A stretch of DNA of 50,707 nt from Bacteroidales bacterium (GTDB taxonomy: Bacteria; Bacteroidota; Bacteroidia; Bacteroidales; UBA932), in contig JAFQFD010000054.1 of assembly GCA_017415715.1 (NCBI GenBank), positions 1 through 50,707 of the forward strand. Direction: 5' to 3'. Position 1 is the stretch's first letter; each line of letters begins with the position of its first letter. The translations under genes were made by a program, and so were the position numbers. Under the pieces are notes generated by a model. The model was given only the letters and a program-made list of their open reading frames with translations. It ran no database searches and was not told the DNA's origin. Positions 1 through 50,707 of the stretch are shown here, one piece after another.

Positions 1-295
1 CAACATCACCGGCAAGGGAGTCAATACGGACATGTCCAGTTATCGACAGGAGCGAATCAGTCGGACCGATGCTGTTTTGGGTCAGTGATACCGAAGAATA
101 ATAACCTGACAGGTATCGCGAAGGGGCGTCTTTGAATATTATTGAAGAATCCATATACGATTCAGGGTTATTTACCAACCATTCGGAATCGTAGAAATTC
201 GCAGTCAAGGCACTCACATTAAATTCTCTTGCCTTGATACCACAGCCAGTCATCAAGAAGAGCAACAGAAATAAAAAGGATAATGTACGTTTCAT
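1..295 (-). CDS. Partial lipoprotein of unknown function (3' end outside window)
   Basis: An open frame of 98 codons starts at the ATG complementary to 293-295 and runs off the left edge, so the C-terminus is missing. Residues 1-18 form a lipoprotein signal peptide: Met-Lys-Arg, a Leu/Phe-rich core, then the lipobox M-T-G-C. The visible mature part is polar, rich in Ser, Asp and Tyr, and resembles no family I recognise. The -7-like motif TATGTTTG (minus strand, 339-346) lies about 45 bp upstream. It sits inside a repeat that recurs at 2161-2204. The product is probably an outer-membrane or periplasmic lipoprotein; nothing supports a function. Confidence 0.75.
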   Translation of the reverse strand, partial: MKRTLSFLFLLLFLMTGCGIKAREFNVSALTANFYDSEWLVNNPESYMDSSIIFKDAPSRYLSGYYSSVSLTQNSIGPTDSLLSITGHVRIDSLAGDV

Positions 296-332
296 ATGAT
301 CATGCCCCTATTTTAGTGCATAAAGTTATAAC

Positions 333-375
333 TTTCAACAAACATATACAAGTTCACCTGGGGATTCGGAGAAAG
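333..375. repeat. Dispersed direct repeat, copy A (flanks S41 protease gene)
   Basis: This stretch of about 43 bp is repeated with few differences at 2161-2204, both in the same orientation on either side of the S41 peptidase gene. The best conserved cores are AACATATACAA and ACCTGGGGATTCG. Read on the minus strand, both copies can be translated to a similar peptide beginning F-x-E-S-P-G, but copy A hits a stop soon after. I do not recognise the element. Confidence 0.6.
339..346 (-). promoter_or_regulatory. Putative -7 promoter element for the partial lipoprotein gene
   Basis: The minus strand reads TATGTTTG, an exact match to the Bacteroidota -7 consensus TAnnTTTG, 43 bp upstream of the lipoprotein start. 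No clear TTTG -33 element lies 18-20 bp further upstream. The motif is inside a dispersed repeat copy (333-375). Confidence 0.4.
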
Positions 376-432
376 AGGGGTTGGGCGATACCGCTTTTCA
401 ATTATAATCACTACCTTCGCAGATGACACTTA

Positions 433-2052
433 ATGCATAATATGAAACGACTTCTTACTATACTTCTGTCAATCACCGTTGCCGTTGTATCTTCTTTCGC
501 CCAATCGCAAACAAAGGATATGAGGCAATGGACCGAACTCCAGAATTCGATAATAATGGAGCTGAATCGTTCGTATGTAGATTCATTGCCTGTTGACAGA
601 GTGATGAGAGCAAGAGTTGATGCTATGCTTGCCGAACTGGATCCTTATACGATATATGTTCCTGAAGAGGAGAATGAGGATATGCTGATGCTGATGTCGA
701 AGACATACGGCGGAATCGGAGCGATCATTACCAAGCGTAAAGAAGATAATGTAATTATCAGCGAGCCTTACGCCAATTCTCCGGCTCAGAAGTACGGATT
801 GGTATGTGGTGATGAGATTTTGGCTATAGACGGTGTCTCGACAATAGGTCTGGAGTCTTCGGAGTGTAGCGAAAGGATGAAGGGAAAGCCTGGCAGCAAG
901 GTCGTGTTCACTGTCAGGAAACTCCGCACCGGAGATACGCTTGAAATTCCTGTGATCCGTGAAAGAATCCATTTCCCGGATGTGGAATATGCAGGAATGC
1001 TTGATGACAGCACAGGATATATTTTGCAGACAGGCTTTACGGAGAATGTATCCGGGGAACTTCGTTCACATTTCCTTGACCTGAAGTCTCAAGGTATGAA
1101 ACGACTGGTTCTTGACCTCAGGGGTAATGGTGGCGGTCTGAGGGATGAGGCTGTGAGAGTGACTTCATTGTTTGTTCCCAAAGGATCGCTGGTTATGACG
1201 CAGAAAGGTAATTCACCGGAAACATTCAGGGAGTTCAGAACGGTAACTGAGCCGGTCGATACAGAAATTCCTATAATCGTGATGATCAACTCCGGAACTG
1301 CCTCATCTTCGGAAATCGTTGCCGGAGCGCTGCAGGATATGGACAGGGCGACCATAATGGGAAACAGAAGTTTCGGTAAAGGACTGGTTCAATCTGTTCT
1401 TCCGATGCCATACAACGGACAACTGAAAGTGACCACAGCAAAATACTATACTCCAAGCGGCAGATGCGTGCAGGCTATCGATTACTCGCATAGGAACGAA
1501 GACGGTAGTGTAGGCCATATACCTGATTCGTTGACAAGGGAATTCCGAACTGCATCAGGAAGAATCGTCCGTGATGGTGGTGGCATAACGCCGGATGTGG
1601 AGATTCCGGCTGACGATTACAGCAGGATCGTATATTCTCTGGTATTGTCAGGTATCATCGATCAGTATGCATTGGATTTTGTACGTAGGAATGAAAGCAT
1701 TCCGGAAGTGGATGATTTTTACTTCAAGGATGCGGATTTTGAGGATTTCATTTCATTCGCCAAGGGACAGGAGTTTGATTACCGCAGCAGTGCCAGGACT
1801 CTGTTTGACGGATTGAAGCGCGAACTGGAGAAAGACGGCTTGTCAGAGTTTATGCAGGGAGAAATCGAAGCTGTAGATAAGGCTCTCGAAGTTGATAAGG
1901 AAACGGTACTTCGTTTCAACAAGGAACAGATCATTCCGTTCATCGAGGAGGAAATCACTGTAAGATATTGGTATCAGGAAGCAGGAATCAAGGTCAGGCT
2001 GCGCTATGACGAACAGTTGAAGAAGGCCTTGACGGCTGATCTGATAGGATAG
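433..2052 (+). CDS. S41-family C-terminal processing peptidase with PDZ domain
   Basis: An exported serine endoprotease of the CtpA/Prc family, which trims or degrades periplasmic proteins at their C-termini. A signal peptide covers about residues 1-24 (ending near F-A-Q). A PDZ domain lies at about 85-175, with the carboxylate-binding loop around YGGIGA. The S41 core follows: LDLRGNGGG at 228-235, the nucleophile Ser291 in GTASSSEI, and the general base Lys316 in SFGKGLVQ. Their spacing of 25 residues equals the S452/K477 dyad of E. coli Prc. A C-terminal helical region follows to residue 539. The second Met (codon 4) is an equally likely start. The gene stands alone, flanked by two copies of a dispersed repeat. 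The specific substrate cannot be read from the sequence. Confidence 0.93.
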   Translation: MHNMKRLLTILLSITVAVVSSFAQSQTKDMRQWTELQNSIIMELNRSYVDSLPVDRVMRARVDAMLAELDPYTIYVPEEENEDMLMLMSKTYGGIGAIITKRKEDNVIISEPYANSPAQKYGLVCGDEILAIDGVSTIGLESSECSERMKGKPGSKVVFTVRKLRTGDTLEIPVIRERIHFPDVEYAGMLDDSTGYILQTGFTENVSGELRSHFLDLKSQGMKRLVLDLRGNGGGLRDEAVRVTSLFVPKGSLVMTQKGNSPETFREFRTVTEPVDTEIPIIVMINSGTASSSEIVAGALQDMDRATIMGNRSFGKGLVQSVLPMPYNGQLKVTTAKYYTPSGRCVQAIDYSHRNEDGSVGHIPDSLTREFRTASGRIVRDGGGITPDVEIPADDYSRIVYSLVLSGIIDQYALDFVRRNESIPEVDDFYFKDADFEDFISFAKGQEFDYRSSARTLFDGLKRELEKDGLSEFMQGEIEAVDKALEVDKETVLRFNKEQIIPFIEEEITVRYWYQEAGIKVRLRYDEQLKKALTADLIG

Positions 2053-2160
2053 AAACTAATTATTCAAACGCCAAAAACATATCCTCAAAGTTGAAGATAA
2101 CTTTGCTGAATTTAGTCGTCAACTTTCTTATGTTTAAATAAGTCTCCCATCTTCTTTGGT

Positions 2161-2204
2161 TTTCAGTGAACATATACAATAGTCTACCTGGGGATTCGTA
2201 GAAA
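2161..2204. repeat. Dispersed direct repeat, copy B
   Basis: Second copy of the element at 333-375, sharing TTTCA, AACATATACAA, ACCTGGGGATTCG and GAAAG. On the minus strand it continues into an open frame of about 37 codons toward 2060. That looks protein-like (rich in Phe, Lys and Asn) but has no start signal of its own. It may be the remnant of a small gene. Family unknown. Confidence 0.55.
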
Positions 2205-2415
2205 GGCGACGAGGGCGGCGGCTTGCACTGGCGATTACTGCACTGAGGTCGCCGCCCATGCACCGGAGGACTGCCTTGAAGGCAAGTCTCTTGGCTTTTC
2301 CGTGAAAAGACGAGAGTCTTGCGGCAGTCCGGAGTTATAGATAGTCGTGTTCTTTCGCTAACGCTCAAGCGACTTCGTCGATTACTGACGATCCGCTTGC
2401 GGTCGGAAGAGGACG
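2205..2415. repeat. GC-rich palindromic, structure-forming non-coding segment
   Basis: The 437-bp gap 2053-2489 holds no convincing gene. This part contains nested inverted repeats. GGACTGCC (2269-2276) pairs with GGCAGTCC, enclosing a second stem of GCAAG..CTTTTC against GAAAAG..CTTGC. An outer GGGCGGCG pairs with CGCCGCCC. Toward its right end, TTCTTTCGCTAACGCTCAAG resembles the element at 15227-15253. It could be a REP-like palindromic element or a folded RNA. No protein or known RNA family is recognisable. Confidence 0.4.
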
Positions 2416-2439
2416 AGTGCCGCTTTTATATATACAACG

Positions 2440-2466
2440 AAGCCTGGCACAGTTTGTACCAGGCTT
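2440..2466 (-). terminator. Hairpin downstream of the small lipoprotein gene
   Basis: AAGCCTGG (2440-2447) and CCAGGCTT (2459-2466) form a perfect 8-bp stem with an 11-nt loop, 24 bp past the stop codon of the lipoprotein at 2490-2894. The minus-strand run-out is only mildly T-rich, so this is a probable rather than canonical intrinsic terminator. Confidence 0.55.
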
Positions 2467-2489
2467 GTATCCTTTAGGTAAATTCGAAT

Positions 2490-2894
2490 TTAGTTTTTTC
2501 TCTTGAAACGTTTGTAATCTGTAATAAGTGTTCCTTCAGAGAACTCTGTTCCAACCTTCTGCCACTCCATAATGGATTTGTCTAGCCTCACGATTTTATA
2601 GCTAGTGCTTCCATAAGGAGTAGTTGTTGTTATCACACCATCAGAGATTGTGTAGTTATATGTATATGAAGAATAGCCTGCTTCAACGTCATATACCTCA
2701 AGAAGATATGATTCATCTTCATTAAAAGTGTATGTTGCCCCGCCGTCCCATGCTAAATCTGGATATATTTCATAACTCTCGTACCAGGATCCGACAATCA
2801 ACGAAGGAACTATTGCATGTTCTGCATAATCCTTCTCATTAAGGCATCCGCAAAAACCGACCATTGCAATCAAAATGGCAAAAATACGTTTCAT
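2490..2894 (-). CDS. Small lipoprotein, possibly lipocalin-like
   Basis: The 134-residue product begins with a lipoprotein signal peptide (M-K-R, hydrophobic core, lipobox F-C-G-C at 14-17) followed by acidic residues (N-E-K-D). Acidic residues at this point often act as a surface-export signal in Bacteroidota. The mature part has a GSW motif (about residues 36-38) near its start, followed by alternating aromatic/polar strands. That pattern is common in the short lipocalin-like lipoproteins of this phylum, but the match is loose and I give no firm family. It is monocistronic, with a hairpin downstream and a weak -7-like motif (TAATTTCG, complement of 2929-2936) upstream. Ligand and role are unknown. 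Confidence 0.8.
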   Translation of the reverse strand: MKRIFAILIAMVGFCGCLNEKDYAEHAIVPSLIVGSWYESYEIYPDLAWDGGATYTFNEDESYLLEVYDVEAGYSSYTYNYTISDGVITTTTPYGSTSYKIVRLDKSIMEWQKVGTEFSEGTLITDYKRFKRKN

Positions 2895-2990
2895 ATGTTA
2901 TGTGTTTAATTATAGAACGCGATTCTATCGAAATTACTTCTGTTATGACTCATAAAGTAACTATGTTTGTAATCTATTGAAAGACGCTCT

Positions 2991-3010
2991 CAGGGGCTTG
3001 TCGGCCCCTG
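2991..3010. other. Short perfect hairpin, function unclear
   Basis: CAGGGGC and GCCCCTG form a 7-bp stem around a 6-nt loop. It lies between the small lipoprotein gene and the candidate small RNA. It has no T-tract on either side, so it is not a clear terminator. Confidence 0.35.
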
Positions 3011-3057
3011 CCGCTTGTCCAATACTGTATTACCGCTATATCCAGCGAGTAGAATGG

Positions 3058-3188
3058 AAAAAGCATCTCAAACGAGATGCTTAACTTTTGCCCCTATGCG
3101 TGGGGAGGTTTACGCCTTGCGGCGTGATGCGATGCGGGCGTGGACTTCGCGTTACCCATTACATCGTCCTACCACGACTTACTATTTG
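3058..3188 (-). ncRNA. Candidate structured small RNA of about 130 nt
   Basis: On the minus strand an exact -7 element TATCTTTG (complement of 3194-3201) is followed by about 130 nt without an open frame. That stretch ends in an intrinsic terminator: AAGCATCTC and GAGATGCTT stem at 3061-3082, then five T on the minus strand. Between them the transcript could fold into three stems: CGATG..CATCG enclosing GGG..CCC and GCG..CGC; ACGCC-GCAA-GGCGT with a GNRA tetraloop; and CCCC..GGGG. The length excludes tmRNA and RNase P RNA, and I see no SRP or 6S signature. It could also be a 5' leader of the lipoprotein at 2490-2894, but the terminator argues for an independent RNA. Family unknown. Confidence 0.45.
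3061..3082 (-). terminator. Intrinsic terminator of the candidate small RNA
   Basis: A perfect 9-bp stem (AAGCATCTC/GAGATGCTT) with a 4-nt loop is followed on the minus strand by TTTTTCC. On the plus strand it is preceded by A5, consistent with minus-strand termination. Confidence 0.75.
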
Positions 3189-3193
3189 TGTTG

Positions 3194-3201
3194 CAAAGAT
3201 A
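3194..3201 (-). promoter_or_regulatory. -7 promoter element for the candidate small RNA
   Basis: The minus strand reads TATCTTTG, an exact TAnnTTTG match. It precedes no open frame and points into the structured region that ends in the terminator at 3061-3082. The -33 region is poor (TTAC about 17 bp upstream). Confidence 0.5.
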
Positions 3202-3254
3202 TGCAGTTTTTCTCTAGAGTAATGCCCTGTTTGCCGACTGAAATGATTGCAGAA

Positions 3255-3367
3255 CCGTCCGACAGAAAAAACGTATATTTGATGTCGGACGCTGCCCAAA
3301 ACCGATGAAATGACCGGGAAAAGAGGTACCGTCCGACATTTTTTCCGTCATTTTTATGATGGACGGT
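3255..3367. repeat. Inverted-repeat element with GTCCGACAT motif, locus 1
   Basis: Two inverted pairs occur in tandem. CGTCCGACA (3256-3264) pairs perfectly with TGTCGGACG (3283-3291). ACCGTCC (3328-3334) pairs with GGACGGT (3361-3367). GGACG-CTG-CCCAAAAC at 3287-3302 closely matches a stretch at 19245-19260, so the two loci belong to one family. A further ATGGACGGTCA lies at 3411-3421, at the stop of the next gene. It is non-coding on both strands as far as I can tell. Confidence 0.65.
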
Positions 3368-3418
3368 CATCTGTAATCAGCAAAACCACCATGGTGGCTA
3401 TATGGGTTGAATGGACGG

Positions 3419-4726
3419 TCAGTCTTTCCACCAGTTCCTGCGGTAGTGGAAGATGGCGCTTTTGCCTTCTTTGCGGTTCTGCTTCTTCAGGAACGGGATC
3501 TGATAGCCGATGCCGAACTCGATGTATTCTGCGATATGCAGGTGAGTCTTGGCGCTTGCCTGGAGGTATATGTTGTCCCAGACACGGCACTTCAGTCCGA
3601 AGCGGATATAGTGGAACGCTTCATCGCTGCCTGCTCCATCGTTCTTGTAGAAGAGAGGGCGCTTGCCATAGCCATATATAGGATGGTCGCAATCGTAATA
3701 ATGACGTGAAGGATTGAACAGGTATACGCCCCAGTCCACAATGGCTGTGACTGCTCCGAACTTGAACTCATTGTTCAAAGATACGCCAACACGGATCTTG
3801 TCTATGGTACTGTAGCCTTCAGGCCTCTTGACGTAGAGTGAGCGGTCTGTGTTATTGTCAATGGCCCCATTGTAGAATGCATCCATTCCGAGACCCACTC
3901 CATACCAGTTGTTCGCATGATAAACAGCTCCGGCGTGGAATGACGATATCAGGAACCTGTGCTTATCCGCAATAGCAGCCTTATGGGCGCCTGCTGCTCC
4001 TGTGATGTTGATGCTCCATGCATAAGGAAGATCCGGGAACTTTACAGGCTCCTTCTCGACTTCCGAATTCAGCGTCGCGGTCAGTCCGACCGAGCCATAC
4101 AAAGTATTCATACCTATATTTGGCATGCATACGCGTCCGTTGCTCATATGGAAGTAACCGAACTCGCCGCCTACCGCAAGATATCTTGTGATCGGAATGT
4201 TCAGGTTGATGCCGGCATTCAGATATGCATTAAGCGTACATCCGAAGATGGTGTTCACAGTTGTGTGGCCATAATGATCCGGATCGGTGTCATCCTGAGT
4301 ATACCAATGCTCAGTCACCGCTCCCAGACCTCCAGCCACTTTAAACCTCATCTGGAAATGGTCTGTATCAATGGCATCCAGAAGTATATATGGATATACG
4401 GCAATTCCCATTCCCAGCTTTGCCATATCGGGATCCTGAGGCTTTCCGAAATCCAGCCATGACAATCCTATACCAACGGTGGGATTACCCAGATATTGCT
4501 GCCATGGGCGCTGCTGAAGTGACGGGAACTCGACGCCCATATGCACACCGGCAGGATTGATGGGACCGAATTTCTCATAATGGGTATTCTTATCGAGATA
4601 CATTCCCCTGAAAGGATAAGCCTTGATCGCTATTGGGGACCTCTTGTCTTCGTTTTCATGTGTCTGCGCGGACAGGGAGCCTGCAAACAAAGTGAATATA
4701 AATAATAACAGGGCAATACGTTTCAT
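3419..4726 (-). CDS. Acyloxyacyl hydrolase / PagL-like lipid A deacylase
   Basis: A predicted outer-membrane beta-barrel enzyme that removes acyl chains from lipid A. I chose the ATG at 4726 (435 residues) because it starts directly with a signal peptide (MKRIALLLF to S-A-Q); an upstream in-frame start at 4756 would only add ten residues in front of it. The family signature is the FHMSNG motif followed by a P-N-x-G-x-N stretch. It matches the H-x-S-N active-site region of PagL, where His and Ser are catalytic. The barrel is unusually long for PagL because a second half of aromatic-rich strands follows after about residue 235. The last residues (Asn-Arg-Lys... Trp-Trp-Lys-Asp) abut a dispersed repeat, so the C-terminal tail may be partly repeat-derived. 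Monocistronic. Confidence 0.75.
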   Translation of the reverse strand: MKRIALLLFIFTLFAGSLSAQTHENEDKRSPIAIKAYPFRGMYLDKNTHYEKFGPINPAGVHMGVEFPSLQQRPWQQYLGNPTVGIGLSWLDFGKPQDPDMAKLGMGIAVYPYILLDAIDTDHFQMRFKVAGGLGAVTEHWYTQDDTDPDHYGHTTVNTIFGCTLNAYLNAGINLNIPITRYLAVGGEFGYFHMSNGRVCMPNIGMNTLYGSVGLTATLNSEVEKEPVKFPDLPYAWSINITGAAGAHKAAIADKHRFLISSFHAGAVYHANNWYGVGLGMDAFYNGAIDNNTDRSLYVKRPEGYSTIDKIRVGVSLNNEFKFGAVTAIVDWGVYLFNPSRHYYDCDHPIYGYGKRPLFYKNDGAGSDEAFHYIRFGLKCRVWDNIYLQASAKTHLHIAEYIEFGIGYQIPFLKKQNRKEGKSAIFHYRRNWWKD

Positions 4727-4778
4727 AAAAAAATCGTTTCTTACTACTAAAATCATCTAACCGCCCACATAGATGCAG

Positions 4779-4805
4779 AGATGGCTGCAAATGTTGCAGC
4801 CATCT
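4779..4805. terminator. Hairpin between prfB and the PagL-like gene
   Basis: AGATGGCTGCAA (4779-4790) and TTGCAGCCATCT (4794-4805) form a perfect 12-bp stem with a 3-nt loop, 26 bp past the prfB stop. It lacks a strong T-tract on the minus strand. I read it as the prfB terminator. Confidence 0.6.
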
Positions 4806-4831
4806 TCAAATTTTGTCCTGTTTTGATTGAT

Positions 4832-5896
4832 TTAATTGTTCTCCATCAGGAAGACTTTCATGAAGTCGTTCAGATCGCCGTCCAGAACCCCCTGAGTGTC
4901 AGAGGTCTCATGCCCTGTACGAAGGTCCTTGACCATTTTATATGGATGCAGGACGTAACTTCTGATCTGCGACCCCCACTCTATCTTCTTTTTCTGGCCT
5001 TCAAGCTCCGCCTGCTTTTCCTGGCGCTTCTTGAGCTCTATGTCATAGAGACGTGACTTCAGGATGCGGAGTGCGTTCTGCCTGTTGTCCAGCTGCGAGC
5101 GGGTCTCTGTATTTTCCACGACAATGCCGCTCGGGATATGCCTCACTCGCACTCCGGTCTCGACCTTGTTGACATTCTGTCCGCCGGCTCCGCTTGAGCG
5201 ATATGTATCCCACTCCAAATCTCCCGGATTGATTTCAATCTCTATGGAATCGTCAACCAATGGATATACGAAGACTGACGAGAATGTGGTCTGACGCTTT
5301 CCCTGAGCGTTGAATGGCGAAATCCTCACCAGACGGTGCACTCCGCTCTCCGCCTTGAGATAACCGAATGCGTAGTCGCCCTCCACCTGCATGGTCACCG
5401 ACTTGATGCCGGCATCCTCACCTTCAAGTTCGTCTGTGACCGTGACTTTATAACCATTGCGCTCCGCCCAGCGGATATACATGCGCATAAGCATTGCAGA
5501 CCAGTCGTTCGCCTCCGTTCCTCCGGCTCCCGAATTGATGGTAAGCACTGCTCCAAGGTTGTCACCCTCCTCACCGAGCATATTGCGAAGCTCCAGAGCC
5601 TCAAGTGCCTCCACCGCTTCCGCATACGCCGCATCAATATCGTCATCCTCAAGCTCCAGCAACACATTGAGATCCTCGACCGAGGTCATCACGCCGTCAA
5701 AGCCGGTCACCCAGAACTTGACGCCCGAGAGCTCCTTAAGGAACTTCTCGGCCTCCTTAGGGTCGTCCCAGAAGTCCGGAGCAAGCGTACGCTCCTGCTT
5801 ACGGGCAACCTCCTCGCGCTTTGCCTCAATGTCTATGCACCTGCCAAGCGTCTCCACACGCTGCTGCAATTCCTTTATCTGTTCTGTACTTATCAT
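4832..5896 (-). CDS. prfB: Peptide chain release factor 2, single reading frame
   Basis: RF2 recognises UGA and UAA stop codons and triggers peptide release on the ribosome. The 354-residue protein carries the stop-codon anticodon motif S-P-F (193-195) and the catalytic G-G-Q (238-240) in S-S-G-A-G-G-Q. Length and spacing match RF2 rather than RF1. In most bacteria the gene has an in-frame UGA near codon 26 that is read by +1 frameshifting for autoregulation. Here the corresponding stretch (L-G-R-C-I-D-I-E-A-K, residues 17-26) is continuous, with no UGA and no slippery CUU-UGA. Transcription probably starts from TTTG-N18-TAATTTTG (5921-5950), divergent from the aldo/keto reductase gene. A 12-bp hairpin follows the gene. 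Confidence 0.97.
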   Translation of the reverse strand: MISTEQIKELQQRVETLGRCIDIEAKREEVARKQERTLAPDFWDDPKEAEKFLKELSGVKFWVTGFDGVMTSVEDLNVLLELEDDDIDAAYAEAVEALEALELRNMLGEEGDNLGAVLTINSGAGGTEANDWSAMLMRMYIRWAERNGYKVTVTDELEGEDAGIKSVTMQVEGDYAFGYLKAESGVHRLVRISPFNAQGKRQTTFSSVFVYPLVDDSIEIEINPGDLEWDTYRSSGAGGQNVNKVETGVRVRHIPSGIVVENTETRSQLDNRQNALRILKSRLYDIELKKRQEKQAELEGQKKKIEWGSQIRSYVLHPYKMVKDLRTGHETSDTQGVLDGDLNDFMKVFLMENN

Positions 5897-5920
5897 CTTA
5901 TACCCTTCTGAATATCCTCA

Positions 5921-5950
5921 CAAAATTAGTCATTTTCCATCATAAGCAAA
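5921..5950 (-). promoter_or_regulatory. Promoter of prfB
   Basis: On the minus strand, TTTG (complement of 5947-5950) and TAATTTTG (complement of 5921-5928) are separated by 18 bp, matching the Bacteroidota -33/-7 pattern. The predicted start of transcription lies about 18 nt ahead of the prfB ATG. Confidence 0.65.
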
Positions 5951-5961
5951 AGAGAAATAGT

Positions 5962-5969
5962 TATATTTG
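5962..5969 (+). promoter_or_regulatory. -7 element for the aldo/keto reductase-murI operon
   Basis: TATATTTG is an exact match to TAnnTTTG, 22 bp ahead of the ATG at 5992. No convincing -33 element is visible. It lies back to back with the prfB promoter in a 95-bp divergent region. Confidence 0.5.
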
Positions 5970-5991
5970 TGTCTTATTAACTTACAGAACT

Positions 5992-6993
5992 ATGATAAGA
6001 CCGGTATACACAGCATCGAAAGACAGATACACCGACGGCATGCAGTATCGCAGATGCGGCAAGAGCGGCATCATCCTCCCTGAGATATCTCTGGGCCTTT
6101 GGCAGAATTTCGGCGACACCGCTCCGCTGGAGCGCAGCCGAGAAATGCTTCTGCACGCATTTGACAAAGGCATATGCCACTTCGACCTTGCCAACAACTA
6201 CGGTCCGTCGTACGGCAGCGCAGAAAGCACGTTCGGCACCGTGATGCAGAGCGACCTGAAGCCATACCGTGACGAACTGTTCATATCCACAAAGGCAGGA
6301 TATGACATGTGGCCCGGTCCATATGGCGACCTCGGCTCACGCAAATATCTGATCAGCAGCCTCGACCAGAGTCTCAAGAGGATGAAGCTCGACTATGTGG
6401 ACGTATTCTATTCACATCGCTTCGACCCCGACACTCCTCTCCAGGAGACCATGCAGGCCCTCGTGGACATAGTCAGAAGCGGCAAGGCATTGTATGCCGG
6501 AATATCAAACTATCCGCACGAGGCGGCAGAATACGCATACAAATACCTGGCAGAGCACGACGTTCCTTGCCTGCTGCATCAGGTCAAGTACAACATGATG
6601 CACAGGGTGCCGGAGACAGACAATCTCCTCGAACAGGCAAAGGCTGCAGGTTCGGGGCTCATTGCCTTCTCTCCATTGGCGCAGGGCGTGCTGACCGACA
6701 GATACCTCAACGGCATACCGAAGGACTCAAGAGCGGCAAGAGACTTCTCGCTCAAGTCTGCGTCAATTACGCCTGACCTCGTGGACAGATTGCAGAAACT
6801 CAATGCGCTTGCAGCAGAAAGAGGACAGAGCATGGCGCAGATGGCGCTGGCCTGGAACCTCAAGGACGACCTGGTCACTTCCGTCATCATCGGAGCCAGC
6901 AGCGTGGCACAGATCGACGACAATCTGAAAGCCATTGAGAAGAAGGCGTTCTCAAACGACGAATTGAAATTAATCGACTCATTGACAATATGA
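5992..6993 (+). CDS. Aldo/keto reductase, YghZ-like (AKR14 type)
   Basis: An NAD(P)H-dependent (beta/alpha)8-barrel reductase of aldehydes, most like the E. coli YghZ/GpR group that reduces L-glyceraldehyde 3-phosphate and methylglyoxal. The full tetrad is visible: Asp65 (HFDLANNYG), Tyr70, Lys101 (ISTKAG) and His142 (FYSHRFD). The motif G-I-S-N-Y is present. The length of 333 residues fits the family. I chose the ATG at 5992 because a -7 element ends 22 bp upstream; an open frame extending back to 5821 overlaps prfB and its promoter. The stop overlaps the murI start (ATGA), so the two are translationally coupled. The physiological substrate is inferred only from family resemblance. Confidence 0.9.
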   Translation: MIRPVYTASKDRYTDGMQYRRCGKSGIILPEISLGLWQNFGDTAPLERSREMLLHAFDKGICHFDLANNYGPSYGSAESTFGTVMQSDLKPYRDELFISTKAGYDMWPGPYGDLGSRKYLISSLDQSLKRMKLDYVDVFYSHRFDPDTPLQETMQALVDIVRSGKALYAGISNYPHEAAEYAYKYLAEHDVPCLLHQVKYNMMHRVPETDNLLEQAKAAGSGLIAFSPLAQGVLTDRYLNGIPKDSRAARDFSLKSASITPDLVDRLQKLNALAAERGQSMAQMALAWNLKDDLVTSVIIGASSVAQIDDNLKAIEKKAFSNDELKLIDSLTI

Positions 6994-7751
6994 TAGGCAT
7001 ATTCGACTCAGGTGTAGGAGGATTATCGGTGTTCAAGGAGATACGAAAGCTTCTCCCTGAGCAAAGCTATGTCTATTACTCTGACAACGCACATTGTCCA
7101 TACGGTGAAAAAAGCCGTGAATACATCATAGACAGAGCTCGCACCATCACAGAATTCCTTCTGAGCAAAGGATGCGAAATAATTGTTGTAGCCTGCAACA
7201 CGGCCACAGCCGCAGCCATAGCCACTTTGAGAGAAGAATACCCTGTCAGGTTCATTGGAATGGAGCCTGCGATAAAGCCGGCTGCGAAGGCCACTCAGAC
7301 AGGAGTCGTGGGAGTGCTTGCGACTGCAGGCACACTCAAGGCGACAAAATACATAGACACCAGGGCCAAATGGGCCCAAGGCGTAACGATTGTAGAGCAC
7401 ATAGGCCAGGGATTCGTCGAACTGGTAGAGAAAGGCATCCTCAACGGTCCGGACGCCGAGTCCACGGTCTGCGCCAGCCTCAAGCCCCTGCTTGATGCCG
7501 GCGCCGACACCATAGTCCTCGGCTGCACCCACTACCCTTTCCTGTCGGAAACCATCAGCAAAGTAGCATCGGAACTATATCCGGAGAGACAGATTACAGT
7601 CATTGACCCGGCCCCTGCAGTCGCAAGGCATCTCGTGGAAGTCATGCAGGAAGAAGGCATACAGGATGCATCAGAGCTAGGATTCAGCATAGAACTCCAT
7701 GCTTCCGGCAACCCAGAAACACTCCAGAACACATACAGCAACGCACTATGA
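6990..7751 (+). CDS. murI: Glutamate racemase
   Basis: Converts L-glutamate to D-glutamate for peptidoglycan synthesis in the cytoplasm. The two catalytic cysteines are visible: Cys69 in VACNTATA and Cys179 in GCTHYPF. The N-terminal DSGVGGLS (6-13) and the D-N-A-H-C-P-Y-G loop are standard for the family. The 253-residue length is slightly short of many homologues, with a brief C-terminal tail. Its start overlaps the aldo/keto reductase stop by four bases. A strong hairpin follows the stop, separating it from the convergent DUF6515 gene. Confidence 0.96.
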   Translation: MIGIFDSGVGGLSVFKEIRKLLPEQSYVYYSDNAHCPYGEKSREYIIDRARTITEFLLSKGCEIIVVACNTATAAAIATLREEYPVRFIGMEPAIKPAAKATQTGVVGVLATAGTLKATKYIDTRAKWAQGVTIVEHIGQGFVELVEKGILNGPDAESTVCASLKPLLDAGADTIVLGCTHYPFLSETISKVASELYPERQITVIDPAPAVARHLVEVMQEEGIQDASELGFSIELHASGNPETLQNTYSNAL

Positions 7752-7756
7752 CAAAA

Positions 7757-7778
7757 CAGGCCGGGAAATCCCGGCCTG
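7757..7778. terminator. Bidirectional hairpin between convergent murI and DUF6515 gene
   Basis: CAGGCCGGG (7757-7765) and CCCGGCCTG (7770-7778) form a perfect 9-bp GC-rich stem with loop AAAT. It lies six bases past murI and 23 bases past the convergent gene. There is no T-tract. Confidence 0.65.
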
Positions 7779-7800
7779 AATTGCGTTCTGATGTAATTGC

Positions 7801-9222
7801 TTAACTGTATAACTGTCCAAGAACCTCGAAGTAAGGCTTGCCGTCTACTATTGAGATCTTGTAGATTGTATCGTCAACCTTGTAGTATTCGTTTCCGTCT
7901 GCCAGTGTCACGAGGTCGTAGTCCTCTGGAAGTGTCTCTACGAGAGCTCCTGCTGGAGGTACGATCACCTTGTATTCACCTTTTGCATCCATCATGTAGA
8001 ATACTCCGTCCTGATAGTAGTAGTCGCTTCCTGCAGCTGCATAGCTCTGAATGAGTCCGAGCTGTGTCGCGAGGCTGTAAGCCGCCTGCGCCTGCTGCTG
8101 GCCGGCTGCGATCTGAGCGTTCTGAGCTGCGATAGTCGCGTTGTTCTGAGCTATGATCGCGTTCTGCTCGGCGATATACTGATTGTTCTCGTTGATCTGG
8201 CTGTATGTGTTCACCACTGTGTTGTAGTATGAGAGGCGAACCGCCGCCCAGGTCATGTCTGCTATGAGGTTAGCTGCGAGAACTGTTCCGAAAGGAGGTC
8301 TGCAGACTACATAATATCCACCGTATGGACGATACCATATGTCGTTGTAGCAGTAGTAAGTCACTCCGTGATAATAGTGTCTGTGAACATGAGTAGGGAG
8401 CACTCTTACTCTGTGTCCGTAGCAGTGGTTGTGTCCTGTCCAGAAATATGATGGAGCACTGTAGTGCATGAAGTCACGGTCACGTGGGTGAACTCTGTGC
8501 ACGTCCGGCTTGTGGTCTGGACGGATATGAACCGGCTTGTCAGGACGAAGGTCAGGTCTCATAGCCTCTCCGCCTGGTTTCCTGTCACCCGGACGGTTTC
8601 CCGGACGTACCGGACGAGTCACCGCTGCAGGCTTGTCCTGTCCGCCTGGCTTGGCAGCAGGCTTCTGGCCCTGTCCTGTTGAAGGACGGGTTGCCGGGCG
8701 TGTAACTGTGCCGGAAGGCCTTGTAGTGGAACCGGAAGCCGGTCTTGTCACAGTAGGTCTTGTGGTCGGCCTTGTCACTGTCGTGCTAGGCTTCTTGTCC
8801 TGAACTGCTCCTGTAGACGGTCTTACGGACATTCCTGTAGTCGGACGAGCTGTCGTCGCCGGCTTTGTAGAGGTCGATGGGCGCGTTACAGAAGTCGAAG
8901 GACGTGTTGTTGTCGCAGGTCTGGTCTGTGACGAAGGTCTGCTGACCGAAGTCGACGGACGGGTCGCTGACGACGACGGACGTGTCGCCGAAACTGCCGG
9001 CCTTGATGACTGTCTTGTGCCAGAAACTGCAGGAGACTTCTTTGCAGAAGAGGATGACGCGGAAGACGAGCGTGATACCGAAGACGAACGCGAGGTCGAA
9101 GCCGAGGTTGAACGCGACGAACTTCCGGAACCTGTACTTCTTCTGGTCTGGGCTTCAGACTGGAATGCTGTCAATGTCAATCCCAAGAGCATTACAGCAA
9201 ATGTTGTTCTGATCGTTCTCAT
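7801..9222 (-). CDS. DUF6515-like exported protein with long Ser/Thr/Pro/Arg low-complexity region
   Basis: 473 residues. A signal peptide (about 1-24) is followed by about 190 residues of low complexity: first Ser/Arg-rich, then repeated R-P-S/T-T units. A His/Tyr-rich segment comes next (about 225-310). An Ala/Gln/Asn-rich stretch at about 335-375 probably forms a coiled coil. The C-terminal domain carries repeated Y-Y and G-V-F-Y strands plus V-P-P-A-G-A. This C-terminal pattern is that of DUF6515 proteins of Bacteroidota, whose function is unknown. It is the last gene of the minus-strand run from 16664, 18 bp after namZ. The basic Pro-rich region suggests contact with the cell wall or polyanions; this is inference. 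Confidence 0.75.
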   Translation of the reverse strand: MRTIRTTFAVMLLGLTLTAFQSEAQTRRSTGSGSSSRSTSASTSRSSSVSRSSSASSSSAKKSPAVSGTRQSSRPAVSATRPSSSATRPSTSVSRPSSQTRPATTTRPSTSVTRPSTSTKPATTARPTTGMSVRPSTGAVQDKKPSTTVTRPTTRPTVTRPASGSTTRPSGTVTRPATRPSTGQGQKPAAKPGGQDKPAAVTRPVRPGNRPGDRKPGGEAMRPDLRPDKPVHIRPDHKPDVHRVHPRDRDFMHYSAPSYFWTGHNHCYGHRVRVLPTHVHRHYYHGVTYYCYNDIWYRPYGGYYVVCRPPFGTVLAANLIADMTWAAVRLSYYNTVVNTYSQINENNQYIAEQNAIIAQNNATIAAQNAQIAAGQQQAQAAYSLATQLGLIQSYAAAGSDYYYQDGVFYMMDAKGEYKVIVPPAGALVETLPEDYDLVTLADGNEYYKVDDTIYKISIVDGKPYFEVLGQLYS

Positions 9223-9240
9223 TGTAAAGAAGTTTTAAGG

Positions 9241-10503
9241 TTAATAGATGTGGTACTTTTGCGATAATTCACGGAAAGATGCTTCATCCTTCCGCCAGTA
9301 ATCGACGATGTCTTTGACTTTGTACCCTTTGCTGAATACTGTTCTTACATAATCCGTGCCACAAACTTTATCGAAGATGCCGCCGACGTTGGCGACCTCA
9401 AAGGCTTTCTTGTCCGGGTAGAGTTCCGCAACTGCCTGCATCACATAGAATTGCACCTCTGTAATACGAGCCTTTTCATACTCTGTGAAAAAATACTGAA
9501 GGCCTCCTACAAGCTGGCCTTTCTGGCTTCCTGAGAACGGTTTGAACCATATTGTGCGGAATGAAACTCCTTCCAGCCCATATGACTCGAGCCTTTCCTT
9601 GAGCTTCTGCGGATCGAGCCATGTGGCTCCGAACACCTGGAAAGGAAGCGTGTATCCTATGCCTATGTTCATGAATCCATACAGCTCGCCGCAGACTCCT
9701 GCTGCGGCATAGTACATCGGAGTTTCCTTGAACGGGATGTTAGGCGAAGGCAGCACCCAAGGCAACCCTGTATCTTCATATATCATATCCCTGGTCCATC
9801 CTTCCATCGGAACGACAGTCAGCTTGCACTTCGCAGGAGCCTGGTTGCCTTTCTGCCCACAGTTAAGGCCTTCTTCATTGACAAGCTGCGCAAACTCACC
9901 GACCGTCAGACCATATACATAAGGTATCTTGTACTGGCTCACGAAAGAATAATATGGCTGCTCCACGTAGCATCCTTCGATCTTGTTGCCGCCCAGAGGA
10001 TTAGGGCGGTCAAGGACCATCACTTCTATGCCTTTTGCCGCACAGGCTTCCATAACGAGGCCAAGCGTGCTGATGAAAGTATAAGATCGGACGCCTACGT
10101 CCTGGATGTCATATACCATCACATCAATGCCCTCAAGCATCTCCGGCGTCGGTTTCCTGGTTGCGCCGTACAGCGAAAACACAGGCAGGCCGGTCACTTC
10201 GTCTACAGTGTCCGTAACCTTGCCTCCGGCATACACATCACCCCTGACACCATGCTCAGGGCCATATAATGCCACAAGATTGACTCCGGGAGCATTGTAT
10301 AATATGTCAATTGTCGAGCGCAGCTTGCTGTCCACTCCGCTTGGATTGGTAACAAGGCCCACCCGTTTTCCGACAAGGCCTTCAAAGCCTCTGTCGCGAA
10401 GGACTTCTATACCGGTCTTCACCCTGACTTCTGCTGCCTGGGACTCGCCGGTGCATGAAACGGCAGCCAGCACGCATATTGCCAAAACGAACAGTCTTCT
10501 CAT
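9241..10503 (-). CDS. namZ: Exo-beta-N-acetylmuramidase NamZ-like (DUF1343) lipoprotein
   Basis: NamZ-family enzymes (DUF1343) release N-acetylmuramic acid from the non-reducing end of peptidoglycan fragments. The 420-residue product has a lipoprotein signal with lipobox V-S-C (15-17), so it is membrane-anchored in the periplasm or at the surface. Family motifs are clear: GLVTNPSG (49-56), YGPEHGVRG (79-87), a Y-D-I-Q-D-V-G-V-R-S-Y-T segment and D-R-P-N-P-L-G-G. The neighbours are an AmpG permease, a SpoIID-type lytic-enzyme partner and a serpin, which supports a role in peptidoglycan scavenging. The gene lies 11 bp after the serpin gene. The enzymatic assignment comes from characterised homologues, not from the sequence itself. 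Confidence 0.88.
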   Translation of the reverse strand: MRRLFVLAICVLAAVSCTGESQAAEVRVKTGIEVLRDRGFEGLVGKRVGLVTNPSGVDSKLRSTIDILYNAPGVNLVALYGPEHGVRGDVYAGGKVTDTVDEVTGLPVFSLYGATRKPTPEMLEGIDVMVYDIQDVGVRSYTFISTLGLVMEACAAKGIEVMVLDRPNPLGGNKIEGCYVEQPYYSFVSQYKIPYVYGLTVGEFAQLVNEEGLNCGQKGNQAPAKCKLTVVPMEGWTRDMIYEDTGLPWVLPSPNIPFKETPMYYAAAGVCGELYGFMNIGIGYTLPFQVFGATWLDPQKLKERLESYGLEGVSFRTIWFKPFSGSQKGQLVGGLQYFFTEYEKARITEVQFYVMQAVAELYPDKKAFEVANVGGIFDKVCGTDYVRTVFSKGYKVKDIVDYWRKDEASFRELSQKYHIY

Positions 10504-10514
10504 AGATTCGCCAT

Positions 10515-11663
10515 TTAAAGATCAACGATTTTACCTGCAAAGAGAATGTTGTCCTTCTCAACATCAGCTATGAAGAAAAGGAATGGCCTGTCAACAGTCA
10601 TTCTCTGGACTCTTGAAGGTGCCACAGATGTCAGACGCACCTGCGCGATTGTCACGGCAGCGGCCTCTGTTCCCTTCTCCGACACATCAATGTAGCACTT
10701 CTGCTTCACCTGGCTGAGCGCAAGAGGCCCCATTGCCGAAATGCCGCTGAAATCTGCAGCTCCGGAGAATGCCGTCTTTATGCCCATCTTCTCAAGAGCA
10801 TCATTCAGAATAAGAGAGGCCTCCAGTTTGAACTTCGGCATCTCTACGATGACTTCGCCTGCCGCAAGCATTCCCATTGCTGCATCATAGGCAGACTCAC
10901 TGATATAAGGAATCACCGAATTCACATCCATGCCTGCAGGAGGGAGCACAATGTACATTGCATATCTTTCGCCGTTGTATGGAAGTCTTACCATCTGGCA
11001 GCCCTGGTACTCAGCATACATGAACCTCGCCTTTCTGGTCATCATCGGCACCTTGCTGTCGCCGGATATTCCATGGAACACCTTGTCCGCGGTCCGTTCC
11101 GGGTCGAATGCATATTCCCATGGAGCGTTGAAGTAGAGGGCATTCATGAGCACCATCACCGTACCTCTGCCAAGCTCATCTATGATTTTGGTGATCTTGT
11201 CTTCGGTATTCTCCGCACACCAGTTATTGATTGCCTGTACTGTTGCCGGATCTGCGAAGTTCTGCGTTGTGATGAATGCGTCAAAATCCTTTTCCAGAAG
11301 GTCCACATAACGGTTTCTCAGGCTGAAGTTGTCATCAACCCATATTGAATTCGCAGACTTTACGATCAGGTCATCACCGCCTCCGAGGTCCTCTGCCTTG
11401 AAGAGGCATCCGTTCAGTGCGTCGGCAAACTCTGCCTTGGTCTCCCCTTCCGCACCTTCTGCAAGCATGGACAGTGCGACTCCTGCGCTGTATGGAGAAA
11501 CGACAAGGTTGTCATCATAGTTAACTGTCTGGTTCACCTTCTGGAAGTATGAAAGTGCAAATCCGATATCAGAGCCTTCTGTCGGTTCCTGATATTTAGG
11601 TCCGCATGCAGATATTCCGGTCAAAGCAGCCATAATCATCAACAGTTTCAAATTCGTTTTCAT
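10515..11663 (-). CDS. Serpin-family lipoprotein (protease inhibitor)
   Basis: A 382-residue serpin with a lipoprotein signal peptide (lipobox I-S-A-C, 17-20). The serpin core motifs N-x-V-V-S-P-Y-S and N-A-L-Y-F are present, as is the C-terminal R-P-F-L-F-F-I strand. The hinge of the reactive-centre loop reads E-K-G-T-E-A-A-A-V-T. Small residues there are required for loop insertion, so the protein is probably inhibitory rather than a storage-type serpin. Counting from the hinge Gly as P15 places the scissile bond near T-S, suggesting a target that accepts Thr at P1. Gut Bacteroidota serpins are thought to inhibit host or competitor serine proteases. It lies between ampG and namZ (12 and 11 bp gaps), an unexpected context. 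Confidence 0.9.
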   Translation of the reverse strand: MKTNLKLLMIMAALTGISACGPKYQEPTEGSDIGFALSYFQKVNQTVNYDDNLVVSPYSAGVALSMLAEGAEGETKAEFADALNGCLFKAEDLGGGDDLIVKSANSIWVDDNFSLRNRYVDLLEKDFDAFITTQNFADPATVQAINNWCAENTEDKITKIIDELGRGTVMVLMNALYFNAPWEYAFDPERTADKVFHGISGDSKVPMMTRKARFMYAEYQGCQMVRLPYNGERYAMYIVLPPAGMDVNSVIPYISESAYDAAMGMLAAGEVIVEMPKFKLEASLILNDALEKMGIKTAFSGAADFSGISAMGPLALSQVKQKCYIDVSEKGTEAAAVTIAQVRLTSVAPSRVQRMTVDRPFLFFIADVEKDNILFAGKIVDL

Positions 11664-11675
11664 ATTTATACAGAT

Positions 11676-12965
11676 TTATTGTTTCTTTCCGTATTCGGGA
11701 TCAACCTTCAGGAGGAATGTCACTCCTACCGTCACAAGGCAGCATATCATCACAAATATAAAGAAGGATGTATATCCCAGCCATTCCTGCACATATCCGG
11801 CCACAAGGCCCGGCAGCATCATGCTGAGGGCCATGAAGGCAGTGCACAGCGAGTAGTGTGCCGTCTTGAATTCTCCTTCTGAGAAATATATGAGATACAA
11901 CATGTATGCCGTAAATCCGAATCCGTATCCGAACTGGTCCAGTGCGACGCACGAACCTATGACCCATAGATTGTCCGGCTGATATGCAGCCAGGAACACG
12001 AATGACAGGCAAGGAAGGGTCAGGCTGAGTGCCATAGGCCACAGGGACTTCTTCAAGCCCCATCTTGAAGCCGCGATTCCTCCCAGGATGCCGCCGACGG
12101 TCAATGCAGCCACTCCTACTGTACCATATACTATACCTACGTCCTGCGTCGACATGCCAAGGCCGCCTTCTGCCGCGGAATCAAGAAGGAAAGGATTCAT
12201 CATCTTGACGAGGAAGGCTTCCGGAAGGCGATACAGGAGCATGAAGAGCATTGCTATGAGAACGCCTTTCTTCCTGAAGAAGGTCACGAATGTGCGTCCG
12301 AACTCCTTCAATATCTCCGATGCTGTTGTCGCATCTGAAGTCTTATCTGATGCCGGAACCGGGAGTGCTCTGGTATGATACAGAGTCACACAGGCAAAGA
12401 TGACCGCAGACAGGATAAGGGTTATCTTCCAGGCCATGTGGACATCGGAAGTCCTTGTCTCGAGATAACCTGCAAGGGCGACAAGGATGCCTTGTCCGAA
12501 AATTGAGGACAGGCGGTAGAATGTGCTCCTGATGCCGACGAACTCCGCCTGTTTGTTGGGATTGAGCCCCAGCATGTAGAATCCGTCAGCGGCGATGTCG
12601 TGCGTTGCTGACGCGAATGCCGTTATCCAGAATATGACCAGGGTCACGAAGAACAGCGGGGACGAGCTTATGGCTTCGCCGCTCTCCTGCGGAAGCAGGA
12701 AAGGAAGAAGCAGCATGGCGGCCGACATGAGGATCTGCATGGTCAGTATCCACCATCTCTTTGTCTTGATGATGTCCACGAACGGGCTCCACAGAGGTTT
12801 GATCACCCATGGGAGGTAAAGCAGGCTCGTGTAGAATGCCAGCATGCCGTTGGGCATGCCCATGTTCTTGAACATCACCAGGGATATGTTATTGACTATG
12901 AAATAGGGTATGCCTTCTGCGAAATAAAGCGTCGGCACCCATAGCCATGGATTTTCTTTCTTCAT
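11676..12965 (-). CDS. ampG: AmpG-like muropeptide permease (MFS)
   Basis: An inner-membrane transporter of the major facilitator superfamily with about 12 predicted helices across 429 residues. The N-terminus W-V-P-T-L-Y-F-A-E-G-I-P-Y is characteristic of the AmpG group, which imports GlcNAc-anhydroMurNAc peptides or related muropeptides. The conserved stretch S-A-T-H-D-I-A-A-D-G-F-Y in helix 4 also fits AmpG. The gene is 3 bp downstream of the DUF4922-SpoIID gene and 12 bp upstream of the serpin gene, so it is co-transcribed. With NamZ it would let the cell take up released cell-wall sugars. Substrate is inferred from the family. Confidence 0.88.
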   Translation of the reverse strand: MKKENPWLWVPTLYFAEGIPYFIVNNISLVMFKNMGMPNGMLAFYTSLLYLPWVIKPLWSPFVDIIKTKRWWILTMQILMSAAMLLLPFLLPQESGEAISSSPLFFVTLVIFWITAFASATHDIAADGFYMLGLNPNKQAEFVGIRSTFYRLSSIFGQGILVALAGYLETRTSDVHMAWKITLILSAVIFACVTLYHTRALPVPASDKTSDATTASEILKEFGRTFVTFFRKKGVLIAMLFMLLYRLPEAFLVKMMNPFLLDSAAEGGLGMSTQDVGIVYGTVGVAALTVGGILGGIAASRWGLKKSLWPMALSLTLPCLSFVFLAAYQPDNLWVIGSCVALDQFGYGFGFTAYMLYLIYFSEGEFKTAHYSLCTAFMALSMMLPGLVAGYVQEWLGYTSFFIFVMICCLVTVGVTFLLKVDPEYGKKQ

Positions 12966-12968
12966 GTC

Positions 12969-15215
12969 CTATGATTTGAGTGATGAACCCGGATAATAAT
13001 GCCGGAGAATCTCTTCGTATGTATAACCTCTGGAGGCCATCACGGCCGCGCCTATCTGGCAGAGGCCGACTCCATGGCCCCAGCCGGAGCCCTCAAGTAT
13101 GATTCTGTCACCATCCATCTTCACTTCGAATGCCGAACTTTTGAGATGGCTTTCCGAGAGTATCCTCCTTATCTCCAGTTCCTTGCCTACGATTATCGTT
13201 TTCTCCGACCCCACTATCTTCAATCTGTAAAGTCTTCCGGACAGTCCCCTTTCAAGCGGAACGATCTCCCGGATTTCACCTATATTGACACCACTTCTGC
13301 GGGATACGAGTTCCGACAGGGTTTTCCTTTCATATGTTGTTTCCCATCTATAGAAGTCAACGGTCTCCTGGTCATATGAATTCAGGACCTGCCCAAGAAT
13401 CCCCTTGTCTGTCGTGCTGCAGAACGGTTCTGCTGCCGGATCATGGTCAGGAGTGTCCGGAAGCGGCTGCAGATATGGATGCTCCGCATCCTCCCAGCAG
13501 GTCTCGAATCTCTCCATGACTCCGCCGCAACACTTTGAGAAGCGGGCATCGCAGAGTTGTCCTTCGTACTCAAGCACCTGTCCCCATGTTGCGTCAATTA
13601 CCTTGCGTACAGTCGGGCCGACAGCCCTCGTCAAGCCCTGATATCTCTGGCAATGGTCGTCAGCGCAGACATCGAATGAATGATGATCCTCATGGTCATA
13701 CCATTTAACATACTCATATGTCTCATCCTCAGTCTCACCGGCGTCCTTGTTGAACCTTGCATCAAGGTCGCACATAAGTGTCGGCACATTGCATACACCT
13801 TCCGGCACTTCGCCGCCGGAGTGATCTCGTGCGAGAGCGACCCGGGCCATGACCCATGAACGGGAAATCACAGCATGGGCCTTGAGGAACTCCTCAGAGG
13901 CTGTCGCACTCATTTCAGAAGATATGACGCTGAGCAGATAATCCTCCACTCCGATCACATTGACGGCGGTAAGCTTGCCCTTGTCGACGATTATCTTCAA
14001 GGCTCCCGCGAACTTCTGATCCTCCTTGCGTTCCCAATGGAAATTGACTCCTATGGTCACATCGTGCAAGATGAAAGAAGGCCCTGCAAACATTGTGGAG
14101 AGGGTTTCCGCATCAAAGTACAGCTCGTCATATAGAGCTCCGCCATATTCTATCTTGCCTTCCCTCAGCCTCGCCGTCCTCATGCCGGCACCGTCAGAAA
14201 GTATCTCGAATACTATCTCCTGAGCGGACATTATACCAACTTCAAGAAGCGGCTGGGTGCGTGTGAGACGCCTTTTCATACGTTCTTCCTCCTCTGTCGG
14301 GACCGTCACCTCGTCCAGCATTTCCCCAAGAAGCTCCGGTGTTATCTTGCCGAACTCCTCCTCAACAGGAACGATGAAGACTCCTGCCATGTCGGCACAC
14401 CCCGGACTCATGGTCAGATGGTCCGGACCGTCGCTGAAATAGTGGTGTGAACGATGCCTGCTGCGGAATATGATTATCGAGCGGAACTCTCCGTCACGAT
14501 AATATGTGAACAGATTTATAAGCGGTTCATTCTCCCCTTCAGGTATGTCAGCGCAGTCAAGCAGGCGATACAGCATCTTTGCCGCCGACTTGGACGTTTG
14601 AGCTCTCAGGACGAATATTCCTCTGGTGAACTTCTTGTAGTGATACAGGTCGGCATCCTGGACTGACGTCAGGTATTCCAGATCCTGCGAGTCTGCAGAT
14701 ATCAGGGCATCCACATCGTTCTCCAGGGGCATCAGACCTTCCGGAGCGCCCTGGAAATGGTGATGGTCCGGTGCGGAAGCGCCGCTGCGCGGGCCATTGT
14801 AGAAGAATGTGAAGTCTTGAAATTTCCTGGCAAGGTCGAGCATGTCGACATATCTCTGCCATATGGACTGGTCCGTGTGACGATTCATCGCTATGACCAG
14901 ATGATCCGGGAATATCGGATATGGATTTACCAGGATATGATATTTCTTGCCCTTGCGTCCTTCGAACTTCATCATTATCTGTTCGGCCGGACGGTTTTCG
15001 CGGCAGAGGAAACACCTTCTCTTCGCTATGTCCTCTTTGTTGAGCTTCGCTGCGGAAGACACCATCCTTGCCGGATTGAACTGAAGCTTGACCTTCAGGC
15101 CTCCGACCTCCACCTCTTTTATCTGCACATTCTTGAGCGCCCTGAAGTTGTCGCATGCCAGAGGCCAGCGGGAAAGCTGGTCTCCGACGAATTTATGAAT
15201 TCTGTTTTCTTTCAT
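12969..15215 (-). CDS. DUF4922 (HIT/GalT-like) and SpoIID/LytB fusion protein
   Basis: 748 residues with two unrelated modules. Residues 1-290 are a DUF4922 domain resembling nucleotidyltransferases of the GalT/HIT group: a C-F-L-C pair at 68-71, suited to bind zinc, and a histidine triad-like P-D-H-H-H-F-Q at 149-155. Residues about 395-745 are a SpoIID/LytB domain, with V-I-S-S-E-M and A-x-A-V-I-S-R-S-W-V motifs and the C-terminal G-W-G-H-G-V-G-L-C-Q-I-G. SpoIID proteins are lytic transglycosylases or amidase activators acting on peptidoglycan outside the cytoplasm. No signal peptide is visible, which is odd for the SpoIID half. The gene is 3 bp upstream of ampG. A cytoplasmic muropeptide-processing role is one reading. 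Confidence 0.85.
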   Translation of the reverse strand: MKENRIHKFVGDQLSRWPLACDNFRALKNVQIKEVEVGGLKVKLQFNPARMVSSAAKLNKEDIAKRRCFLCRENRPAEQIMMKFEGRKGKKYHILVNPYPIFPDHLVIAMNRHTDQSIWQRYVDMLDLARKFQDFTFFYNGPRSGASAPDHHHFQGAPEGLMPLENDVDALISADSQDLEYLTSVQDADLYHYKKFTRGIFVLRAQTSKSAAKMLYRLLDCADIPEGENEPLINLFTYYRDGEFRSIIIFRSRHRSHHYFSDGPDHLTMSPGCADMAGVFIVPVEEEFGKITPELLGEMLDEVTVPTEEEERMKRRLTRTQPLLEVGIMSAQEIVFEILSDGAGMRTARLREGKIEYGGALYDELYFDAETLSTMFAGPSFILHDVTIGVNFHWERKEDQKFAGALKIIVDKGKLTAVNVIGVEDYLLSVISSEMSATASEEFLKAHAVISRSWVMARVALARDHSGGEVPEGVCNVPTLMCDLDARFNKDAGETEDETYEYVKWYDHEDHHSFDVCADDHCQRYQGLTRAVGPTVRKVIDATWGQVLEYEGQLCDARFSKCCGGVMERFETCWEDAEHPYLQPLPDTPDHDPAAEPFCSTTDKGILGQVLNSYDQETVDFYRWETTYERKTLSELVSRRSGVNIGEIREIVPLERGLSGRLYRLKIVGSEKTIIVGKELEIRRILSESHLKSSAFEVKMDGDRIILEGSGWGHGVGLCQIGAAVMASRGYTYEEILRHYYPGSSLKS

Positions 15216-15226
15216 ACTACTGAACA

Positions 15227-15253
15227 GTTCTCTCGGCTACGCTCGAGATGACA
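15227..15253. repeat. Short palindromic dispersed-type element
   Basis: TCTCGGCTACGCTCGAGA (15231-15248) has TCTCG/CGAGA arms and is followed by TGACAG. It occupies the 21-bp gap and the last codons of the glycosyltransferase gene. A degenerate relative (TTCTTTCGCTAACGCTCAAG) occurs near 2350-2369. From general knowledge, similar sequences recur between genes in many gut bacterial genomes. Confidence 0.45.
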
Positions 15254-16664
15254 GTCTCATGCGGGCTTCGAGTTCCCATGTGCGGATACGGTCCTTGTAA
15301 AGATTGTTTGCGTTGACTTTCTCTATGCCAAGCGCTGCATCAGAATTGCCCTCCCAGCGGCGACAACAGTAGAGGACGTCATATATGCGTCCTATCCTGT
15401 ATTCCCTGCTGATCCTCAGGCCGAGCGCATAATCCTCTCCATAGCTGGTATCAGGGAGGTTTATCGTACGAAGAAGCGGAGTCCAGAAAGCCCTTGGAGC
15501 ACCAAGGCCGTTGACCCTCAGGGCGTTATTTCTTCCATTATCTTCAGTCCACTCACGGTGGTCGATGATCCCAGGAGGGATCGGATTCATATCGAAATCG
15601 GTCATCTGATATGTTCCCACGACCATTGCGCATTTCTGCTGACGGAATGCATCCACGATCTTCTGCAGGGTGTCCGGGCCGCTGTATACGTCGTCGCTGT
15701 CAAGCTGCACGGCATATTCTCCGCAAAGCTCATGATGAACGGCAAGGTTCCAGCATCCGCCAATGCGAAGGTCATGCCTTAAAGGTATCACGTGAACCAG
15801 TCTGTCATCCTCGATTGCCTCCAGCAGTTCCTTTGTGCCGTCTGACGAATGATTGTCGACGACTATCACATTGAACGGGAAGTCACATTTCTGATTCAGA
15901 GCACTCATGACCGCATCCTTCACCGTCCTGACTCTGTTTAACACAGGGATCACCACCGTCGCTGTAACCGGAAATTCATGATCGCCGAATTCCCTCGGAT
16001 CCGGATCCTTGAAACATGGTGGCAGGTATGCCCCGATCCTCTTGAGATGCTCTGTGCATATGGCCTCCATCTCTATCTGGACGGCCCTGTTCTTAGGGTC
16101 CACATAATCAAACAGCTTCTCACCGGACTTGCGACTGTCAGTCTCGATTTCTGCATACAGGAACTCATTGATGTGGACAATCTTCTTCATTCTCAGGCGC
16201 AGGTCATACAATGCTCCCCACTCATAGTCCTGAGTCATCGTCCTCACGGCGCGCTTGAACGACCTGGTCCTGAACACCAGAACGCTTCCGAAGTCGAAAT
16301 CGTCCCTCAACGCGCCCTTCTGGCAGTCTATGAGCGGATGCTTATGCTTTCTTTCTACTCCGTCCTCTCCCTCATTGACCGTATAATGGTCGGCATACAG
16401 CATGTCCGCTCCGGTATCCTCCGCGATGCTGATGATACGGTCCAGGGCAAACATCCCCATCTCAAGGGGCTTGTCCTTGGTGTAGAGAAGCACAAATTTC
16501 TCGCGGACGGCATCCGCAATACTCTTCAATGTCTCGGTCGAGCGAAGAGATACTCCCGACAAGATTGTAACTCCTGAGAATGCGGCACTACGGCTCAATG
16601 ATTCTACGGTAACAGAAATGTCCTCTCCTGACTGAGAGGGCATAAAACATTCGATTCCTGTCAT
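15237..16664 (-). CDS. Family 2 glycosyltransferase with two GT-A-like halves
   Basis: 475 residues. The second half (about 233-460) is a canonical GT2 domain: V-V-I-P-V-L-N-R at the start, N-H-S-S-D-G-T, the metal-binding Q-L-D-S-D-D (about 320), and G-E-D-Y-A-L-G-L-R near 411 as the likely catalytic-base region. The first half (about 1-215) looks like a degenerate GT-A fold with D-M-L-Y-A-D-H but no full DXD context. There are no membrane helices, so it is cytoplasmic. It is the first gene of the minus-strand run down to 7801, behind the -7 element at 16693-16700. The extreme C-terminus (R-L-S-S-R-A) is encoded by a dispersed palindromic element, so the natural end may have been altered. 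Acceptor unknown. Confidence 0.85.
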
Positions 16665-16692
16665 AGTTCTGCCTGTTTTACTATATCAAAGA

Positions 16693-16700
16693 CAAATATA
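16693..16700 (-). promoter_or_regulatory. -7 element for the peptidoglycan-related operon
   Basis: The minus strand reads TATATTTG, an exact TAnnTTTG match, 28 bp ahead of the glycosyltransferase ATG. No strong -33 box is seen. Confidence 0.5.
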
Positions 16701-16706
16701 ATAAAA

Positions 16707-17294
16707 TTACAGCAATGCCAGCAGGGATTTGCGGATCATCTGGAATTCCGATTCGAAATTTGGTGTGAAGACACCTTTGCCGATGCTGGCATCGATTTCC
16801 TCAACAGGCCACCAGCGGCCTTCAGCGACCTCCTCCGGATCCGGATGGAGGTCGTATGATCCAACGGCGGCGAAGACGCTGACCATCTCCCTTTCCACTG
16901 AGGATTCAAACTCATATGTCTCAAGGTGTATCGGATTGAACTCGTGAAAACGAAGTTCTTCATATGCCTCCCTGTATACGGCCTCGACGATGCTTTCGCC
17001 ATATGACACATGGCCTCCTACGGCAGTGTCCCATTTCCCCGGCTGTATATCCTTGTGCATCGGTCTCTTCTGCAGGTAAATCCTGCTGAAACGGTCGATT
17101 ATGTGGATATGGATCACAGGGTGCAGCGGCTTGGCCCCGCTATGGCAATACGCTCTCGACGACCTTCCTATGACAAGTCCGGTCGGCTCCACCACCGGGA
17201 AGTACTCTACCATGCCCGGCTCCGCAGGAACGGAGTCGGCTGTCGGAGCCGGCACAAGAGGCGCCAGGTCATATGGATATACCAGGTCTATCAT
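16707..17294 (-). CDS. Nudix hydrolase
   Basis: A pyrophosphohydrolase-fold protein of 195 residues. The Nudix box is complete, running from Gly94 through Glu100 to Arg108-Glu109 and Glu112-Glu113 (pattern G-x5-E-x7-R-E-x-x-E-E). About 60 residues precede the fold; the surrounding sequence (V-I-H-I-H-I-x-D, Q-K-R, K-W-D-T-A-V-G-G-H) is most like the isopentenyl-diphosphate isomerase/YfcD-like subgroup. Substrate cannot be deduced. It starts immediately after the thioesterase stop (no gap) and is the last gene of the operon begun by the HU-CCDC81 gene. Confidence 0.9.
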   Translation of the reverse strand: MIDLVYPYDLAPLVPAPTADSVPAEPGMVEYFPVVEPTGLVIGRSSRAYCHSGAKPLHPVIHIHIIDRFSRIYLQKRPMHKDIQPGKWDTAVGGHVSYGESIVEAVYREAYEELRFHEFNPIHLETYEFESSVEREMVSVFAAVGSYDLHPDPEEVAEGRWWPVEEIDASIGKGVFTPNFESEFQMIRKSLLALL

Positions 17295-18029
17295 TTAGAA
17301 TAAAATGTCTACTGTGAACGCAGATGCTTCATTAACTTTACCTTCCACATATACGTGCAGGCCGTCTTCTTTCTCAACAGATGCCTTATATATGCTTACA
17401 AGGTCACCGGCCTTGGTCTCGTGATTGAAGTTTATCGTCACCTCTTTCACTGGCTTCTGCGATGCCGTCTCATAGTCTACAGCATCCATCGCCCACTGCA
17501 TGTACATCGCATTGTTGGTGTGGGCGTTCATGTCCACATCGGAGTATGCTACAGTGTGCTGCAGGGCAAGTGCAGGCTCTACGTCCTTCGGCATCACAAC
17601 CTTGTCGGCTGAGGTTTCCATTGCGTTTTCCTTGCATACGGTACCTTCCTCCATCAGCTGAGGGTCACGTACAAGTCTGCGGGTCTCAAGGTTGAGAACG
17701 AGCCATGATGTCGTCGCCTTCACACGTTCTTTGCCTTCTGAGTCTGTGATAACGAAGTCTCTCAGGTAGAAAAGCCTTTCCAGGCCTTTGTGCCATGTAG
17801 TCAAGGTTATGTTGTCACGCCATTTCGGAGTGTCGAGGAAGCATATCTTCACTCTGGAAAGAATCCATGCGGTGTTCTTCACGATGAGGTCATCGTATCC
17901 GAAACCGAGGTGCACGGCATGAAGACCGGCAGCCTCCTGGGCAAGATTCATGAATGATGCCGGCTTCAGGCGCCATGAGGCATCGGTATCATAACACGGT
18001 ATGTTAAAGTTCTGAACAAACTTCTTCAT
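17295..18029 (-). CDS. Acyl-ACP thioesterase (FatA-like)
   Basis: Hydrolyses acyl-acyl carrier protein to release free fatty acid. The 244-residue protein has the double hot-dog fold expected for FatA/FatB-type enzymes. The N-terminal half contains W-I-L-S-R-V-K-I. The second half contains D-V-D-M-N-A-H-T-N-N, the usual catalytic region (Asp, Asn, His). The length matches bacterial members. It sits 5 bp after the HU-CCDC81 gene and directly abuts the Nudix gene, so all three are probably one transcript. The reason for this grouping is unclear. Confidence 0.92.
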   Translation of the reverse strand: MKKFVQNFNIPCYDTDASWRLKPASFMNLAQEAAGLHAVHLGFGYDDLIVKNTAWILSRVKICFLDTPKWRDNITLTTWHKGLERLFYLRDFVITDSEGKERVKATTSWLVLNLETRRLVRDPQLMEEGTVCKENAMETSADKVVMPKDVEPALALQHTVAYSDVDMNAHTNNAMYMQWAMDAVDYETASQKPVKEVTINFNHETKAGDLVSIYKASVEKEDGLHVYVEGKVNEASAFTVDILF

Positions 18030-18034
18030 CTGTC

Positions 18035-18883
18035 CTATTCGCTTTGGTAGTTAAGAATCTCCAGTTCCTCAGGGGTATACAGGATATTGTCGAGCAATTC
18101 CGGCGCCAAATGGCCGACTGCTACATATGCTGCCAGCAGCAAAGCCAATACCAGAACTGTTATAATGATGGCGATGACAGCCTTGCTTACCGGCTTCTTG
18201 ACAGGGTCCGGTTCTGGAAGAGGTTCCGGATTCGGGTCTGGCTCGGGCATCGGATCGGGATCAGGAACCGGTACTGGATCCGGAAGCGGTTCCGGTACAG
18301 GTTCTGGTGCAGGAGCTGGTTCGGGAGTTGGCACTGGCTCGGGAGTTGGCACTGGCTCAGGTAACGGTTCCGGCTCCGGAATCGGCTGTGGTTCCCGGAC
18401 CGTTTCGTCAAGAATAGACCTAAGGCCGACTACGGCTGCAGATACTTCCTCGGAAGACTCCTGATGTGTTTTAAGGGAGATCGGCTCCAGGCCGAATCCT
18501 GCAGGATAAATGTCCAGCTCCTCATCTGAAATGAAGAACACATTGTTCTCCTTCGTCGCCCTCATTCTTCCCAGGCCAGGAAATATCACTGTCTTCTTTG
18601 TAAATAGAACCGATTTAAGCTCCGACACGAAGTCTATGATTATCTTATCCGCCACTTCCATCTCGACCTTGTTCGTCTTTGCATAGAACTTTGTCAATGC
18701 ATCCCCTTCGTCAGGTTTCGCACGGAAATACAGCTTTCTATATGGTGGGTTTATGGTATAGCCCTTATCTGAGAAGGTAGAAGGAACCATCTCGGCCACG
18801 AAACAGCCGAGACCGGGAAGAACCACCCTGTCATTGTCAAGAATCAGCTCCTTGACCATTTTAGACAAAAGATCTATATCCAT
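18035..18883 (-). CDS. HU-CCDC81 domain protein with Pro/Glu-rich linker and C-terminal membrane helix
   Basis: 282 residues. The N-terminal about 140 residues form two HU-like modules of the prokaryotic CCDC81 type, with the signatures V-V-L-P-G-L-G-C-F and V-I-F-P-G-L-G-R. Residues about 170-235 are an almost pure P-E-P/P-D-P repeat. A single hydrophobic helix follows (about 237-258), then a short polar tail. Family members in Bacteroidota usually carry a SPOR domain after the helix, which would bind denuded peptidoglycan; here it is missing and only about 20 residues remain. The domain is thought to mediate protein contacts rather than DNA binding. The gene leads the operon, with a -7 element at 18934-18941. 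The repeat causes antisense open frames that are not genes. Confidence 0.85.
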
Positions 18884-18933
18884 AAACAGTGTTTTTGAGA
18901 CTCAAAAGGTCAGTGGTTAGACTTAAATCGACA

Positions 18934-18941
18934 CAAAGATA
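18934..18941 (-). promoter_or_regulatory. -7 element for the HU-CCDC81-thioesterase-Nudix operon
   Basis: The minus strand reads TATCTTTG, an exact TAnnTTTG match, 50 bp ahead of the HU-CCDC81 start codon. It lies in an AT-rich divergent region shared with the tRNA-Asn promoter. Confidence 0.55.
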
Positions 18942-18970
18942 TGAATTTTTTAAAAATTTTTGCGAAAAAG

Positions 18971-19001
18971 TTTGGAGGTAACAAAAAAATGTCTACCTTT
19001 G
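18971..19001 (+). promoter_or_regulatory. Promoter of tRNA-Asn
   Basis: TTTG (18971-18974) and TACCTTTG (18994-19001) are separated by 19 bp, an exact match to the Bacteroidota consensus. The predicted start is about 30 bp ahead of the mature tRNA. Confidence 0.8.
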
Positions 19002-19037
19002 CAATCCCAAACGAAAACAAAGCGTTTGAAACAACAT

Positions 19038-19114
19038 TCCCGAATAGCTCAGTTGGTTAGAGCATCTGACTGTTAATCAGAGGGTCCTTGGTTCAAGTCC
19101 AAGTTCGGGAGCCA
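19038..19114 (+). tRNA. tRNA-Asn (anticodon GTT)
   Basis: A complete cloverleaf. The acceptor TCCCGAA pairs with TTCGGGA. The D-arm is GCTC..GAGC. The anticodon stem TCTGA/TCAGA encloses loop CTGTTAA with anticodon GTT. The T-arm CTTGG/CCAAG encloses TTCAAGT. The 3' CCA is encoded. A consensus promoter precedes it and an intrinsic terminator follows. Confidence 0.97.
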
Positions 19115-19115
19115 C

Positions 19116-19158
19116 AAAGGACAAATCTTCAAAATTGAGGGTTTGTCCTTTTTCTTTT
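19116..19158 (+). terminator. Intrinsic terminator of tRNA-Asn
   Basis: AAAGGACAAA (19116-19125) pairs with TTTGTCCTTT (19142-19151), followed by a T-rich run (TTTTTCTTTTTCC). Confidence 0.85.
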
Positions 19159-19212
19159 TCCTCGTAACCCACTGATTTTGGTAATGGTGCAATTTTATTG
19201 CATTCGTTCAGA

Positions 19213-19321
19213 GCGTCCGACATCAAAAACGCTAAAAAGCTGCCGGACGGTACCCAAAACAGGCGTTCAAAGCCGGAAATCAGCAGCGTCCGACATGTTT
19301 TAGGGCATTTTGATGTCGGAC
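19213..19321. repeat. Inverted-repeat element with GTCCGACAT motif, locus 2
   Basis: GTCCGACATCAAAA (19215-19228) and its exact complement TTTTGATGTCGGAC (19308-19321) form a perfect 14-bp inverted repeat with a 79-bp interior. The interior has another GCGTCCGACAT (19286-19296) and GCCGGACGGTACCCAAAAC (19242-19260). The latter matches the element at 3255-3367. It lies between the tRNA-Asn terminator and the end of the convergent oxidoreductase gene. Confidence 0.7.
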
Positions 19322-19347
19322 ACTTTGCAGGCCAGACATACTATCTG

Positions 19348-22188
19348 CTAAACCTTGGAATCGGCCTTTGGAGAGGTGCAGCTGTTGACCAGATATACTA
19401 CAGATCGGTATGGGATGCCCGAGTTGGTCTGAAGGCCTATTTCGCAGGTGCGGCTGTTGGAGTAGCCGGTTTCTATGCCTTTTGCTTCGATCTGGGAGCG
19501 GAGCTTGCGGAGCGCGTAAGCGTTGAGTTCCGGATGCGTCATGCCCTTGTCACCGGCAAAGCCGCAGCAGCCGACTCCCTCGGGAACGAGGACCTGAGAA
19601 GAACACAGGCATGCCAGGTCATACACGATGCGGTCAATCTTCATCAGTTTTGTCGAGCAGGTCAGATGGAGGGCCACCGGCCTGTCTGTCCGAGTGAATG
19701 TCAGTCTGTCCTTCAGGAATTTCCATATGAATTCGGCTGACTCGTAGAGTTCCACCTTCGTCATATGCTGCTTCATTCTGTGCAGACACGGGCTCTGGTC
19801 GCATACTACCGGATATTTCCCATGCTCAGACGCCTCCCAAAGCGCTTCCTCCAGTTGTCTGGTCTTATTGGCGGCTATTTCCGGAAGTCCTTTGCTTTCC
19901 CATATGGTCCCGCAGCAGAGCGAATCCATATTCTCAGGAAGTATCACCTCATAGCCAGCCTTCCCGAGCAGTTCAATCATCTCCTCTGCCAGAGGCTTCA
20001 TTCCTTCCGATGCCTTGTCAATGCCCATGGTCTGGTTCAGGCAGCTTGGGAAATATACGACTTTCAAGACACTGTCGCCTGCAACCGCAACACGCTTAGA
20101 CGCATTATACGCCTTCGGCATGGACGGAGTCCAGAGAGGCAGGCCGACTGCGTGCATGCCTCTTGCCAATGCGCCCATGACTTTGCCGCCCAGCACAGAA
20201 TGGCCGAAGTCTGCAACATGCAGGATGCCACGCAAGGCAGTCTTGACTCCATGGAAGTTATCAGCAACGAAACCACCTATTTCATTGGCCATCTTGCTCA
20301 TGTTCTTACGACGGACCTCATGGGTCAGATCGCCGACATTGATACCCATAGGGCACGACATCGAGCAAAGACCGTCACCAGCACAGGTCTGCTCGCCCGG
20401 ATATGAATATTGTTTCTCAAAGGTCTTCAGCAGGGACGGATCCTCACCTGTCAGCCTGAGGCGCTCCATCTCCCTCTGCAACACAATTCGTGTCCTTGAA
20501 GAGAGCGTGAATCCGCATGACACGCAGTTGACTTCGCAGAATCCGCACTCTATGCACTTGTTCAGCCTGGCATATGCCTTGACCGTTTCTTCAGGAGCCT
20601 CCGGCGCCGGTTTAAGAACCGGCAATGCCTTGAAATTCTTGAAGCAGCACTCCGGATCGTCATTGAATATCACTCCCGGATTGAGTATGTTCTGAGGATC
20701 GAATATGCTCTTTATGCGTTTCATAACATCAAACGCCTTTGCTCCCCACTCATATTCCACATACGGAGCCATGTTGCGGCCGGTGCCATGCTCGGCCTTC
20801 AACGACCCGTCATACTTCTTCACGACAAGCTCTGCGACGTCACCGATCATATCCTTATATCGCTGGACCTCACATTCCGAGCCAAACGCCTGGTTTATAA
20901 TGAAATGGAAGTTACCTTCCAGCGCATGACCATATATGCATGAATCGTCATAGCCATGCCTGTCAAGAAGATCCGACAGGTCGGTCACTGCCTCTGCAAG
21001 ATCCTCAACATGGAATGCGACATCTTCTATCAGACAGGTCGTACCTGGCTTCCTCATGCCTCCTACGGTCGGAAATATGCCCGAACGGATGGCCCAGAAC
21101 TTCGCAGATTCTTCAGGATCGGTCGTAAACCCGACAGCTCCATATGTATTGAACCGCTTCAAGACATCGGTAACCGCCTTGACCTTGTCCGCAAGTTCGT
21201 GCTGAGACTCAGCCTCAACCTGAGTGAGGACCGCTGTAAGGCCTTCTATTTCACCGGCATTCACCGATGCGAGAGAACGCTTGTCAAGCATCTCGGCAGC
21301 CGACACATTGAGGCTCTTCATAGCAATCACCGCACGTGCCGCCTCTGCCATATCCTTGAAATATACCATCGCATCGGCATGCAGAGGCGCCACCTTCAAG
21401 GTCTTCATCCTCACCTCACTCATGAATGCAAGCGTACCCTCCGAACCGACCAGAAGATGAAGCAGGATATCGAAAGGATCCTCATATGTGATCAAAGGCA
21501 GCAGATTCAGGCCTGTGACATTCTTTATGGAATATTTATGTCTTATGCGACCGGTCAGTTCAGCATCGCTCAGCACTTCGCTTCTGAGCTGTTCAATCTG
21601 ACTGAGCATTTCATGATGACTGCCGGCAAAGGCTTCCCTGCTCTTTGCATCTGCAGTATCCAGCACAGTGCCGTCTGCAAAGACGATACGTGCAGAGAGA
21701 AGCATCCTGTCGCTGTTCGCCCATGTTCCGCAACTCATTCCTGATGCGTTGTTCATCACTATGCCACCCACCATGCAGCTCTTTATCGAAGCCGGATCCG
21801 GACCGAACTTACGGCCATACTGTTTCAGGAAATCATTGACATGCGCACCGATCACACCCGGCTGCAAAGTCACGGTAAGACCACTGTCGTCTGTCTTGAT
21901 CTTCTCCCAGTTCCTGCCCGCAACTACAAGCACCGAATCACTGACTGCCTGGCCTGAAAGGCTCGTGCCGGCAGCGCGGAATGTAACTGGGACATTCGAT
22001 TCGGAAGCCGCTTTCAGAATAGATGCAACCTCCTTTTCCGAAGCAGACCTTATGACCATATGTGGAGTCATTCTATAGAATCCGGCATCCGTTCCCCAGG
22101 CGAAACGTCTGAGTTCATCTGTATAAATCCGATCCTTGGCAATGACATTGCCGATCCTGTTCAGAAATGCGTTGTATCTTTCAGTCAT
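19348..22188 (-). CDS. Fused FAD-linked oxidase / Fe-S (CCG-domain) oxidoreductase, D-lactate dehydrogenase-like
   Basis: A membrane-associated flavoprotein likely to oxidise a 2-hydroxyacid such as D-lactate or glycolate and pass electrons onward. I start it at the ATG at 22188 (946 residues), since the upstream extension to 22266 crosses a -7 promoter. From the N-terminus: FAD-binding type 4 domain with R-A-A-G-T-S-L-S-G-Q-A (about 70-80) and V-G-S-E-G-T-L-A-F; FAD-oxidase C-terminal domain with H-A-L-E-G-N-F-H; two 4Fe-4S cysteine clusters (C-I-E-C-G-F-C-E-V-N-C and C-A-G-D-G-L-C-S-M-S-C-P); and two CCG-type modules (C-C-G-T-I and C-C-G-F-A-G-D-K-G). This combines GlcD- and GlpC-like parts in one chain. 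Monocistronic. Confidence 0.9.
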   Translation of the reverse strand: MTERYNAFLNRIGNVIAKDRIYTDELRRFAWGTDAGFYRMTPHMVIRSASEKEVASILKAASESNVPVTFRAAGTSLSGQAVSDSVLVVAGRNWEKIKTDDSGLTVTLQPGVIGAHVNDFLKQYGRKFGPDPASIKSCMVGGIVMNNASGMSCGTWANSDRMLLSARIVFADGTVLDTADAKSREAFAGSHHEMLSQIEQLRSEVLSDAELTGRIRHKYSIKNVTGLNLLPLITYEDPFDILLHLLVGSEGTLAFMSEVRMKTLKVAPLHADAMVYFKDMAEAARAVIAMKSLNVSAAEMLDKRSLASVNAGEIEGLTAVLTQVEAESQHELADKVKAVTDVLKRFNTYGAVGFTTDPEESAKFWAIRSGIFPTVGGMRKPGTTCLIEDVAFHVEDLAEAVTDLSDLLDRHGYDDSCIYGHALEGNFHFIINQAFGSECEVQRYKDMIGDVAELVVKKYDGSLKAEHGTGRNMAPYVEYEWGAKAFDVMKRIKSIFDPQNILNPGVIFNDDPECCFKNFKALPVLKPAPEAPEETVKAYARLNKCIECGFCEVNCVSCGFTLSSRTRIVLQREMERLRLTGEDPSLLKTFEKQYSYPGEQTCAGDGLCSMSCPMGINVGDLTHEVRRKNMSKMANEIGGFVADNFHGVKTALRGILHVADFGHSVLGGKVMGALARGMHAVGLPLWTPSMPKAYNASKRVAVAGDSVLKVVYFPSCLNQTMGIDKASEGMKPLAEEMIELLGKAGYEVILPENMDSLCCGTIWESKGLPEIAANKTRQLEEALWEASEHGKYPVVCDQSPCLHRMKQHMTKVELYESAEFIWKFLKDRLTFTRTDRPVALHLTCSTKLMKIDRIVYDLACLCSSQVLVPEGVGCCGFAGDKGMTHPELNAYALRKLRSQIEAKGIETGYSNSRTCEIGLQTNSGIPYRSVVYLVNSCTSPKADSKV

Positions 22189-22210
22189 GATAGTGTGGTC
22201 TACTGTGGTA

Positions 22211-22218
22211 CAAAGATA
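22211..22218 (-). promoter_or_regulatory. -7 element for the FAD/Fe-S oxidoreductase gene
   Basis: The minus strand reads TATCTTTG, an exact TAnnTTTG match, 22 bp ahead of the ATG at 22188. It supports that start over the longer frame from 22266. Confidence 0.55.
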
Positions 22219-22271
22219 CAATATTATTAATAATGCACGAAAATTCTGAATTTTATCGTAACACATATTTC

Positions 22272-22315
22272 ATTCGGGGTGTATTGTCCTTGAACGAGCG
22301 AAATACAATCCGAAT
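22272..22315. promoter_or_regulatory. Large palindrome ahead of the MoxR-VWA operon (operator or leader hairpin)
   Basis: ATTCGG-GG-TGTATT (22272-22285) pairs with AATACA-AT-CCGAAT (22302-22315). Of 14 positions per arm, 12 are complementary, around a 16-nt interior. It ends 14 bp before the MoxR ATG, so it would cover the promoter/leader and could act as an operator or as a translation-controlling hairpin. No consensus -7 element is visible here. Confidence 0.55.
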
Positions 22316-22329
22316 TACAATCAATTCCA

Positions 22330-23415
22330 ATGAGTAATATTTCAGTGAACATCACGGAGCTCAAGCAGCTCCTTGAGGCGACGCCTGCCTCACACAACAT
22401 CATGCTTGTCGGCAACCATGGCATTGGTAAGTCAGAAATCCTTACAGAGCATTTCAAGGAGTCTGGAATGCCCGTAATCGCATTATTCCTCGGACAGATG
22501 GCCGACCCAGGCGACCTCATCGGTCTTCCTTGCAAGGACGAACAGACCGGCAAGACCGACTTCATGCCACCATACTGGTTCCCTACTGACGGAAAGCCGA
22601 TAGTCCTCTTCCTTGACGAACTCAACCGAGCACGTCCTGAGATACTTCAGACAGTGATGGACCTCGCTCTGAACCGCAAGCTTGCGGGCAAGATGCTTCC
22701 GGAGGGAAGCCGCATCATCAGTGCAGTCAACGCCGGTGACCAGTACCAGCTCACCGACCTTGACCCGGCTCTCGTATCCAGATTCAACATCGTCAATTTC
22801 AAGCCTACAGCCGAGGAGTGGCTGCTTTGGGCGAGGAAGGCGGGCCTCGACCAGAGAGTGATAAGCTTCATTGACGAAAACCGTTTATGGCTTGACAAGG
22901 ACCCGGACGCCAAGGAAGGAGCTGACACCGGACTGGACAAGACTCCTGACCGCCGCGCGTGGAAAAGGGTGTCAGACATAGTATCGGGAAAGAGCGATCT
23001 GAAAGAAATCGACGCAAAGATCATCTCCAGCATCGTAGGAGCAAAGGCAGCTTCAGCGTTCATGCAGAACGCTGCAAAGAGGAAGCTCATCACCGGACGC
23101 GAGGTCCTTACAGGCTTCGACAAGGCCAAGGTAAAGGACGCCCTTGCCGAGTACGGCATACATCAGCTTTCAGTCGTGAACGAGGGCATTTACAGACACC
23201 TGGAGGTGGAGAAGGTATCCGACAAGGAGGCAAAGGTATACGCAGACAACCTCATGTCATACTTCGAATACCTCACCAAGAAGCGCAAGGAGGCAGCTGC
23301 ACACTTCGCGAACATCTATGTCCAGCAGACATACCAGCAGGCCATAGCTTTCATCGCGACCAAGTGTCCTATGCTGGTGATGATGCTTGTTTCATACGTT
23401 AAGAGCATTAAATAA
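22330..23415 (+). CDS. MoxR-type AAA+ ATPase
   Basis: A 361-residue AAA+ ATPase of the MoxR group, which act as chaperones that remodel partner complexes together with VWA proteins. Walker A is G-N-H-G-I-G-K-S (28-35), Walker B F-L-D-E-L (94-98), and a sensor/arginine-finger region L-D-P-A-L-V-S-R-F follows. A helical C-terminal region of about 120 residues is rich in Lys and Ala. The next gene, a VWA protein, follows with no gap, which is the standard MoxR pairing. The start codon lies just past a large palindrome. The target of the chaperone is unknown; no metal-enzyme or hydrogenase genes are nearby. Confidence 0.9.
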   Translation: MSNISVNITELKQLLEATPASHNIMLVGNHGIGKSEILTEHFKESGMPVIALFLGQMADPGDLIGLPCKDEQTGKTDFMPPYWFPTDGKPIVLFLDELNRARPEILQTVMDLALNRKLAGKMLPEGSRIISAVNAGDQYQLTDLDPALVSRFNIVNFKPTAEEWLLWARKAGLDQRVISFIDENRLWLDKDPDAKEGADTGLDKTPDRRAWKRVSDIVSGKSDLKEIDAKIISSIVGAKAASAFMQNAAKRKLITGREVLTGFDKAKVKDALAEYGIHQLSVVNEGIYRHLEVEKVSDKEAKVYADNLMSYFEYLTKKRKEAAAHFANIYVQQTYQQAIAFIATKCPMLVMMLVSYVKSIK

Positions 23416-24606
23416 GTGGAGAAAAGGTACGCACATATCATGGAGCAGTGGTTCATCATGGAACCACCGCTCTTTCAGGTACTCTGCCTGCACGAGCTGA
23501 CGGCCAACACAAGCATGGTCTGTCCGCTGAGATGCGGCAGGAAAAAGCTTGAGTACAATCCCCTCATTGTCAACGAAATGTCCGACGACGCGCTTGAGGA
23601 GGCCATGCGTGCTGAAGCCGTGAGGATCCTGATGAAGCATCCGTATGAGAGACGTCCCGAGGGGTGCAGCCAGAGAGCCATGGGCCTTGGCAGCAACCTG
23701 GTAATCGGAGACAATTACAGTCATCCCCGTTTCCGCATCGAGACTCCGGAGGAGATGGGCATGAAAAAGGGCATGAACTACGAATGGTATGCGCGCGCGG
23801 TCGAAAGCATGTCGGAGAGTGGAGGCGAGGGCCAGAACGAGGGAGACGGCAGCCGAAGCAGCGCCGGAACCGGGAACGGGAACGGCAGTGACGGCGAGGA
23901 AGGCGAGGAAGGCGAGGAAGGCAAAGGACAGGGTGACAAACACCGCGACCTTGCGGAGCTGTGGGAAGAGGACGAACTGACAGCCATCCAGATCAACGAG
24001 ATAATAGCCACCACCAAATCCTGGGGTTCCATCGGAGGAGATCTCGCGGAGATTCTCCAGAACTCACTTAAGGCAAAGATCAACTGGAGGAACATTTTTG
24101 CCGGATTCCGCGCAAGCGTGATCTCGTCAAGGAGAAAGCTTACCAGAATGAAGCCGAACAGGAGGACAGGATTCCAGAACATGGGAAGCGTAAGGCAGTT
24201 CGACACCAAACTGCTTGTAGCCGTGGACGTGTCAGGTTCAATATCTACAAAGAGTCTTCAATATTTCTATGGCGTCATCAACAGCGCATTCAGATATGGC
24301 TTCCAAGAGATCGACGTCATACAGTTCGACTGCGGAATCACTGCTGTACAGAGTTTGAAAAAAGTCGTCAAGAAGACTCCGATCATAGGGCGAGGAGGCA
24401 CCTCGTTCCAGGAGCCGATAGACTATGCGCACGAGCATGAATATGACGGTCTCGTAATACTGACAGACGGATATGCACCTGAGCCAAGCATTCCAGATGG
24501 CTTCAGGACAGGCATTCTATGGGTATGTGAAAGCGAGGAATGCCACAAAATGAACAAGAACTGGATGGAGAAATCAGGCAGGACCTGTGTAATGCAACTG
24601 GGATAG
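23416..24606 (+). CDS. VWA-domain protein, DUF2201-like
   Basis: About 396 residues if the GTG abutting the MoxR stop is used; an ATG eight codons later is an alternative. The C-terminal domain is VWA-like with the metal-site motif D-V-S-G-S (Asp271) and I-L-T-D-G-Y. The N-terminal part resembles the putative metallopeptidase region found in DUF2201 proteins. The position where a zinc HExxH would be expected reads A-E-A-V-R, so a peptidase activity is unlikely. Between them, residues about 135-180 are a Gly/Glu/Ser low-complexity linker. In MoxR systems the VWA protein is the adaptor that binds both the ATPase and the target. Its stop is 2 bp ahead of the next gene. Confidence 0.82.
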   Translation: MEKRYAHIMEQWFIMEPPLFQVLCLHELTANTSMVCPLRCGRKKLEYNPLIVNEMSDDALEEAMRAEAVRILMKHPYERRPEGCSQRAMGLGSNLVIGDNYSHPRFRIETPEEMGMKKGMNYEWYARAVESMSESGGEGQNEGDGSRSSAGTGNGNGSDGEEGEEGEEGKGQGDKHRDLAELWEEDELTAIQINEIIATTKSWGSIGGDLAEILQNSLKAKINWRNIFAGFRASVISSRRKLTRMKPNRRTGFQNMGSVRQFDTKLLVAVDVSGSISTKSLQYFYGVINSAFRYGFQEIDVIQFDCGITAVQSLKKVVKKTPIIGRGGTSFQEPIDYAHEHEYDGLVILTDGYAPEPSIPDGFRTGILWVCESEECHKMNKNWMEKSGRTCVMQLG

Positions 24607-24608
24607 AT

Positions 24609-25169
24609 ATGACAAAGGAAATCATAGATGAAATAACAACCGCGATAAAGGCGGAGGTAAAAAGCAACATCTCTTACATGGTGTCAAGCGGAATGAATGT
24701 GTCGGAAGCAGATCAGCTCAGCAAAGCCTACGCATCATTTCAGCGTAAGTATACAGCAAAGATAAACGGCAAACGTTTCAGCATCTGGAGAGCCGAATTC
24801 CAAAAGGAGATAAACAGTGTCTGGGCTGCGATAAAGCCGGAAATTGCCGCCGTGGTCACCGACTATCTGCACAAGTCCCGTGTCAGAAAGATGACCAAGG
24901 AGATAAGGTCGGCGGCAGCCAAAGGAGCGATTACAACGGCCATGGAGGAAGCGGGTTTGACCTACCAGGTAGAATACCAGACATACCGTGCGAAAGTCGC
25001 CGTACTGGTTAATGAAAAAAGCAAGGTCATCTTCTATATCAACTACAAGAAGATGACTGAAGAAATCCCCCTGGCCATCAGCGCTGCCAAAGAGATCATC
25101 AGGCAGGTGAACCTTTTAGGCAAAGGGGCGTCGCTTTCAAAGGCATTCAATTATGAGACATGGATATAA
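24609..25169 (+). CDS. Unknown protein encoded third in the MoxR-VWA operon
   Basis: 186 residues, starting at the ATG 2 bp after the VWA stop; an in-frame extension upstream lies wholly within the VWA gene and is ignored. The protein is predicted mostly helical in the first 120 residues, rich in Lys, Ala and Ile. A more beta-like stretch follows (V-E-Y-Q-T-Y-R-A-K-V-A-V-L-V and K-V-I-F-Y-I-N-Y-K). It has no signal peptide, membrane segment or recognisable catalytic motif. Tight spacing implies it works with the ATPase/VWA pair, perhaps as a substrate or specificity factor. It ends 21 bp from the convergent response-regulator gene. I do not recognise a family. Confidence 0.75.
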   Translation: MTKEIIDEITTAIKAEVKSNISYMVSSGMNVSEADQLSKAYASFQRKYTAKINGKRFSIWRAEFQKEINSVWAAIKPEIAAVVTDYLHKSRVRKMTKEIRSAAAKGAITTAMEEAGLTYQVEYQTYRAKVAVLVNEKSKVIFYINYKKMTEEIPLAISAAKEIIRQVNLLGKGASLSKAFNYETWI

Positions 25170-25190
25170 GACAAAGAGGGCGACTAATAA

Positions 25191-25904
25191 TCACTTCCTT
25201 ATAGAATGCTTCCGCAAATACTGCATAAATGCATCCTTATTACCGTCACTTATCGACACATGAGCACCATTACTCATCAGAATCACAGAGCGCTCAACTT
25301 CCCTGATGTGATTCATATTTACGACATATGACCTATGCACCTGCAGGAAGCAGTCCGGCAGGCACTCGTTAAGTTGTTTGAAAGTCGTATGTGTAAGCAA
25401 AGGATCTCCGGAAGTGAGGTAAAACTTGAGATACTCATTCATACCTTCTACATATATCACGTCATTCAATGCAACCCTCACATATCTATAGTCCACCTTG
25501 AGAAAAAGGGCATCCAACACACAGGCTGGCTGCGGCACACCGGAAGCCGGCATCGCTTTCTGCAGATTACAGGCTGCACGCTGAAAATCTTCAAACCCGA
25601 ATGGCTTCAGCAGATAGTCGACAGCATGTACCTTATAACTGTCAACAGCATATTCTGAATATGCCGTTGTGAATACGACGAGAGGCGGGTCCGACAATGC
25701 TCTGACGAATTCCATTCCACATACATCCGGCATATTGATATCCACAAACATTGCATCCACCTCTGCCTCGGACATGACTTGCATGGCCTCAGTCGTACTC
25801 GCACACAAGGCGACGAGCTCCATGAAAGGGATCCGTTCAATATAGTTCTTCAGTTTGTCAAGAGCCAGAGGCTCGTCATCTATGGCAATACACCTGATTT
25901 TCAT
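25191..25904 (-). CDS. LytTR-family response regulator
   Basis: A 237-residue regulator with an N-terminal receiver domain (acidic pair D9-D10, phospho-acceptor Asp55 in F-V-D-I-N-M-P-D, Lys in L-K-P-F) and a C-terminal LytTR DNA-binding domain (about 135-235, with F-L-Q-V-H-R-S-Y-V-V-N). LytTR domains bind pairs of short direct repeats about two helical turns apart. The gene overlaps the upstream histidine kinase by four bases (ATGA). A tandem repeat carrying two such half sites lies at 27089-27132, just ahead of the kinase gene and the divergent surface-protein operon. That is the likely binding site for this regulator. Confidence 0.95.
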   Translation of the reverse strand: MKIRCIAIDDEPLALDKLKNYIERIPFMELVALCASTTEAMQVMSEAEVDAMFVDINMPDVCGMEFVRALSDPPLVVFTTAYSEYAVDSYKVHAVDYLLKPFGFEDFQRAACNLQKAMPASGVPQPACVLDALFLKVDYRYVRVALNDVIYVEGMNEYLKFYLTSGDPLLTHTTFKQLNECLPDCFLQVHRSYVVNMNHIREVERSVILMSNGAHVSISDGNKDAFMQYLRKHSIRK

Positions 25905-27025
25905 AATCCCGGAATTATCAATATTACACTATAAATTTCATCAGTATCTACAATATCCAGCACATAGCGGTCCTGATACAACAGGTCGAGTCTTCTGCGG
26001 ACATTAGCCAGACCGACACCACCTCCTGAATCTGTACGAGCCTCAAGCGGCGGTCTGGTATTGGAACACTTGAAGCATACGCGCGACAGCTCTTCCGACA
26101 ACGAAACAGAAATCTCGGACCTGCGCATATAACTCACGCCATGCTTGAAAGCATTCTCAACAAAAGATATGAACAGCAGTGGCGGAAGAAGAAGTGATGC
26201 GGACGGAGCCTCAGGGACCTCCAGACTTATCTCTACCTTATCGGACGGATAACGTTGACGCATCAGTTCCACATATTTGGAAATGAACTGCACCTCATTC
26301 TCAAAGGTCGTATAGGAATTGCTGCCTTCATACAAGACATACCTCATCAACTTGGACAAGTCAAGAATCATCTGTTGAGCCAGTTCCGGATTGACATCTA
26401 CCATCGAGTGGATATTGTTCAGCATGTTCATGAAGAAATGCGGATCTATCTGTGCTTTCAGATACCTCAGTTCATCCTGCATCCGCATATTCTCAAGCTG
26501 TTTCCTCTCTTCTTCTGTCTTTTTGTATTTGAATATCAGGACTACGCCAAGATTGAATCCCAAAAGCAGGACCAGCAGGCAAGTGTCCGCAACGACCGGC
26601 ATGGGCAGTCTTCCCTTTGGAGGTTTCGGTGACACATTATGAGGAGGACGTGCAGCATCCGGGCGTACCGGAGGAACAGTATGTTCTACATGGGGACGAT
26701 AATGGAGCGCTTTTCTCTGCCTATGCACATGATACTGTCCTGTCGCAAACAGGACAATGAGAACAAGCGTCAGGATCAGGTACGTCAGGCCCTTCTCTTT
26801 TCTTATATAAACAGGAAGCAGCAGCAGATTATGCAACAGGAACGCTATCAGGAATGGAATCAACGACATCCAGAATCTGAAAACATCCCTCCATGAAAAG
26901 CCGACACCATCTTCAGAGGCCACCAGTCCCTGTATGAGCGGCAGCAGAATAAGCAAAAGCCACAACCCCCAAAAGATCAGGAGTCTCAGCAGCTTGTCCT
27001 TACCTATGTCAATTCCTCTGAACAT
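25901..27025 (-). CDS. LytS/YehU-type sensor histidine kinase
   Basis: 374 residues with four predicted membrane helices at about 12-34, 51-72, 79-95 and 144-166. A His/Pro/Arg-rich periplasmic segment lies between the third and fourth. The kinase domain has His196 in Q-I-D-P-H-F-F-M-N, and the ATP-binding region has E-N-A-F-K-H-G and G-G-V-G-L-A-N. This is the LytS type, which phosphorylates LytTR regulators. The H box differs slightly from the common Q-I-N-P-H-F-L-F-N. No sensor domain besides the membrane segments is visible; the His/Pro loop could bind a metal or an anion, but that is speculation. First gene of a two-gene operon. Confidence 0.94.
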   Translation of the reverse strand: MFRGIDIGKDKLLRLLIFWGLWLLLILLPLIQGLVASEDGVGFSWRDVFRFWMSLIPFLIAFLLHNLLLLPVYIRKEKGLTYLILTLVLIVLFATGQYHVHRQRKALHYRPHVEHTVPPVRPDAARPPHNVSPKPPKGRLPMPVVADTCLLVLLLGFNLGVVLIFKYKKTEEERKQLENMRMQDELRYLKAQIDPHFFMNMLNNIHSMVDVNPELAQQMILDLSKLMRYVLYEGSNSYTTFENEVQFISKYVELMRQRYPSDKVEISLEVPEAPSASLLLPPLLFISFVENAFKHGVSYMRRSEISVSLSEELSRVCFKCSNTRPPLEARTDSGGGVGLANVRRRLDLLYQDRYVLDIVDTDEIYSVILIIPGL

Positions 27026-27088
27026 CGTTGCAAATTAATCAATATTTATGAAAAAACCACCCGAAAGTCAGCAGTCAGGCACATTCTT

Positions 27089-27132
27089 TCAGTAAACAGT
27101 TCACCGCCGGTCAGTAAACAGTTGACCGCCGG
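27089..27132. promoter_or_regulatory. Tandem 22-bp direct repeat, candidate LytTR binding site
   Basis: Two adjacent 22-bp units (27089-27110, 27111-27132) differ at one base. Each has a core ACAGTT(C/G)AC close to the LytTR half-site consensus [TA][AC][CA]GTTN[AG][TG], with only the last base off. The 22-bp phase puts the cores on the same DNA face. The site is 64 bp ahead of the kinase start and about 60-100 bp ahead of the predicted start of the divergent operon, the usual place for an activator. Nothing else like it is seen in the window. Confidence 0.65.
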
Positions 27133-27178
27133 TTTTAAGCACTTCATTGATTTTTATTGATAATCGGGCAAATACTGA

Positions 27179-27186
27179 TTTGATTT
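27179..27186 (+). promoter_or_regulatory. Putative -7 element of the surface-polymer operon
   Basis: TTGATTTG differs from TAnnTTTG at one base and lies 42 bp ahead of the ATG at 27229. There is no good -33 box, which would fit a promoter that depends on an activator bound at 27089-27132. Confidence 0.35.
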
Positions 27187-27228
27187 GTATGGAAACAGGT
27201 CCGAATGGACAATCGGTTATATTGAATT

Positions 27229-30200
27229 ATGAAAAGATATTGCATCGTCTTGACAATCTGCTGTCTTGCACTTTTCAGTACAAATTGCAGGATGGATGAA
27301 TTAGAAGGAATGGTTGACAAGTCCTTGACAGGAGGTCTTTCCGATCCTGAACTGGAATGGGACTCTGACCTATGTGAAGCAACAATAGGTGAAGACAATA
27401 ATTTCCCTGTCCTGACGAACAGGCTCGACCTGCATATAAGTTATTCTTCATCAGACACGGAAGTGGCGCTGATATCAGAGAACGGAGAAATCACACTCTG
27501 CGGGGGAGGAGAGACAACGATTACCGCATCCACAGAAAAGACAGGAAAGTATGATGCAGCTAGTGACTCTTATACCTTGATAGTACATAAAGCTGATGTC
27601 ATCCTCAAATGGTCTGAAAGCAAATACAAGGCAGTGTTGAACGGAACAAATTCCTTCCCTGTACTTGACAAGACAGATGGGATTTCGATCCTTTACTCAT
27701 CTAGCGAAGAAAAGGTAGCAGACATTGACGAAACAGGCAAGATCAGATTAATTTCAGCCGGTTCCACTATTATTACTGCGACATCTGCTGAAACTGCAAC
27801 TCATAATACAGGAAGTGCATCATATACCCTCACGGTTACCAAGTCAAAGGCCGGAATAGTATGGTCATCCGACTCATTTACAGCAGTTCTAGGAGAAGAC
27901 AACATATTCCCTACCCTTGATAATCCGAACGGACTGGCAATCACATTATCCAGCAGTAATCAGGATGTAGCAGAAATATCCGCCGAGGGAGTCATAACAC
28001 TAAAACAGCAAGGCAGTTCGGTAATTTCAGCAACCAGTGCTGCCACAGACGAATTCGAAGCAGACGAAGACTCATACACACTTACCGTCCGGAAATCTGA
28101 GGATAACCTAAAATCAGATGCAGAACTTAAATGGTCAGAATCATCATTTGCAATAACATACGGGGACAACATCGCATTCCCGACATTGTCAAACCCTCAC
28201 AACCTGGAGGTCACATATTCATCTACCAATGAGGAGGTTGCAAGGATATCGCCAACCGGGACGGTTACCATAACATCTTCCGGCTCCACCACAATCATTG
28301 CGTCTTCGGAAGCAAATGAAGAATATAACGCATGCAGCGTATTCTACATGCTCACCATATCTAAAGCCGAGGCAGGGATTTCATGGAGCACAAGCAGTCA
28401 CAATGCCACATTCGGTGAAGACGGCCCGTTCCCGATATTGAATAACCCGAACAATCTTAGGATTACCTACAAGACAAGCAACGCCTACGTCGCTACCGTC
28501 AGCGCTGAAGGTGACATTTCACTTGTGGGTGCCGGAAATGCAACGATCTCTGCTCTATACGAAGGTAGTCCGCTGTATGAAGCAGAAGCAGTAGCCTATT
28601 CTTTAACTGTAAGCAAGGGCAATACAGATGTATCGTGGAGCCAGGAGGCATATACAGCATTGCTTAATGGAACAAACGACTTCCCTACACTGACTGCTTC
28701 GCCTGATGGACTGGACATTTCATATTCATCTAGCGACGTGGGGGTAGCTGAAATCACATCCGATGGAGCCATCACATTGATTTCCGCCGGAAGAACTACG
28801 ATAACAGCATCATTTACAGGTAACAACAGCTATTCTGCCTCAAGTGACTCATATATACTTACAGTCACAAATGGAGATGACGACGGAACCGGCACGTACA
28901 CCTATCCAAGCACCGGAGATGCCAATTCGAACGACGACATAGTCAACACAGTATTCACAAGAAAGATTACCATCACATATCATACCGGAAACGAGGCCAC
29001 AGTAACCGGAGATTATTATGGCTACGTCACAGTCAACGGTAATGATGTCACCGTCAACAATACAGGCTCGGAATACATAGTATACGAGCTTAAGGGAACA
29101 ACCGATGATGGATTTCTGAAAATATACAGCGGATCCAGACAGGCTCTTCTGCTGAACAACGTAAGCATAACCAACAGAGCAGGTGCAGCAATAAACAATC
29201 AAAGCAAGAAACGCACGTTTGTAATGGTTGAAGGCACTAACACGCTGGCAGATGGCGCTTCATATACAGACACACCTGCAGCTGAGGATGAGAAGGCGGC
29301 ATTATTCAGCGAAGGTCAGCTCGTATTCAGCGGAAGCGGAATTCTGAACGTCAATGCCGGCGGTAAAGCAGGCATAACTTCCGACGACTACATAAGAGTC
29401 ATGAACAGTCCGACAATCAACTCGACGTCGTCAGCAGGACACGCAGTAAGAGGACAGGAAGCGATACAGATAGACGCGGGAACCATCAATGCCAAGACCT
29501 CTGCAGACATGAAGAAAGGCTTCAGCTCAGACAGCCTCGTGGTATTCAACGGAGGTACGACAAAAATTGATGTAACAGGTGGAACAGCTTATGACAGCGA
29601 AGATGCCGACTACACGAGTTCTGCAGGCGTCAAGGCAGACAAGCTGTTCTATATGAACGGAGGAAACCTGACAATCACTAACAGCGGAGCCGGCGGGAAA
29701 GGCATAAACGTCGGATCGGACGACACGACTAACGACTGTAAGGCATACTTCACAGGAGGAAATGTCGACATCACCTGCAGCGGGGCCTATTATACTACTG
29801 GAGAATCAGGAGCGAAAGGAATCAAGGTTGGAAAGAAATTTTCATCAACATCTCTCACCGGCGACATGTATGTCAGCGGAGGAGTCATTACGGTAAGGGC
29901 AATCGGCTCAAATTCAAGCAGAGATTCAGGTAACGAAGCTGTCGAAAGCAAGGGCGTACTCGAAGTAACAGGCGGCGAACTCTTCGCATATTCTACATCA
30001 GACGATGCAATAAATTCTGCAGATGACTTCACTATAACTGAGGGTTATGTATGCGGGATCTCTACCGGCAATGACGGTCTTGACTCTAACGGTAACTTCT
30101 ACATCAAGGGTGGAGTTGTCATGGCTGCAAGCGCACGTTCACCTGAAGTCGGAATCGACGCCAACTCGGAAGGAGGGAAGAAGTTGTATGTTACAGGAGG

Positions 30201-30528
30201 AGTACTCTTCGTAACAGGTGGTTTGGAATCCGGAGCCAGTCTGACACAGACTTGCTATAAAGCATCTTCTTACACTAAAGGCATATGGTACGGACTTACC
30301 GTGGGATCCAAGACATATGCATTCAAGACACATAGCAGCGCATCCGGAAGCACCCTTGTAGTTTCAGGACAGGAAACTCCTACCCTCAAATCCGGCATAA
30401 CAATAACCGGTGGGACTTCGTATTTTGACGGATACGCCAACAGGGACGGCTCCTACAGCGGTGGCAGCACAGTCAACCTGTCAAGCTATTCAGGATCTAC
30501 AGGTGGCCCTGGAGGACGCCCTTGGTAA
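27229..30528 (+). CDS. Surface lipoprotein with six Ig-like repeats and a Cthe_2159-type beta-helix domain
   Basis: 1099 residues. An N-terminal signal ends in a weak lipobox (S-T-N-C20) followed by acidic residues, consistent with surface export in this phylum. Six imperfect repeats of about 82 residues follow, at roughly 41-121, 124-204, 208-289, 299-379, 382-463 and 467-547. Each has the pattern F-P-x-L, Y-S-S-S/T, G-x-I/V-T-L, T-x-I-x-A and Y-x-L-T-V of bacterial Ig-like (Big_2-type) domains. Residues about 570-1060 form a Gly/Asn-rich repetitive domain like Cthe_2159 (DUF4353), a beta-helix that binds acidic polysaccharide or cellulose in Clostridium thermocellum. The C-terminus is Gly/Ser-rich. 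First gene of a five-gene operon divergent from the LytS/LytTR pair. Likely displays or binds a polymer at the surface. Confidence 0.85.
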   Translation: MKRYCIVLTICCLALFSTNCRMDELEGMVDKSLTGGLSDPELEWDSDLCEATIGEDNNFPVLTNRLDLHISYSSSDTEVALISENGEITLCGGGETTITASTEKTGKYDAASDSYTLIVHKADVILKWSESKYKAVLNGTNSFPVLDKTDGISILYSSSEEKVADIDETGKIRLISAGSTIITATSAETATHNTGSASYTLTVTKSKAGIVWSSDSFTAVLGEDNIFPTLDNPNGLAITLSSSNQDVAEISAEGVITLKQQGSSVISATSAATDEFEADEDSYTLTVRKSEDNLKSDAELKWSESSFAITYGDNIAFPTLSNPHNLEVTYSSTNEEVARISPTGTVTITSSGSTTIIASSEANEEYNACSVFYMLTISKAEAGISWSTSSHNATFGEDGPFPILNNPNNLRITYKTSNAYVATVSAEGDISLVGAGNATISALYEGSPLYEAEAVAYSLTVSKGNTDVSWSQEAYTALLNGTNDFPTLTASPDGLDISYSSSDVGVAEITSDGAITLISAGRTTITASFTGNNSYSASSDSYILTVTNGDDDGTGTYTYPSTGDANSNDDIVNTVFTRKITITYHTGNEATVTGDYYGYVTVNGNDVTVNNTGSEYIVYELKGTTDDGFLKIYSGSRQALLLNNVSITNRAGAAINNQSKKRTFVMVEGTNTLADGASYTDTPAAEDEKAALFSEGQLVFSGSGILNVNAGGKAGITSDDYIRVMNSPTINSTSSAGHAVRGQEAIQIDAGTINAKTSADMKKGFSSDSLVVFNGGTTKIDVTGGTAYDSEDADYTSSAGVKADKLFYMNGGNLTITNSGAGGKGINVGSDDTTNDCKAYFTGGNVDITCSGAYYTTGESGAKGIKVGKKFSSTSLTGDMYVSGGVITVRAIGSNSSRDSGNEAVESKGVLEVTGGELFAYSTSDDAINSADDFTITEGYVCGISTGNDGLDSNGNFYIKGGVVMAASARSPEVGIDANSEGGKKLYVTGGVLFVTGGLESGASLTQTCYKASSYTKGIWYGLTVGSKTYAFKTHSSASGSTLVVSGQETPTLKSGITITGGTSYFDGYANRDGSYSGGSTVNLSSYSGSTGGPGGRPW

Positions 30529-30540
30529 AACAGTGACGAC

Positions 30541-31386
30541 ATGAAACAGAAACTTATCATAATGATTCTGATGTTCTTGCCATTGGCAGGAAAGGCACAG
30601 AACAAAGAACTTGATTACACATTGACCGAGCCCACAATTCAGACTGGAGCAAGATTTGATGCAAATCTTGAAATCACTCTCATCCCCAAAACTCTTCATC
30701 TGAATTTTCAAGAAGAGGTCAGAGTCAATGACAATTTCAGGCATATGCAGAAGTCGTACACGTCCGCAAGCATTGAATATAAAGCACTCTCATGGCTGAA
30801 GATAGGTGCGGAATATTCGTTTATCCTTAACAATTCGTATTCGGATGGATGGGAAGCACGTCACAGAGGTTCTTTCTCCCTGACTGAAAGTCTGAGAGCA
30901 GGAAGATGGAAATTCTCTATGAGGGAAAGATTTCAGGTCACACACAGGACAGACTCTGTCAACTTATATCAGTCTCCACGAAACGAGATTTCTCTGAAGA
31001 CAAGATTGAAAATAGGATATGATGTACCCGGCAGTCACTTTGAACCTTACATTTCCGCAGAGACAAGATTCCTGCTGAACGGTGTCCGTCCAAGCAGATT
31101 CATCTACTATGAGAGTACCGGACGATGGGCTAATCCATACCCCGAATATTCGGATGCATATCTTAATCGTCTTCGTCTGAAGCTTGGTACGGAATATAAA
31201 TGTTCCAAGAAGAACGAACTCGATTTCTTCATCATCGCTGACATGAACTTTGACCTTGAGATCGACTTCAGTTCAAAAGGAAATCAAAAGACAGACTTGA
31301 CTTCAGCAACCGGTTTTGCCGATTACCTGTTTGTAAAGAATTCATATTTCATCGGCATAGGAATAAGTTATACATTCAAGTTATAA
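30541..31386 (+). CDS. DUF2490-like outer-membrane beta-barrel protein
   Basis: 281 residues with a signal peptide (about 1-19, ending K-A-Q). The rest alternates hydrophobic and charged residues in strand-length units typical of a barrel, and the protein ends in aromatic/hydrophobic residues (Y-T-F-K-L) as outer-membrane proteins do. The pattern (L-K-I-G-A-E-Y, R-H-R-G, Y-I-S-A-E-T-R-F) fits DUF2490. It lies 12 bp after the beta-helix gene. A role as a porin or exit channel for a polymer is possible but only inferred from context. Confidence 0.75.
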   Translation: MKQKLIIMILMFLPLAGKAQNKELDYTLTEPTIQTGARFDANLEITLIPKTLHLNFQEEVRVNDNFRHMQKSYTSASIEYKALSWLKIGAEYSFILNNSYSDGWEARHRGSFSLTESLRAGRWKFSMRERFQVTHRTDSVNLYQSPRNEISLKTRLKIGYDVPGSHFEPYISAETRFLLNGVRPSRFIYYESTGRWANPYPEYSDAYLNRLRLKLGTEYKCSKKNELDFFIIADMNFDLEIDFSSKGNQKTDLTSATGFADYLFVKNSYFIGIGISYTFKL

Positions 31387-31396
31387 TACGATAGAC

Positions 31397-31837
31397 ATGG
31401 ACAGATTCAGACATTTAATCTACTTCTTTTCATTGGCATTGCTGTTATTCCTGTCCGGGACTGCCGCATATTCCCAGGAACTGGATGCAGCTACACTTGC
31501 CAAGCGCGCTGGCAGGAAGAATCTCACAATCAAGGAGTGGAATACCGACTCCAGATCCAAGAAAAGATGGCTCGACCGCGTCACAACATATGACAATCAG
31601 GGACGCAAGATAGAACAGATCGAATACGCATCATACGGCCAGAAATGGAGGGAGACGTATGAATATGGAGATAATGGACGCATCGTAAGAGAGGTTGAAT
31701 ATGACGACAGGGACAAACCCAAATCCGTGAAGGTATACGAATACAACACCGACGGCACCAAGAAAAAGCAATATAAATATAATCCCAACGGGAAATTGGA
31801 AACGGTCAAGATCTTTGAATATATCATCTCAGAATAG
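31397..31837 (+). CDS. Small exported repeat protein (YD/wing-like repeats)
   Basis: 146 residues with a signal peptide (about 1-27, ending Y-S-Q). The mature part holds four or five short repeats of Y-x-x-x-G-x-x-x-x-x-x-x-Y type, such as Y-D-N-Q-G-R, Y-G-D-N-G-R, Y-N-T-D-G-T and Y-N-P-N-G-K. They resemble YD-repeats or MORN-like beta units and probably form a small beta sheet. Function unknown. It lies 10 bp after the DUF2490 gene, and its TAG stop overlaps the GTG start of the VTC-like gene by one base, so it belongs to the operon. Confidence 0.7.
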   Translation: MDRFRHLIYFFSLALLLFLSGTAAYSQELDAATLAKRAGRKNLTIKEWNTDSRSKKRWLDRVTTYDNQGRKIEQIEYASYGQKWRETYEYGDNGRIVREVEYDDRDKPKSVKVYEYNTDGTKKKQYKYNPNGKLETVKIFEYIISE

Positions 31838-32616
31838 TGGCACACCTTGAACAAGACTTCCATGCCATAGGCAGTATGCCTCTCGTCACGTTAGATGAGA
31901 TGCAAGCCGTGGAGCTAATGAATCGTATTGACACAAAATTCATTACGGACATATCGGTACTGGACAGCATTCTTGACGACGCTTATTCTGCCGGGTATAA
32001 GGTGTGCGAAATAACAGGACACAGGCTGCTCAGGTACACTTCCATATATTATGACACCGATGATCTGGAAATGTTCAGGAGACATAGAAACGGTAAGAAG
32101 ACCAGACAGAAGATAAGGGTCCGCTCATATCACATCAACGGAGAGAATTATCTGGAAATCAAGAACAAACAGAATACGGGAAGAACAAGAAAAAGGCGCA
32201 TAAGGATAACAGACGACCTGAAAATGGACTTTTCCAAATCTAAAGAGGCCGCAGCATTCATAGATAATCATTCAAAATACGGAAGAGCAGAGCTTACACC
32301 GGAAACAAGCACTGACTTCCAACGTATCACCTTGACTAATAAAGCAATGTCTGAAAGGATAACGATTGACATTGACTTAAATTTCACAAACTACAGGAAC
32401 GGCATCCTTGCCGATATCGGGAAACTTGTCATAATCGAAGTCAAGCAGGACAGCAGAAATATTTCAAGAATGAAAGCAATATTATTGAAGCATAGAGTAT
32501 TCCCATACAGAGTAAGCAAATACTGTCTTTCCGTCATTATGACCGAGCATGACATACACCCAGGAAGGTATAAGGAAAAACTAAGACATATCCATAAAAT
32601 AACAGAACAGAGATGA
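31837..32616 (+). CDS. VTC-domain protein (polyphosphate polymerase-like)
   Basis: About 259 residues if the GTG overlapping the previous stop is used; an ATG at codon 14 is a possible alternative. The protein consists of a single VTC-type tunnel fold of the CYTH group. Basic and acidic ligands expected along the tunnel are visible: R-I-D-T-K-F near the start, K-I-R-V-R-S-Y, Y-L-E-I-K-N-K, R-K-R-R-I, T-I-D-I-D and V-I-I-E-V-K. In yeast Vtc4 this fold makes polyphosphate from ATP. Here there is no SPX domain and no membrane segment, so it would need a membrane partner. The overlapping DUF4956 gene (ATGA) supplies one. Whether the product is polyphosphate or another phosphoryl transfer is not known. 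Confidence 0.82.
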   Translation: MAHLEQDFHAIGSMPLVTLDEMQAVELMNRIDTKFITDISVLDSILDDAYSAGYKVCEITGHRLLRYTSIYYDTDDLEMFRRHRNGKKTRQKIRVRSYHINGENYLEIKNKQNTGRTRKRRIRITDDLKMDFSKSKEAAAFIDNHSKYGRAELTPETSTDFQRITLTNKAMSERITIDIDLNFTNYRNGILADIGKLVIIEVKQDSRNISRMKAILLKHRVFPYRVSKYCLSVIMTEHDIHPGRYKEKLRHIHKITEQR

Positions 32617-33401
32617 AACCTTTACAGATAGACCCCACAATGGCGGCTAACTTCTCGCCAGAGCCGGCAGACACCCTGTCAGGCACATTCCCTGAATTCG
32701 ATCCGTCAATAGCAGCTGAGTTCGGATACGAGGTTGCCCAGGCCTCCAGTTTTCTTGGAATCCCATTATTCGAGACCTCCAGTTTGATTCATATGTGCAT
32801 ACATTTTGCATTCAACCTGTTGATCTCATGGGTCATAGTGCATTTGTTCTACTATAGAAAATCCAGAAGAAAGGACTATTACTTCACGTTCATGCTATTC
32901 TCGTCAGCAATGTTCCTGCTTCTGTTCGTAATGGAAAACATCAAGCTCCAGATTGGATTTGCACTCGGTCTTTTCGCGATCTTCGGCATGATACGTTACA
33001 GGACAGAAACCGTACCTGTCAGAGAAATGACATATCTGTTCGTTATCATTGCAATTTCCATAATAAACGGACTGGCCTTGAACATTTCTTACGCAGAACT
33101 TGTTCTGGCCAATATGCTTATAGTATTTCTTATATGGATACTGGAAAGTGACAGAATCACCGGCCACACTTCCACAAAACTTGTCACATATGATAGGATT
33201 GACCTGATAGTACCAGAAAGACGGGAAGAACTTAAGGAAGATCTAGAAAGAAGGATCGGAGTAAAAGTACGCGACATCGAGATAGGTTCCGTAGACTTCC
33301 TGAGGGACTCTGCCTTCCTCAAGATCACATACGACCTACCGAAAGGCAGTTCTTGCTCAATCGATCAGCTAAGAAAAGAAAAGGATTATACAGGACGCTA
33401 A
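32613..33401 (+). CDS. DUF4956 integral membrane protein
   Basis: 262 residues. About five hydrophobic helices lie between residues 58 and 180, including the family hallmark G-L-F-A-I-F-G-M-I-R-Y-R-T. They are followed by a cytoplasmic domain of about 75 residues. A 50-residue N-terminal extension is Pro/Ser/acidic. DUF4956 genes often stand next to VTC-domain genes, and here they overlap by four bases. I infer that it forms the membrane part, perhaps a channel, of a VTC-like complex. The last gene of the operon; the convergent dehydrogenase gene ends only 5 bp away with no terminator visible. Confidence 0.85.
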   Translation: MKPLQIDPTMAANFSPEPADTLSGTFPEFDPSIAAEFGYEVAQASSFLGIPLFETSSLIHMCIHFAFNLLISWVIVHLFYYRKSRRKDYYFTFMLFSSAMFLLLFVMENIKLQIGFALGLFAIFGMIRYRTETVPVREMTYLFVIIAISIINGLALNISYAELVLANMLIVFLIWILESDRITGHTSTKLVTYDRIDLIVPERREELKEDLERRIGVKVRDIEIGSVDFLRDSAFLKITYDLPKGSSCSIDQLRKEKDYTGR

Positions 33402-33406
33402 AGCGA

Positions 33407-34333
33407 CTACCACCCCTTCCTTATGTTCTCTGCCATTATGGCGACAAGTCTTTCGCGAGCCTCCATGCTTGCCCACGCGACATGAGGGGCCAGTCTCATC
33501 CTTTCCGGATGCTTCATCTTCAGGTATGGATGGTCTTCAGGAATCGGCTCTGTCACGAACACATCCATTCCCGCTCCGGCAATTACGCCAGCATCGACAG
33601 CTGCTGCAAGATCTGCCTCAACCACGATTGCACCGCGGCCCATGTTGATCAGATACGCCGTCGGCTTCATCATCGCGAGTTCCTCAGATCCGATGAGATT
33701 GAGAGTCCTTTCGTTCAGAGGAGCATGAATCGATACTATATCCGAGTCTGCCAGAAGCTGTTCCAACGACAGGCAAGGATATTCCTTGCAATGTCCTGTA
33801 CCTGAAGTCGAATAGTAGCACACCTTCATTCCGAATGCTTCGGCTATCGAGGCGACTTTACGGCCGATGTTGCCGAGGCCTATGATGCCTATGGTCTTCC
33901 CAGCCAGCTCCCACCAGTTCCAGTTCGGATCCGTGAACATGCCGCTGCGGGAATACCTGCCCGATTTAACGCTTTCGTCGAAATATGGAGCCCCGCCCAC
34001 GAGAGAGAGGATGTGCATGAACGTAGACTGAACCACCGAATCTGTGGAATATCCCACCGCATTGCGTACCGGAATGCCTTTTGATGCAGCGTATTCCACA
34101 TCAATATTGTTAACGCCAGTGGCCGCTATGCATATGAGCCTGAGATTGGGCGCCGCATCTATAAGTTTTTTGTCCACAAGGACTTTGTTTATAAGCAGCA
34201 CATCGAGATCCTTGACCCTCTCAAGAGCCTCTTCCGGAGTCGAACTCTCATAACGGACGAATTCACCCAAACGCTCAAACGGCTCGAAGGAGACATCTCC
34301 CATGGTAGCCGCATCAAGAAAAGCAATCTTCAT
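33407..34333 (-). CDS. D-2-hydroxyacid dehydrogenase (NAD-dependent)
   Basis: 308 residues of the D-isomer-specific 2-hydroxyacid dehydrogenase family, close in pattern to glycerate/hydroxypyruvate reductases. The dinucleotide-binding motif G-L-G-N-I-G-R is at about 150. The substrate Arg lies in N-M-G-R-G, the catalytic Glu near M-D-V-F-V-T-E-P, and the catalytic His in A-P-H-V-A-W. Reaction direction and exact substrate cannot be told. The gene is separate from the convergent surface operon and is followed upstream by the tRNA-Leu terminator. A poor -7-like TATATTTA lies at 34352-34359. Confidence 0.9.
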   Translation of the reverse strand: MKIAFLDAATMGDVSFEPFERLGEFVRYESSTPEEALERVKDLDVLLINKVLVDKKLIDAAPNLRLICIAATGVNNIDVEYAASKGIPVRNAVGYSTDSVVQSTFMHILSLVGGAPYFDESVKSGRYSRSGMFTDPNWNWWELAGKTIGIIGLGNIGRKVASIAEAFGMKVCYYSTSGTGHCKEYPCLSLEQLLADSDIVSIHAPLNERTLNLIGSEELAMMKPTAYLINMGRGAIVVEADLAAAVDAGVIAGAGMDVFVTEPIPEDHPYLKMKHPERMRLAPHVAWASMEARERLVAIMAENIRKGW

Positions 34334-34372
34334 ATACTCTAAGAATTTTTGTAAATATATGAAGATATAAAT

Positions 34373-34405
34373 AAAAAAGAGGAAGAATTTCGAGAATTCT
34401 TCCTC
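34373..34405 (-). terminator. Intrinsic terminator of tRNA-Leu
   Basis: GAGGAAGAATT (34379-34389) and AATTCTTCCTC (34395-34405) form a perfect 11-bp stem. On the minus strand it is followed by TTTTTT (34378-34373). Confidence 0.85.
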
Positions 34406-34411
34406 TTCATG

Positions 34412-34492
34412 TGCCCGAGATAGGAGTCGAACCTACACGCCGTGAAGCACTCGCACCTGAAACGAGCGTGTCTACCATTTCACCACTCGGGC
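34412..34492 (-). tRNA. tRNA-Leu (anticodon CAG)
   Basis: On the minus strand the acceptor GCCCGAG pairs with CTCGGGC. The anticodon stem CTCGT/GCGAG encloses loop TTCAGGT, giving CAG. A long variable arm of class II type and a GTAGG-TTCGACT-CCTAT T-arm are present. The 3' CCA is not encoded, unlike tRNA-Asn above. A -7 element precedes it and a strong terminator follows. Confidence 0.95.
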
Positions 34493-34506
34493 CTGGAAAA
34501 GTCCGA

Positions 34507-34514
34507 CAAAGATA
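34507..34514 (-). promoter_or_regulatory. -7 promoter element of tRNA-Leu
   Basis: The minus strand reads TATCTTTG, an exact TAnnTTTG match, 14 bp ahead of the mature tRNA 5' end, with TTCG 18 bp further upstream as a weak -33. Confidence 0.6.
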
Positions 34515-34555
34515 TAAAATGTTTTTGAAATACGAACTATTTTTTCACTTTTCCA

Positions 34556-35320
34556 TCATATCACTATGTCGAAATGGTATTCCTTTTCCCAATCATTGAT
34601 CCGGAAGCCTACAGAGCTCAAAGCATAATCCAGAGTCATTGTGATGTCTTCAAGGTTTTCCCGGGTCCAGTCATATCCGGAAGATTCAATATATTCTCCT
34701 AACGAGAACACACGGAAACTGCCTTCCCCATCGGTCACCTCCAGCTTGAGGGACGCGTCTGTCTGCCTTGGCAGGACCACTTCCCCCTCCCCGTCCTCAA
34801 AGGAGATCTCATATCGGAATCCACCTTCGGAAGGTCTTCCTTCAGCATCATAACCGTTGACATTGCCCGTTACGGCGACATCATATGCAGTCGAGTATTC
34901 TGATTGAAGATGAACAGTAAGGACACTATGGTTCTTAAGCATACGGATCTTCTCTACTACACTTTCCTGCAACGATTCCAATGACGAGCAGTGCATATAG
35001 ACCTCCGGACAGTCATCCCCATAAGGGATACTCAGCCCCTCAGGACCGGGCGAATGCTCCTCCGCTCCGCTGTACGCCCACACATACACCCGGCCTTTAG
35101 GTACCGACATCACATACTCACTCCCCAAATGATGTGAGTCCATGACTTCGTTGAAGACAAAGCCCTGGGAGGCTTGCACATATACATCAGCCTCCTTTAT
35201 AATGGACGTATCGACATCACGCATGTCCAGGACCAGACGACACGGGCACTCCATTCTGTCCTCCTTCACCGAGCAGGCAGCCATACACAGCAGTCCTGCC
35301 GCAATTCCCCAAAGCTTCAT
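34556..35320 (-). CDS. FimB/Mfa2-like fimbrial anchor lipoprotein
   Basis: A minor fimbrial subunit that anchors the fimbria to the outer membrane and limits its length in Porphyromonas-type (type V) pili. I chose the ATG at 35320 (254 residues) because GGAGGA (complement of 35328-35333) lies 7-8 nt ahead of it; an ATG at 35326 is too close to that site. The signal peptide ends in lipobox M-A-A-C. The mature part has the Mfa2 pattern: C-P-C-R-L-V-L-D near the start, V-W-A-Y-S-G and the C-terminal W-x-x-x-x-x-F-D-I-V-I strand. It lies 16 bp after the fimbrillin gene as the last gene of the operon. Confidence 0.85.
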   Translation of the reverse strand: MKLWGIAAGLLCMAACSVKEDRMECPCRLVLDMRDVDTSIIKEADVYVQASQGFVFNEVMDSHHLGSEYVMSVPKGRVYVWAYSGAEEHSPGPEGLSIPYGDDCPEVYMHCSSLESLQESVVEKIRMLKNHSVLTVHLQSEYSTAYDVAVTGNVNGYDAEGRPSEGGFRYEISFEDGEGEVVLPRQTDASLKLEVTDGEGSFRVFSLGEYIESSGYDWTRENLEDITMTLDYALSSVGFRINDWEKEYHFDIVI

Positions 35321-35336
35321 CTTCATATCCTCCGTT

Positions 35337-36287
35337 CTAGATTTCCTTCTTTTCCTGATGCTGGATCCACGCACCGGTCACAGCAGTATATGTCACAACA
35401 GACTCATCTACAGGCACATCCGGCGAATCAGAGCCCAATTTGGTAATGGTAAGATCATAAGAATACATATGATTGGACTTGATCTCATCCAATGTAATAG
35501 GGTAATAGTATGGATTACCGTCTATCAAAGCCTCAACAACAAGCCTGGTCTTCTTTGCTGTATTGTTCGGATAGCAATAGAAGTGGTGGACAGTATCATA
35601 TGACGGTCCCTGTGAAACCAATGATCCGTCAACGACCTTGTCATACAGATGCGGAAGAGTTGTCGCCGGATCGCATGCACCTTCATTATACCAGAATGAC
35701 GGTGCATCCTCATCCATAAACGCTCTGTCTCCGGCGGCATTGACCACATACACATCAGTGATTTCAAAACTAAGCCCCCGGTGCTGAGGAAGAGCAAAGT
35801 TCAGGCGTACAGATTTAAGGGCCACCCAGGCGGCAAGGCGGGTGACATCGATGACCACCGGTCCCTCATGCGGCAGATCGACTTCCTTGGTTCCCACCAT
35901 GACAAGCTCACCATTGCCTATGCCTGCAATATCGGACCTGATCGAACCAAGATCCGTTATGTTCACCACATTGGAGACAGGCTCTGCATTTACAAGAGCG
36001 ACAATCTGCTTATGGCCCGAAGTACACGACAGCTTGAGAGTGTAGTTTTCGGCTGTAGCTGATGTCTCATAGACTCCATACCTGTTGAACACAAAGATCT
36101 GAATGTCGTTGATGATGTCATCCAGATAATTCTGGTCCGTGGCCTTTGTCTGAGCATCTGAAACACTGACAGTCAGCTCAATAAGGCCATCCTGATTTTC
36201 GACATGAGGCAGATCTGCCTGGCCTTCGGCACATCCGGCGAAAGCGAATACTGCAGCAATGGCTGCGAAATAAAGTTTTTTAATCAT
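35337..36287 (-). CDS. FimA/Mfa1-like major fimbrillin
   Basis: A 316-residue fimbrillin precursor. The signal peptide has lipobox F-A-G-C (16-19). The N-terminal pro-part ends near Q-T-K-A-T-D (46-51), followed by I-I-N-D-I-Q-I-F-V-F, a signature of the family. In P. gingivalis FimA, removal of the prosegment after Arg46 by an Arg-specific protease triggers strand-exchange polymerisation. Here Lys48-Ala49 stands at the matching place. The C-terminal strand (T-Y-T-A-V-T-G-A-W) is typical. The start overlaps the preceding OmpA-like gene by eight bases; the Mfa2-like gene follows. Confidence 0.87.
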   Translation of the reverse strand: MIKKLYFAAIAAVFAFAGCAEGQADLPHVENQDGLIELTVSVSDAQTKATDQNYLDDIINDIQIFVFNRYGVYETSATAENYTLKLSCTSGHKQIVALVNAEPVSNVVNITDLGSIRSDIAGIGNGELVMVGTKEVDLPHEGPVVIDVTRLAAWVALKSVRLNFALPQHRGLSFEITDVYVVNAAGDRAFMDEDAPSFWYNEGACDPATTLPHLYDKVVDGSLVSQGPSYDTVHHFYCYPNNTAKKTRLVVEALIDGNPYYYPITLDEIKSNHMYSYDLTITKLGSDSPDVPVDESVVTYTAVTGAWIQHQEKKEI

Positions 36288-38166
36288 AATTGTTTGGTTT
36301 TAAGGTGTTGTTACGTGTCTTTATCAATTCATACATTTCAGGGTCAAGGTTTGCCCTGTGCTCCATGTAAGGGTCGTAGGCAATGCATAGTTCAAAATAC
36401 TTCAAGGCTTCCTTCATCTGCCCCATCCTGGCAAGAACCATCGCCTTCAGGTAGCAGACTCTGGCATTTCTGTCGTCCAGTCTGCCCAGCACATCCAGAG
36501 CCGAGTGATTATAATCCGCAGACATGAATGCCAGTGCCGCATTGTAATCATCATACGGTCGCAGAATGCGCACTGCTGTCTTATAGTCAAGATCCTTCAA
36601 TGCCTGAAGACCTGCCATGTAGACCGTATCGACTTCGGTCGTATGCACCGTATCCTTCTGCAGACCGACCCTGTGGAGATAGAAGTCAAAGCTGACGCTC
36701 CTCAACTGCGGGTAGATCTTCTCACGCAGATATTTATAATCCGGCGTCCGTGACAGAATCCTTTCTGTTTCATCGGGGTCCTGCATCTTTTCAATCAGTG
36801 CCAGAACAGTCTTTCTTGACTGCGGCGGCAGAATACTGTCATGCTCCACCAGCAAAGCCATCTGCTTCCAGTTCTCCGGAAGTTCCGATGTCTTAAGACT
36901 ATCCTTCCACTCCTCAGGCACATAGTCCGACAGATACTTCCTGACCGACTCTGACCTTGCCTTGGAGAGTTTCCTGTTGGTGGAAAACGAGCCTTCCGGC
37001 GAGCAGGAAGCAATGATTACAAGCGAGTCCAGGGCAAACTCTTCACGTTTGAGCACGTCATCAATACATCTCCTCACTCTACGCAATTCCGAGGCATTGT
37101 CTCCTAAAAGTGTATCCACCTCCGATTTTCCCTGCTCGAAATCAATCAATGCCTTGGTATTGTCATAGACCACTCTTTCATATATGACCGTCCTGTATCT
37201 TATTCTGTCATCTGCAAGGCTGGAGAGAGAACTTATGTAGAACGTGAGTTCTTCCGGGAAAGGCAGTTCTGCCTTGCATTCTCCCCTCTCATAAAGACTT
37301 CCTTGCAGGTAGACTGCAACCTTGCGCAGCCCCGGGCGGCTTCGAAAAGTATGCTCATACCGATAGATGAAATCTCCGGAATCATCTGTCAGCACCGTAT
37401 CCAGGCGTATGCCTTCCTTCAGTATCGGGTCTTTTACATACTTGCCGTACATCCTGTCAGCCCTGAGCTTGCGACGTTCGTTCCGGCTCCATTTCAGATG
37501 TCTGGTGTAATGAATCAAGGCATCTCTTTGTGTGACTCCGAAAAGATTCTCAGCCATCGGTTCTGTAATGAAGGAAGTATCACGCTTCATTGCATATGTT
37601 TCGGGGAAATGCCTCTCCAGGAACACTTCAAGCTGGTGAATCCTGATGAAGTCCGCCGTATCGGTAATTATCGTGGACAGGAACGCCCTATAACGTTCAT
37701 ACCCCCTCAATTGAGCCTCTCTATAGCGAGCACCTGTGATGTATACCGGATCAAGAGCGACAGTATCTTCCATAATCCTCATGAACGGATTGATCTTGAG
37801 CTGCCACTGCGAGTCTGACATGCCGGCAGGAACCGTGATGTCGAAACTTATGGACACATACCCCGCCCTTTCTGCCACATTACGAAAGTGAGCCGTCACT
37901 TTTGAAGCCCGGATTACGTCCGTTGCGACCATCTCTCCAGTCTCAGAATCCCTTATGGCATTCATAATCAAGGGGCCGTCAGACAAGGTCCCCCTGATGC
38001 TGTCAATCTCGACCTCATCCTCGGGTTCTTCCACAGGTTTCTCCTCCGGAATGGAAAGTCCCATCTCCACCTCCCTGTTCATAATCTTGTGCATCTTTCT
38101 ATAAGGAGAGCAGGAGAACATCATAAACAACAGGAAGAATATCAGATATCTGCTGTCAGAACACAT
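36280..38166 (-). CDS. OmpA-like/TPR lipoprotein of the fimbrial operon
   Basis: 628 residues. A lipoprotein signal ends in F-S-C (17-19), followed by a Glu/Pro-rich stretch. Residues about 55-340 resemble the DUF3868-type region found in Bacteroidales fimbrial loci. An OmpA-like peptidoglycan-binding module lies at about 345-440, with A-S-C-S-P-E-G near 382 and K-L-S-K-A-R-S-E-S-V. The C-terminal 100 residues contain TPR-like helices (A-L-A-F-M-S-A-D-Y-N-H, C-Y-L-K-A-M-V-L). The gene overlaps both neighbours (11 bp with DUF3575, 8 bp with the fimbrillin). It may link the fimbrial base to peptidoglycan; this is inferred. Confidence 0.8.
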   Translation of the reverse strand: MCSDSRYLIFFLLFMMFSCSPYRKMHKIMNREVEMGLSIPEEKPVEEPEDEVEIDSIRGTLSDGPLIMNAIRDSETGEMVATDVIRASKVTAHFRNVAERAGYVSISFDITVPAGMSDSQWQLKINPFMRIMEDTVALDPVYITGARYREAQLRGYERYRAFLSTIITDTADFIRIHQLEVFLERHFPETYAMKRDTSFITEPMAENLFGVTQRDALIHYTRHLKWSRNERRKLRADRMYGKYVKDPILKEGIRLDTVLTDDSGDFIYRYEHTFRSRPGLRKVAVYLQGSLYERGECKAELPFPEELTFYISSLSSLADDRIRYRTVIYERVVYDNTKALIDFEQGKSEVDTLLGDNASELRRVRRCIDDVLKREEFALDSLVIIASCSPEGSFSTNRKLSKARSESVRKYLSDYVPEEWKDSLKTSELPENWKQMALLVEHDSILPPQSRKTVLALIEKMQDPDETERILSRTPDYKYLREKIYPQLRSVSFDFYLHRVGLQKDTVHTTEVDTVYMAGLQALKDLDYKTAVRILRPYDDYNAALAFMSADYNHSALDVLGRLDDRNARVCYLKAMVLARMGQMKEALKYFELCIAYDPYMEHRANLDPEMYELIKTRNNTLKPNNYD

Positions 38167-38716
38167 AGGCTATCGAAATCATAAGGTCATCAGGCAGCAA
38201 GAAATATTTTCTGCCATGCGCAGTCGTCACTCCGCATTTCTGGCAGGAATATTCCCTGAAGACTGCCATTCCCGTCCAGAATCCCAGGCCGAATTCCAGA
38301 TTGAAGTGACTGGAAAGCATATAAGTGTATCCGGCATAGGCACCAGCACCAAATCTGTCACCCTCCTCCGCCTTGCGGGAGATTATTCCTCCATGGTTAT
38401 ACTCCTGGTAACGAAGCTTCCCGGCAAACCACCAGCCCGACATCGTATGCCACGGCCACACCCTGGCCCCGACGGCATATGACTGCTGACGCATCTGAAA
38501 TTGACGGGAAGGATCTCCTTCATTGAATGTAAAAGGATTGTACCTGGCACCTGCCGTTATGCTCCATCTCCTTGACACTGAATATGATGCATCAAGATTT
38601 AAAGTACCCAGGCACGCATAGTCAAGAAGGTTTGTAGAGATGCTGAACTTCTGCGCAAAGGACGGCAAGGCCGACATCAACATTGCTGCTGACAGAACTA
38701 TCAGATATTTTTTCAT
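38156..38716 (-). CDS. DUF3575 outer-membrane protein of the fimbrial operon
   Basis: 186 residues with a signal peptide (about 1-21, ending F-A-Q). An aromatic-rich beta-barrel follows: N-L-L-D-Y-A-x-L-G-T-L-N near the N-terminus, R-W-S-I-T-A-G-A-R-Y-N-P-F and a final A-Y-V-F. This is the DUF3575 pattern; such genes regularly precede OmpA-like and fimbrillin genes in Bacteroidales. A Cys pair (C-Q-K-C, about residues 156-159) is unusual and might form a disulfide or bind metal. It is 5 bp downstream of the metallopeptidase-like gene. Confidence 0.85.
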   Translation of the reverse strand: MKKYLIVLSAAMLMSALPSFAQKFSISTNLLDYACLGTLNLDASYSVSRRWSITAGARYNPFTFNEGDPSRQFQMRQQSYAVGARVWPWHTMSGWWFAGKLRYQEYNHGGIISRKAEEGDRFGAGAYAGYTYMLSSHFNLEFGLGFWTGMAVFREYSCQKCGVTTAHGRKYFLLPDDLMISIAYVF

Positions 38717-38721
38717 AACAA

Positions 38722-40308
38722 TCAGTATCTGCTGAACACCTGTTCTATTGTTGTCCTCTTGCCTGGATAAGTCAGGATCAAGGCGGACTTGAGATCGGAT
38801 TTGGACACGACTTCCGGAGTCAGCACATAGAAAATGTCAGACGGAGTCATCCCCCTTTCATCCAGAGAACGGAATATCTGAGGATAGAACCAGTACGATG
38901 TTCCAAAGGTCGGGAAATTCCCGCCGTAACGGTCTTTGAAGATGCGGCTCTCAAGATAATAGGCCCACATCTCCCCTATCTCGCAATGTCCCGCACCTGA
39001 GGTTGTTCCATCACCGTAGGTCATACCGCCGGTCTTGATGAAGGACTCTATGATATAAAGGATGTATTTGTTCCAATAATCAGTCCCGGCCTTCGTAAAA
39101 TGGCTGGCATGGGCAAGTTCATGACATGTAGTCGAATATATTTCCCTATACTCGTCCTTATCTTTTGCCCCTATGGTAATGTCCGGAAGAAAATACTCTA
39201 CCAGAGATGCGAAACTGCCGAGATACTTGTCAAGGAAATCAGAGCGGACAACAGCGCCATGATGCAGCATCACCGCGCTGCTCGCCTCCATTCCATGCAG
39301 TATCCATATCCTCAGGTCGGCAGGAGGCGCGGAGAATCCGAGATCGGAAGCCGCACAGCGGCTGAAATAATCATAAGCGGCATTATTGACCGCACATCGT
39401 CTGAAGAGTTTATCCTCAGAATCCTTCGTCACGGTCATATTCACTCCTTCTGGACCTGACTTTCCCAAAGTAGAGACCGACGCCGGAAGCAGGACAAGAT
39501 TGAATCCTATAGAAAACTGCTTTTCATTCTTGAAGACTATCCTGTAGCGAAGGTTGGAAGAGAATTCCTTGGTCATGGAATAATACCCGTCGCGGTCAGT
39601 ATAGCTTTTGTCGAATTTGACAAATGAATTACATGAAATCATCACCCCAGCCACGCCGAATGGCTTTCCACCATTTGCATGTTCGTCTACAATAGTGATC
39701 CTGCCGGAAGGCACGACCTTCGCAGCGGCCTTCGTAGCGGGGAATCTGTCGGCATTGCCTGTAAGGACATAGGCCTCCCGCTCAACCGCCTGCCAGTCCA
39801 CGCCGAGGTCAGAACTGCGTGTCTGAGGGTCGTTTTCAGCTATATAACATTCGTGAATGACCTCATAGCGGACATTGTCAGGAAAATCAAATCCCGCAGG
39901 GACAACTGCATACTGCCATGTGACATCTCCTTCGGGTATCTCAGGGTCGTGATACCAATCGCCGTCAACAGTGATGGAGTAATCCATAGGATGATCAAGC
40001 ATCTCGATGCCCATTTCCTCAAGGACTTCATATTGCCTCTCGTCGGCTGGCAGAAAACGGACATACAGATTAGTGGTCTTAATCTCCACCCTGTCCGCCT
40101 TGGTCGGATACAAGGCTGCGAAAGCCTTGGTCATGTTTTCCGTCTTGTATGGATTTTCAAGACGCTCTCCAAGAACGATCTTATCATGCTTCAGATCGTT
40201 TCCATAATAATAGTCGATACCAGACGGACGGCCTGTATGCCGGAGCCCATCTTTGCTGCACGACATCAGAACCAACGCCAGCAGCAGGACAATCTGTCTA
40301 CCTCTCAT
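38722..40308 (-). CDS. Lipoprotein with HELAH zincin motif, first gene of the fimbrial operon
   Basis: 528 residues. The signal peptide ends in lipobox L-M-S-C (14-17). Residues about 195-265 look like a beta-sandwich of the carboxypeptidase-regulatory type (G-V-A-G-V-M-I, D-R-D-G-Y-Y). The C-terminal half has C-H-E-L-A-H (His396, Glu397, His400). A downstream G-E-M-W-A-Y-Y-L-E could supply a third zinc ligand. This would make it a periplasmic or surface metallopeptidase, though no known family is recognisable. It leads the operon and could process fimbrial precursors or act on host proteins; both are speculation. A one-mismatch -7 element (GAACTTTG, complement of 40333-40340) lies 25 bp upstream. 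Confidence 0.7.
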   Translation of the reverse strand: MRGRQIVLLLALVLMSCSKDGLRHTGRPSGIDYYYGNDLKHDKIVLGERLENPYKTENMTKAFAALYPTKADRVEIKTTNLYVRFLPADERQYEVLEEMGIEMLDHPMDYSITVDGDWYHDPEIPEGDVTWQYAVVPAGFDFPDNVRYEVIHECYIAENDPQTRSSDLGVDWQAVEREAYVLTGNADRFPATKAAAKVVPSGRITIVDEHANGGKPFGVAGVMISCNSFVKFDKSYTDRDGYYSMTKEFSSNLRYRIVFKNEKQFSIGFNLVLLPASVSTLGKSGPEGVNMTVTKDSEDKLFRRCAVNNAAYDYFSRCAASDLGFSAPPADLRIWILHGMEASSAVMLHHGAVVRSDFLDKYLGSFASLVEYFLPDITIGAKDKDEYREIYSTTCHELAHASHFTKAGTDYWNKYILYIIESFIKTGGMTYGDGTTSGAGHCEIGEMWAYYLESRIFKDRYGGNFPTFGTSYWFYPQIFRSLDERGMTPSDIFYVLTPEVVSKSDLKSALILTYPGKRTTIEQVFSRY

Positions 40309-40332
40309 AATCGTTACATTTAATTACGGAGG

Positions 40333-40340
40333 CAAAGTTC
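40333..40340 (-). promoter_or_regulatory. Putative -7 element of the fimbrial operon
   Basis: The minus strand reads GAACTTTG, one mismatch from TAnnTTTG, with TTTA upstream at about the right distance. Nearby, ATCCGT (about 40350) and ACGGAT (about 40372) form short inverted arms that could be an operator. Evidence is weak. Confidence 0.3.
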
Positions 40341-40383
40341 CCCAGGATTATCCGTGTAAAAAAAAGAATTACGGATAAATTGC

Positions 40384-40418
40384 AAAAAGCACCGCTGAGA
40401 CACGCAGCGATGCTTTTT
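40384..40418 (-). terminator. Terminator of the ftsY-deoC operon
   Basis: AAAAAGCACCGCTG (40384-40397) and CAGCGATGCTTTTT (40405-40418) pair over 14 positions with one mismatch. The minus-strand transcript would end in T5. Confidence 0.8.
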
Positions 40419-40476
40419 ATGATAATTATTTATGCTGATTTTTTATAAAAATCGGCTTAATTCCTGTATAGGTTTT

Positions 40477-41367
40477 CTAGAAGAAAGACACGGTCTTCTG
40501 CTCAACAGCTGCAAGAAGGCTGTTTGCAACACGGCTCACACCGAAGCGGAAGAGGTCCTTGTTGAGCCACTCCTTGCCGAGAATCGACGAAACGATCGAG
40601 TAGTAGCAGAGAGCGTCTGCCGCAGATGAAATGCCGCCTGCAGGCTTGAAACCTATCTTCTTTCCGGTCACCTGATGATACTTGGCGATGCACTCGCACA
40701 TCACGTATGCCGCCATAGGAGTCGCATTTACATCTACCTTTCCTGTAGAAGTCTTGATAAAGTCAGCACCCGCCTCCATTGCAAGGAACGAAGCTTCAGC
40801 AATAGACTCCGGAGTGCGGAGAAGTCCTGTCTCGAGAATCACCTTCAGATGAACGTGTCTTCCCTGTCTTGCAGCTACTGCATCGATGCATGCACGCACC
40901 TGACGGATCTCCTCAGCCGCAGCCTCATGATCTCCTGCAAGGAACGCATTGAGTGCAAGGACGATATCAACCTCGTCAGCACCCTGCTCCACAGCAAGCT
41001 CGCACTCGCGAAGCTTCACCTCGAGGAAGCTCTGCGACGAAGGGAAGCATGCTGACACTACTGTGATGTTGAAATCACATGCCCTTGCCTCCTTGACGGT
41101 TGCAGCGAAGTTCGGATAAACACATACTGAAGCCGGAAGCGGCCATTCAGGATATGCCTGACGGAAGTTGTTGACCTTGTCTACAAGCTTTCTGACTGAA
41201 GCCGGAGTATCATTGGTCTTCAGTGTAGTAAGGTCCATCATTGAGAAACAATCCTTGTATACCTGCTCCGAACCCATGCCATCCAGATTGGCTGCAATCA
41301 GCTCAAGCGCTCTGCCTATAGCCTCCTGATCAGGAGCATAACCATACTTTGTAAGTAACTCTGCCAT
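40477..41367 (-). CDS. deoC: Deoxyribose-phosphate aldolase
   Basis: Cleaves 2-deoxyribose 5-phosphate to glyceraldehyde 3-phosphate and acetaldehyde in deoxynucleoside breakdown. The 296-residue class I aldolase has the Schiff-base Lys in D-F-I-K-T-S-T-G-K, the second conserved Lys in K-I-G-F-K-P-A-G-G, and V-D-I-V-L-A-L-N. The N-terminus has an extension of about 45 residues over short DeoCs, similar to the longer subgroup. Last gene of the seven-gene operon, 5 bp after dtd, followed by a strong terminator. Confidence 0.95.
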   Translation of the reverse strand: MAELLTKYGYAPDQEAIGRALELIAANLDGMGSEQVYKDCFSMMDLTTLKTNDTPASVRKLVDKVNNFRQAYPEWPLPASVCVYPNFAATVKEARACDFNITVVSACFPSSQSFLEVKLRECELAVEQGADEVDIVLALNAFLAGDHEAAAEEIRQVRACIDAVAARQGRHVHLKVILETGLLRTPESIAEASFLAMEAGADFIKTSTGKVDVNATPMAAYVMCECIAKYHQVTGKKIGFKPAGGISSAADALCYYSIVSSILGKEWLNKDLFRFGVSRVANSLLAAVEQKTVSFF

Positions 41368-41372
41368 ATAGA

Positions 41373-41828
41373 TTAGAATTTTAATTTTGAATCAACTATT
41401 ATTGTCACAGGGCCGTCATTGACCAGCGACACTTTCATGTCTGCGCCGAAGATGCCTCTTCCCACCGGCTTTCCCACCTGTTCCTCAACCATGGTCAGGA
41501 ACTTCTCATACAGCGGAATTGCGACATCCGGCTTCGCAGCCTTTATATATGAAGGTCTGTTACCCTTAACTGTAGACGCATACAGCGTAAACTGACTTAC
41601 AATCAGCACTTCGCCATCCACATCTCTGACAGAAAGGTTCATTACTCCTTCCTCATCATCGAATATGCGCATTGCCGCAAGCTTGCGCGCACACCAATCC
41701 AAGTCCTCCTGCGTATCCTCGTCAATGAATGCCGCCAGCACCATCAGTCCTTTGCCTATCGCAGACTCGTATCCTTCTGCAGGTACCGCCACACTTGCCT
41801 GCGTAACTCTTTGTATCACCAGTCTCAT
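41373..41828 (-). CDS. dtd: D-aminoacyl-tRNA deacylase
   Basis: Removes D-amino acids from mischarged tRNA. The 151-residue protein has both family motifs, S-Q-F-T-L-Y-A (containing the active-site Thr) and N-D-G-P-V-T-I, where homologues have the G-P Gly-cisPro motif. M-R-L-V-I-Q-R-V-T is the usual N-terminus. It lies 1 bp from the radical SAM gene and 5 bp from deoC. Confidence 0.95.
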   Translation of the reverse strand: MRLVIQRVTQASVAVPAEGYESAIGKGLMVLAAFIDEDTQEDLDWCARKLAAMRIFDDEEGVMNLSVRDVDGEVLIVSQFTLYASTVKGNRPSYIKAAKPDVAIPLYEKFLTMVEEQVGKPVGRGIFGADMKVSLVNDGPVTIIVDSKLKF

Positions 41829-41829
41829 A

Positions 41830-42588
41830 CTATCCCCTTACCTGTATATCAAACCCTTCATCAATGAGTGGCTGGACAAACGCCGTCATCTCCTCCACAG
41901 TATATTTACCGAGAGACTTGTCCGGTGTCTCCCTGTCAATCGTATAGACCATGACCTGGCGAGGCCTCAGTTCTCTTACGATATTCCTCCATGCCTCAAG
42001 CGGTTCCGGAGCCGCTGTGTCGAAATCCGGAGACTTCAGGAACATGGTCTGAAGGATGAAATTTCCTTCAAACTGACGGAGATCCTCAATCACATCAGCC
42101 AGCCTGTATGTACCTACGGGCTTGTTTATCTGCTTGACCAGTCCATCCTCAGACGCATCTATCTTCAGGATCGGATTATCAACTTTCATCAAGGCCTGTG
42201 CTACCGCCTTACGGCCCAGCAAAGTAGCATTTGACAAGACCGAAACCTTTGCATTCGGGAAGTACTTGTCACGGAGTCTCAAAGTCACATCGATAATCTC
42301 CGGAAAGTCCGGATTCATGGTCGGCTCTCCATTACCTGAAAAGGTTATGGAATCGACCGGAACTCCTTCTGCCGCCGCCTTTGCCATCTTATGCTCCATA
42401 GCCGCCTCGACCTCCGCCAATCTCGGGAAGATCCTTTCTGCGATACCGTCCTTGTTCCATCCGCACTCGCAATATACGCAGTCGAAGTTGCACAGCTTCC
42501 CCTTGGACGGAAGCAGATTGACTCCGAGCGAAGAACCGAGCCTGCGGCTGAATATAGGGCCGAAAACTATGTCGTCAAAATGCAGCAT
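41830..42588 (-). CDS. Radical SAM protein
   Basis: A 252-residue radical SAM enzyme. The cluster-binding C-x3-C-x2-C is visible as C-N-F-D-C-V-Y-C near residue 33. A G-N-G-E-P-T motif for SAM binding follows at about 85-90. I start it at the ATG at 42588, whose A is also the last base of the preceding gene's TGA; one upstream GTG in frame is possible. The general layout is like anaerobic activase-type or MoaA-like small radical SAM proteins. The reaction is not identifiable. Confidence 0.85.
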   Translation of the reverse strand: MLHFDDIVFGPIFSRRLGSSLGVNLLPSKGKLCNFDCVYCECGWNKDGIAERIFPRLAEVEAAMEHKMAKAAAEGVPVDSITFSGNGEPTMNPDFPEIIDVTLRLRDKYFPNAKVSVLSNATLLGRKAVAQALMKVDNPILKIDASEDGLVKQINKPVGTYRLADVIEDLRQFEGNFILQTMFLKSPDFDTAAPEPLEAWRNIVRELRPRQVMVYTIDRETPDKSLGKYTVEEMTAFVQPLIDEGFDIQVRG

Positions 42589-43775
42589 CACACCAATCTT
42601 ACCGACTTGCTGGCAGAAGTTACAAATCCTTCGCCATCAATATCGCTTATCCTTACCACACCTGGCTTCTTTCCCGCCGACAGACTTCCCAAAGTATCTT
42701 CCTTTGACAGGAATGAAGCACCATTGAGAGAGGCCCATGTCAGGATTTCCGACATCGGAACTTCTGGGAAGTTTGCGTGAAGGCAATACATCTCCTTCAC
42801 CATGTCCAGGTCGTCATTGCTGGAGAGCGAGTCCGTTCCCAGCGTGATTGCCAGACCGTTTCTCCTCATAAGAGGAATCGGAGGCAATGCATTGTGTATG
42901 AATATATTGGAAAGCGGACATACCGCCCAATACACATTATTCATAACCTTCTTTGCAGCATCGATGTCATCCTGCGCAAGGCAGACATTATGCACCAGAA
43001 GAATATGCTCATCATATGGCGCAGGCTTCGCATCTGCCAGACGGTCCAGGAAGTACTTCAGAGAAGACTCTCCGGTCACCGGCGGAGTGCTCATGCCCGA
43101 CCTCTTGCGGTTTTCATACATGGCCCCTGAGCCGCTGCGGAGAAGGTCTTCTTCCTCCTGGCTCTCCTGTGAGTGATATGACAGGTAACCCTTTGCCAGA
43201 CCTGCAGCAGCTGACGCGCTCAGAAGCTGCGGGCTCATCGTATAGCATGAGTGAGGGGTCGGGGCGGCATCGATTCCGGCCTTGTCCGCTACACGACCAA
43301 GCTCTGTCACCTCTGCCATGACGCCTTCACACATATGCGGCTCACTTCCGAAAACCTCAAGGAATGTCCTTGTATACATCTTATGGCTGCTCTTTACGTC
43401 AAATGACGAGTCATCATTGCTGATGTCCGCCATTGCAGAAACTCCGTCAGCCCACATCTTGTCCATCCACTCCTGCACGAGCTGAGCCTTCGCCTCACGG
43501 CCGGCCCAGTCGCGAAGTTCGTTGATCTGGTCTATGAATCCGGCCATTCCTGTTCCCTTGCGGAACTTCTTATGCAGATGAGACAGCTCCACATGGCAGT
43601 GTGCATTGACAAAGCCCGGTACGAGTGCGCCAGGCTCCACCGCCTCACCTTCAGCACATTGACCGACTGAAATTATAGTTCCGTCAGCCTCATCATATTC
43701 GACATATCCGTTTCTTATCGGTTGCGGAGACTCCAATGTATATACGAACTCCGCGGTCACTCTCTTACTGCTCAT
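42588..43775 (-). CDS. Amidohydrolase-family deaminase or hydrolase
   Basis: A 395-residue metal-dependent TIM-barrel hydrolase. Metal ligands: H-C-H in N-A-H-C-H-V-E, a His in T-P-H-S-C-Y, a second in V-H-N-V and an Asp in G-T-D-S-L-S-S-N. This is the pattern of aminohydrolases such as aminodeoxyfutalosine, guanine or S-adenosylhomocysteine deaminases. In some bacteria such enzymes serve menaquinone synthesis; no other mqn genes are in view, so substrate remains open. It overlaps the DUF4296 gene by 11 bp and touches the radical SAM gene. Confidence 0.87.
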   Translation of the reverse strand: MSSKRVTAEFVYTLESPQPIRNGYVEYDEADGTIISVGQCAEGEAVEPGALVPGFVNAHCHVELSHLHKKFRKGTGMAGFIDQINELRDWAGREAKAQLVQEWMDKMWADGVSAMADISNDDSSFDVKSSHKMYTRTFLEVFGSEPHMCEGVMAEVTELGRVADKAGIDAAPTPHSCYTMSPQLLSASAAAGLAKGYLSYHSQESQEEEDLLRSGSGAMYENRKRSGMSTPPVTGESSLKYFLDRLADAKPAPYDEHILLVHNVCLAQDDIDAAKKVMNNVYWAVCPLSNIFIHNALPPIPLMRRNGLAITLGTDSLSSNDDLDMVKEMYCLHANFPEVPMSEILTWASLNGASFLSKEDTLGSLSAGKKPGVVRISDIDGEGFVTSASKSVRLV

Positions 43776-44541
43776 CTTTCATTCTCTTTTTAAAGCGTGA
43801 CGCTTCCGGCCTCTGCCGCATCACCGGCTTCCTCACCAGAGTATCCATCACAGGCTTGATTCCGTCAGACTTGACAGGCTTGGCCTTGGGATTTTCAGGC
43901 AAGGCAAGCGGCTTGGCCTCAGCCACAGGATCCACGGCCACGATCGAATCCTTAACAGCCAGGCTGTCGGCGACTGTCAATGTATCAGCCGGAACGATCA
44001 TGCGCACGCCCTCATATATGGTATCTGTCCTTGGCATATACCTGAACTTGAACATGAGCGAGGCAGTATCCCAGCCTACGCTGATTGTGTCAGAGTAGTC
44101 CCTTTCATTCCTTGGCGGAAGTTCGGTATACCAAAGTTCATATTCAGGATACTTACGCTTCGATTCGGCCAGCTTCCTTGCCTCCAGCTCCTGAAGTTCC
44201 TTCTGCTTCCGCTTCAGGTCCTTGATCTGATCATCAAGAATCTCACCCGTCGTCCTCAGGATCCTGGAGAATCTCTCAGGATCATCCATATAATGCTGGA
44301 CGCTATGCTGATAGTCTTCAGATGTATAGCCGTACTTCTCGAGTATCGGCTCATATACCAGCGAAGTATCCGCTATGCTCCTGAGCTTCGGGGTGTTCTG
44401 AATCCACTGGTCTGTAACGAACATCTCGGCATAAATCTTTGCCAGCTTGCCGCGCGGAATGACCCTCGGGCCGTTCCTTCTGCAGGACGGCGCGAGAACC
44501 ATGGCTGCAAGCAGCAGCAATATGACGAAATGCTTCTTCAT
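43765..44541 (-). CDS. DUF4296 lipoprotein
   Basis: 258 residues starting at the ATG at 44541, 2 bp after the pheT stop; a GTG one codon earlier is possible. A lipoprotein signal ends in A-P-S-C (18-21). The N-terminal about 110 residues are the DUF4296 region: A-K-I-Y-A-E-M-F-V-T-D-Q-W and Y-G-Y-T-x-E-D-Y. A long charged helix (about 105-140, K-R-K-Q-K-E-L-Q) follows, then a Pro/Lys-rich C-terminus. Function is unknown. Its place between pheT and the amidohydrolase is likely transcriptional convenience. Confidence 0.85.
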   Translation of the reverse strand: MKKHFVILLLLAAMVLAPSCRRNGPRVIPRGKLAKIYAEMFVTDQWIQNTPKLRSIADTSLVYEPILEKYGYTSEDYQHSVQHYMDDPERFSRILRTTGEILDDQIKDLKRKQKELQELEARKLAESKRKYPEYELWYTELPPRNERDYSDTISVGWDTASLMFKFRYMPRTDTIYEGVRMIVPADTLTVADSLAVKDSIVAVDPVAEAKPLALPENPKAKPVKSDGIKPVMDTLVRKPVMRQRPEASRFKKRMKDEQ

Positions 44542-44543
44542 CA

Positions 44544-46988
44544 CTATCTCAATGTTGCTCCGAACTCGTTCTGGAATGTAGACAGAAGCTTGCTCATTAC
44601 CCTCTCTACATCATTGTCTGTCAATGTCTTGTCAAGATCCTGAAGAACAAAGCTGAGCGCATACTGCTTCTTGCCCTCTGCAATCTTGTCACCTCTGTAG
44701 ACGTCAAAAAGTCCGACCTGCTTGAGGAGCTTCTTTCCTACACGGAAAGCGCTCTTGCGGAGGTCAGCATAGCTTACTGACTCGTCAAGAAGGATGGCGA
44801 GGTCACGCCTTACCTCAGGGAACTTAGGGAGTTCCTTATACTTGATCTTGTTTCTCTTGACGAGCTCGAAGAGTGCCGGCCAGCTGATCTCGGCAGCGAA
44901 TACCGGCTGCTTGATGCCGAACTGCTTGAGTCTTGCAGGAGCTATTGTGCCCATTACTGCAAGAGGCTGGTGCGAACCCGGAAGGCTGTATGCAAGTCCC
45001 TCCGAGAACATGTCTGCAGGAGCAGCCTCGGCCTCGAGCGAATAGATATCGCAGCCGAAACGCTTGAGCAGAAGCTCGAGGTATCCCTTGAGCTGGAAGT
45101 AGCTTCCCTTGCCCGGATCCACTCGCCATGACTTGTCCGGCTGTCCGCTCATAAAGAGAGCGTAGCATGTATGCTCCTCGTATGACTCGAGAGTCTTGCC
45201 GTCTGTCTCAGGCTTGAATGAGTATACTGAACCGTATTCAAACGTCTTCACATTTGTGATCTGACGGTTTATGTTGTATGCGATCACCTCCAGACCGTTG
45301 AGAAGAAGAGTCTGTCTCATAACATTGAGATCAGAGCTGAGAGGATTCATGATCCTTACGCATCTCTCCTCAGGGAATGTCTTGAGTTTTGAATAATACT
45401 CCGACTTTGTAAGCGAGTTGTTCATGGTCTCTACGAATCCGTTTGCCGCGAGGAAATCCGCGATAGCGGTCCTTACCTGCTCAGGCTCAGGCTTCTGAGG
45501 AGCATTCACAGACATTCTCATGGCCTGCGGAAGCTCTATGTTGTTATAGCCGTAGATACGGAGGATCTCCTCCACCACGTCACACTCGCGATATACGTCG
45601 ATCATGTATGAAGGCACAGCGACCTTTGCACCGGTCTCGGTCTTCTCGACGAACTCGTATGCAAGGCCTTCGAGAATGCCTTCGATCACATCGTGACCGA
45701 TCTTCTTTCCTACAAACGCCTCGATGCGGTCATAGTCAAGGTCAACGACCTTCTTCTCTATCTTCTCAGGATAGAACTCCTGCATTCTGCCCACGATCTG
45801 ACCTCCTGCAAGCTCCTGGATAAGGAGAGCGGCACGTTTTGCTGCATACTCTACAACGAGAGGGTCTGCGCCACGCTCATAACGGAAAGATGCGTCAGTC
45901 TTGAGACCATGTCTCTTCGAACTCTTTCTGATCGACACAGGATTGAAATATGCGCTTTCGAGGAATACGTCAACTGTATTTTCTGTAACACCAGACTCCT
46001 CACCTCCGAATACGCCGGCCAGGCACATCGGCTTTTCTGCGTTAGCAATCATGAGGTCTGCCGCGCTCAGAGTGCGCTCAACGCCGTCGAGAGTCACGAA
46101 CTTCTCGCCTTCCCCCGCCCTGCGCACTACCACCTTGCCGCCGGCAATCTTCGCAGCATCGAATGCGTGAAGAGGCTGTCCTGTCTCATGGAGGACGAAG
46201 TTGGTGATGTCGACGATGTTGTTGATCGGTCTGAGACCGATCGCGAGAAGCTTCTTCTGAAGCCACTCAGGGGAGGCTGACACCTTGACACCCTTGATTG
46301 TGGTTCCTGTATATCTTGGAGCGCCGTCTGGTGCTGTAACCTCTACAGGAATCGCCTCTCCCTCTGCACTGTCAGCCCATGCTGACACATCAGGAATATT
46401 GAGAGCGCATGGCACGCCGTTGTGCTTGAGATATGCGTAAAGGTCTCTTGCAACACCGATGTGCGAAGCTGCATCCACGCGGTTTGCTGTGAGTCCGATC
46501 TCTATGAGAGCGTCTGTCGCAAGACCGAGATATTCCTTTGCAGGTGTTCCCGGCACTGCCTCCGGATCAAGTACCATGATGCCGTCATGAGACTCACCGA
46601 TTCCGAGCTCGTCCTCTGCGCAGATCATACCGAAAGACTCGACGCCGCGGATCTTTGACTTCTTGATCTTGAAGTCCTCGCCGAGGACTGTTCCCACTGT
46701 AGCAAGGAGGACCTTCTGTCCTGCCGCAACATTAGGAGCGCCGCAGACAACCTGAAGAAGATCGCCTTCGCCTGTGTTGAGCTTTGTTATATGGAGGTGG
46801 TCAGAATCCGGATGGTCTACACACTCTACGACCTCTGCCACGATCACTCCTGCCAGACCGCCAGGAATCTCCTCTATCTGTTCAAGCGAGTCAACTTCAA
46901 GTCCTATTGAAGTCAGCGCTTCTGCAACGGCCTCTGGAGCGAGGTCACACTCAAGGTAGTCCTTGAGCCAATTGTACGAAATCTTCAT
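44544..46988 (-). CDS. pheT: Phenylalanyl-tRNA synthetase beta subunit
   Basis: The beta subunit of the (alpha-beta)2 enzyme that charges tRNA-Phe. At 814 residues it has the full domain set: N-terminal M-K-I-S-Y-N-W-L-K-D-Y, EMAP/tRNA-binding domain (about 40-150, V-V-C-G-A-P-N), B3/B4 editing domain, B5 domain with R-R-D-L-A-I-L-type segment in the C-terminal part, and the FDX-ACB domain at the end (about 720-814). The alpha subunit gene (pheS) is not in this window. It lies 8 bp downstream of ftsY, an arrangement that recurs in Bacteroidota. Confidence 0.98.
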   Translation of the reverse strand: MKISYNWLKDYLECDLAPEAVAEALTSIGLEVDSLEQIEEIPGGLAGVIVAEVVECVDHPDSDHLHITKLNTGEGDLLQVVCGAPNVAAGQKVLLATVGTVLGEDFKIKKSKIRGVESFGMICAEDELGIGESHDGIMVLDPEAVPGTPAKEYLGLATDALIEIGLTANRVDAASHIGVARDLYAYLKHNGVPCALNIPDVSAWADSAEGEAIPVEVTAPDGAPRYTGTTIKGVKVSASPEWLQKKLLAIGLRPINNIVDITNFVLHETGQPLHAFDAAKIAGGKVVVRRAGEGEKFVTLDGVERTLSAADLMIANAEKPMCLAGVFGGEESGVTENTVDVFLESAYFNPVSIRKSSKRHGLKTDASFRYERGADPLVVEYAAKRAALLIQELAGGQIVGRMQEFYPEKIEKKVVDLDYDRIEAFVGKKIGHDVIEGILEGLAYEFVEKTETGAKVAVPSYMIDVYRECDVVEEILRIYGYNNIELPQAMRMSVNAPQKPEPEQVRTAIADFLAANGFVETMNNSLTKSEYYSKLKTFPEERCVRIMNPLSSDLNVMRQTLLLNGLEVIAYNINRQITNVKTFEYGSVYSFKPETDGKTLESYEEHTCYALFMSGQPDKSWRVDPGKGSYFQLKGYLELLLKRFGCDIYSLEAEAAPADMFSEGLAYSLPGSHQPLAVMGTIAPARLKQFGIKQPVFAAEISWPALFELVKRNKIKYKELPKFPEVRRDLAILLDESVSYADLRKSAFRVGKKLLKQVGLFDVYRGDKIAEGKKQYALSFVLQDLDKTLTDNDVERVMSKLLSTFQNEFGATLR

Positions 46989-46996
46989 ATATCTCT

Positions 46997-47938
46997 TTAT
47001 TTATCTATATCATCCTTTGAGAAGAGAGAAGACACGAATTCTCTCTTGTTGAAAACCTTGAGGTCATCTATGCCCTCACCTATGCCGACAAACTTGATAG
47101 GAATGCGGAACTGGTCCACGATGCCGACGACAACTCCGCCCTTGGCTGTTCCATCAAGCTTTGTGACAGCGAGAGCCGTAATGTCTGTCGCCCTCATGAA
47201 CTCCTTTGCCTGCTGGAAGGCGTTCTGGCCAGTGCTTCCGTCAAGAACGAGAAGGACTTCGTGCGGTGCATCAGGAACGACCTTCCTCATCACATTGCGG
47301 ATCTTGGTAAGCTCGTTCATGAGGTCAATCCTGTTGTGAAGACGACCTGCCGTGTCGATGATCACCACATCTGCATCCTTGGCCACAGCAGACTTGACCG
47401 TATCAAATGCAACAGAAGCCGGATCAGAACCCATGGCCTGCTTCACGATGTCGACACCGGCACGCTCTGACCATATTGTAAGCTGATCGACTGCAGCTGC
47501 CCTGAAAGTATCGGCTGCGCCAAGAACTACCTTCTTGCCCTGGGCCTTGAGGCTGCTGGCGAGCTTGCCGATTGTTGTCGTCTTTCCTACCCCATTCACT
47601 CCCACGACCATGATCACATAAGGCTTCTTGCTGAAGTCGAAAGGCACGACCGCATCATCAGAAGTCTCGCCTTCGCGCACATTGAGAAGGCCAGCGATCT
47701 CGTCGCGGAGAATATCAACGAGCTCGTCAAGCGAAACATACTTGTCCCTGCGGACCCTTTCCTCAAGATTCTCAATGATCTTCATGGTGGTGTCCACACC
47801 CATATCTGTTGCGAGCAGAGCTTCCTCTATTGCATCAAGCAGATCATCGTCGACTTCCGTCTTGCCGACAATCGCTCTGGAAAGCCTGTCAAAGAAGCTT
47901 CTGTTCGTCTTTTTTACGCCTTTATCGAATATTCCCAT
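46997..47938 (-). CDS. ftsY: Signal recognition particle receptor FtsY
   Basis: SRP receptor GTPase that delivers ribosome-nascent-chain complexes to the membrane. The ATG at 47938 (313 residues) is chosen: it starts M-G-I-F-D-K, and the alternative at 47965 lies at the predicted transcription start. NG domain motifs: G-V-N-G-V-G-K-T-T-T (G1), D-T-F-R-A-A-A-V-D-Q-L, D-T-A-G-R and T-K-L-D-G-T-A-K-G-G. The long acidic A domain of E. coli FtsY is missing, as is normal in this phylum. First gene of the operon down to deoC. Confidence 0.97.
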   Translation of the reverse strand: MGIFDKGVKKTNRSFFDRLSRAIVGKTEVDDDLLDAIEEALLATDMGVDTTMKIIENLEERVRRDKYVSLDELVDILRDEIAGLLNVREGETSDDAVVPFDFSKKPYVIMVVGVNGVGKTTTIGKLASSLKAQGKKVVLGAADTFRAAAVDQLTIWSERAGVDIVKQAMGSDPASVAFDTVKSAVAKDADVVIIDTAGRLHNRIDLMNELTKIRNVMRKVVPDAPHEVLLVLDGSTGQNAFQQAKEFMRATDITALAVTKLDGTAKGGVVVGIVDQFRIPIKFVGIGEGIDDLKVFNKREFVSSLFSKDDIDK

Positions 47939-47978
47939 ATGTCCAAATACGCAAAACGCGCACATTTATAGTAATCTA

Positions 47979-47986
47979 CAAATATA
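47979..47986 (-). promoter_or_regulatory. -7 element of the ftsY-pheT-deoC operon
   Basis: The minus strand reads TATATTTG, an exact TAnnTTTG match, 41 bp ahead of the chosen ftsY start, with TTTA 16 bp upstream. It follows directly after the terminator of the ribosomal protein operon. Confidence 0.6.
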
Positions 47987-48003
47987 CGCGTTTTTATGAT
48001 AAT

Positions 48004-48038
48004 AAAAAAGAAGCAGGCCTTTTCAAACCTGCTTCTTT
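48004..48038 (-). terminator. Terminator of the rpmB-rpmG-DUF4295 operon
   Basis: AAAGAAGCAGG (48007-48017) and CCTGCTTCTTT (48028-48038) form an 11-bp stem, followed on the minus strand by T6. Confidence 0.85.
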
Positions 48039-48052
48039 CCATATAATTTAAA

Positions 48053-48208
48053 TTATTTCTTTGCGAAGAAATCCTTTGCCTGACTCTCCTCTACGAGCTG
48101 CTCAGTGAAAACATAAGCGCCAGTCTTTGGAGACTTGTCCATACGGATACACTTGACCATCTTCTTGAGTGTACCGGCCTTGAAGGTTGCGACTGCTTTC
48201 TTTGCCAT
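48053..48208 (-). CDS. DUF4295 small basic protein, ribosome-associated
   Basis: A 51-residue basic protein (M-A-K-K-A-V-A-T-F-K to D-F-F-A-K-K). This is the DUF4295 family, restricted to Bacteroidota and almost always encoded next to bL33. It contains K-S-P-K-T-G-A-Y in the middle. Its size, charge and constant placement suggest a ribosomal or ribosome-bound protein. It lies 17 bp downstream of rpmG, with an SD-like GGAGGA in the gap, and is followed by the operon terminator. Confidence 0.92.
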   Translation of the reverse strand: MAKKAVATFKAGTLKKMVKCIRMDKSPKTGAYVFTEQLVEESQAKDFFAKK

Positions 48209-48225
48209 TTCTTAATCCTCCTTAA

Positions 48226-48414
48226 TTATTTGATCTCGCGATGAAGGGTTACCTTCTTAAGGAACGGATTGTACTTCATACGCTCCAGACGCTGAGTTGT
48301 GTTCTTCTTGTTCTTGGTAGTGATGTATCTTGAGATACCTGGTACACCGCTCTCTCTCTGCTCAGTGCACTCAAGGATGACCTGCACCCTGTTACCTTTT
48401 GCTTTCTTTGCCAT
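48226..48414 (-). CDS. rpmG: 50S ribosomal protein L33 (bL33)
   Basis: 62 residues, with [17 protein letters not shown] and [10 protein letters not shown]. Only one Cys (C16) is present, so this is the zinc-free form. It lies 11 bp after rpmB. Confidence 0.97.
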
Positions 48415-48425
48415 AATTCGTAAAA

Positions 48426-48668
48426 TTAAACAAGGTTAATAAATCCTTTCTGCTGAGCGTCCTTGATGGTAGCGTCGAGACCATTCTTCTCGATAGTTCT
48501 CATACCCTTGCAAGACACCTTAAGTGTGATGAATCTCTGCTCTGCCTCTGACCAGAACTTCTTGGTCTTGAGGTTCAGGGCGAAGACGCGCTTTGTGCGT
48601 CTCTTAGAATGCGAAACGTTGTTTCCGACCATTCTCTTTCTTCCTGTAACTTGACAAACCTTTGCCAT
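48426..48668 (-). CDS. rpmB: 50S ribosomal protein L28 (bL28)
   Basis: 80 residues. The family signatures are [19 protein letters not shown] and the [11 protein letters not shown] stretch. First gene of a three-gene ribosomal operon with a promoter at 48709-48740. Confidence 0.97.
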
Positions 48669-48708
48669 TGTATATAACTTTTTTAATTAATTCATAATTA
48701 GCGGGCTG

Positions 48709-48740
48709 CAAATATCGCATAAAAAAATTGCAATTGCAAA
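48709..48740 (-). promoter_or_regulatory. Promoter of the rpmB operon
   Basis: On the minus strand TTTG (complement of 48737-48740) is followed after 20 bp by GATATTTG (complement of 48709-48716), one mismatch from the consensus. It sits immediately after the lepB stop. Confidence 0.6.
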
Positions 48741-48744
48741 AAAT

Positions 48745-50088
48745 CTACACAAATTTGAAGAACCTGCGCCATCTTATATTTTTCGGGAACTTCTTGTTCC
48801 CATCGATTGAGAGCCAGATCAATGCGGGTTTTCCGACTATGTGATCTTCAGGTACAAATCCCCAATATCTTGAGTCAAGCGAGTTGTGCCTGTTGTCTCC
48901 CATCATGAAGTAGTAATCCTGTGCAAAAGTATAGCTTTGAGCTTTCTCTCCGTTGATGAAGATCTCGCCGGCCTTGACTTCGAGATCATTTCCCTCATAT
49001 GCTGTGATTATCCTCTCGTAAAGCGGAAGGTTTTCCAGCGTGAGTTCCACCGTTGCTCCCTTTGCAGGGATCCAGAGCGGACCGAAATTGTCTCTTGTCC
49101 ATTTGTAGTCCGGTGAGAACGGGAAGATGGTAAGCCACGAGTCCGGATAATCGGCCGGGTACACATCTATGTTCTGGGTCACGGATACTACGTTCGGCAG
49201 CTTCTTCACGGACTCCAGCATTTCTGCTGTCAGAGGCATGTACGGGTATCCCGGCAATGCCTGTGTGAATCCGAGCTCTCTCACATTTATTCCGAGGTCA
49301 TCAAGTACTACCTGATTGATCCTCTGACCATTGGTAACCACTTTGTAAGTGTTCTGAACTCCCGGCCATACCTCCTGAGCTGTTCCGTTGACATAAACCT
49401 GTCCATTTACAATCTCGAGAGAATCTCCTGCCACAGCAACGCATCTCTTGACGTAATGGTCCTTCTTGTCAGACGGTCTGACCTTGACAGGGCCGTAAGC
49501 CTTTACAATCTCGTCCCTACCCATGGTCCTGCACAACATGTAGTAGTCATCTGCGGGAGCCTTGGTCAGCACTGTGTCGCCGTGTGGGAATCCGAATACC
49601 ACATAGTCGCCTGTCTCCACCTCACCGAAGCCCTTGAGCCTCCTGTAGTCATTCTGGATCAGTGTCGAATAAGACTCCTTTCCTCCTATGACATTATGAG
49701 TGAACGGAATTGTAAGTGGCGTCTGCGGCAGTTTTGGTCCATATGCGAGTTTGCTTACAAACAGGTGGTCACCTGTGTAAAGCGAACTCTCCATCGATGA
49801 GGAAGGTATCTTGAAAGCCTGGAAAAAGAAAGTATTGATGAATGTAACCACAACGACTGCGAAGATGATGGCATCGAGCCAGTCAAGCAGTGCGTTGCGC
49901 TTTTCTCCTTCCTTGTATTCCTTCTTCCAGAACAGCCACTTCACCTTGCGGGTTATGTGGTGGTCAAAGATTGGAATCAGTCCGAAGAGCCACCAATAGT
50001 TTCCGAGCCAGATTACCCACAAGACATATAGGAGAGACCAAAAACCGAATCTCACCCACTTATTGTGGCAGATATCCTTCAAGCTCAT
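48745..50088 (-). CDS. lepB: Signal peptidase I, long Bacteroidota form
   Basis: Cleaves signal peptides at the outer face of the inner membrane. The ATG at 50088 gives 447 residues; a TTG two codons upstream is less likely. Two N-terminal hydrophobic regions (about 13-40 and 72-90) precede the catalytic domain. Counting from the TTG, the nucleophile is Ser100 (I-P-S-S-S-M) and the general base Lys216 (Y-V-K-R-C-V-A). Box E reads G-D-N-R-H-N-S-L-D-S-R-Y-W-G. An insertion of about 120 residues between boxes D and E makes it much longer than E. coli LepB, as is usual for the phylum. It starts 9 bp after rplT. Confidence 0.96.
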   Translation of the reverse strand: MSLKDICHNKWVRFGFWSLLYVLWVIWLGNYWWLFGLIPIFDHHITRKVKWLFWKKEYKEGEKRNALLDWLDAIIFAVVVVTFINTFFFQAFKIPSSSMESSLYTGDHLFVSKLAYGPKLPQTPLTIPFTHNVIGGKESYSTLIQNDYRRLKGFGEVETGDYVVFGFPHGDTVLTKAPADDYYMLCRTMGRDEIVKAYGPVKVRPSDKKDHYVKRCVAVAGDSLEIVNGQVYVNGTAQEVWPGVQNTYKVVTNGQRINQVVLDDLGINVRELGFTQALPGYPYMPLTAEMLESVKKLPNVVSVTQNIDVYPADYPDSWLTIFPFSPDYKWTRDNFGPLWIPAKGATVELTLENLPLYERIITAYEGNDLEVKAGEIFINGEKAQSYTFAQDYYFMMGDNRHNSLDSRYWGFVPEDHIVGKPALIWLSIDGNKKFPKNIRWRRFFKFV

Positions 50089-50097
50089 CAGCAATTA

Positions 50098-50442
50098 CTA
50101 TTTTACAGAATTGATGATAGCCTCAAATGCCTGAGGATTGTTCATAGCAAGGTCTGCAAGCACCTTACGGTTCAAACCGATGTTCTGCTTTGCGATACGA
50201 CCCATAAACTGAGAATAAGTCATACCGTACTGACGTGCGGCTGCGTTGATTCTCTGGATCCAAAGTGCGCGGAATGAGCGCTTCTTGTTCTTACGATCAC
50301 GGTAAGCATAAGTGAGACCCTTCTCATAGGTGTTCTTTGCTACCGTCCAAACATTCTTTCTTGAAAGAAAATAACCGCGGGTCTTCTTAAGAATCTTTTT
50401 GCGGCGTGCCCTTGAGGCAACTGAATTTACCGATCTTGGCAT
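50098..50442 (-). CDS. rplT: 50S ribosomal protein L20 (bL20)
   Basis: 114 residues starting [16 protein letters not shown], with G-Y-F-L-S-R-K-N-V and the [22 protein letters not shown] signature. Binds 23S rRNA and is needed early in 50S assembly. It follows rpmI in the usual infC-rpmI-rplT order, with a 91-bp gap. Confidence 0.98.
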
Positions 50443-50533
50443 AAATTTAACTGTTTTATGGAGGCAGTGTCCTTCATCGGAGCTTTTCGACTGCGTTCCA
50501 AGTTTGACTTAAAATACTTTGTGTAATTTAAAA

Positions 50534-50707
50534 TTACATACCCAATAAAGCTTTGACTCTCTTCTCGTCTACATTAGCAACGAGTGCAATGTGAGTCAAA
50601 TTTCTCTTCTGCTTCTTGGTCTTCTTTGTGAGAATGTGGCTCTTGTAAGCATGCTTTCTCTTAACTTTTCCCGTTCCGGTAAGCGTGAAACGCTTTTTTG
50701 AACCGGA
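50534..50707 (-). CDS. rpmI: 50S ribosomal protein L35 (bL35), partial (5' end outside window)
   Basis: 57 codons to the stop, beginning in the middle of S-G-S-K-K-R-F and containing [17 protein letters not shown]. Only about 7-8 N-terminal residues are beyond the right edge, judging by the usual length of about 65. Upstream of rplT as in most bacteria. Confidence 0.95.

Follow-up and report, generated by a model that had tools for sequence, protein, structure and literature searches.

A conserved VTC-DUF4956 gene pair in a Bacteroidales envelope operon is a candidate system for membrane-coupled polyphosphate synthesis and export

The window analyzed here is a 50,707-nt stretch, read on the forward strand of contig JAFQFD010000054.1, from the draft genome of a Bacteroidales bacterium (GCA_017415715.1; 2.58 Mb, 86% complete). 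It contains five plus-strand genes that are separated by gaps of 12 and 10 bp and then overlap by 1 and 4 bases. The first (27229-30528) encodes a likely lipoprotein, with a lipobox that is atypical when judged by eye, six Big_2 Ig-like stretches (E = 4.3e-21) and a Cthe_2159 domain (PF14262; E = 1.5e-34, 120 bits versus a cut-off of 25.8). The second (30541-31386) matches DUF2490 (PF10677; E = 5.8e-14, 52.7 bits versus 29.8), a putative porin family (TC 1.B.81; PMC4827864), and may form an outer-membrane barrel. The third (31397-31837) encodes a small YD-repeat-like protein that is probably secreted, with a signal peptide judged by eye; it matches no Pfam family above cut-off and has sub-threshold matches to DUF2963 and RHS/YD repeats. 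The fourth (31837-32616, GTG start) encodes a VTC-domain protein (E = 1.6e-25) that is a candidate polyphosphate polymerase, and public annotation already names such genes 'polyphosphate polymerase domain-containing protein'. The fifth (32613-33401) encodes a DUF4956 membrane protein (PF16316; E = 2.5e-55, 187.2 bits versus 30.6), predicted to have five membrane helices, and an alpha/beta domain at its C terminus. The preliminary description of this operon, with its spacing and gene families, is borne out by the open reading frame coordinates and the Pfam matches. VTC, DUF4956, Cthe_2159 and DUF2490 each occur at one locus found in this 86% complete genome, all in this operon, and PPK1 was not found in the same draft.

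A two-component pair lies divergently upstream on the minus strand. It consists of a response regulator with receiver and LytTR DNA-binding domains (25191-25904; Response_reg E = 1e-17, LytTR E = 3.5e-18) and a histidine kinase (PF06580; 25901-27025, E = 2.1e-23). Between the two divergent units, 97-140 bp upstream of the first operon gene, is a tandem 22-bp direct repeat (27089-27132, plus strand) whose copies are identical at 21 of 22 positions. With up to three mismatches allowed, the 22-mer matches twice in the 2.58-Mb genome and never in 100 shuffled versions of the window. LytTR sites are described as two 9-bp repeats spaced by 10-13 bp (PMC11347149), with 12 bp the commonest spacing in LytTR regulatory systems (PMC6193735), and the pitch of this repeat fits such pairs (19-22 bp apart), which makes it a candidate operator. 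For the wider survey we used 152 of 160 loci, with the closest relative (L115) and loci having less than 230 bp upstream left out. The regulator and kinase are both near 19 of these 152 operons. Upstream repeats of at least 10/12 are modestly enriched, with 6 of the 19 regulator-linked loci having them as against 13 of the 133 others and 33 of 800 random segments. A more stringent scan gives 10 matches in 161 loci, four of them regulator-linked, versus 34 in 1610 random segments.

Comparison with the closest relative, from a genome of the same genus (G320), suggests that the regulator pair travelled with the operon between two species. Positions 25187-34564 of the window are 95.2% identical to L115:600-9951, whereas two long aligned pieces of flank are 71 and 78% identical. 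By gene, nucleotide identity is 99.9% for VTC, 99.4% for DUF4956, 98.7% for Cthe_2159, 97.9% for the kinase, 96.5% for the regulator, 95.0% for the adjoining dehydrogenase, 93.9% for the YD gene and 74.1% for DUF2490, the most divergent gene of the cassette. Because the cassette is near-identical and its flanks are divergent, this looks like a recent horizontal exchange of the cassette and its regulator pair between species, the DUF2490 alleles being different. The divergent block (30541-31540) covers the DUF2490 gene and the first part of the YD gene; its identity is 61-84% per 100 bp, which may reflect replacement of an allele or diversification of an outer-membrane protein. The cassette is flanked by tRNA-Asn on one side and by a hydroxyacid dehydrogenase/tRNA-Leu on the other. 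It is missing from this tRNA interval in two relatives (G326 and G315) and one contig of a third (G318), and the interval in a fourth (G301) holds the operon in a different order without Cthe_2159. VTC occurs in 43 of 101 genomes drawn from the genus. The interval 19038-34492 is variable among relatives, and the window has an extra 6 kb or so (19.1-25.2 kb) that the L115 interval lacks and that contains AAA ATPase and VWA-like genes as judged by eye. The preliminary description held that the operon is switched on by its own two-component pair. The pair does adjoin the operon and seems to have moved with it, but the claim as worded is too strong, given the scarcity of regulator-linked loci and the single copy of the 22-mer in the closest relative (L115:2503). 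The adjacent LytTR pair probably controls transcription of the operon here.

The VTC and DUF4956 genes form a strongly conserved pair. Three sets of loci were compiled. Set 1 (L035-L114) comprises 80 VTC-selected loci from 75 of 144 positive genomes, hand-picked among the matches listed by E-value; set 2 (L115-L194, L115 counted) comprises DUF4956-selected loci, the best 80 of 557 confirmed among the matches listed, all from Bacteroidota save L120 and L169, for which no taxon is given; and set 3 (L287-L344) comprises 58 of 65 listed loci from wider Bacteroidota. Two structure alignments (A4 and A5) comprise the window protein with 73 and 72 set-2 proteins. DUF4956 is the same-strand neighbor of VTC in 76 of 80 set-1 loci; three of the others (L063, L067 and L111) have no visible DUF4956, and in L084 it lies about 700 bp away. 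The reciprocal arrangement holds for 79 of the best 80 set-2 loci, the exception (L163) having DUF4956 at the contig start. In set 3 the two genes are adjacent in 56 of 58 loci and within 6.5 kb in all 58. Among 295 genomes of the order, 139 have both genes, 5 only VTC, 12 only DUF4956 and 139 neither. The same three of 14 control genomes are positive for both (Bacteroides ihuae, Corynebacterium glutamicum and Methanosarcina acetivorans), and among 72,556 plasmid records, each of the 16 with a VTC match also matches DUF4956 no more than about 1 kb away. This adjacency is above chance, and the conserved neighborhood on which the preliminary description depended is present.

The VTC protein passes the Pfam cut-off, and its fold agrees with the VTC domain. 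Its best matches are Vtc4 chains, it groups with Vtc4, and it keeps the Vtc4 active-site residues K200, R264, R266, K281, K294, R361, R373, E426, S457 and K458, so that the kinship to Vtc4 proposed earlier stands and the key tunnel residues are in place. We take K200, K281, K294, R361, R373 and S457 to be functional (substrate, metal or catalytic) residues of Vtc4, and functions are assigned to R264, R266 and E426 in the Vtc4 literature; in the window protein, R264, R266 and K458 correspond to R94, R96 and K228. On sequence grounds the module is real, widespread and conserved, and its polyphosphate polymerase looks intact. Membership in a eukaryotic-type VTC complex was considered and rejected: VTC is the only family above cut-off in this 259-aa protein, with no SPX or VTC-type membrane domain joined to it.

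The predicted model of the DUF4956 protein (pLDDT 84.8) has five long helices (residues 55-84, 88-107, 113-130, 136-157 and 160-178) followed by the C-terminal alpha/beta domain. Among 214 sequences (frames outside the length range and L115 were dropped), R130 is arginine in all 214, Y80 is tyrosine in 213, R128 is arginine in 210, and G119 and F143 are kept in 207. Counting helices in the model would place R128 and R130 together with the C-terminal domain and the loop that follows helix 1 on one side of the membrane, and we take this side to be cytoplasmic by the positive-inside rule.

Related loci carry envelope genes near this pair. Within 6 kb of the core, YD proteins occur in 73, DUF2490 in 65 and Cthe_2159 in 38 of the best 80 of 557 set-2 loci, and the corresponding counts in set 1 are 29, 40 and 11 of 80; whole set-3 loci have Cthe_2159 in 2 of 58. 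Cthe_2159 is therefore an optional part of the module, and the earlier wording of a 'complete' envelope-spanning system was too strong, although relatives' loci do carry periplasmic and outer-membrane parts and a few have phosphate-linked neighbors. In a second branch, an HlyD-type protein adjoins VTC-DUF4956 in many Bacteroidota loci (L035-L047 and L287-L320). This label comes from a custom profile: PF13437 is above cut-off in three of seven members tested, and NCBIfam gives solely sub-cut-off matches to HlyD/RND-type adaptors for four. Within 3.5 kb of 217 VTC genes, HlyD is found near 44 and DUF2490 near 118, never both, and loci with neither of these nor a YD protein number 24 of 80, 2 of 80 and 11 of 58 in sets 1, 2 and 3. 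On a tree of 144 VTC proteins (sets 1 and 3, plasmids and the window; frames outside the length range were dropped here and from the 217 loci), the neighbor labels need 23 changes, whereas shuffled labels need 70.5 on average and never fewer than 63. One clade comprises 43 HlyD and 8 unlabeled proteins, and another has 55 DUF2490, 19 unlabeled and 6 plasmid proteins. The alternation thus follows clades and could go back to a single ancient switch, yet it is also the pattern that a product with two exits would leave.

Nine plasmid loci from outside Bacteroidota were viewed as leads without a background count. Two Aminobacter loci and one from Shinella have the order DUF4956-VTC-Phytase-like (one confirmed by Pfam), and Nitratireductor has DUF4956-VTC-PHO4 phosphate transporter-Phytase-like. 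VTC-DUF4956 is close to an acid phosphatase and phnDCE in Deinococcus QL22, whereas Deinococcus taeanensis has CotH-VTC-DUF4956 with no phosphate gene nearby. The Nonomuraea and Streptomyces regions are without annotation. A Pseudoalteromonas plasmid (L212:4676-5588) carries an LTD gene, a VTC remnant, DUF4956 and a phosphate-selective porin O/P.

From the family memberships, active-site residues, pairing and alternation of envelope parts observed above, we infer an activity, product, direction, route and regulation for this system. At its core, two proteins would form a polyphosphate synthase coupled to the membrane. In the cytoplasm, the VTC domain would move phosphate from ATP onto a growing chain while docked at the inner membrane by DUF4956, which would receive the acidic chain at its conserved basic motif R128-x-R130, on the presumed cytoplasmic side, so that the chain crosses the membrane during synthesis. 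Onward transport of the chain would fall to the small YD protein in the periplasm and the DUF2490 barrel or, in the other large branch, to an HlyD-type adaptor in their place, and the Cthe_2159 lipoprotein could hold or use the chain at the surface. That polyphosphate is made is probable, and whether it crosses the inner membrane through DUF4956 is an even question. Its departure from the cell is plausible but less likely than not, and its display at the surface is a hypothesis. We favor membrane-coupled synthesis and export as an explanation of the whole, though with slightly less than even confidence.

A more tentative idea extends this explanation to several phyla, which may share a second, Vtc4-like route to polyphosphate that, in contrast to PPK1, would be integrated into the membrane and would send the chain outward. 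It would combine a VTC-DUF4956 synthase-translocase with two alternative Gram-negative exits (YD/DUF2490 barrel or HlyD adaptor) and interchangeable surface users (Cthe_2159 beta-helix, CotH or phytase-like), and Bacteroidales might display polyphosphate on demand. Extracellular polyphosphate has roles in metal binding, surface adhesion and host signaling. If correct, our explanation would provide the first joint function for DUF4956, DUF2490 and Cthe_2159 lipoproteins, a reason why bacterial 'polyphosphate polymerase domain' genes adjoin surface protein genes, and a dedicated bacterial route to polyphosphate outside the cell. The VTC-DUF4956 pair, small and conserved, lends itself to direct testing.

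The alternative that survives best, though we consider it unlikely, keeps the same core enzyme and differs in purpose. VTC-DUF4956 would supply polyphosphate, or some other activated phosphate, beyond the inner membrane for use by CotH-type kinases, or here by an enzyme acting on the Cthe_2159 protein, in phosphorylating surface proteins or glycans. CotH-type profiles of any kind are near VTC in 35 of 80 set-1 loci (within 6 kb) and 24 of 58 whole set-3 loci, and the Deinococcus CotH locus and a cotH-PPP-DUF4956 group adjoining Pel genes (PMC7112168) agree with this purpose. However, the window operon has no CotH by Pfam, and CotH is near just 2 of the best 80 of 557 set-2 loci. Both CotH and Cthe_2159 are present at a single locus of set 1 and a single locus of set 3 (L306), and at no locus of set 2.

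We give little credence to the view that this is an intracellular phosphate/ATP balance module, in which polyphosphate stays cytoplasmic, DUF4956 is an MgtC-like regulator rather than a conduit, and the secreted genes are merely co-regulated. A DUF4956 profile aligns with MgtC over most of its length (probability 91.8, with one of seven MgtC frames probably spurious), and a third profile scores 52.8 against a cleaned set of 12 MgtC, with reversed and unrelated controls below 1. A less diverse profile, however, scores only 0.2, and the periplasmic and outer-membrane genes belong to the same closely spaced runs, DUF2490 and DUF4956 being separated by a median of 0 bp in set 1 and 3 bp in set 2. 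With this resemblance remote and no solved structure matching the whole DUF4956 protein in structure searches, its earlier casting as the analogue of the yeast channel is a matter of inference.

Slightly less credible is a tunnel-fold phosphatase or transferase that acts on a small substrate and makes no polymer, a fold use that the preliminary description had itself raised. Besides the Vtc4 matches, charge at the tunnel argues against it. Basic residues guide the chain away in Vtc4 where the plant phosphatase AtTTM3 carries four glutamates, and K458 serves catalysis in Vtc4, whereas the equivalent residue of AtTTM3 is of little importance (PMC4641920). The first glutamate of the phosphatase pair (Glu-2) corresponds to R30, arginine in 157 of 159 proteins, and Glu-171 corresponds by motif register to K203, lysine in 159 of 159 (frames outside the length range and L115 were dropped). 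The Glu-4 position is still acidic (D32). Assignment to the CYTH/TTM triphosphatases by their acidic patch (Glu-2, Glu-4, Glu-90 and Glu-171) was rejected on three of these positions (Glu-2, Glu-4 and Glu-171), two of which are basic here. Least probable is a module accessory to exopolysaccharide production, like that of Pel clusters, whose polymer or phosphate serves the glycan. The Pel-linked genes in print (PMC7112168) and the Pfam description of PF14262 as carbohydrate-binding speak for it, but none of the five operon proteins has a Pfam glycosyltransferase match.

The available portions of the open-access literature yielded no function for bacterial VTC with DUF4956 and no description of the DUF2490/Cthe_2159 or HlyD arrangements. 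They include a table row in Bifidobacterium, and tables for Streptococcus sanguinis and Clostridium thermocellum each mention a VTC domain protein once. DUF4956 and DUF2490 are likewise adjacent in Bacteroides thetaiotaomicron BT3498-99, a table row with a -7.6-fold change in iron depletion that is not significant (P = 0.175) and no function given there (PMC10434189). The Clostridium perfringens NELoc-2 locus resembles the module in having VTC domain genes near CotH, whereas DUF2490 and Cthe_2159 are not named in the accessible parts of its descriptions (PMC2879425, PMC11677781); as a guess, its neighbors annotated 'tubulin/FtsZ' may be DUF4956. CotH-polyphosphate polymerase-DUF4956-DUF4832 genes adjoin pelDEADAFG in the accessible account of Pel clusters (PMC7112168). 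They share the VTC-type gene and DUF4956 with the window, and CotH with many Bacteroidota loci, but the window has DUF2490, a YD protein, Cthe_2159, the LytTR pair and a Gram-negative envelope.

The yeast VTC complex (Vtc1/Vtc3/Vtc4, with Vtc4 the catalytic domain) is a further comparison. Both systems have a tunnel domain of the Vtc4 type whose active-site residues agree, closely linked to a membrane protein in which basic residues are conserved. In the window, however, the VTC protein is short and separate and lacks an SPX match, DUF4956 takes the place of the VTC membrane domain, and the operon adds periplasmic and outer-membrane parts.
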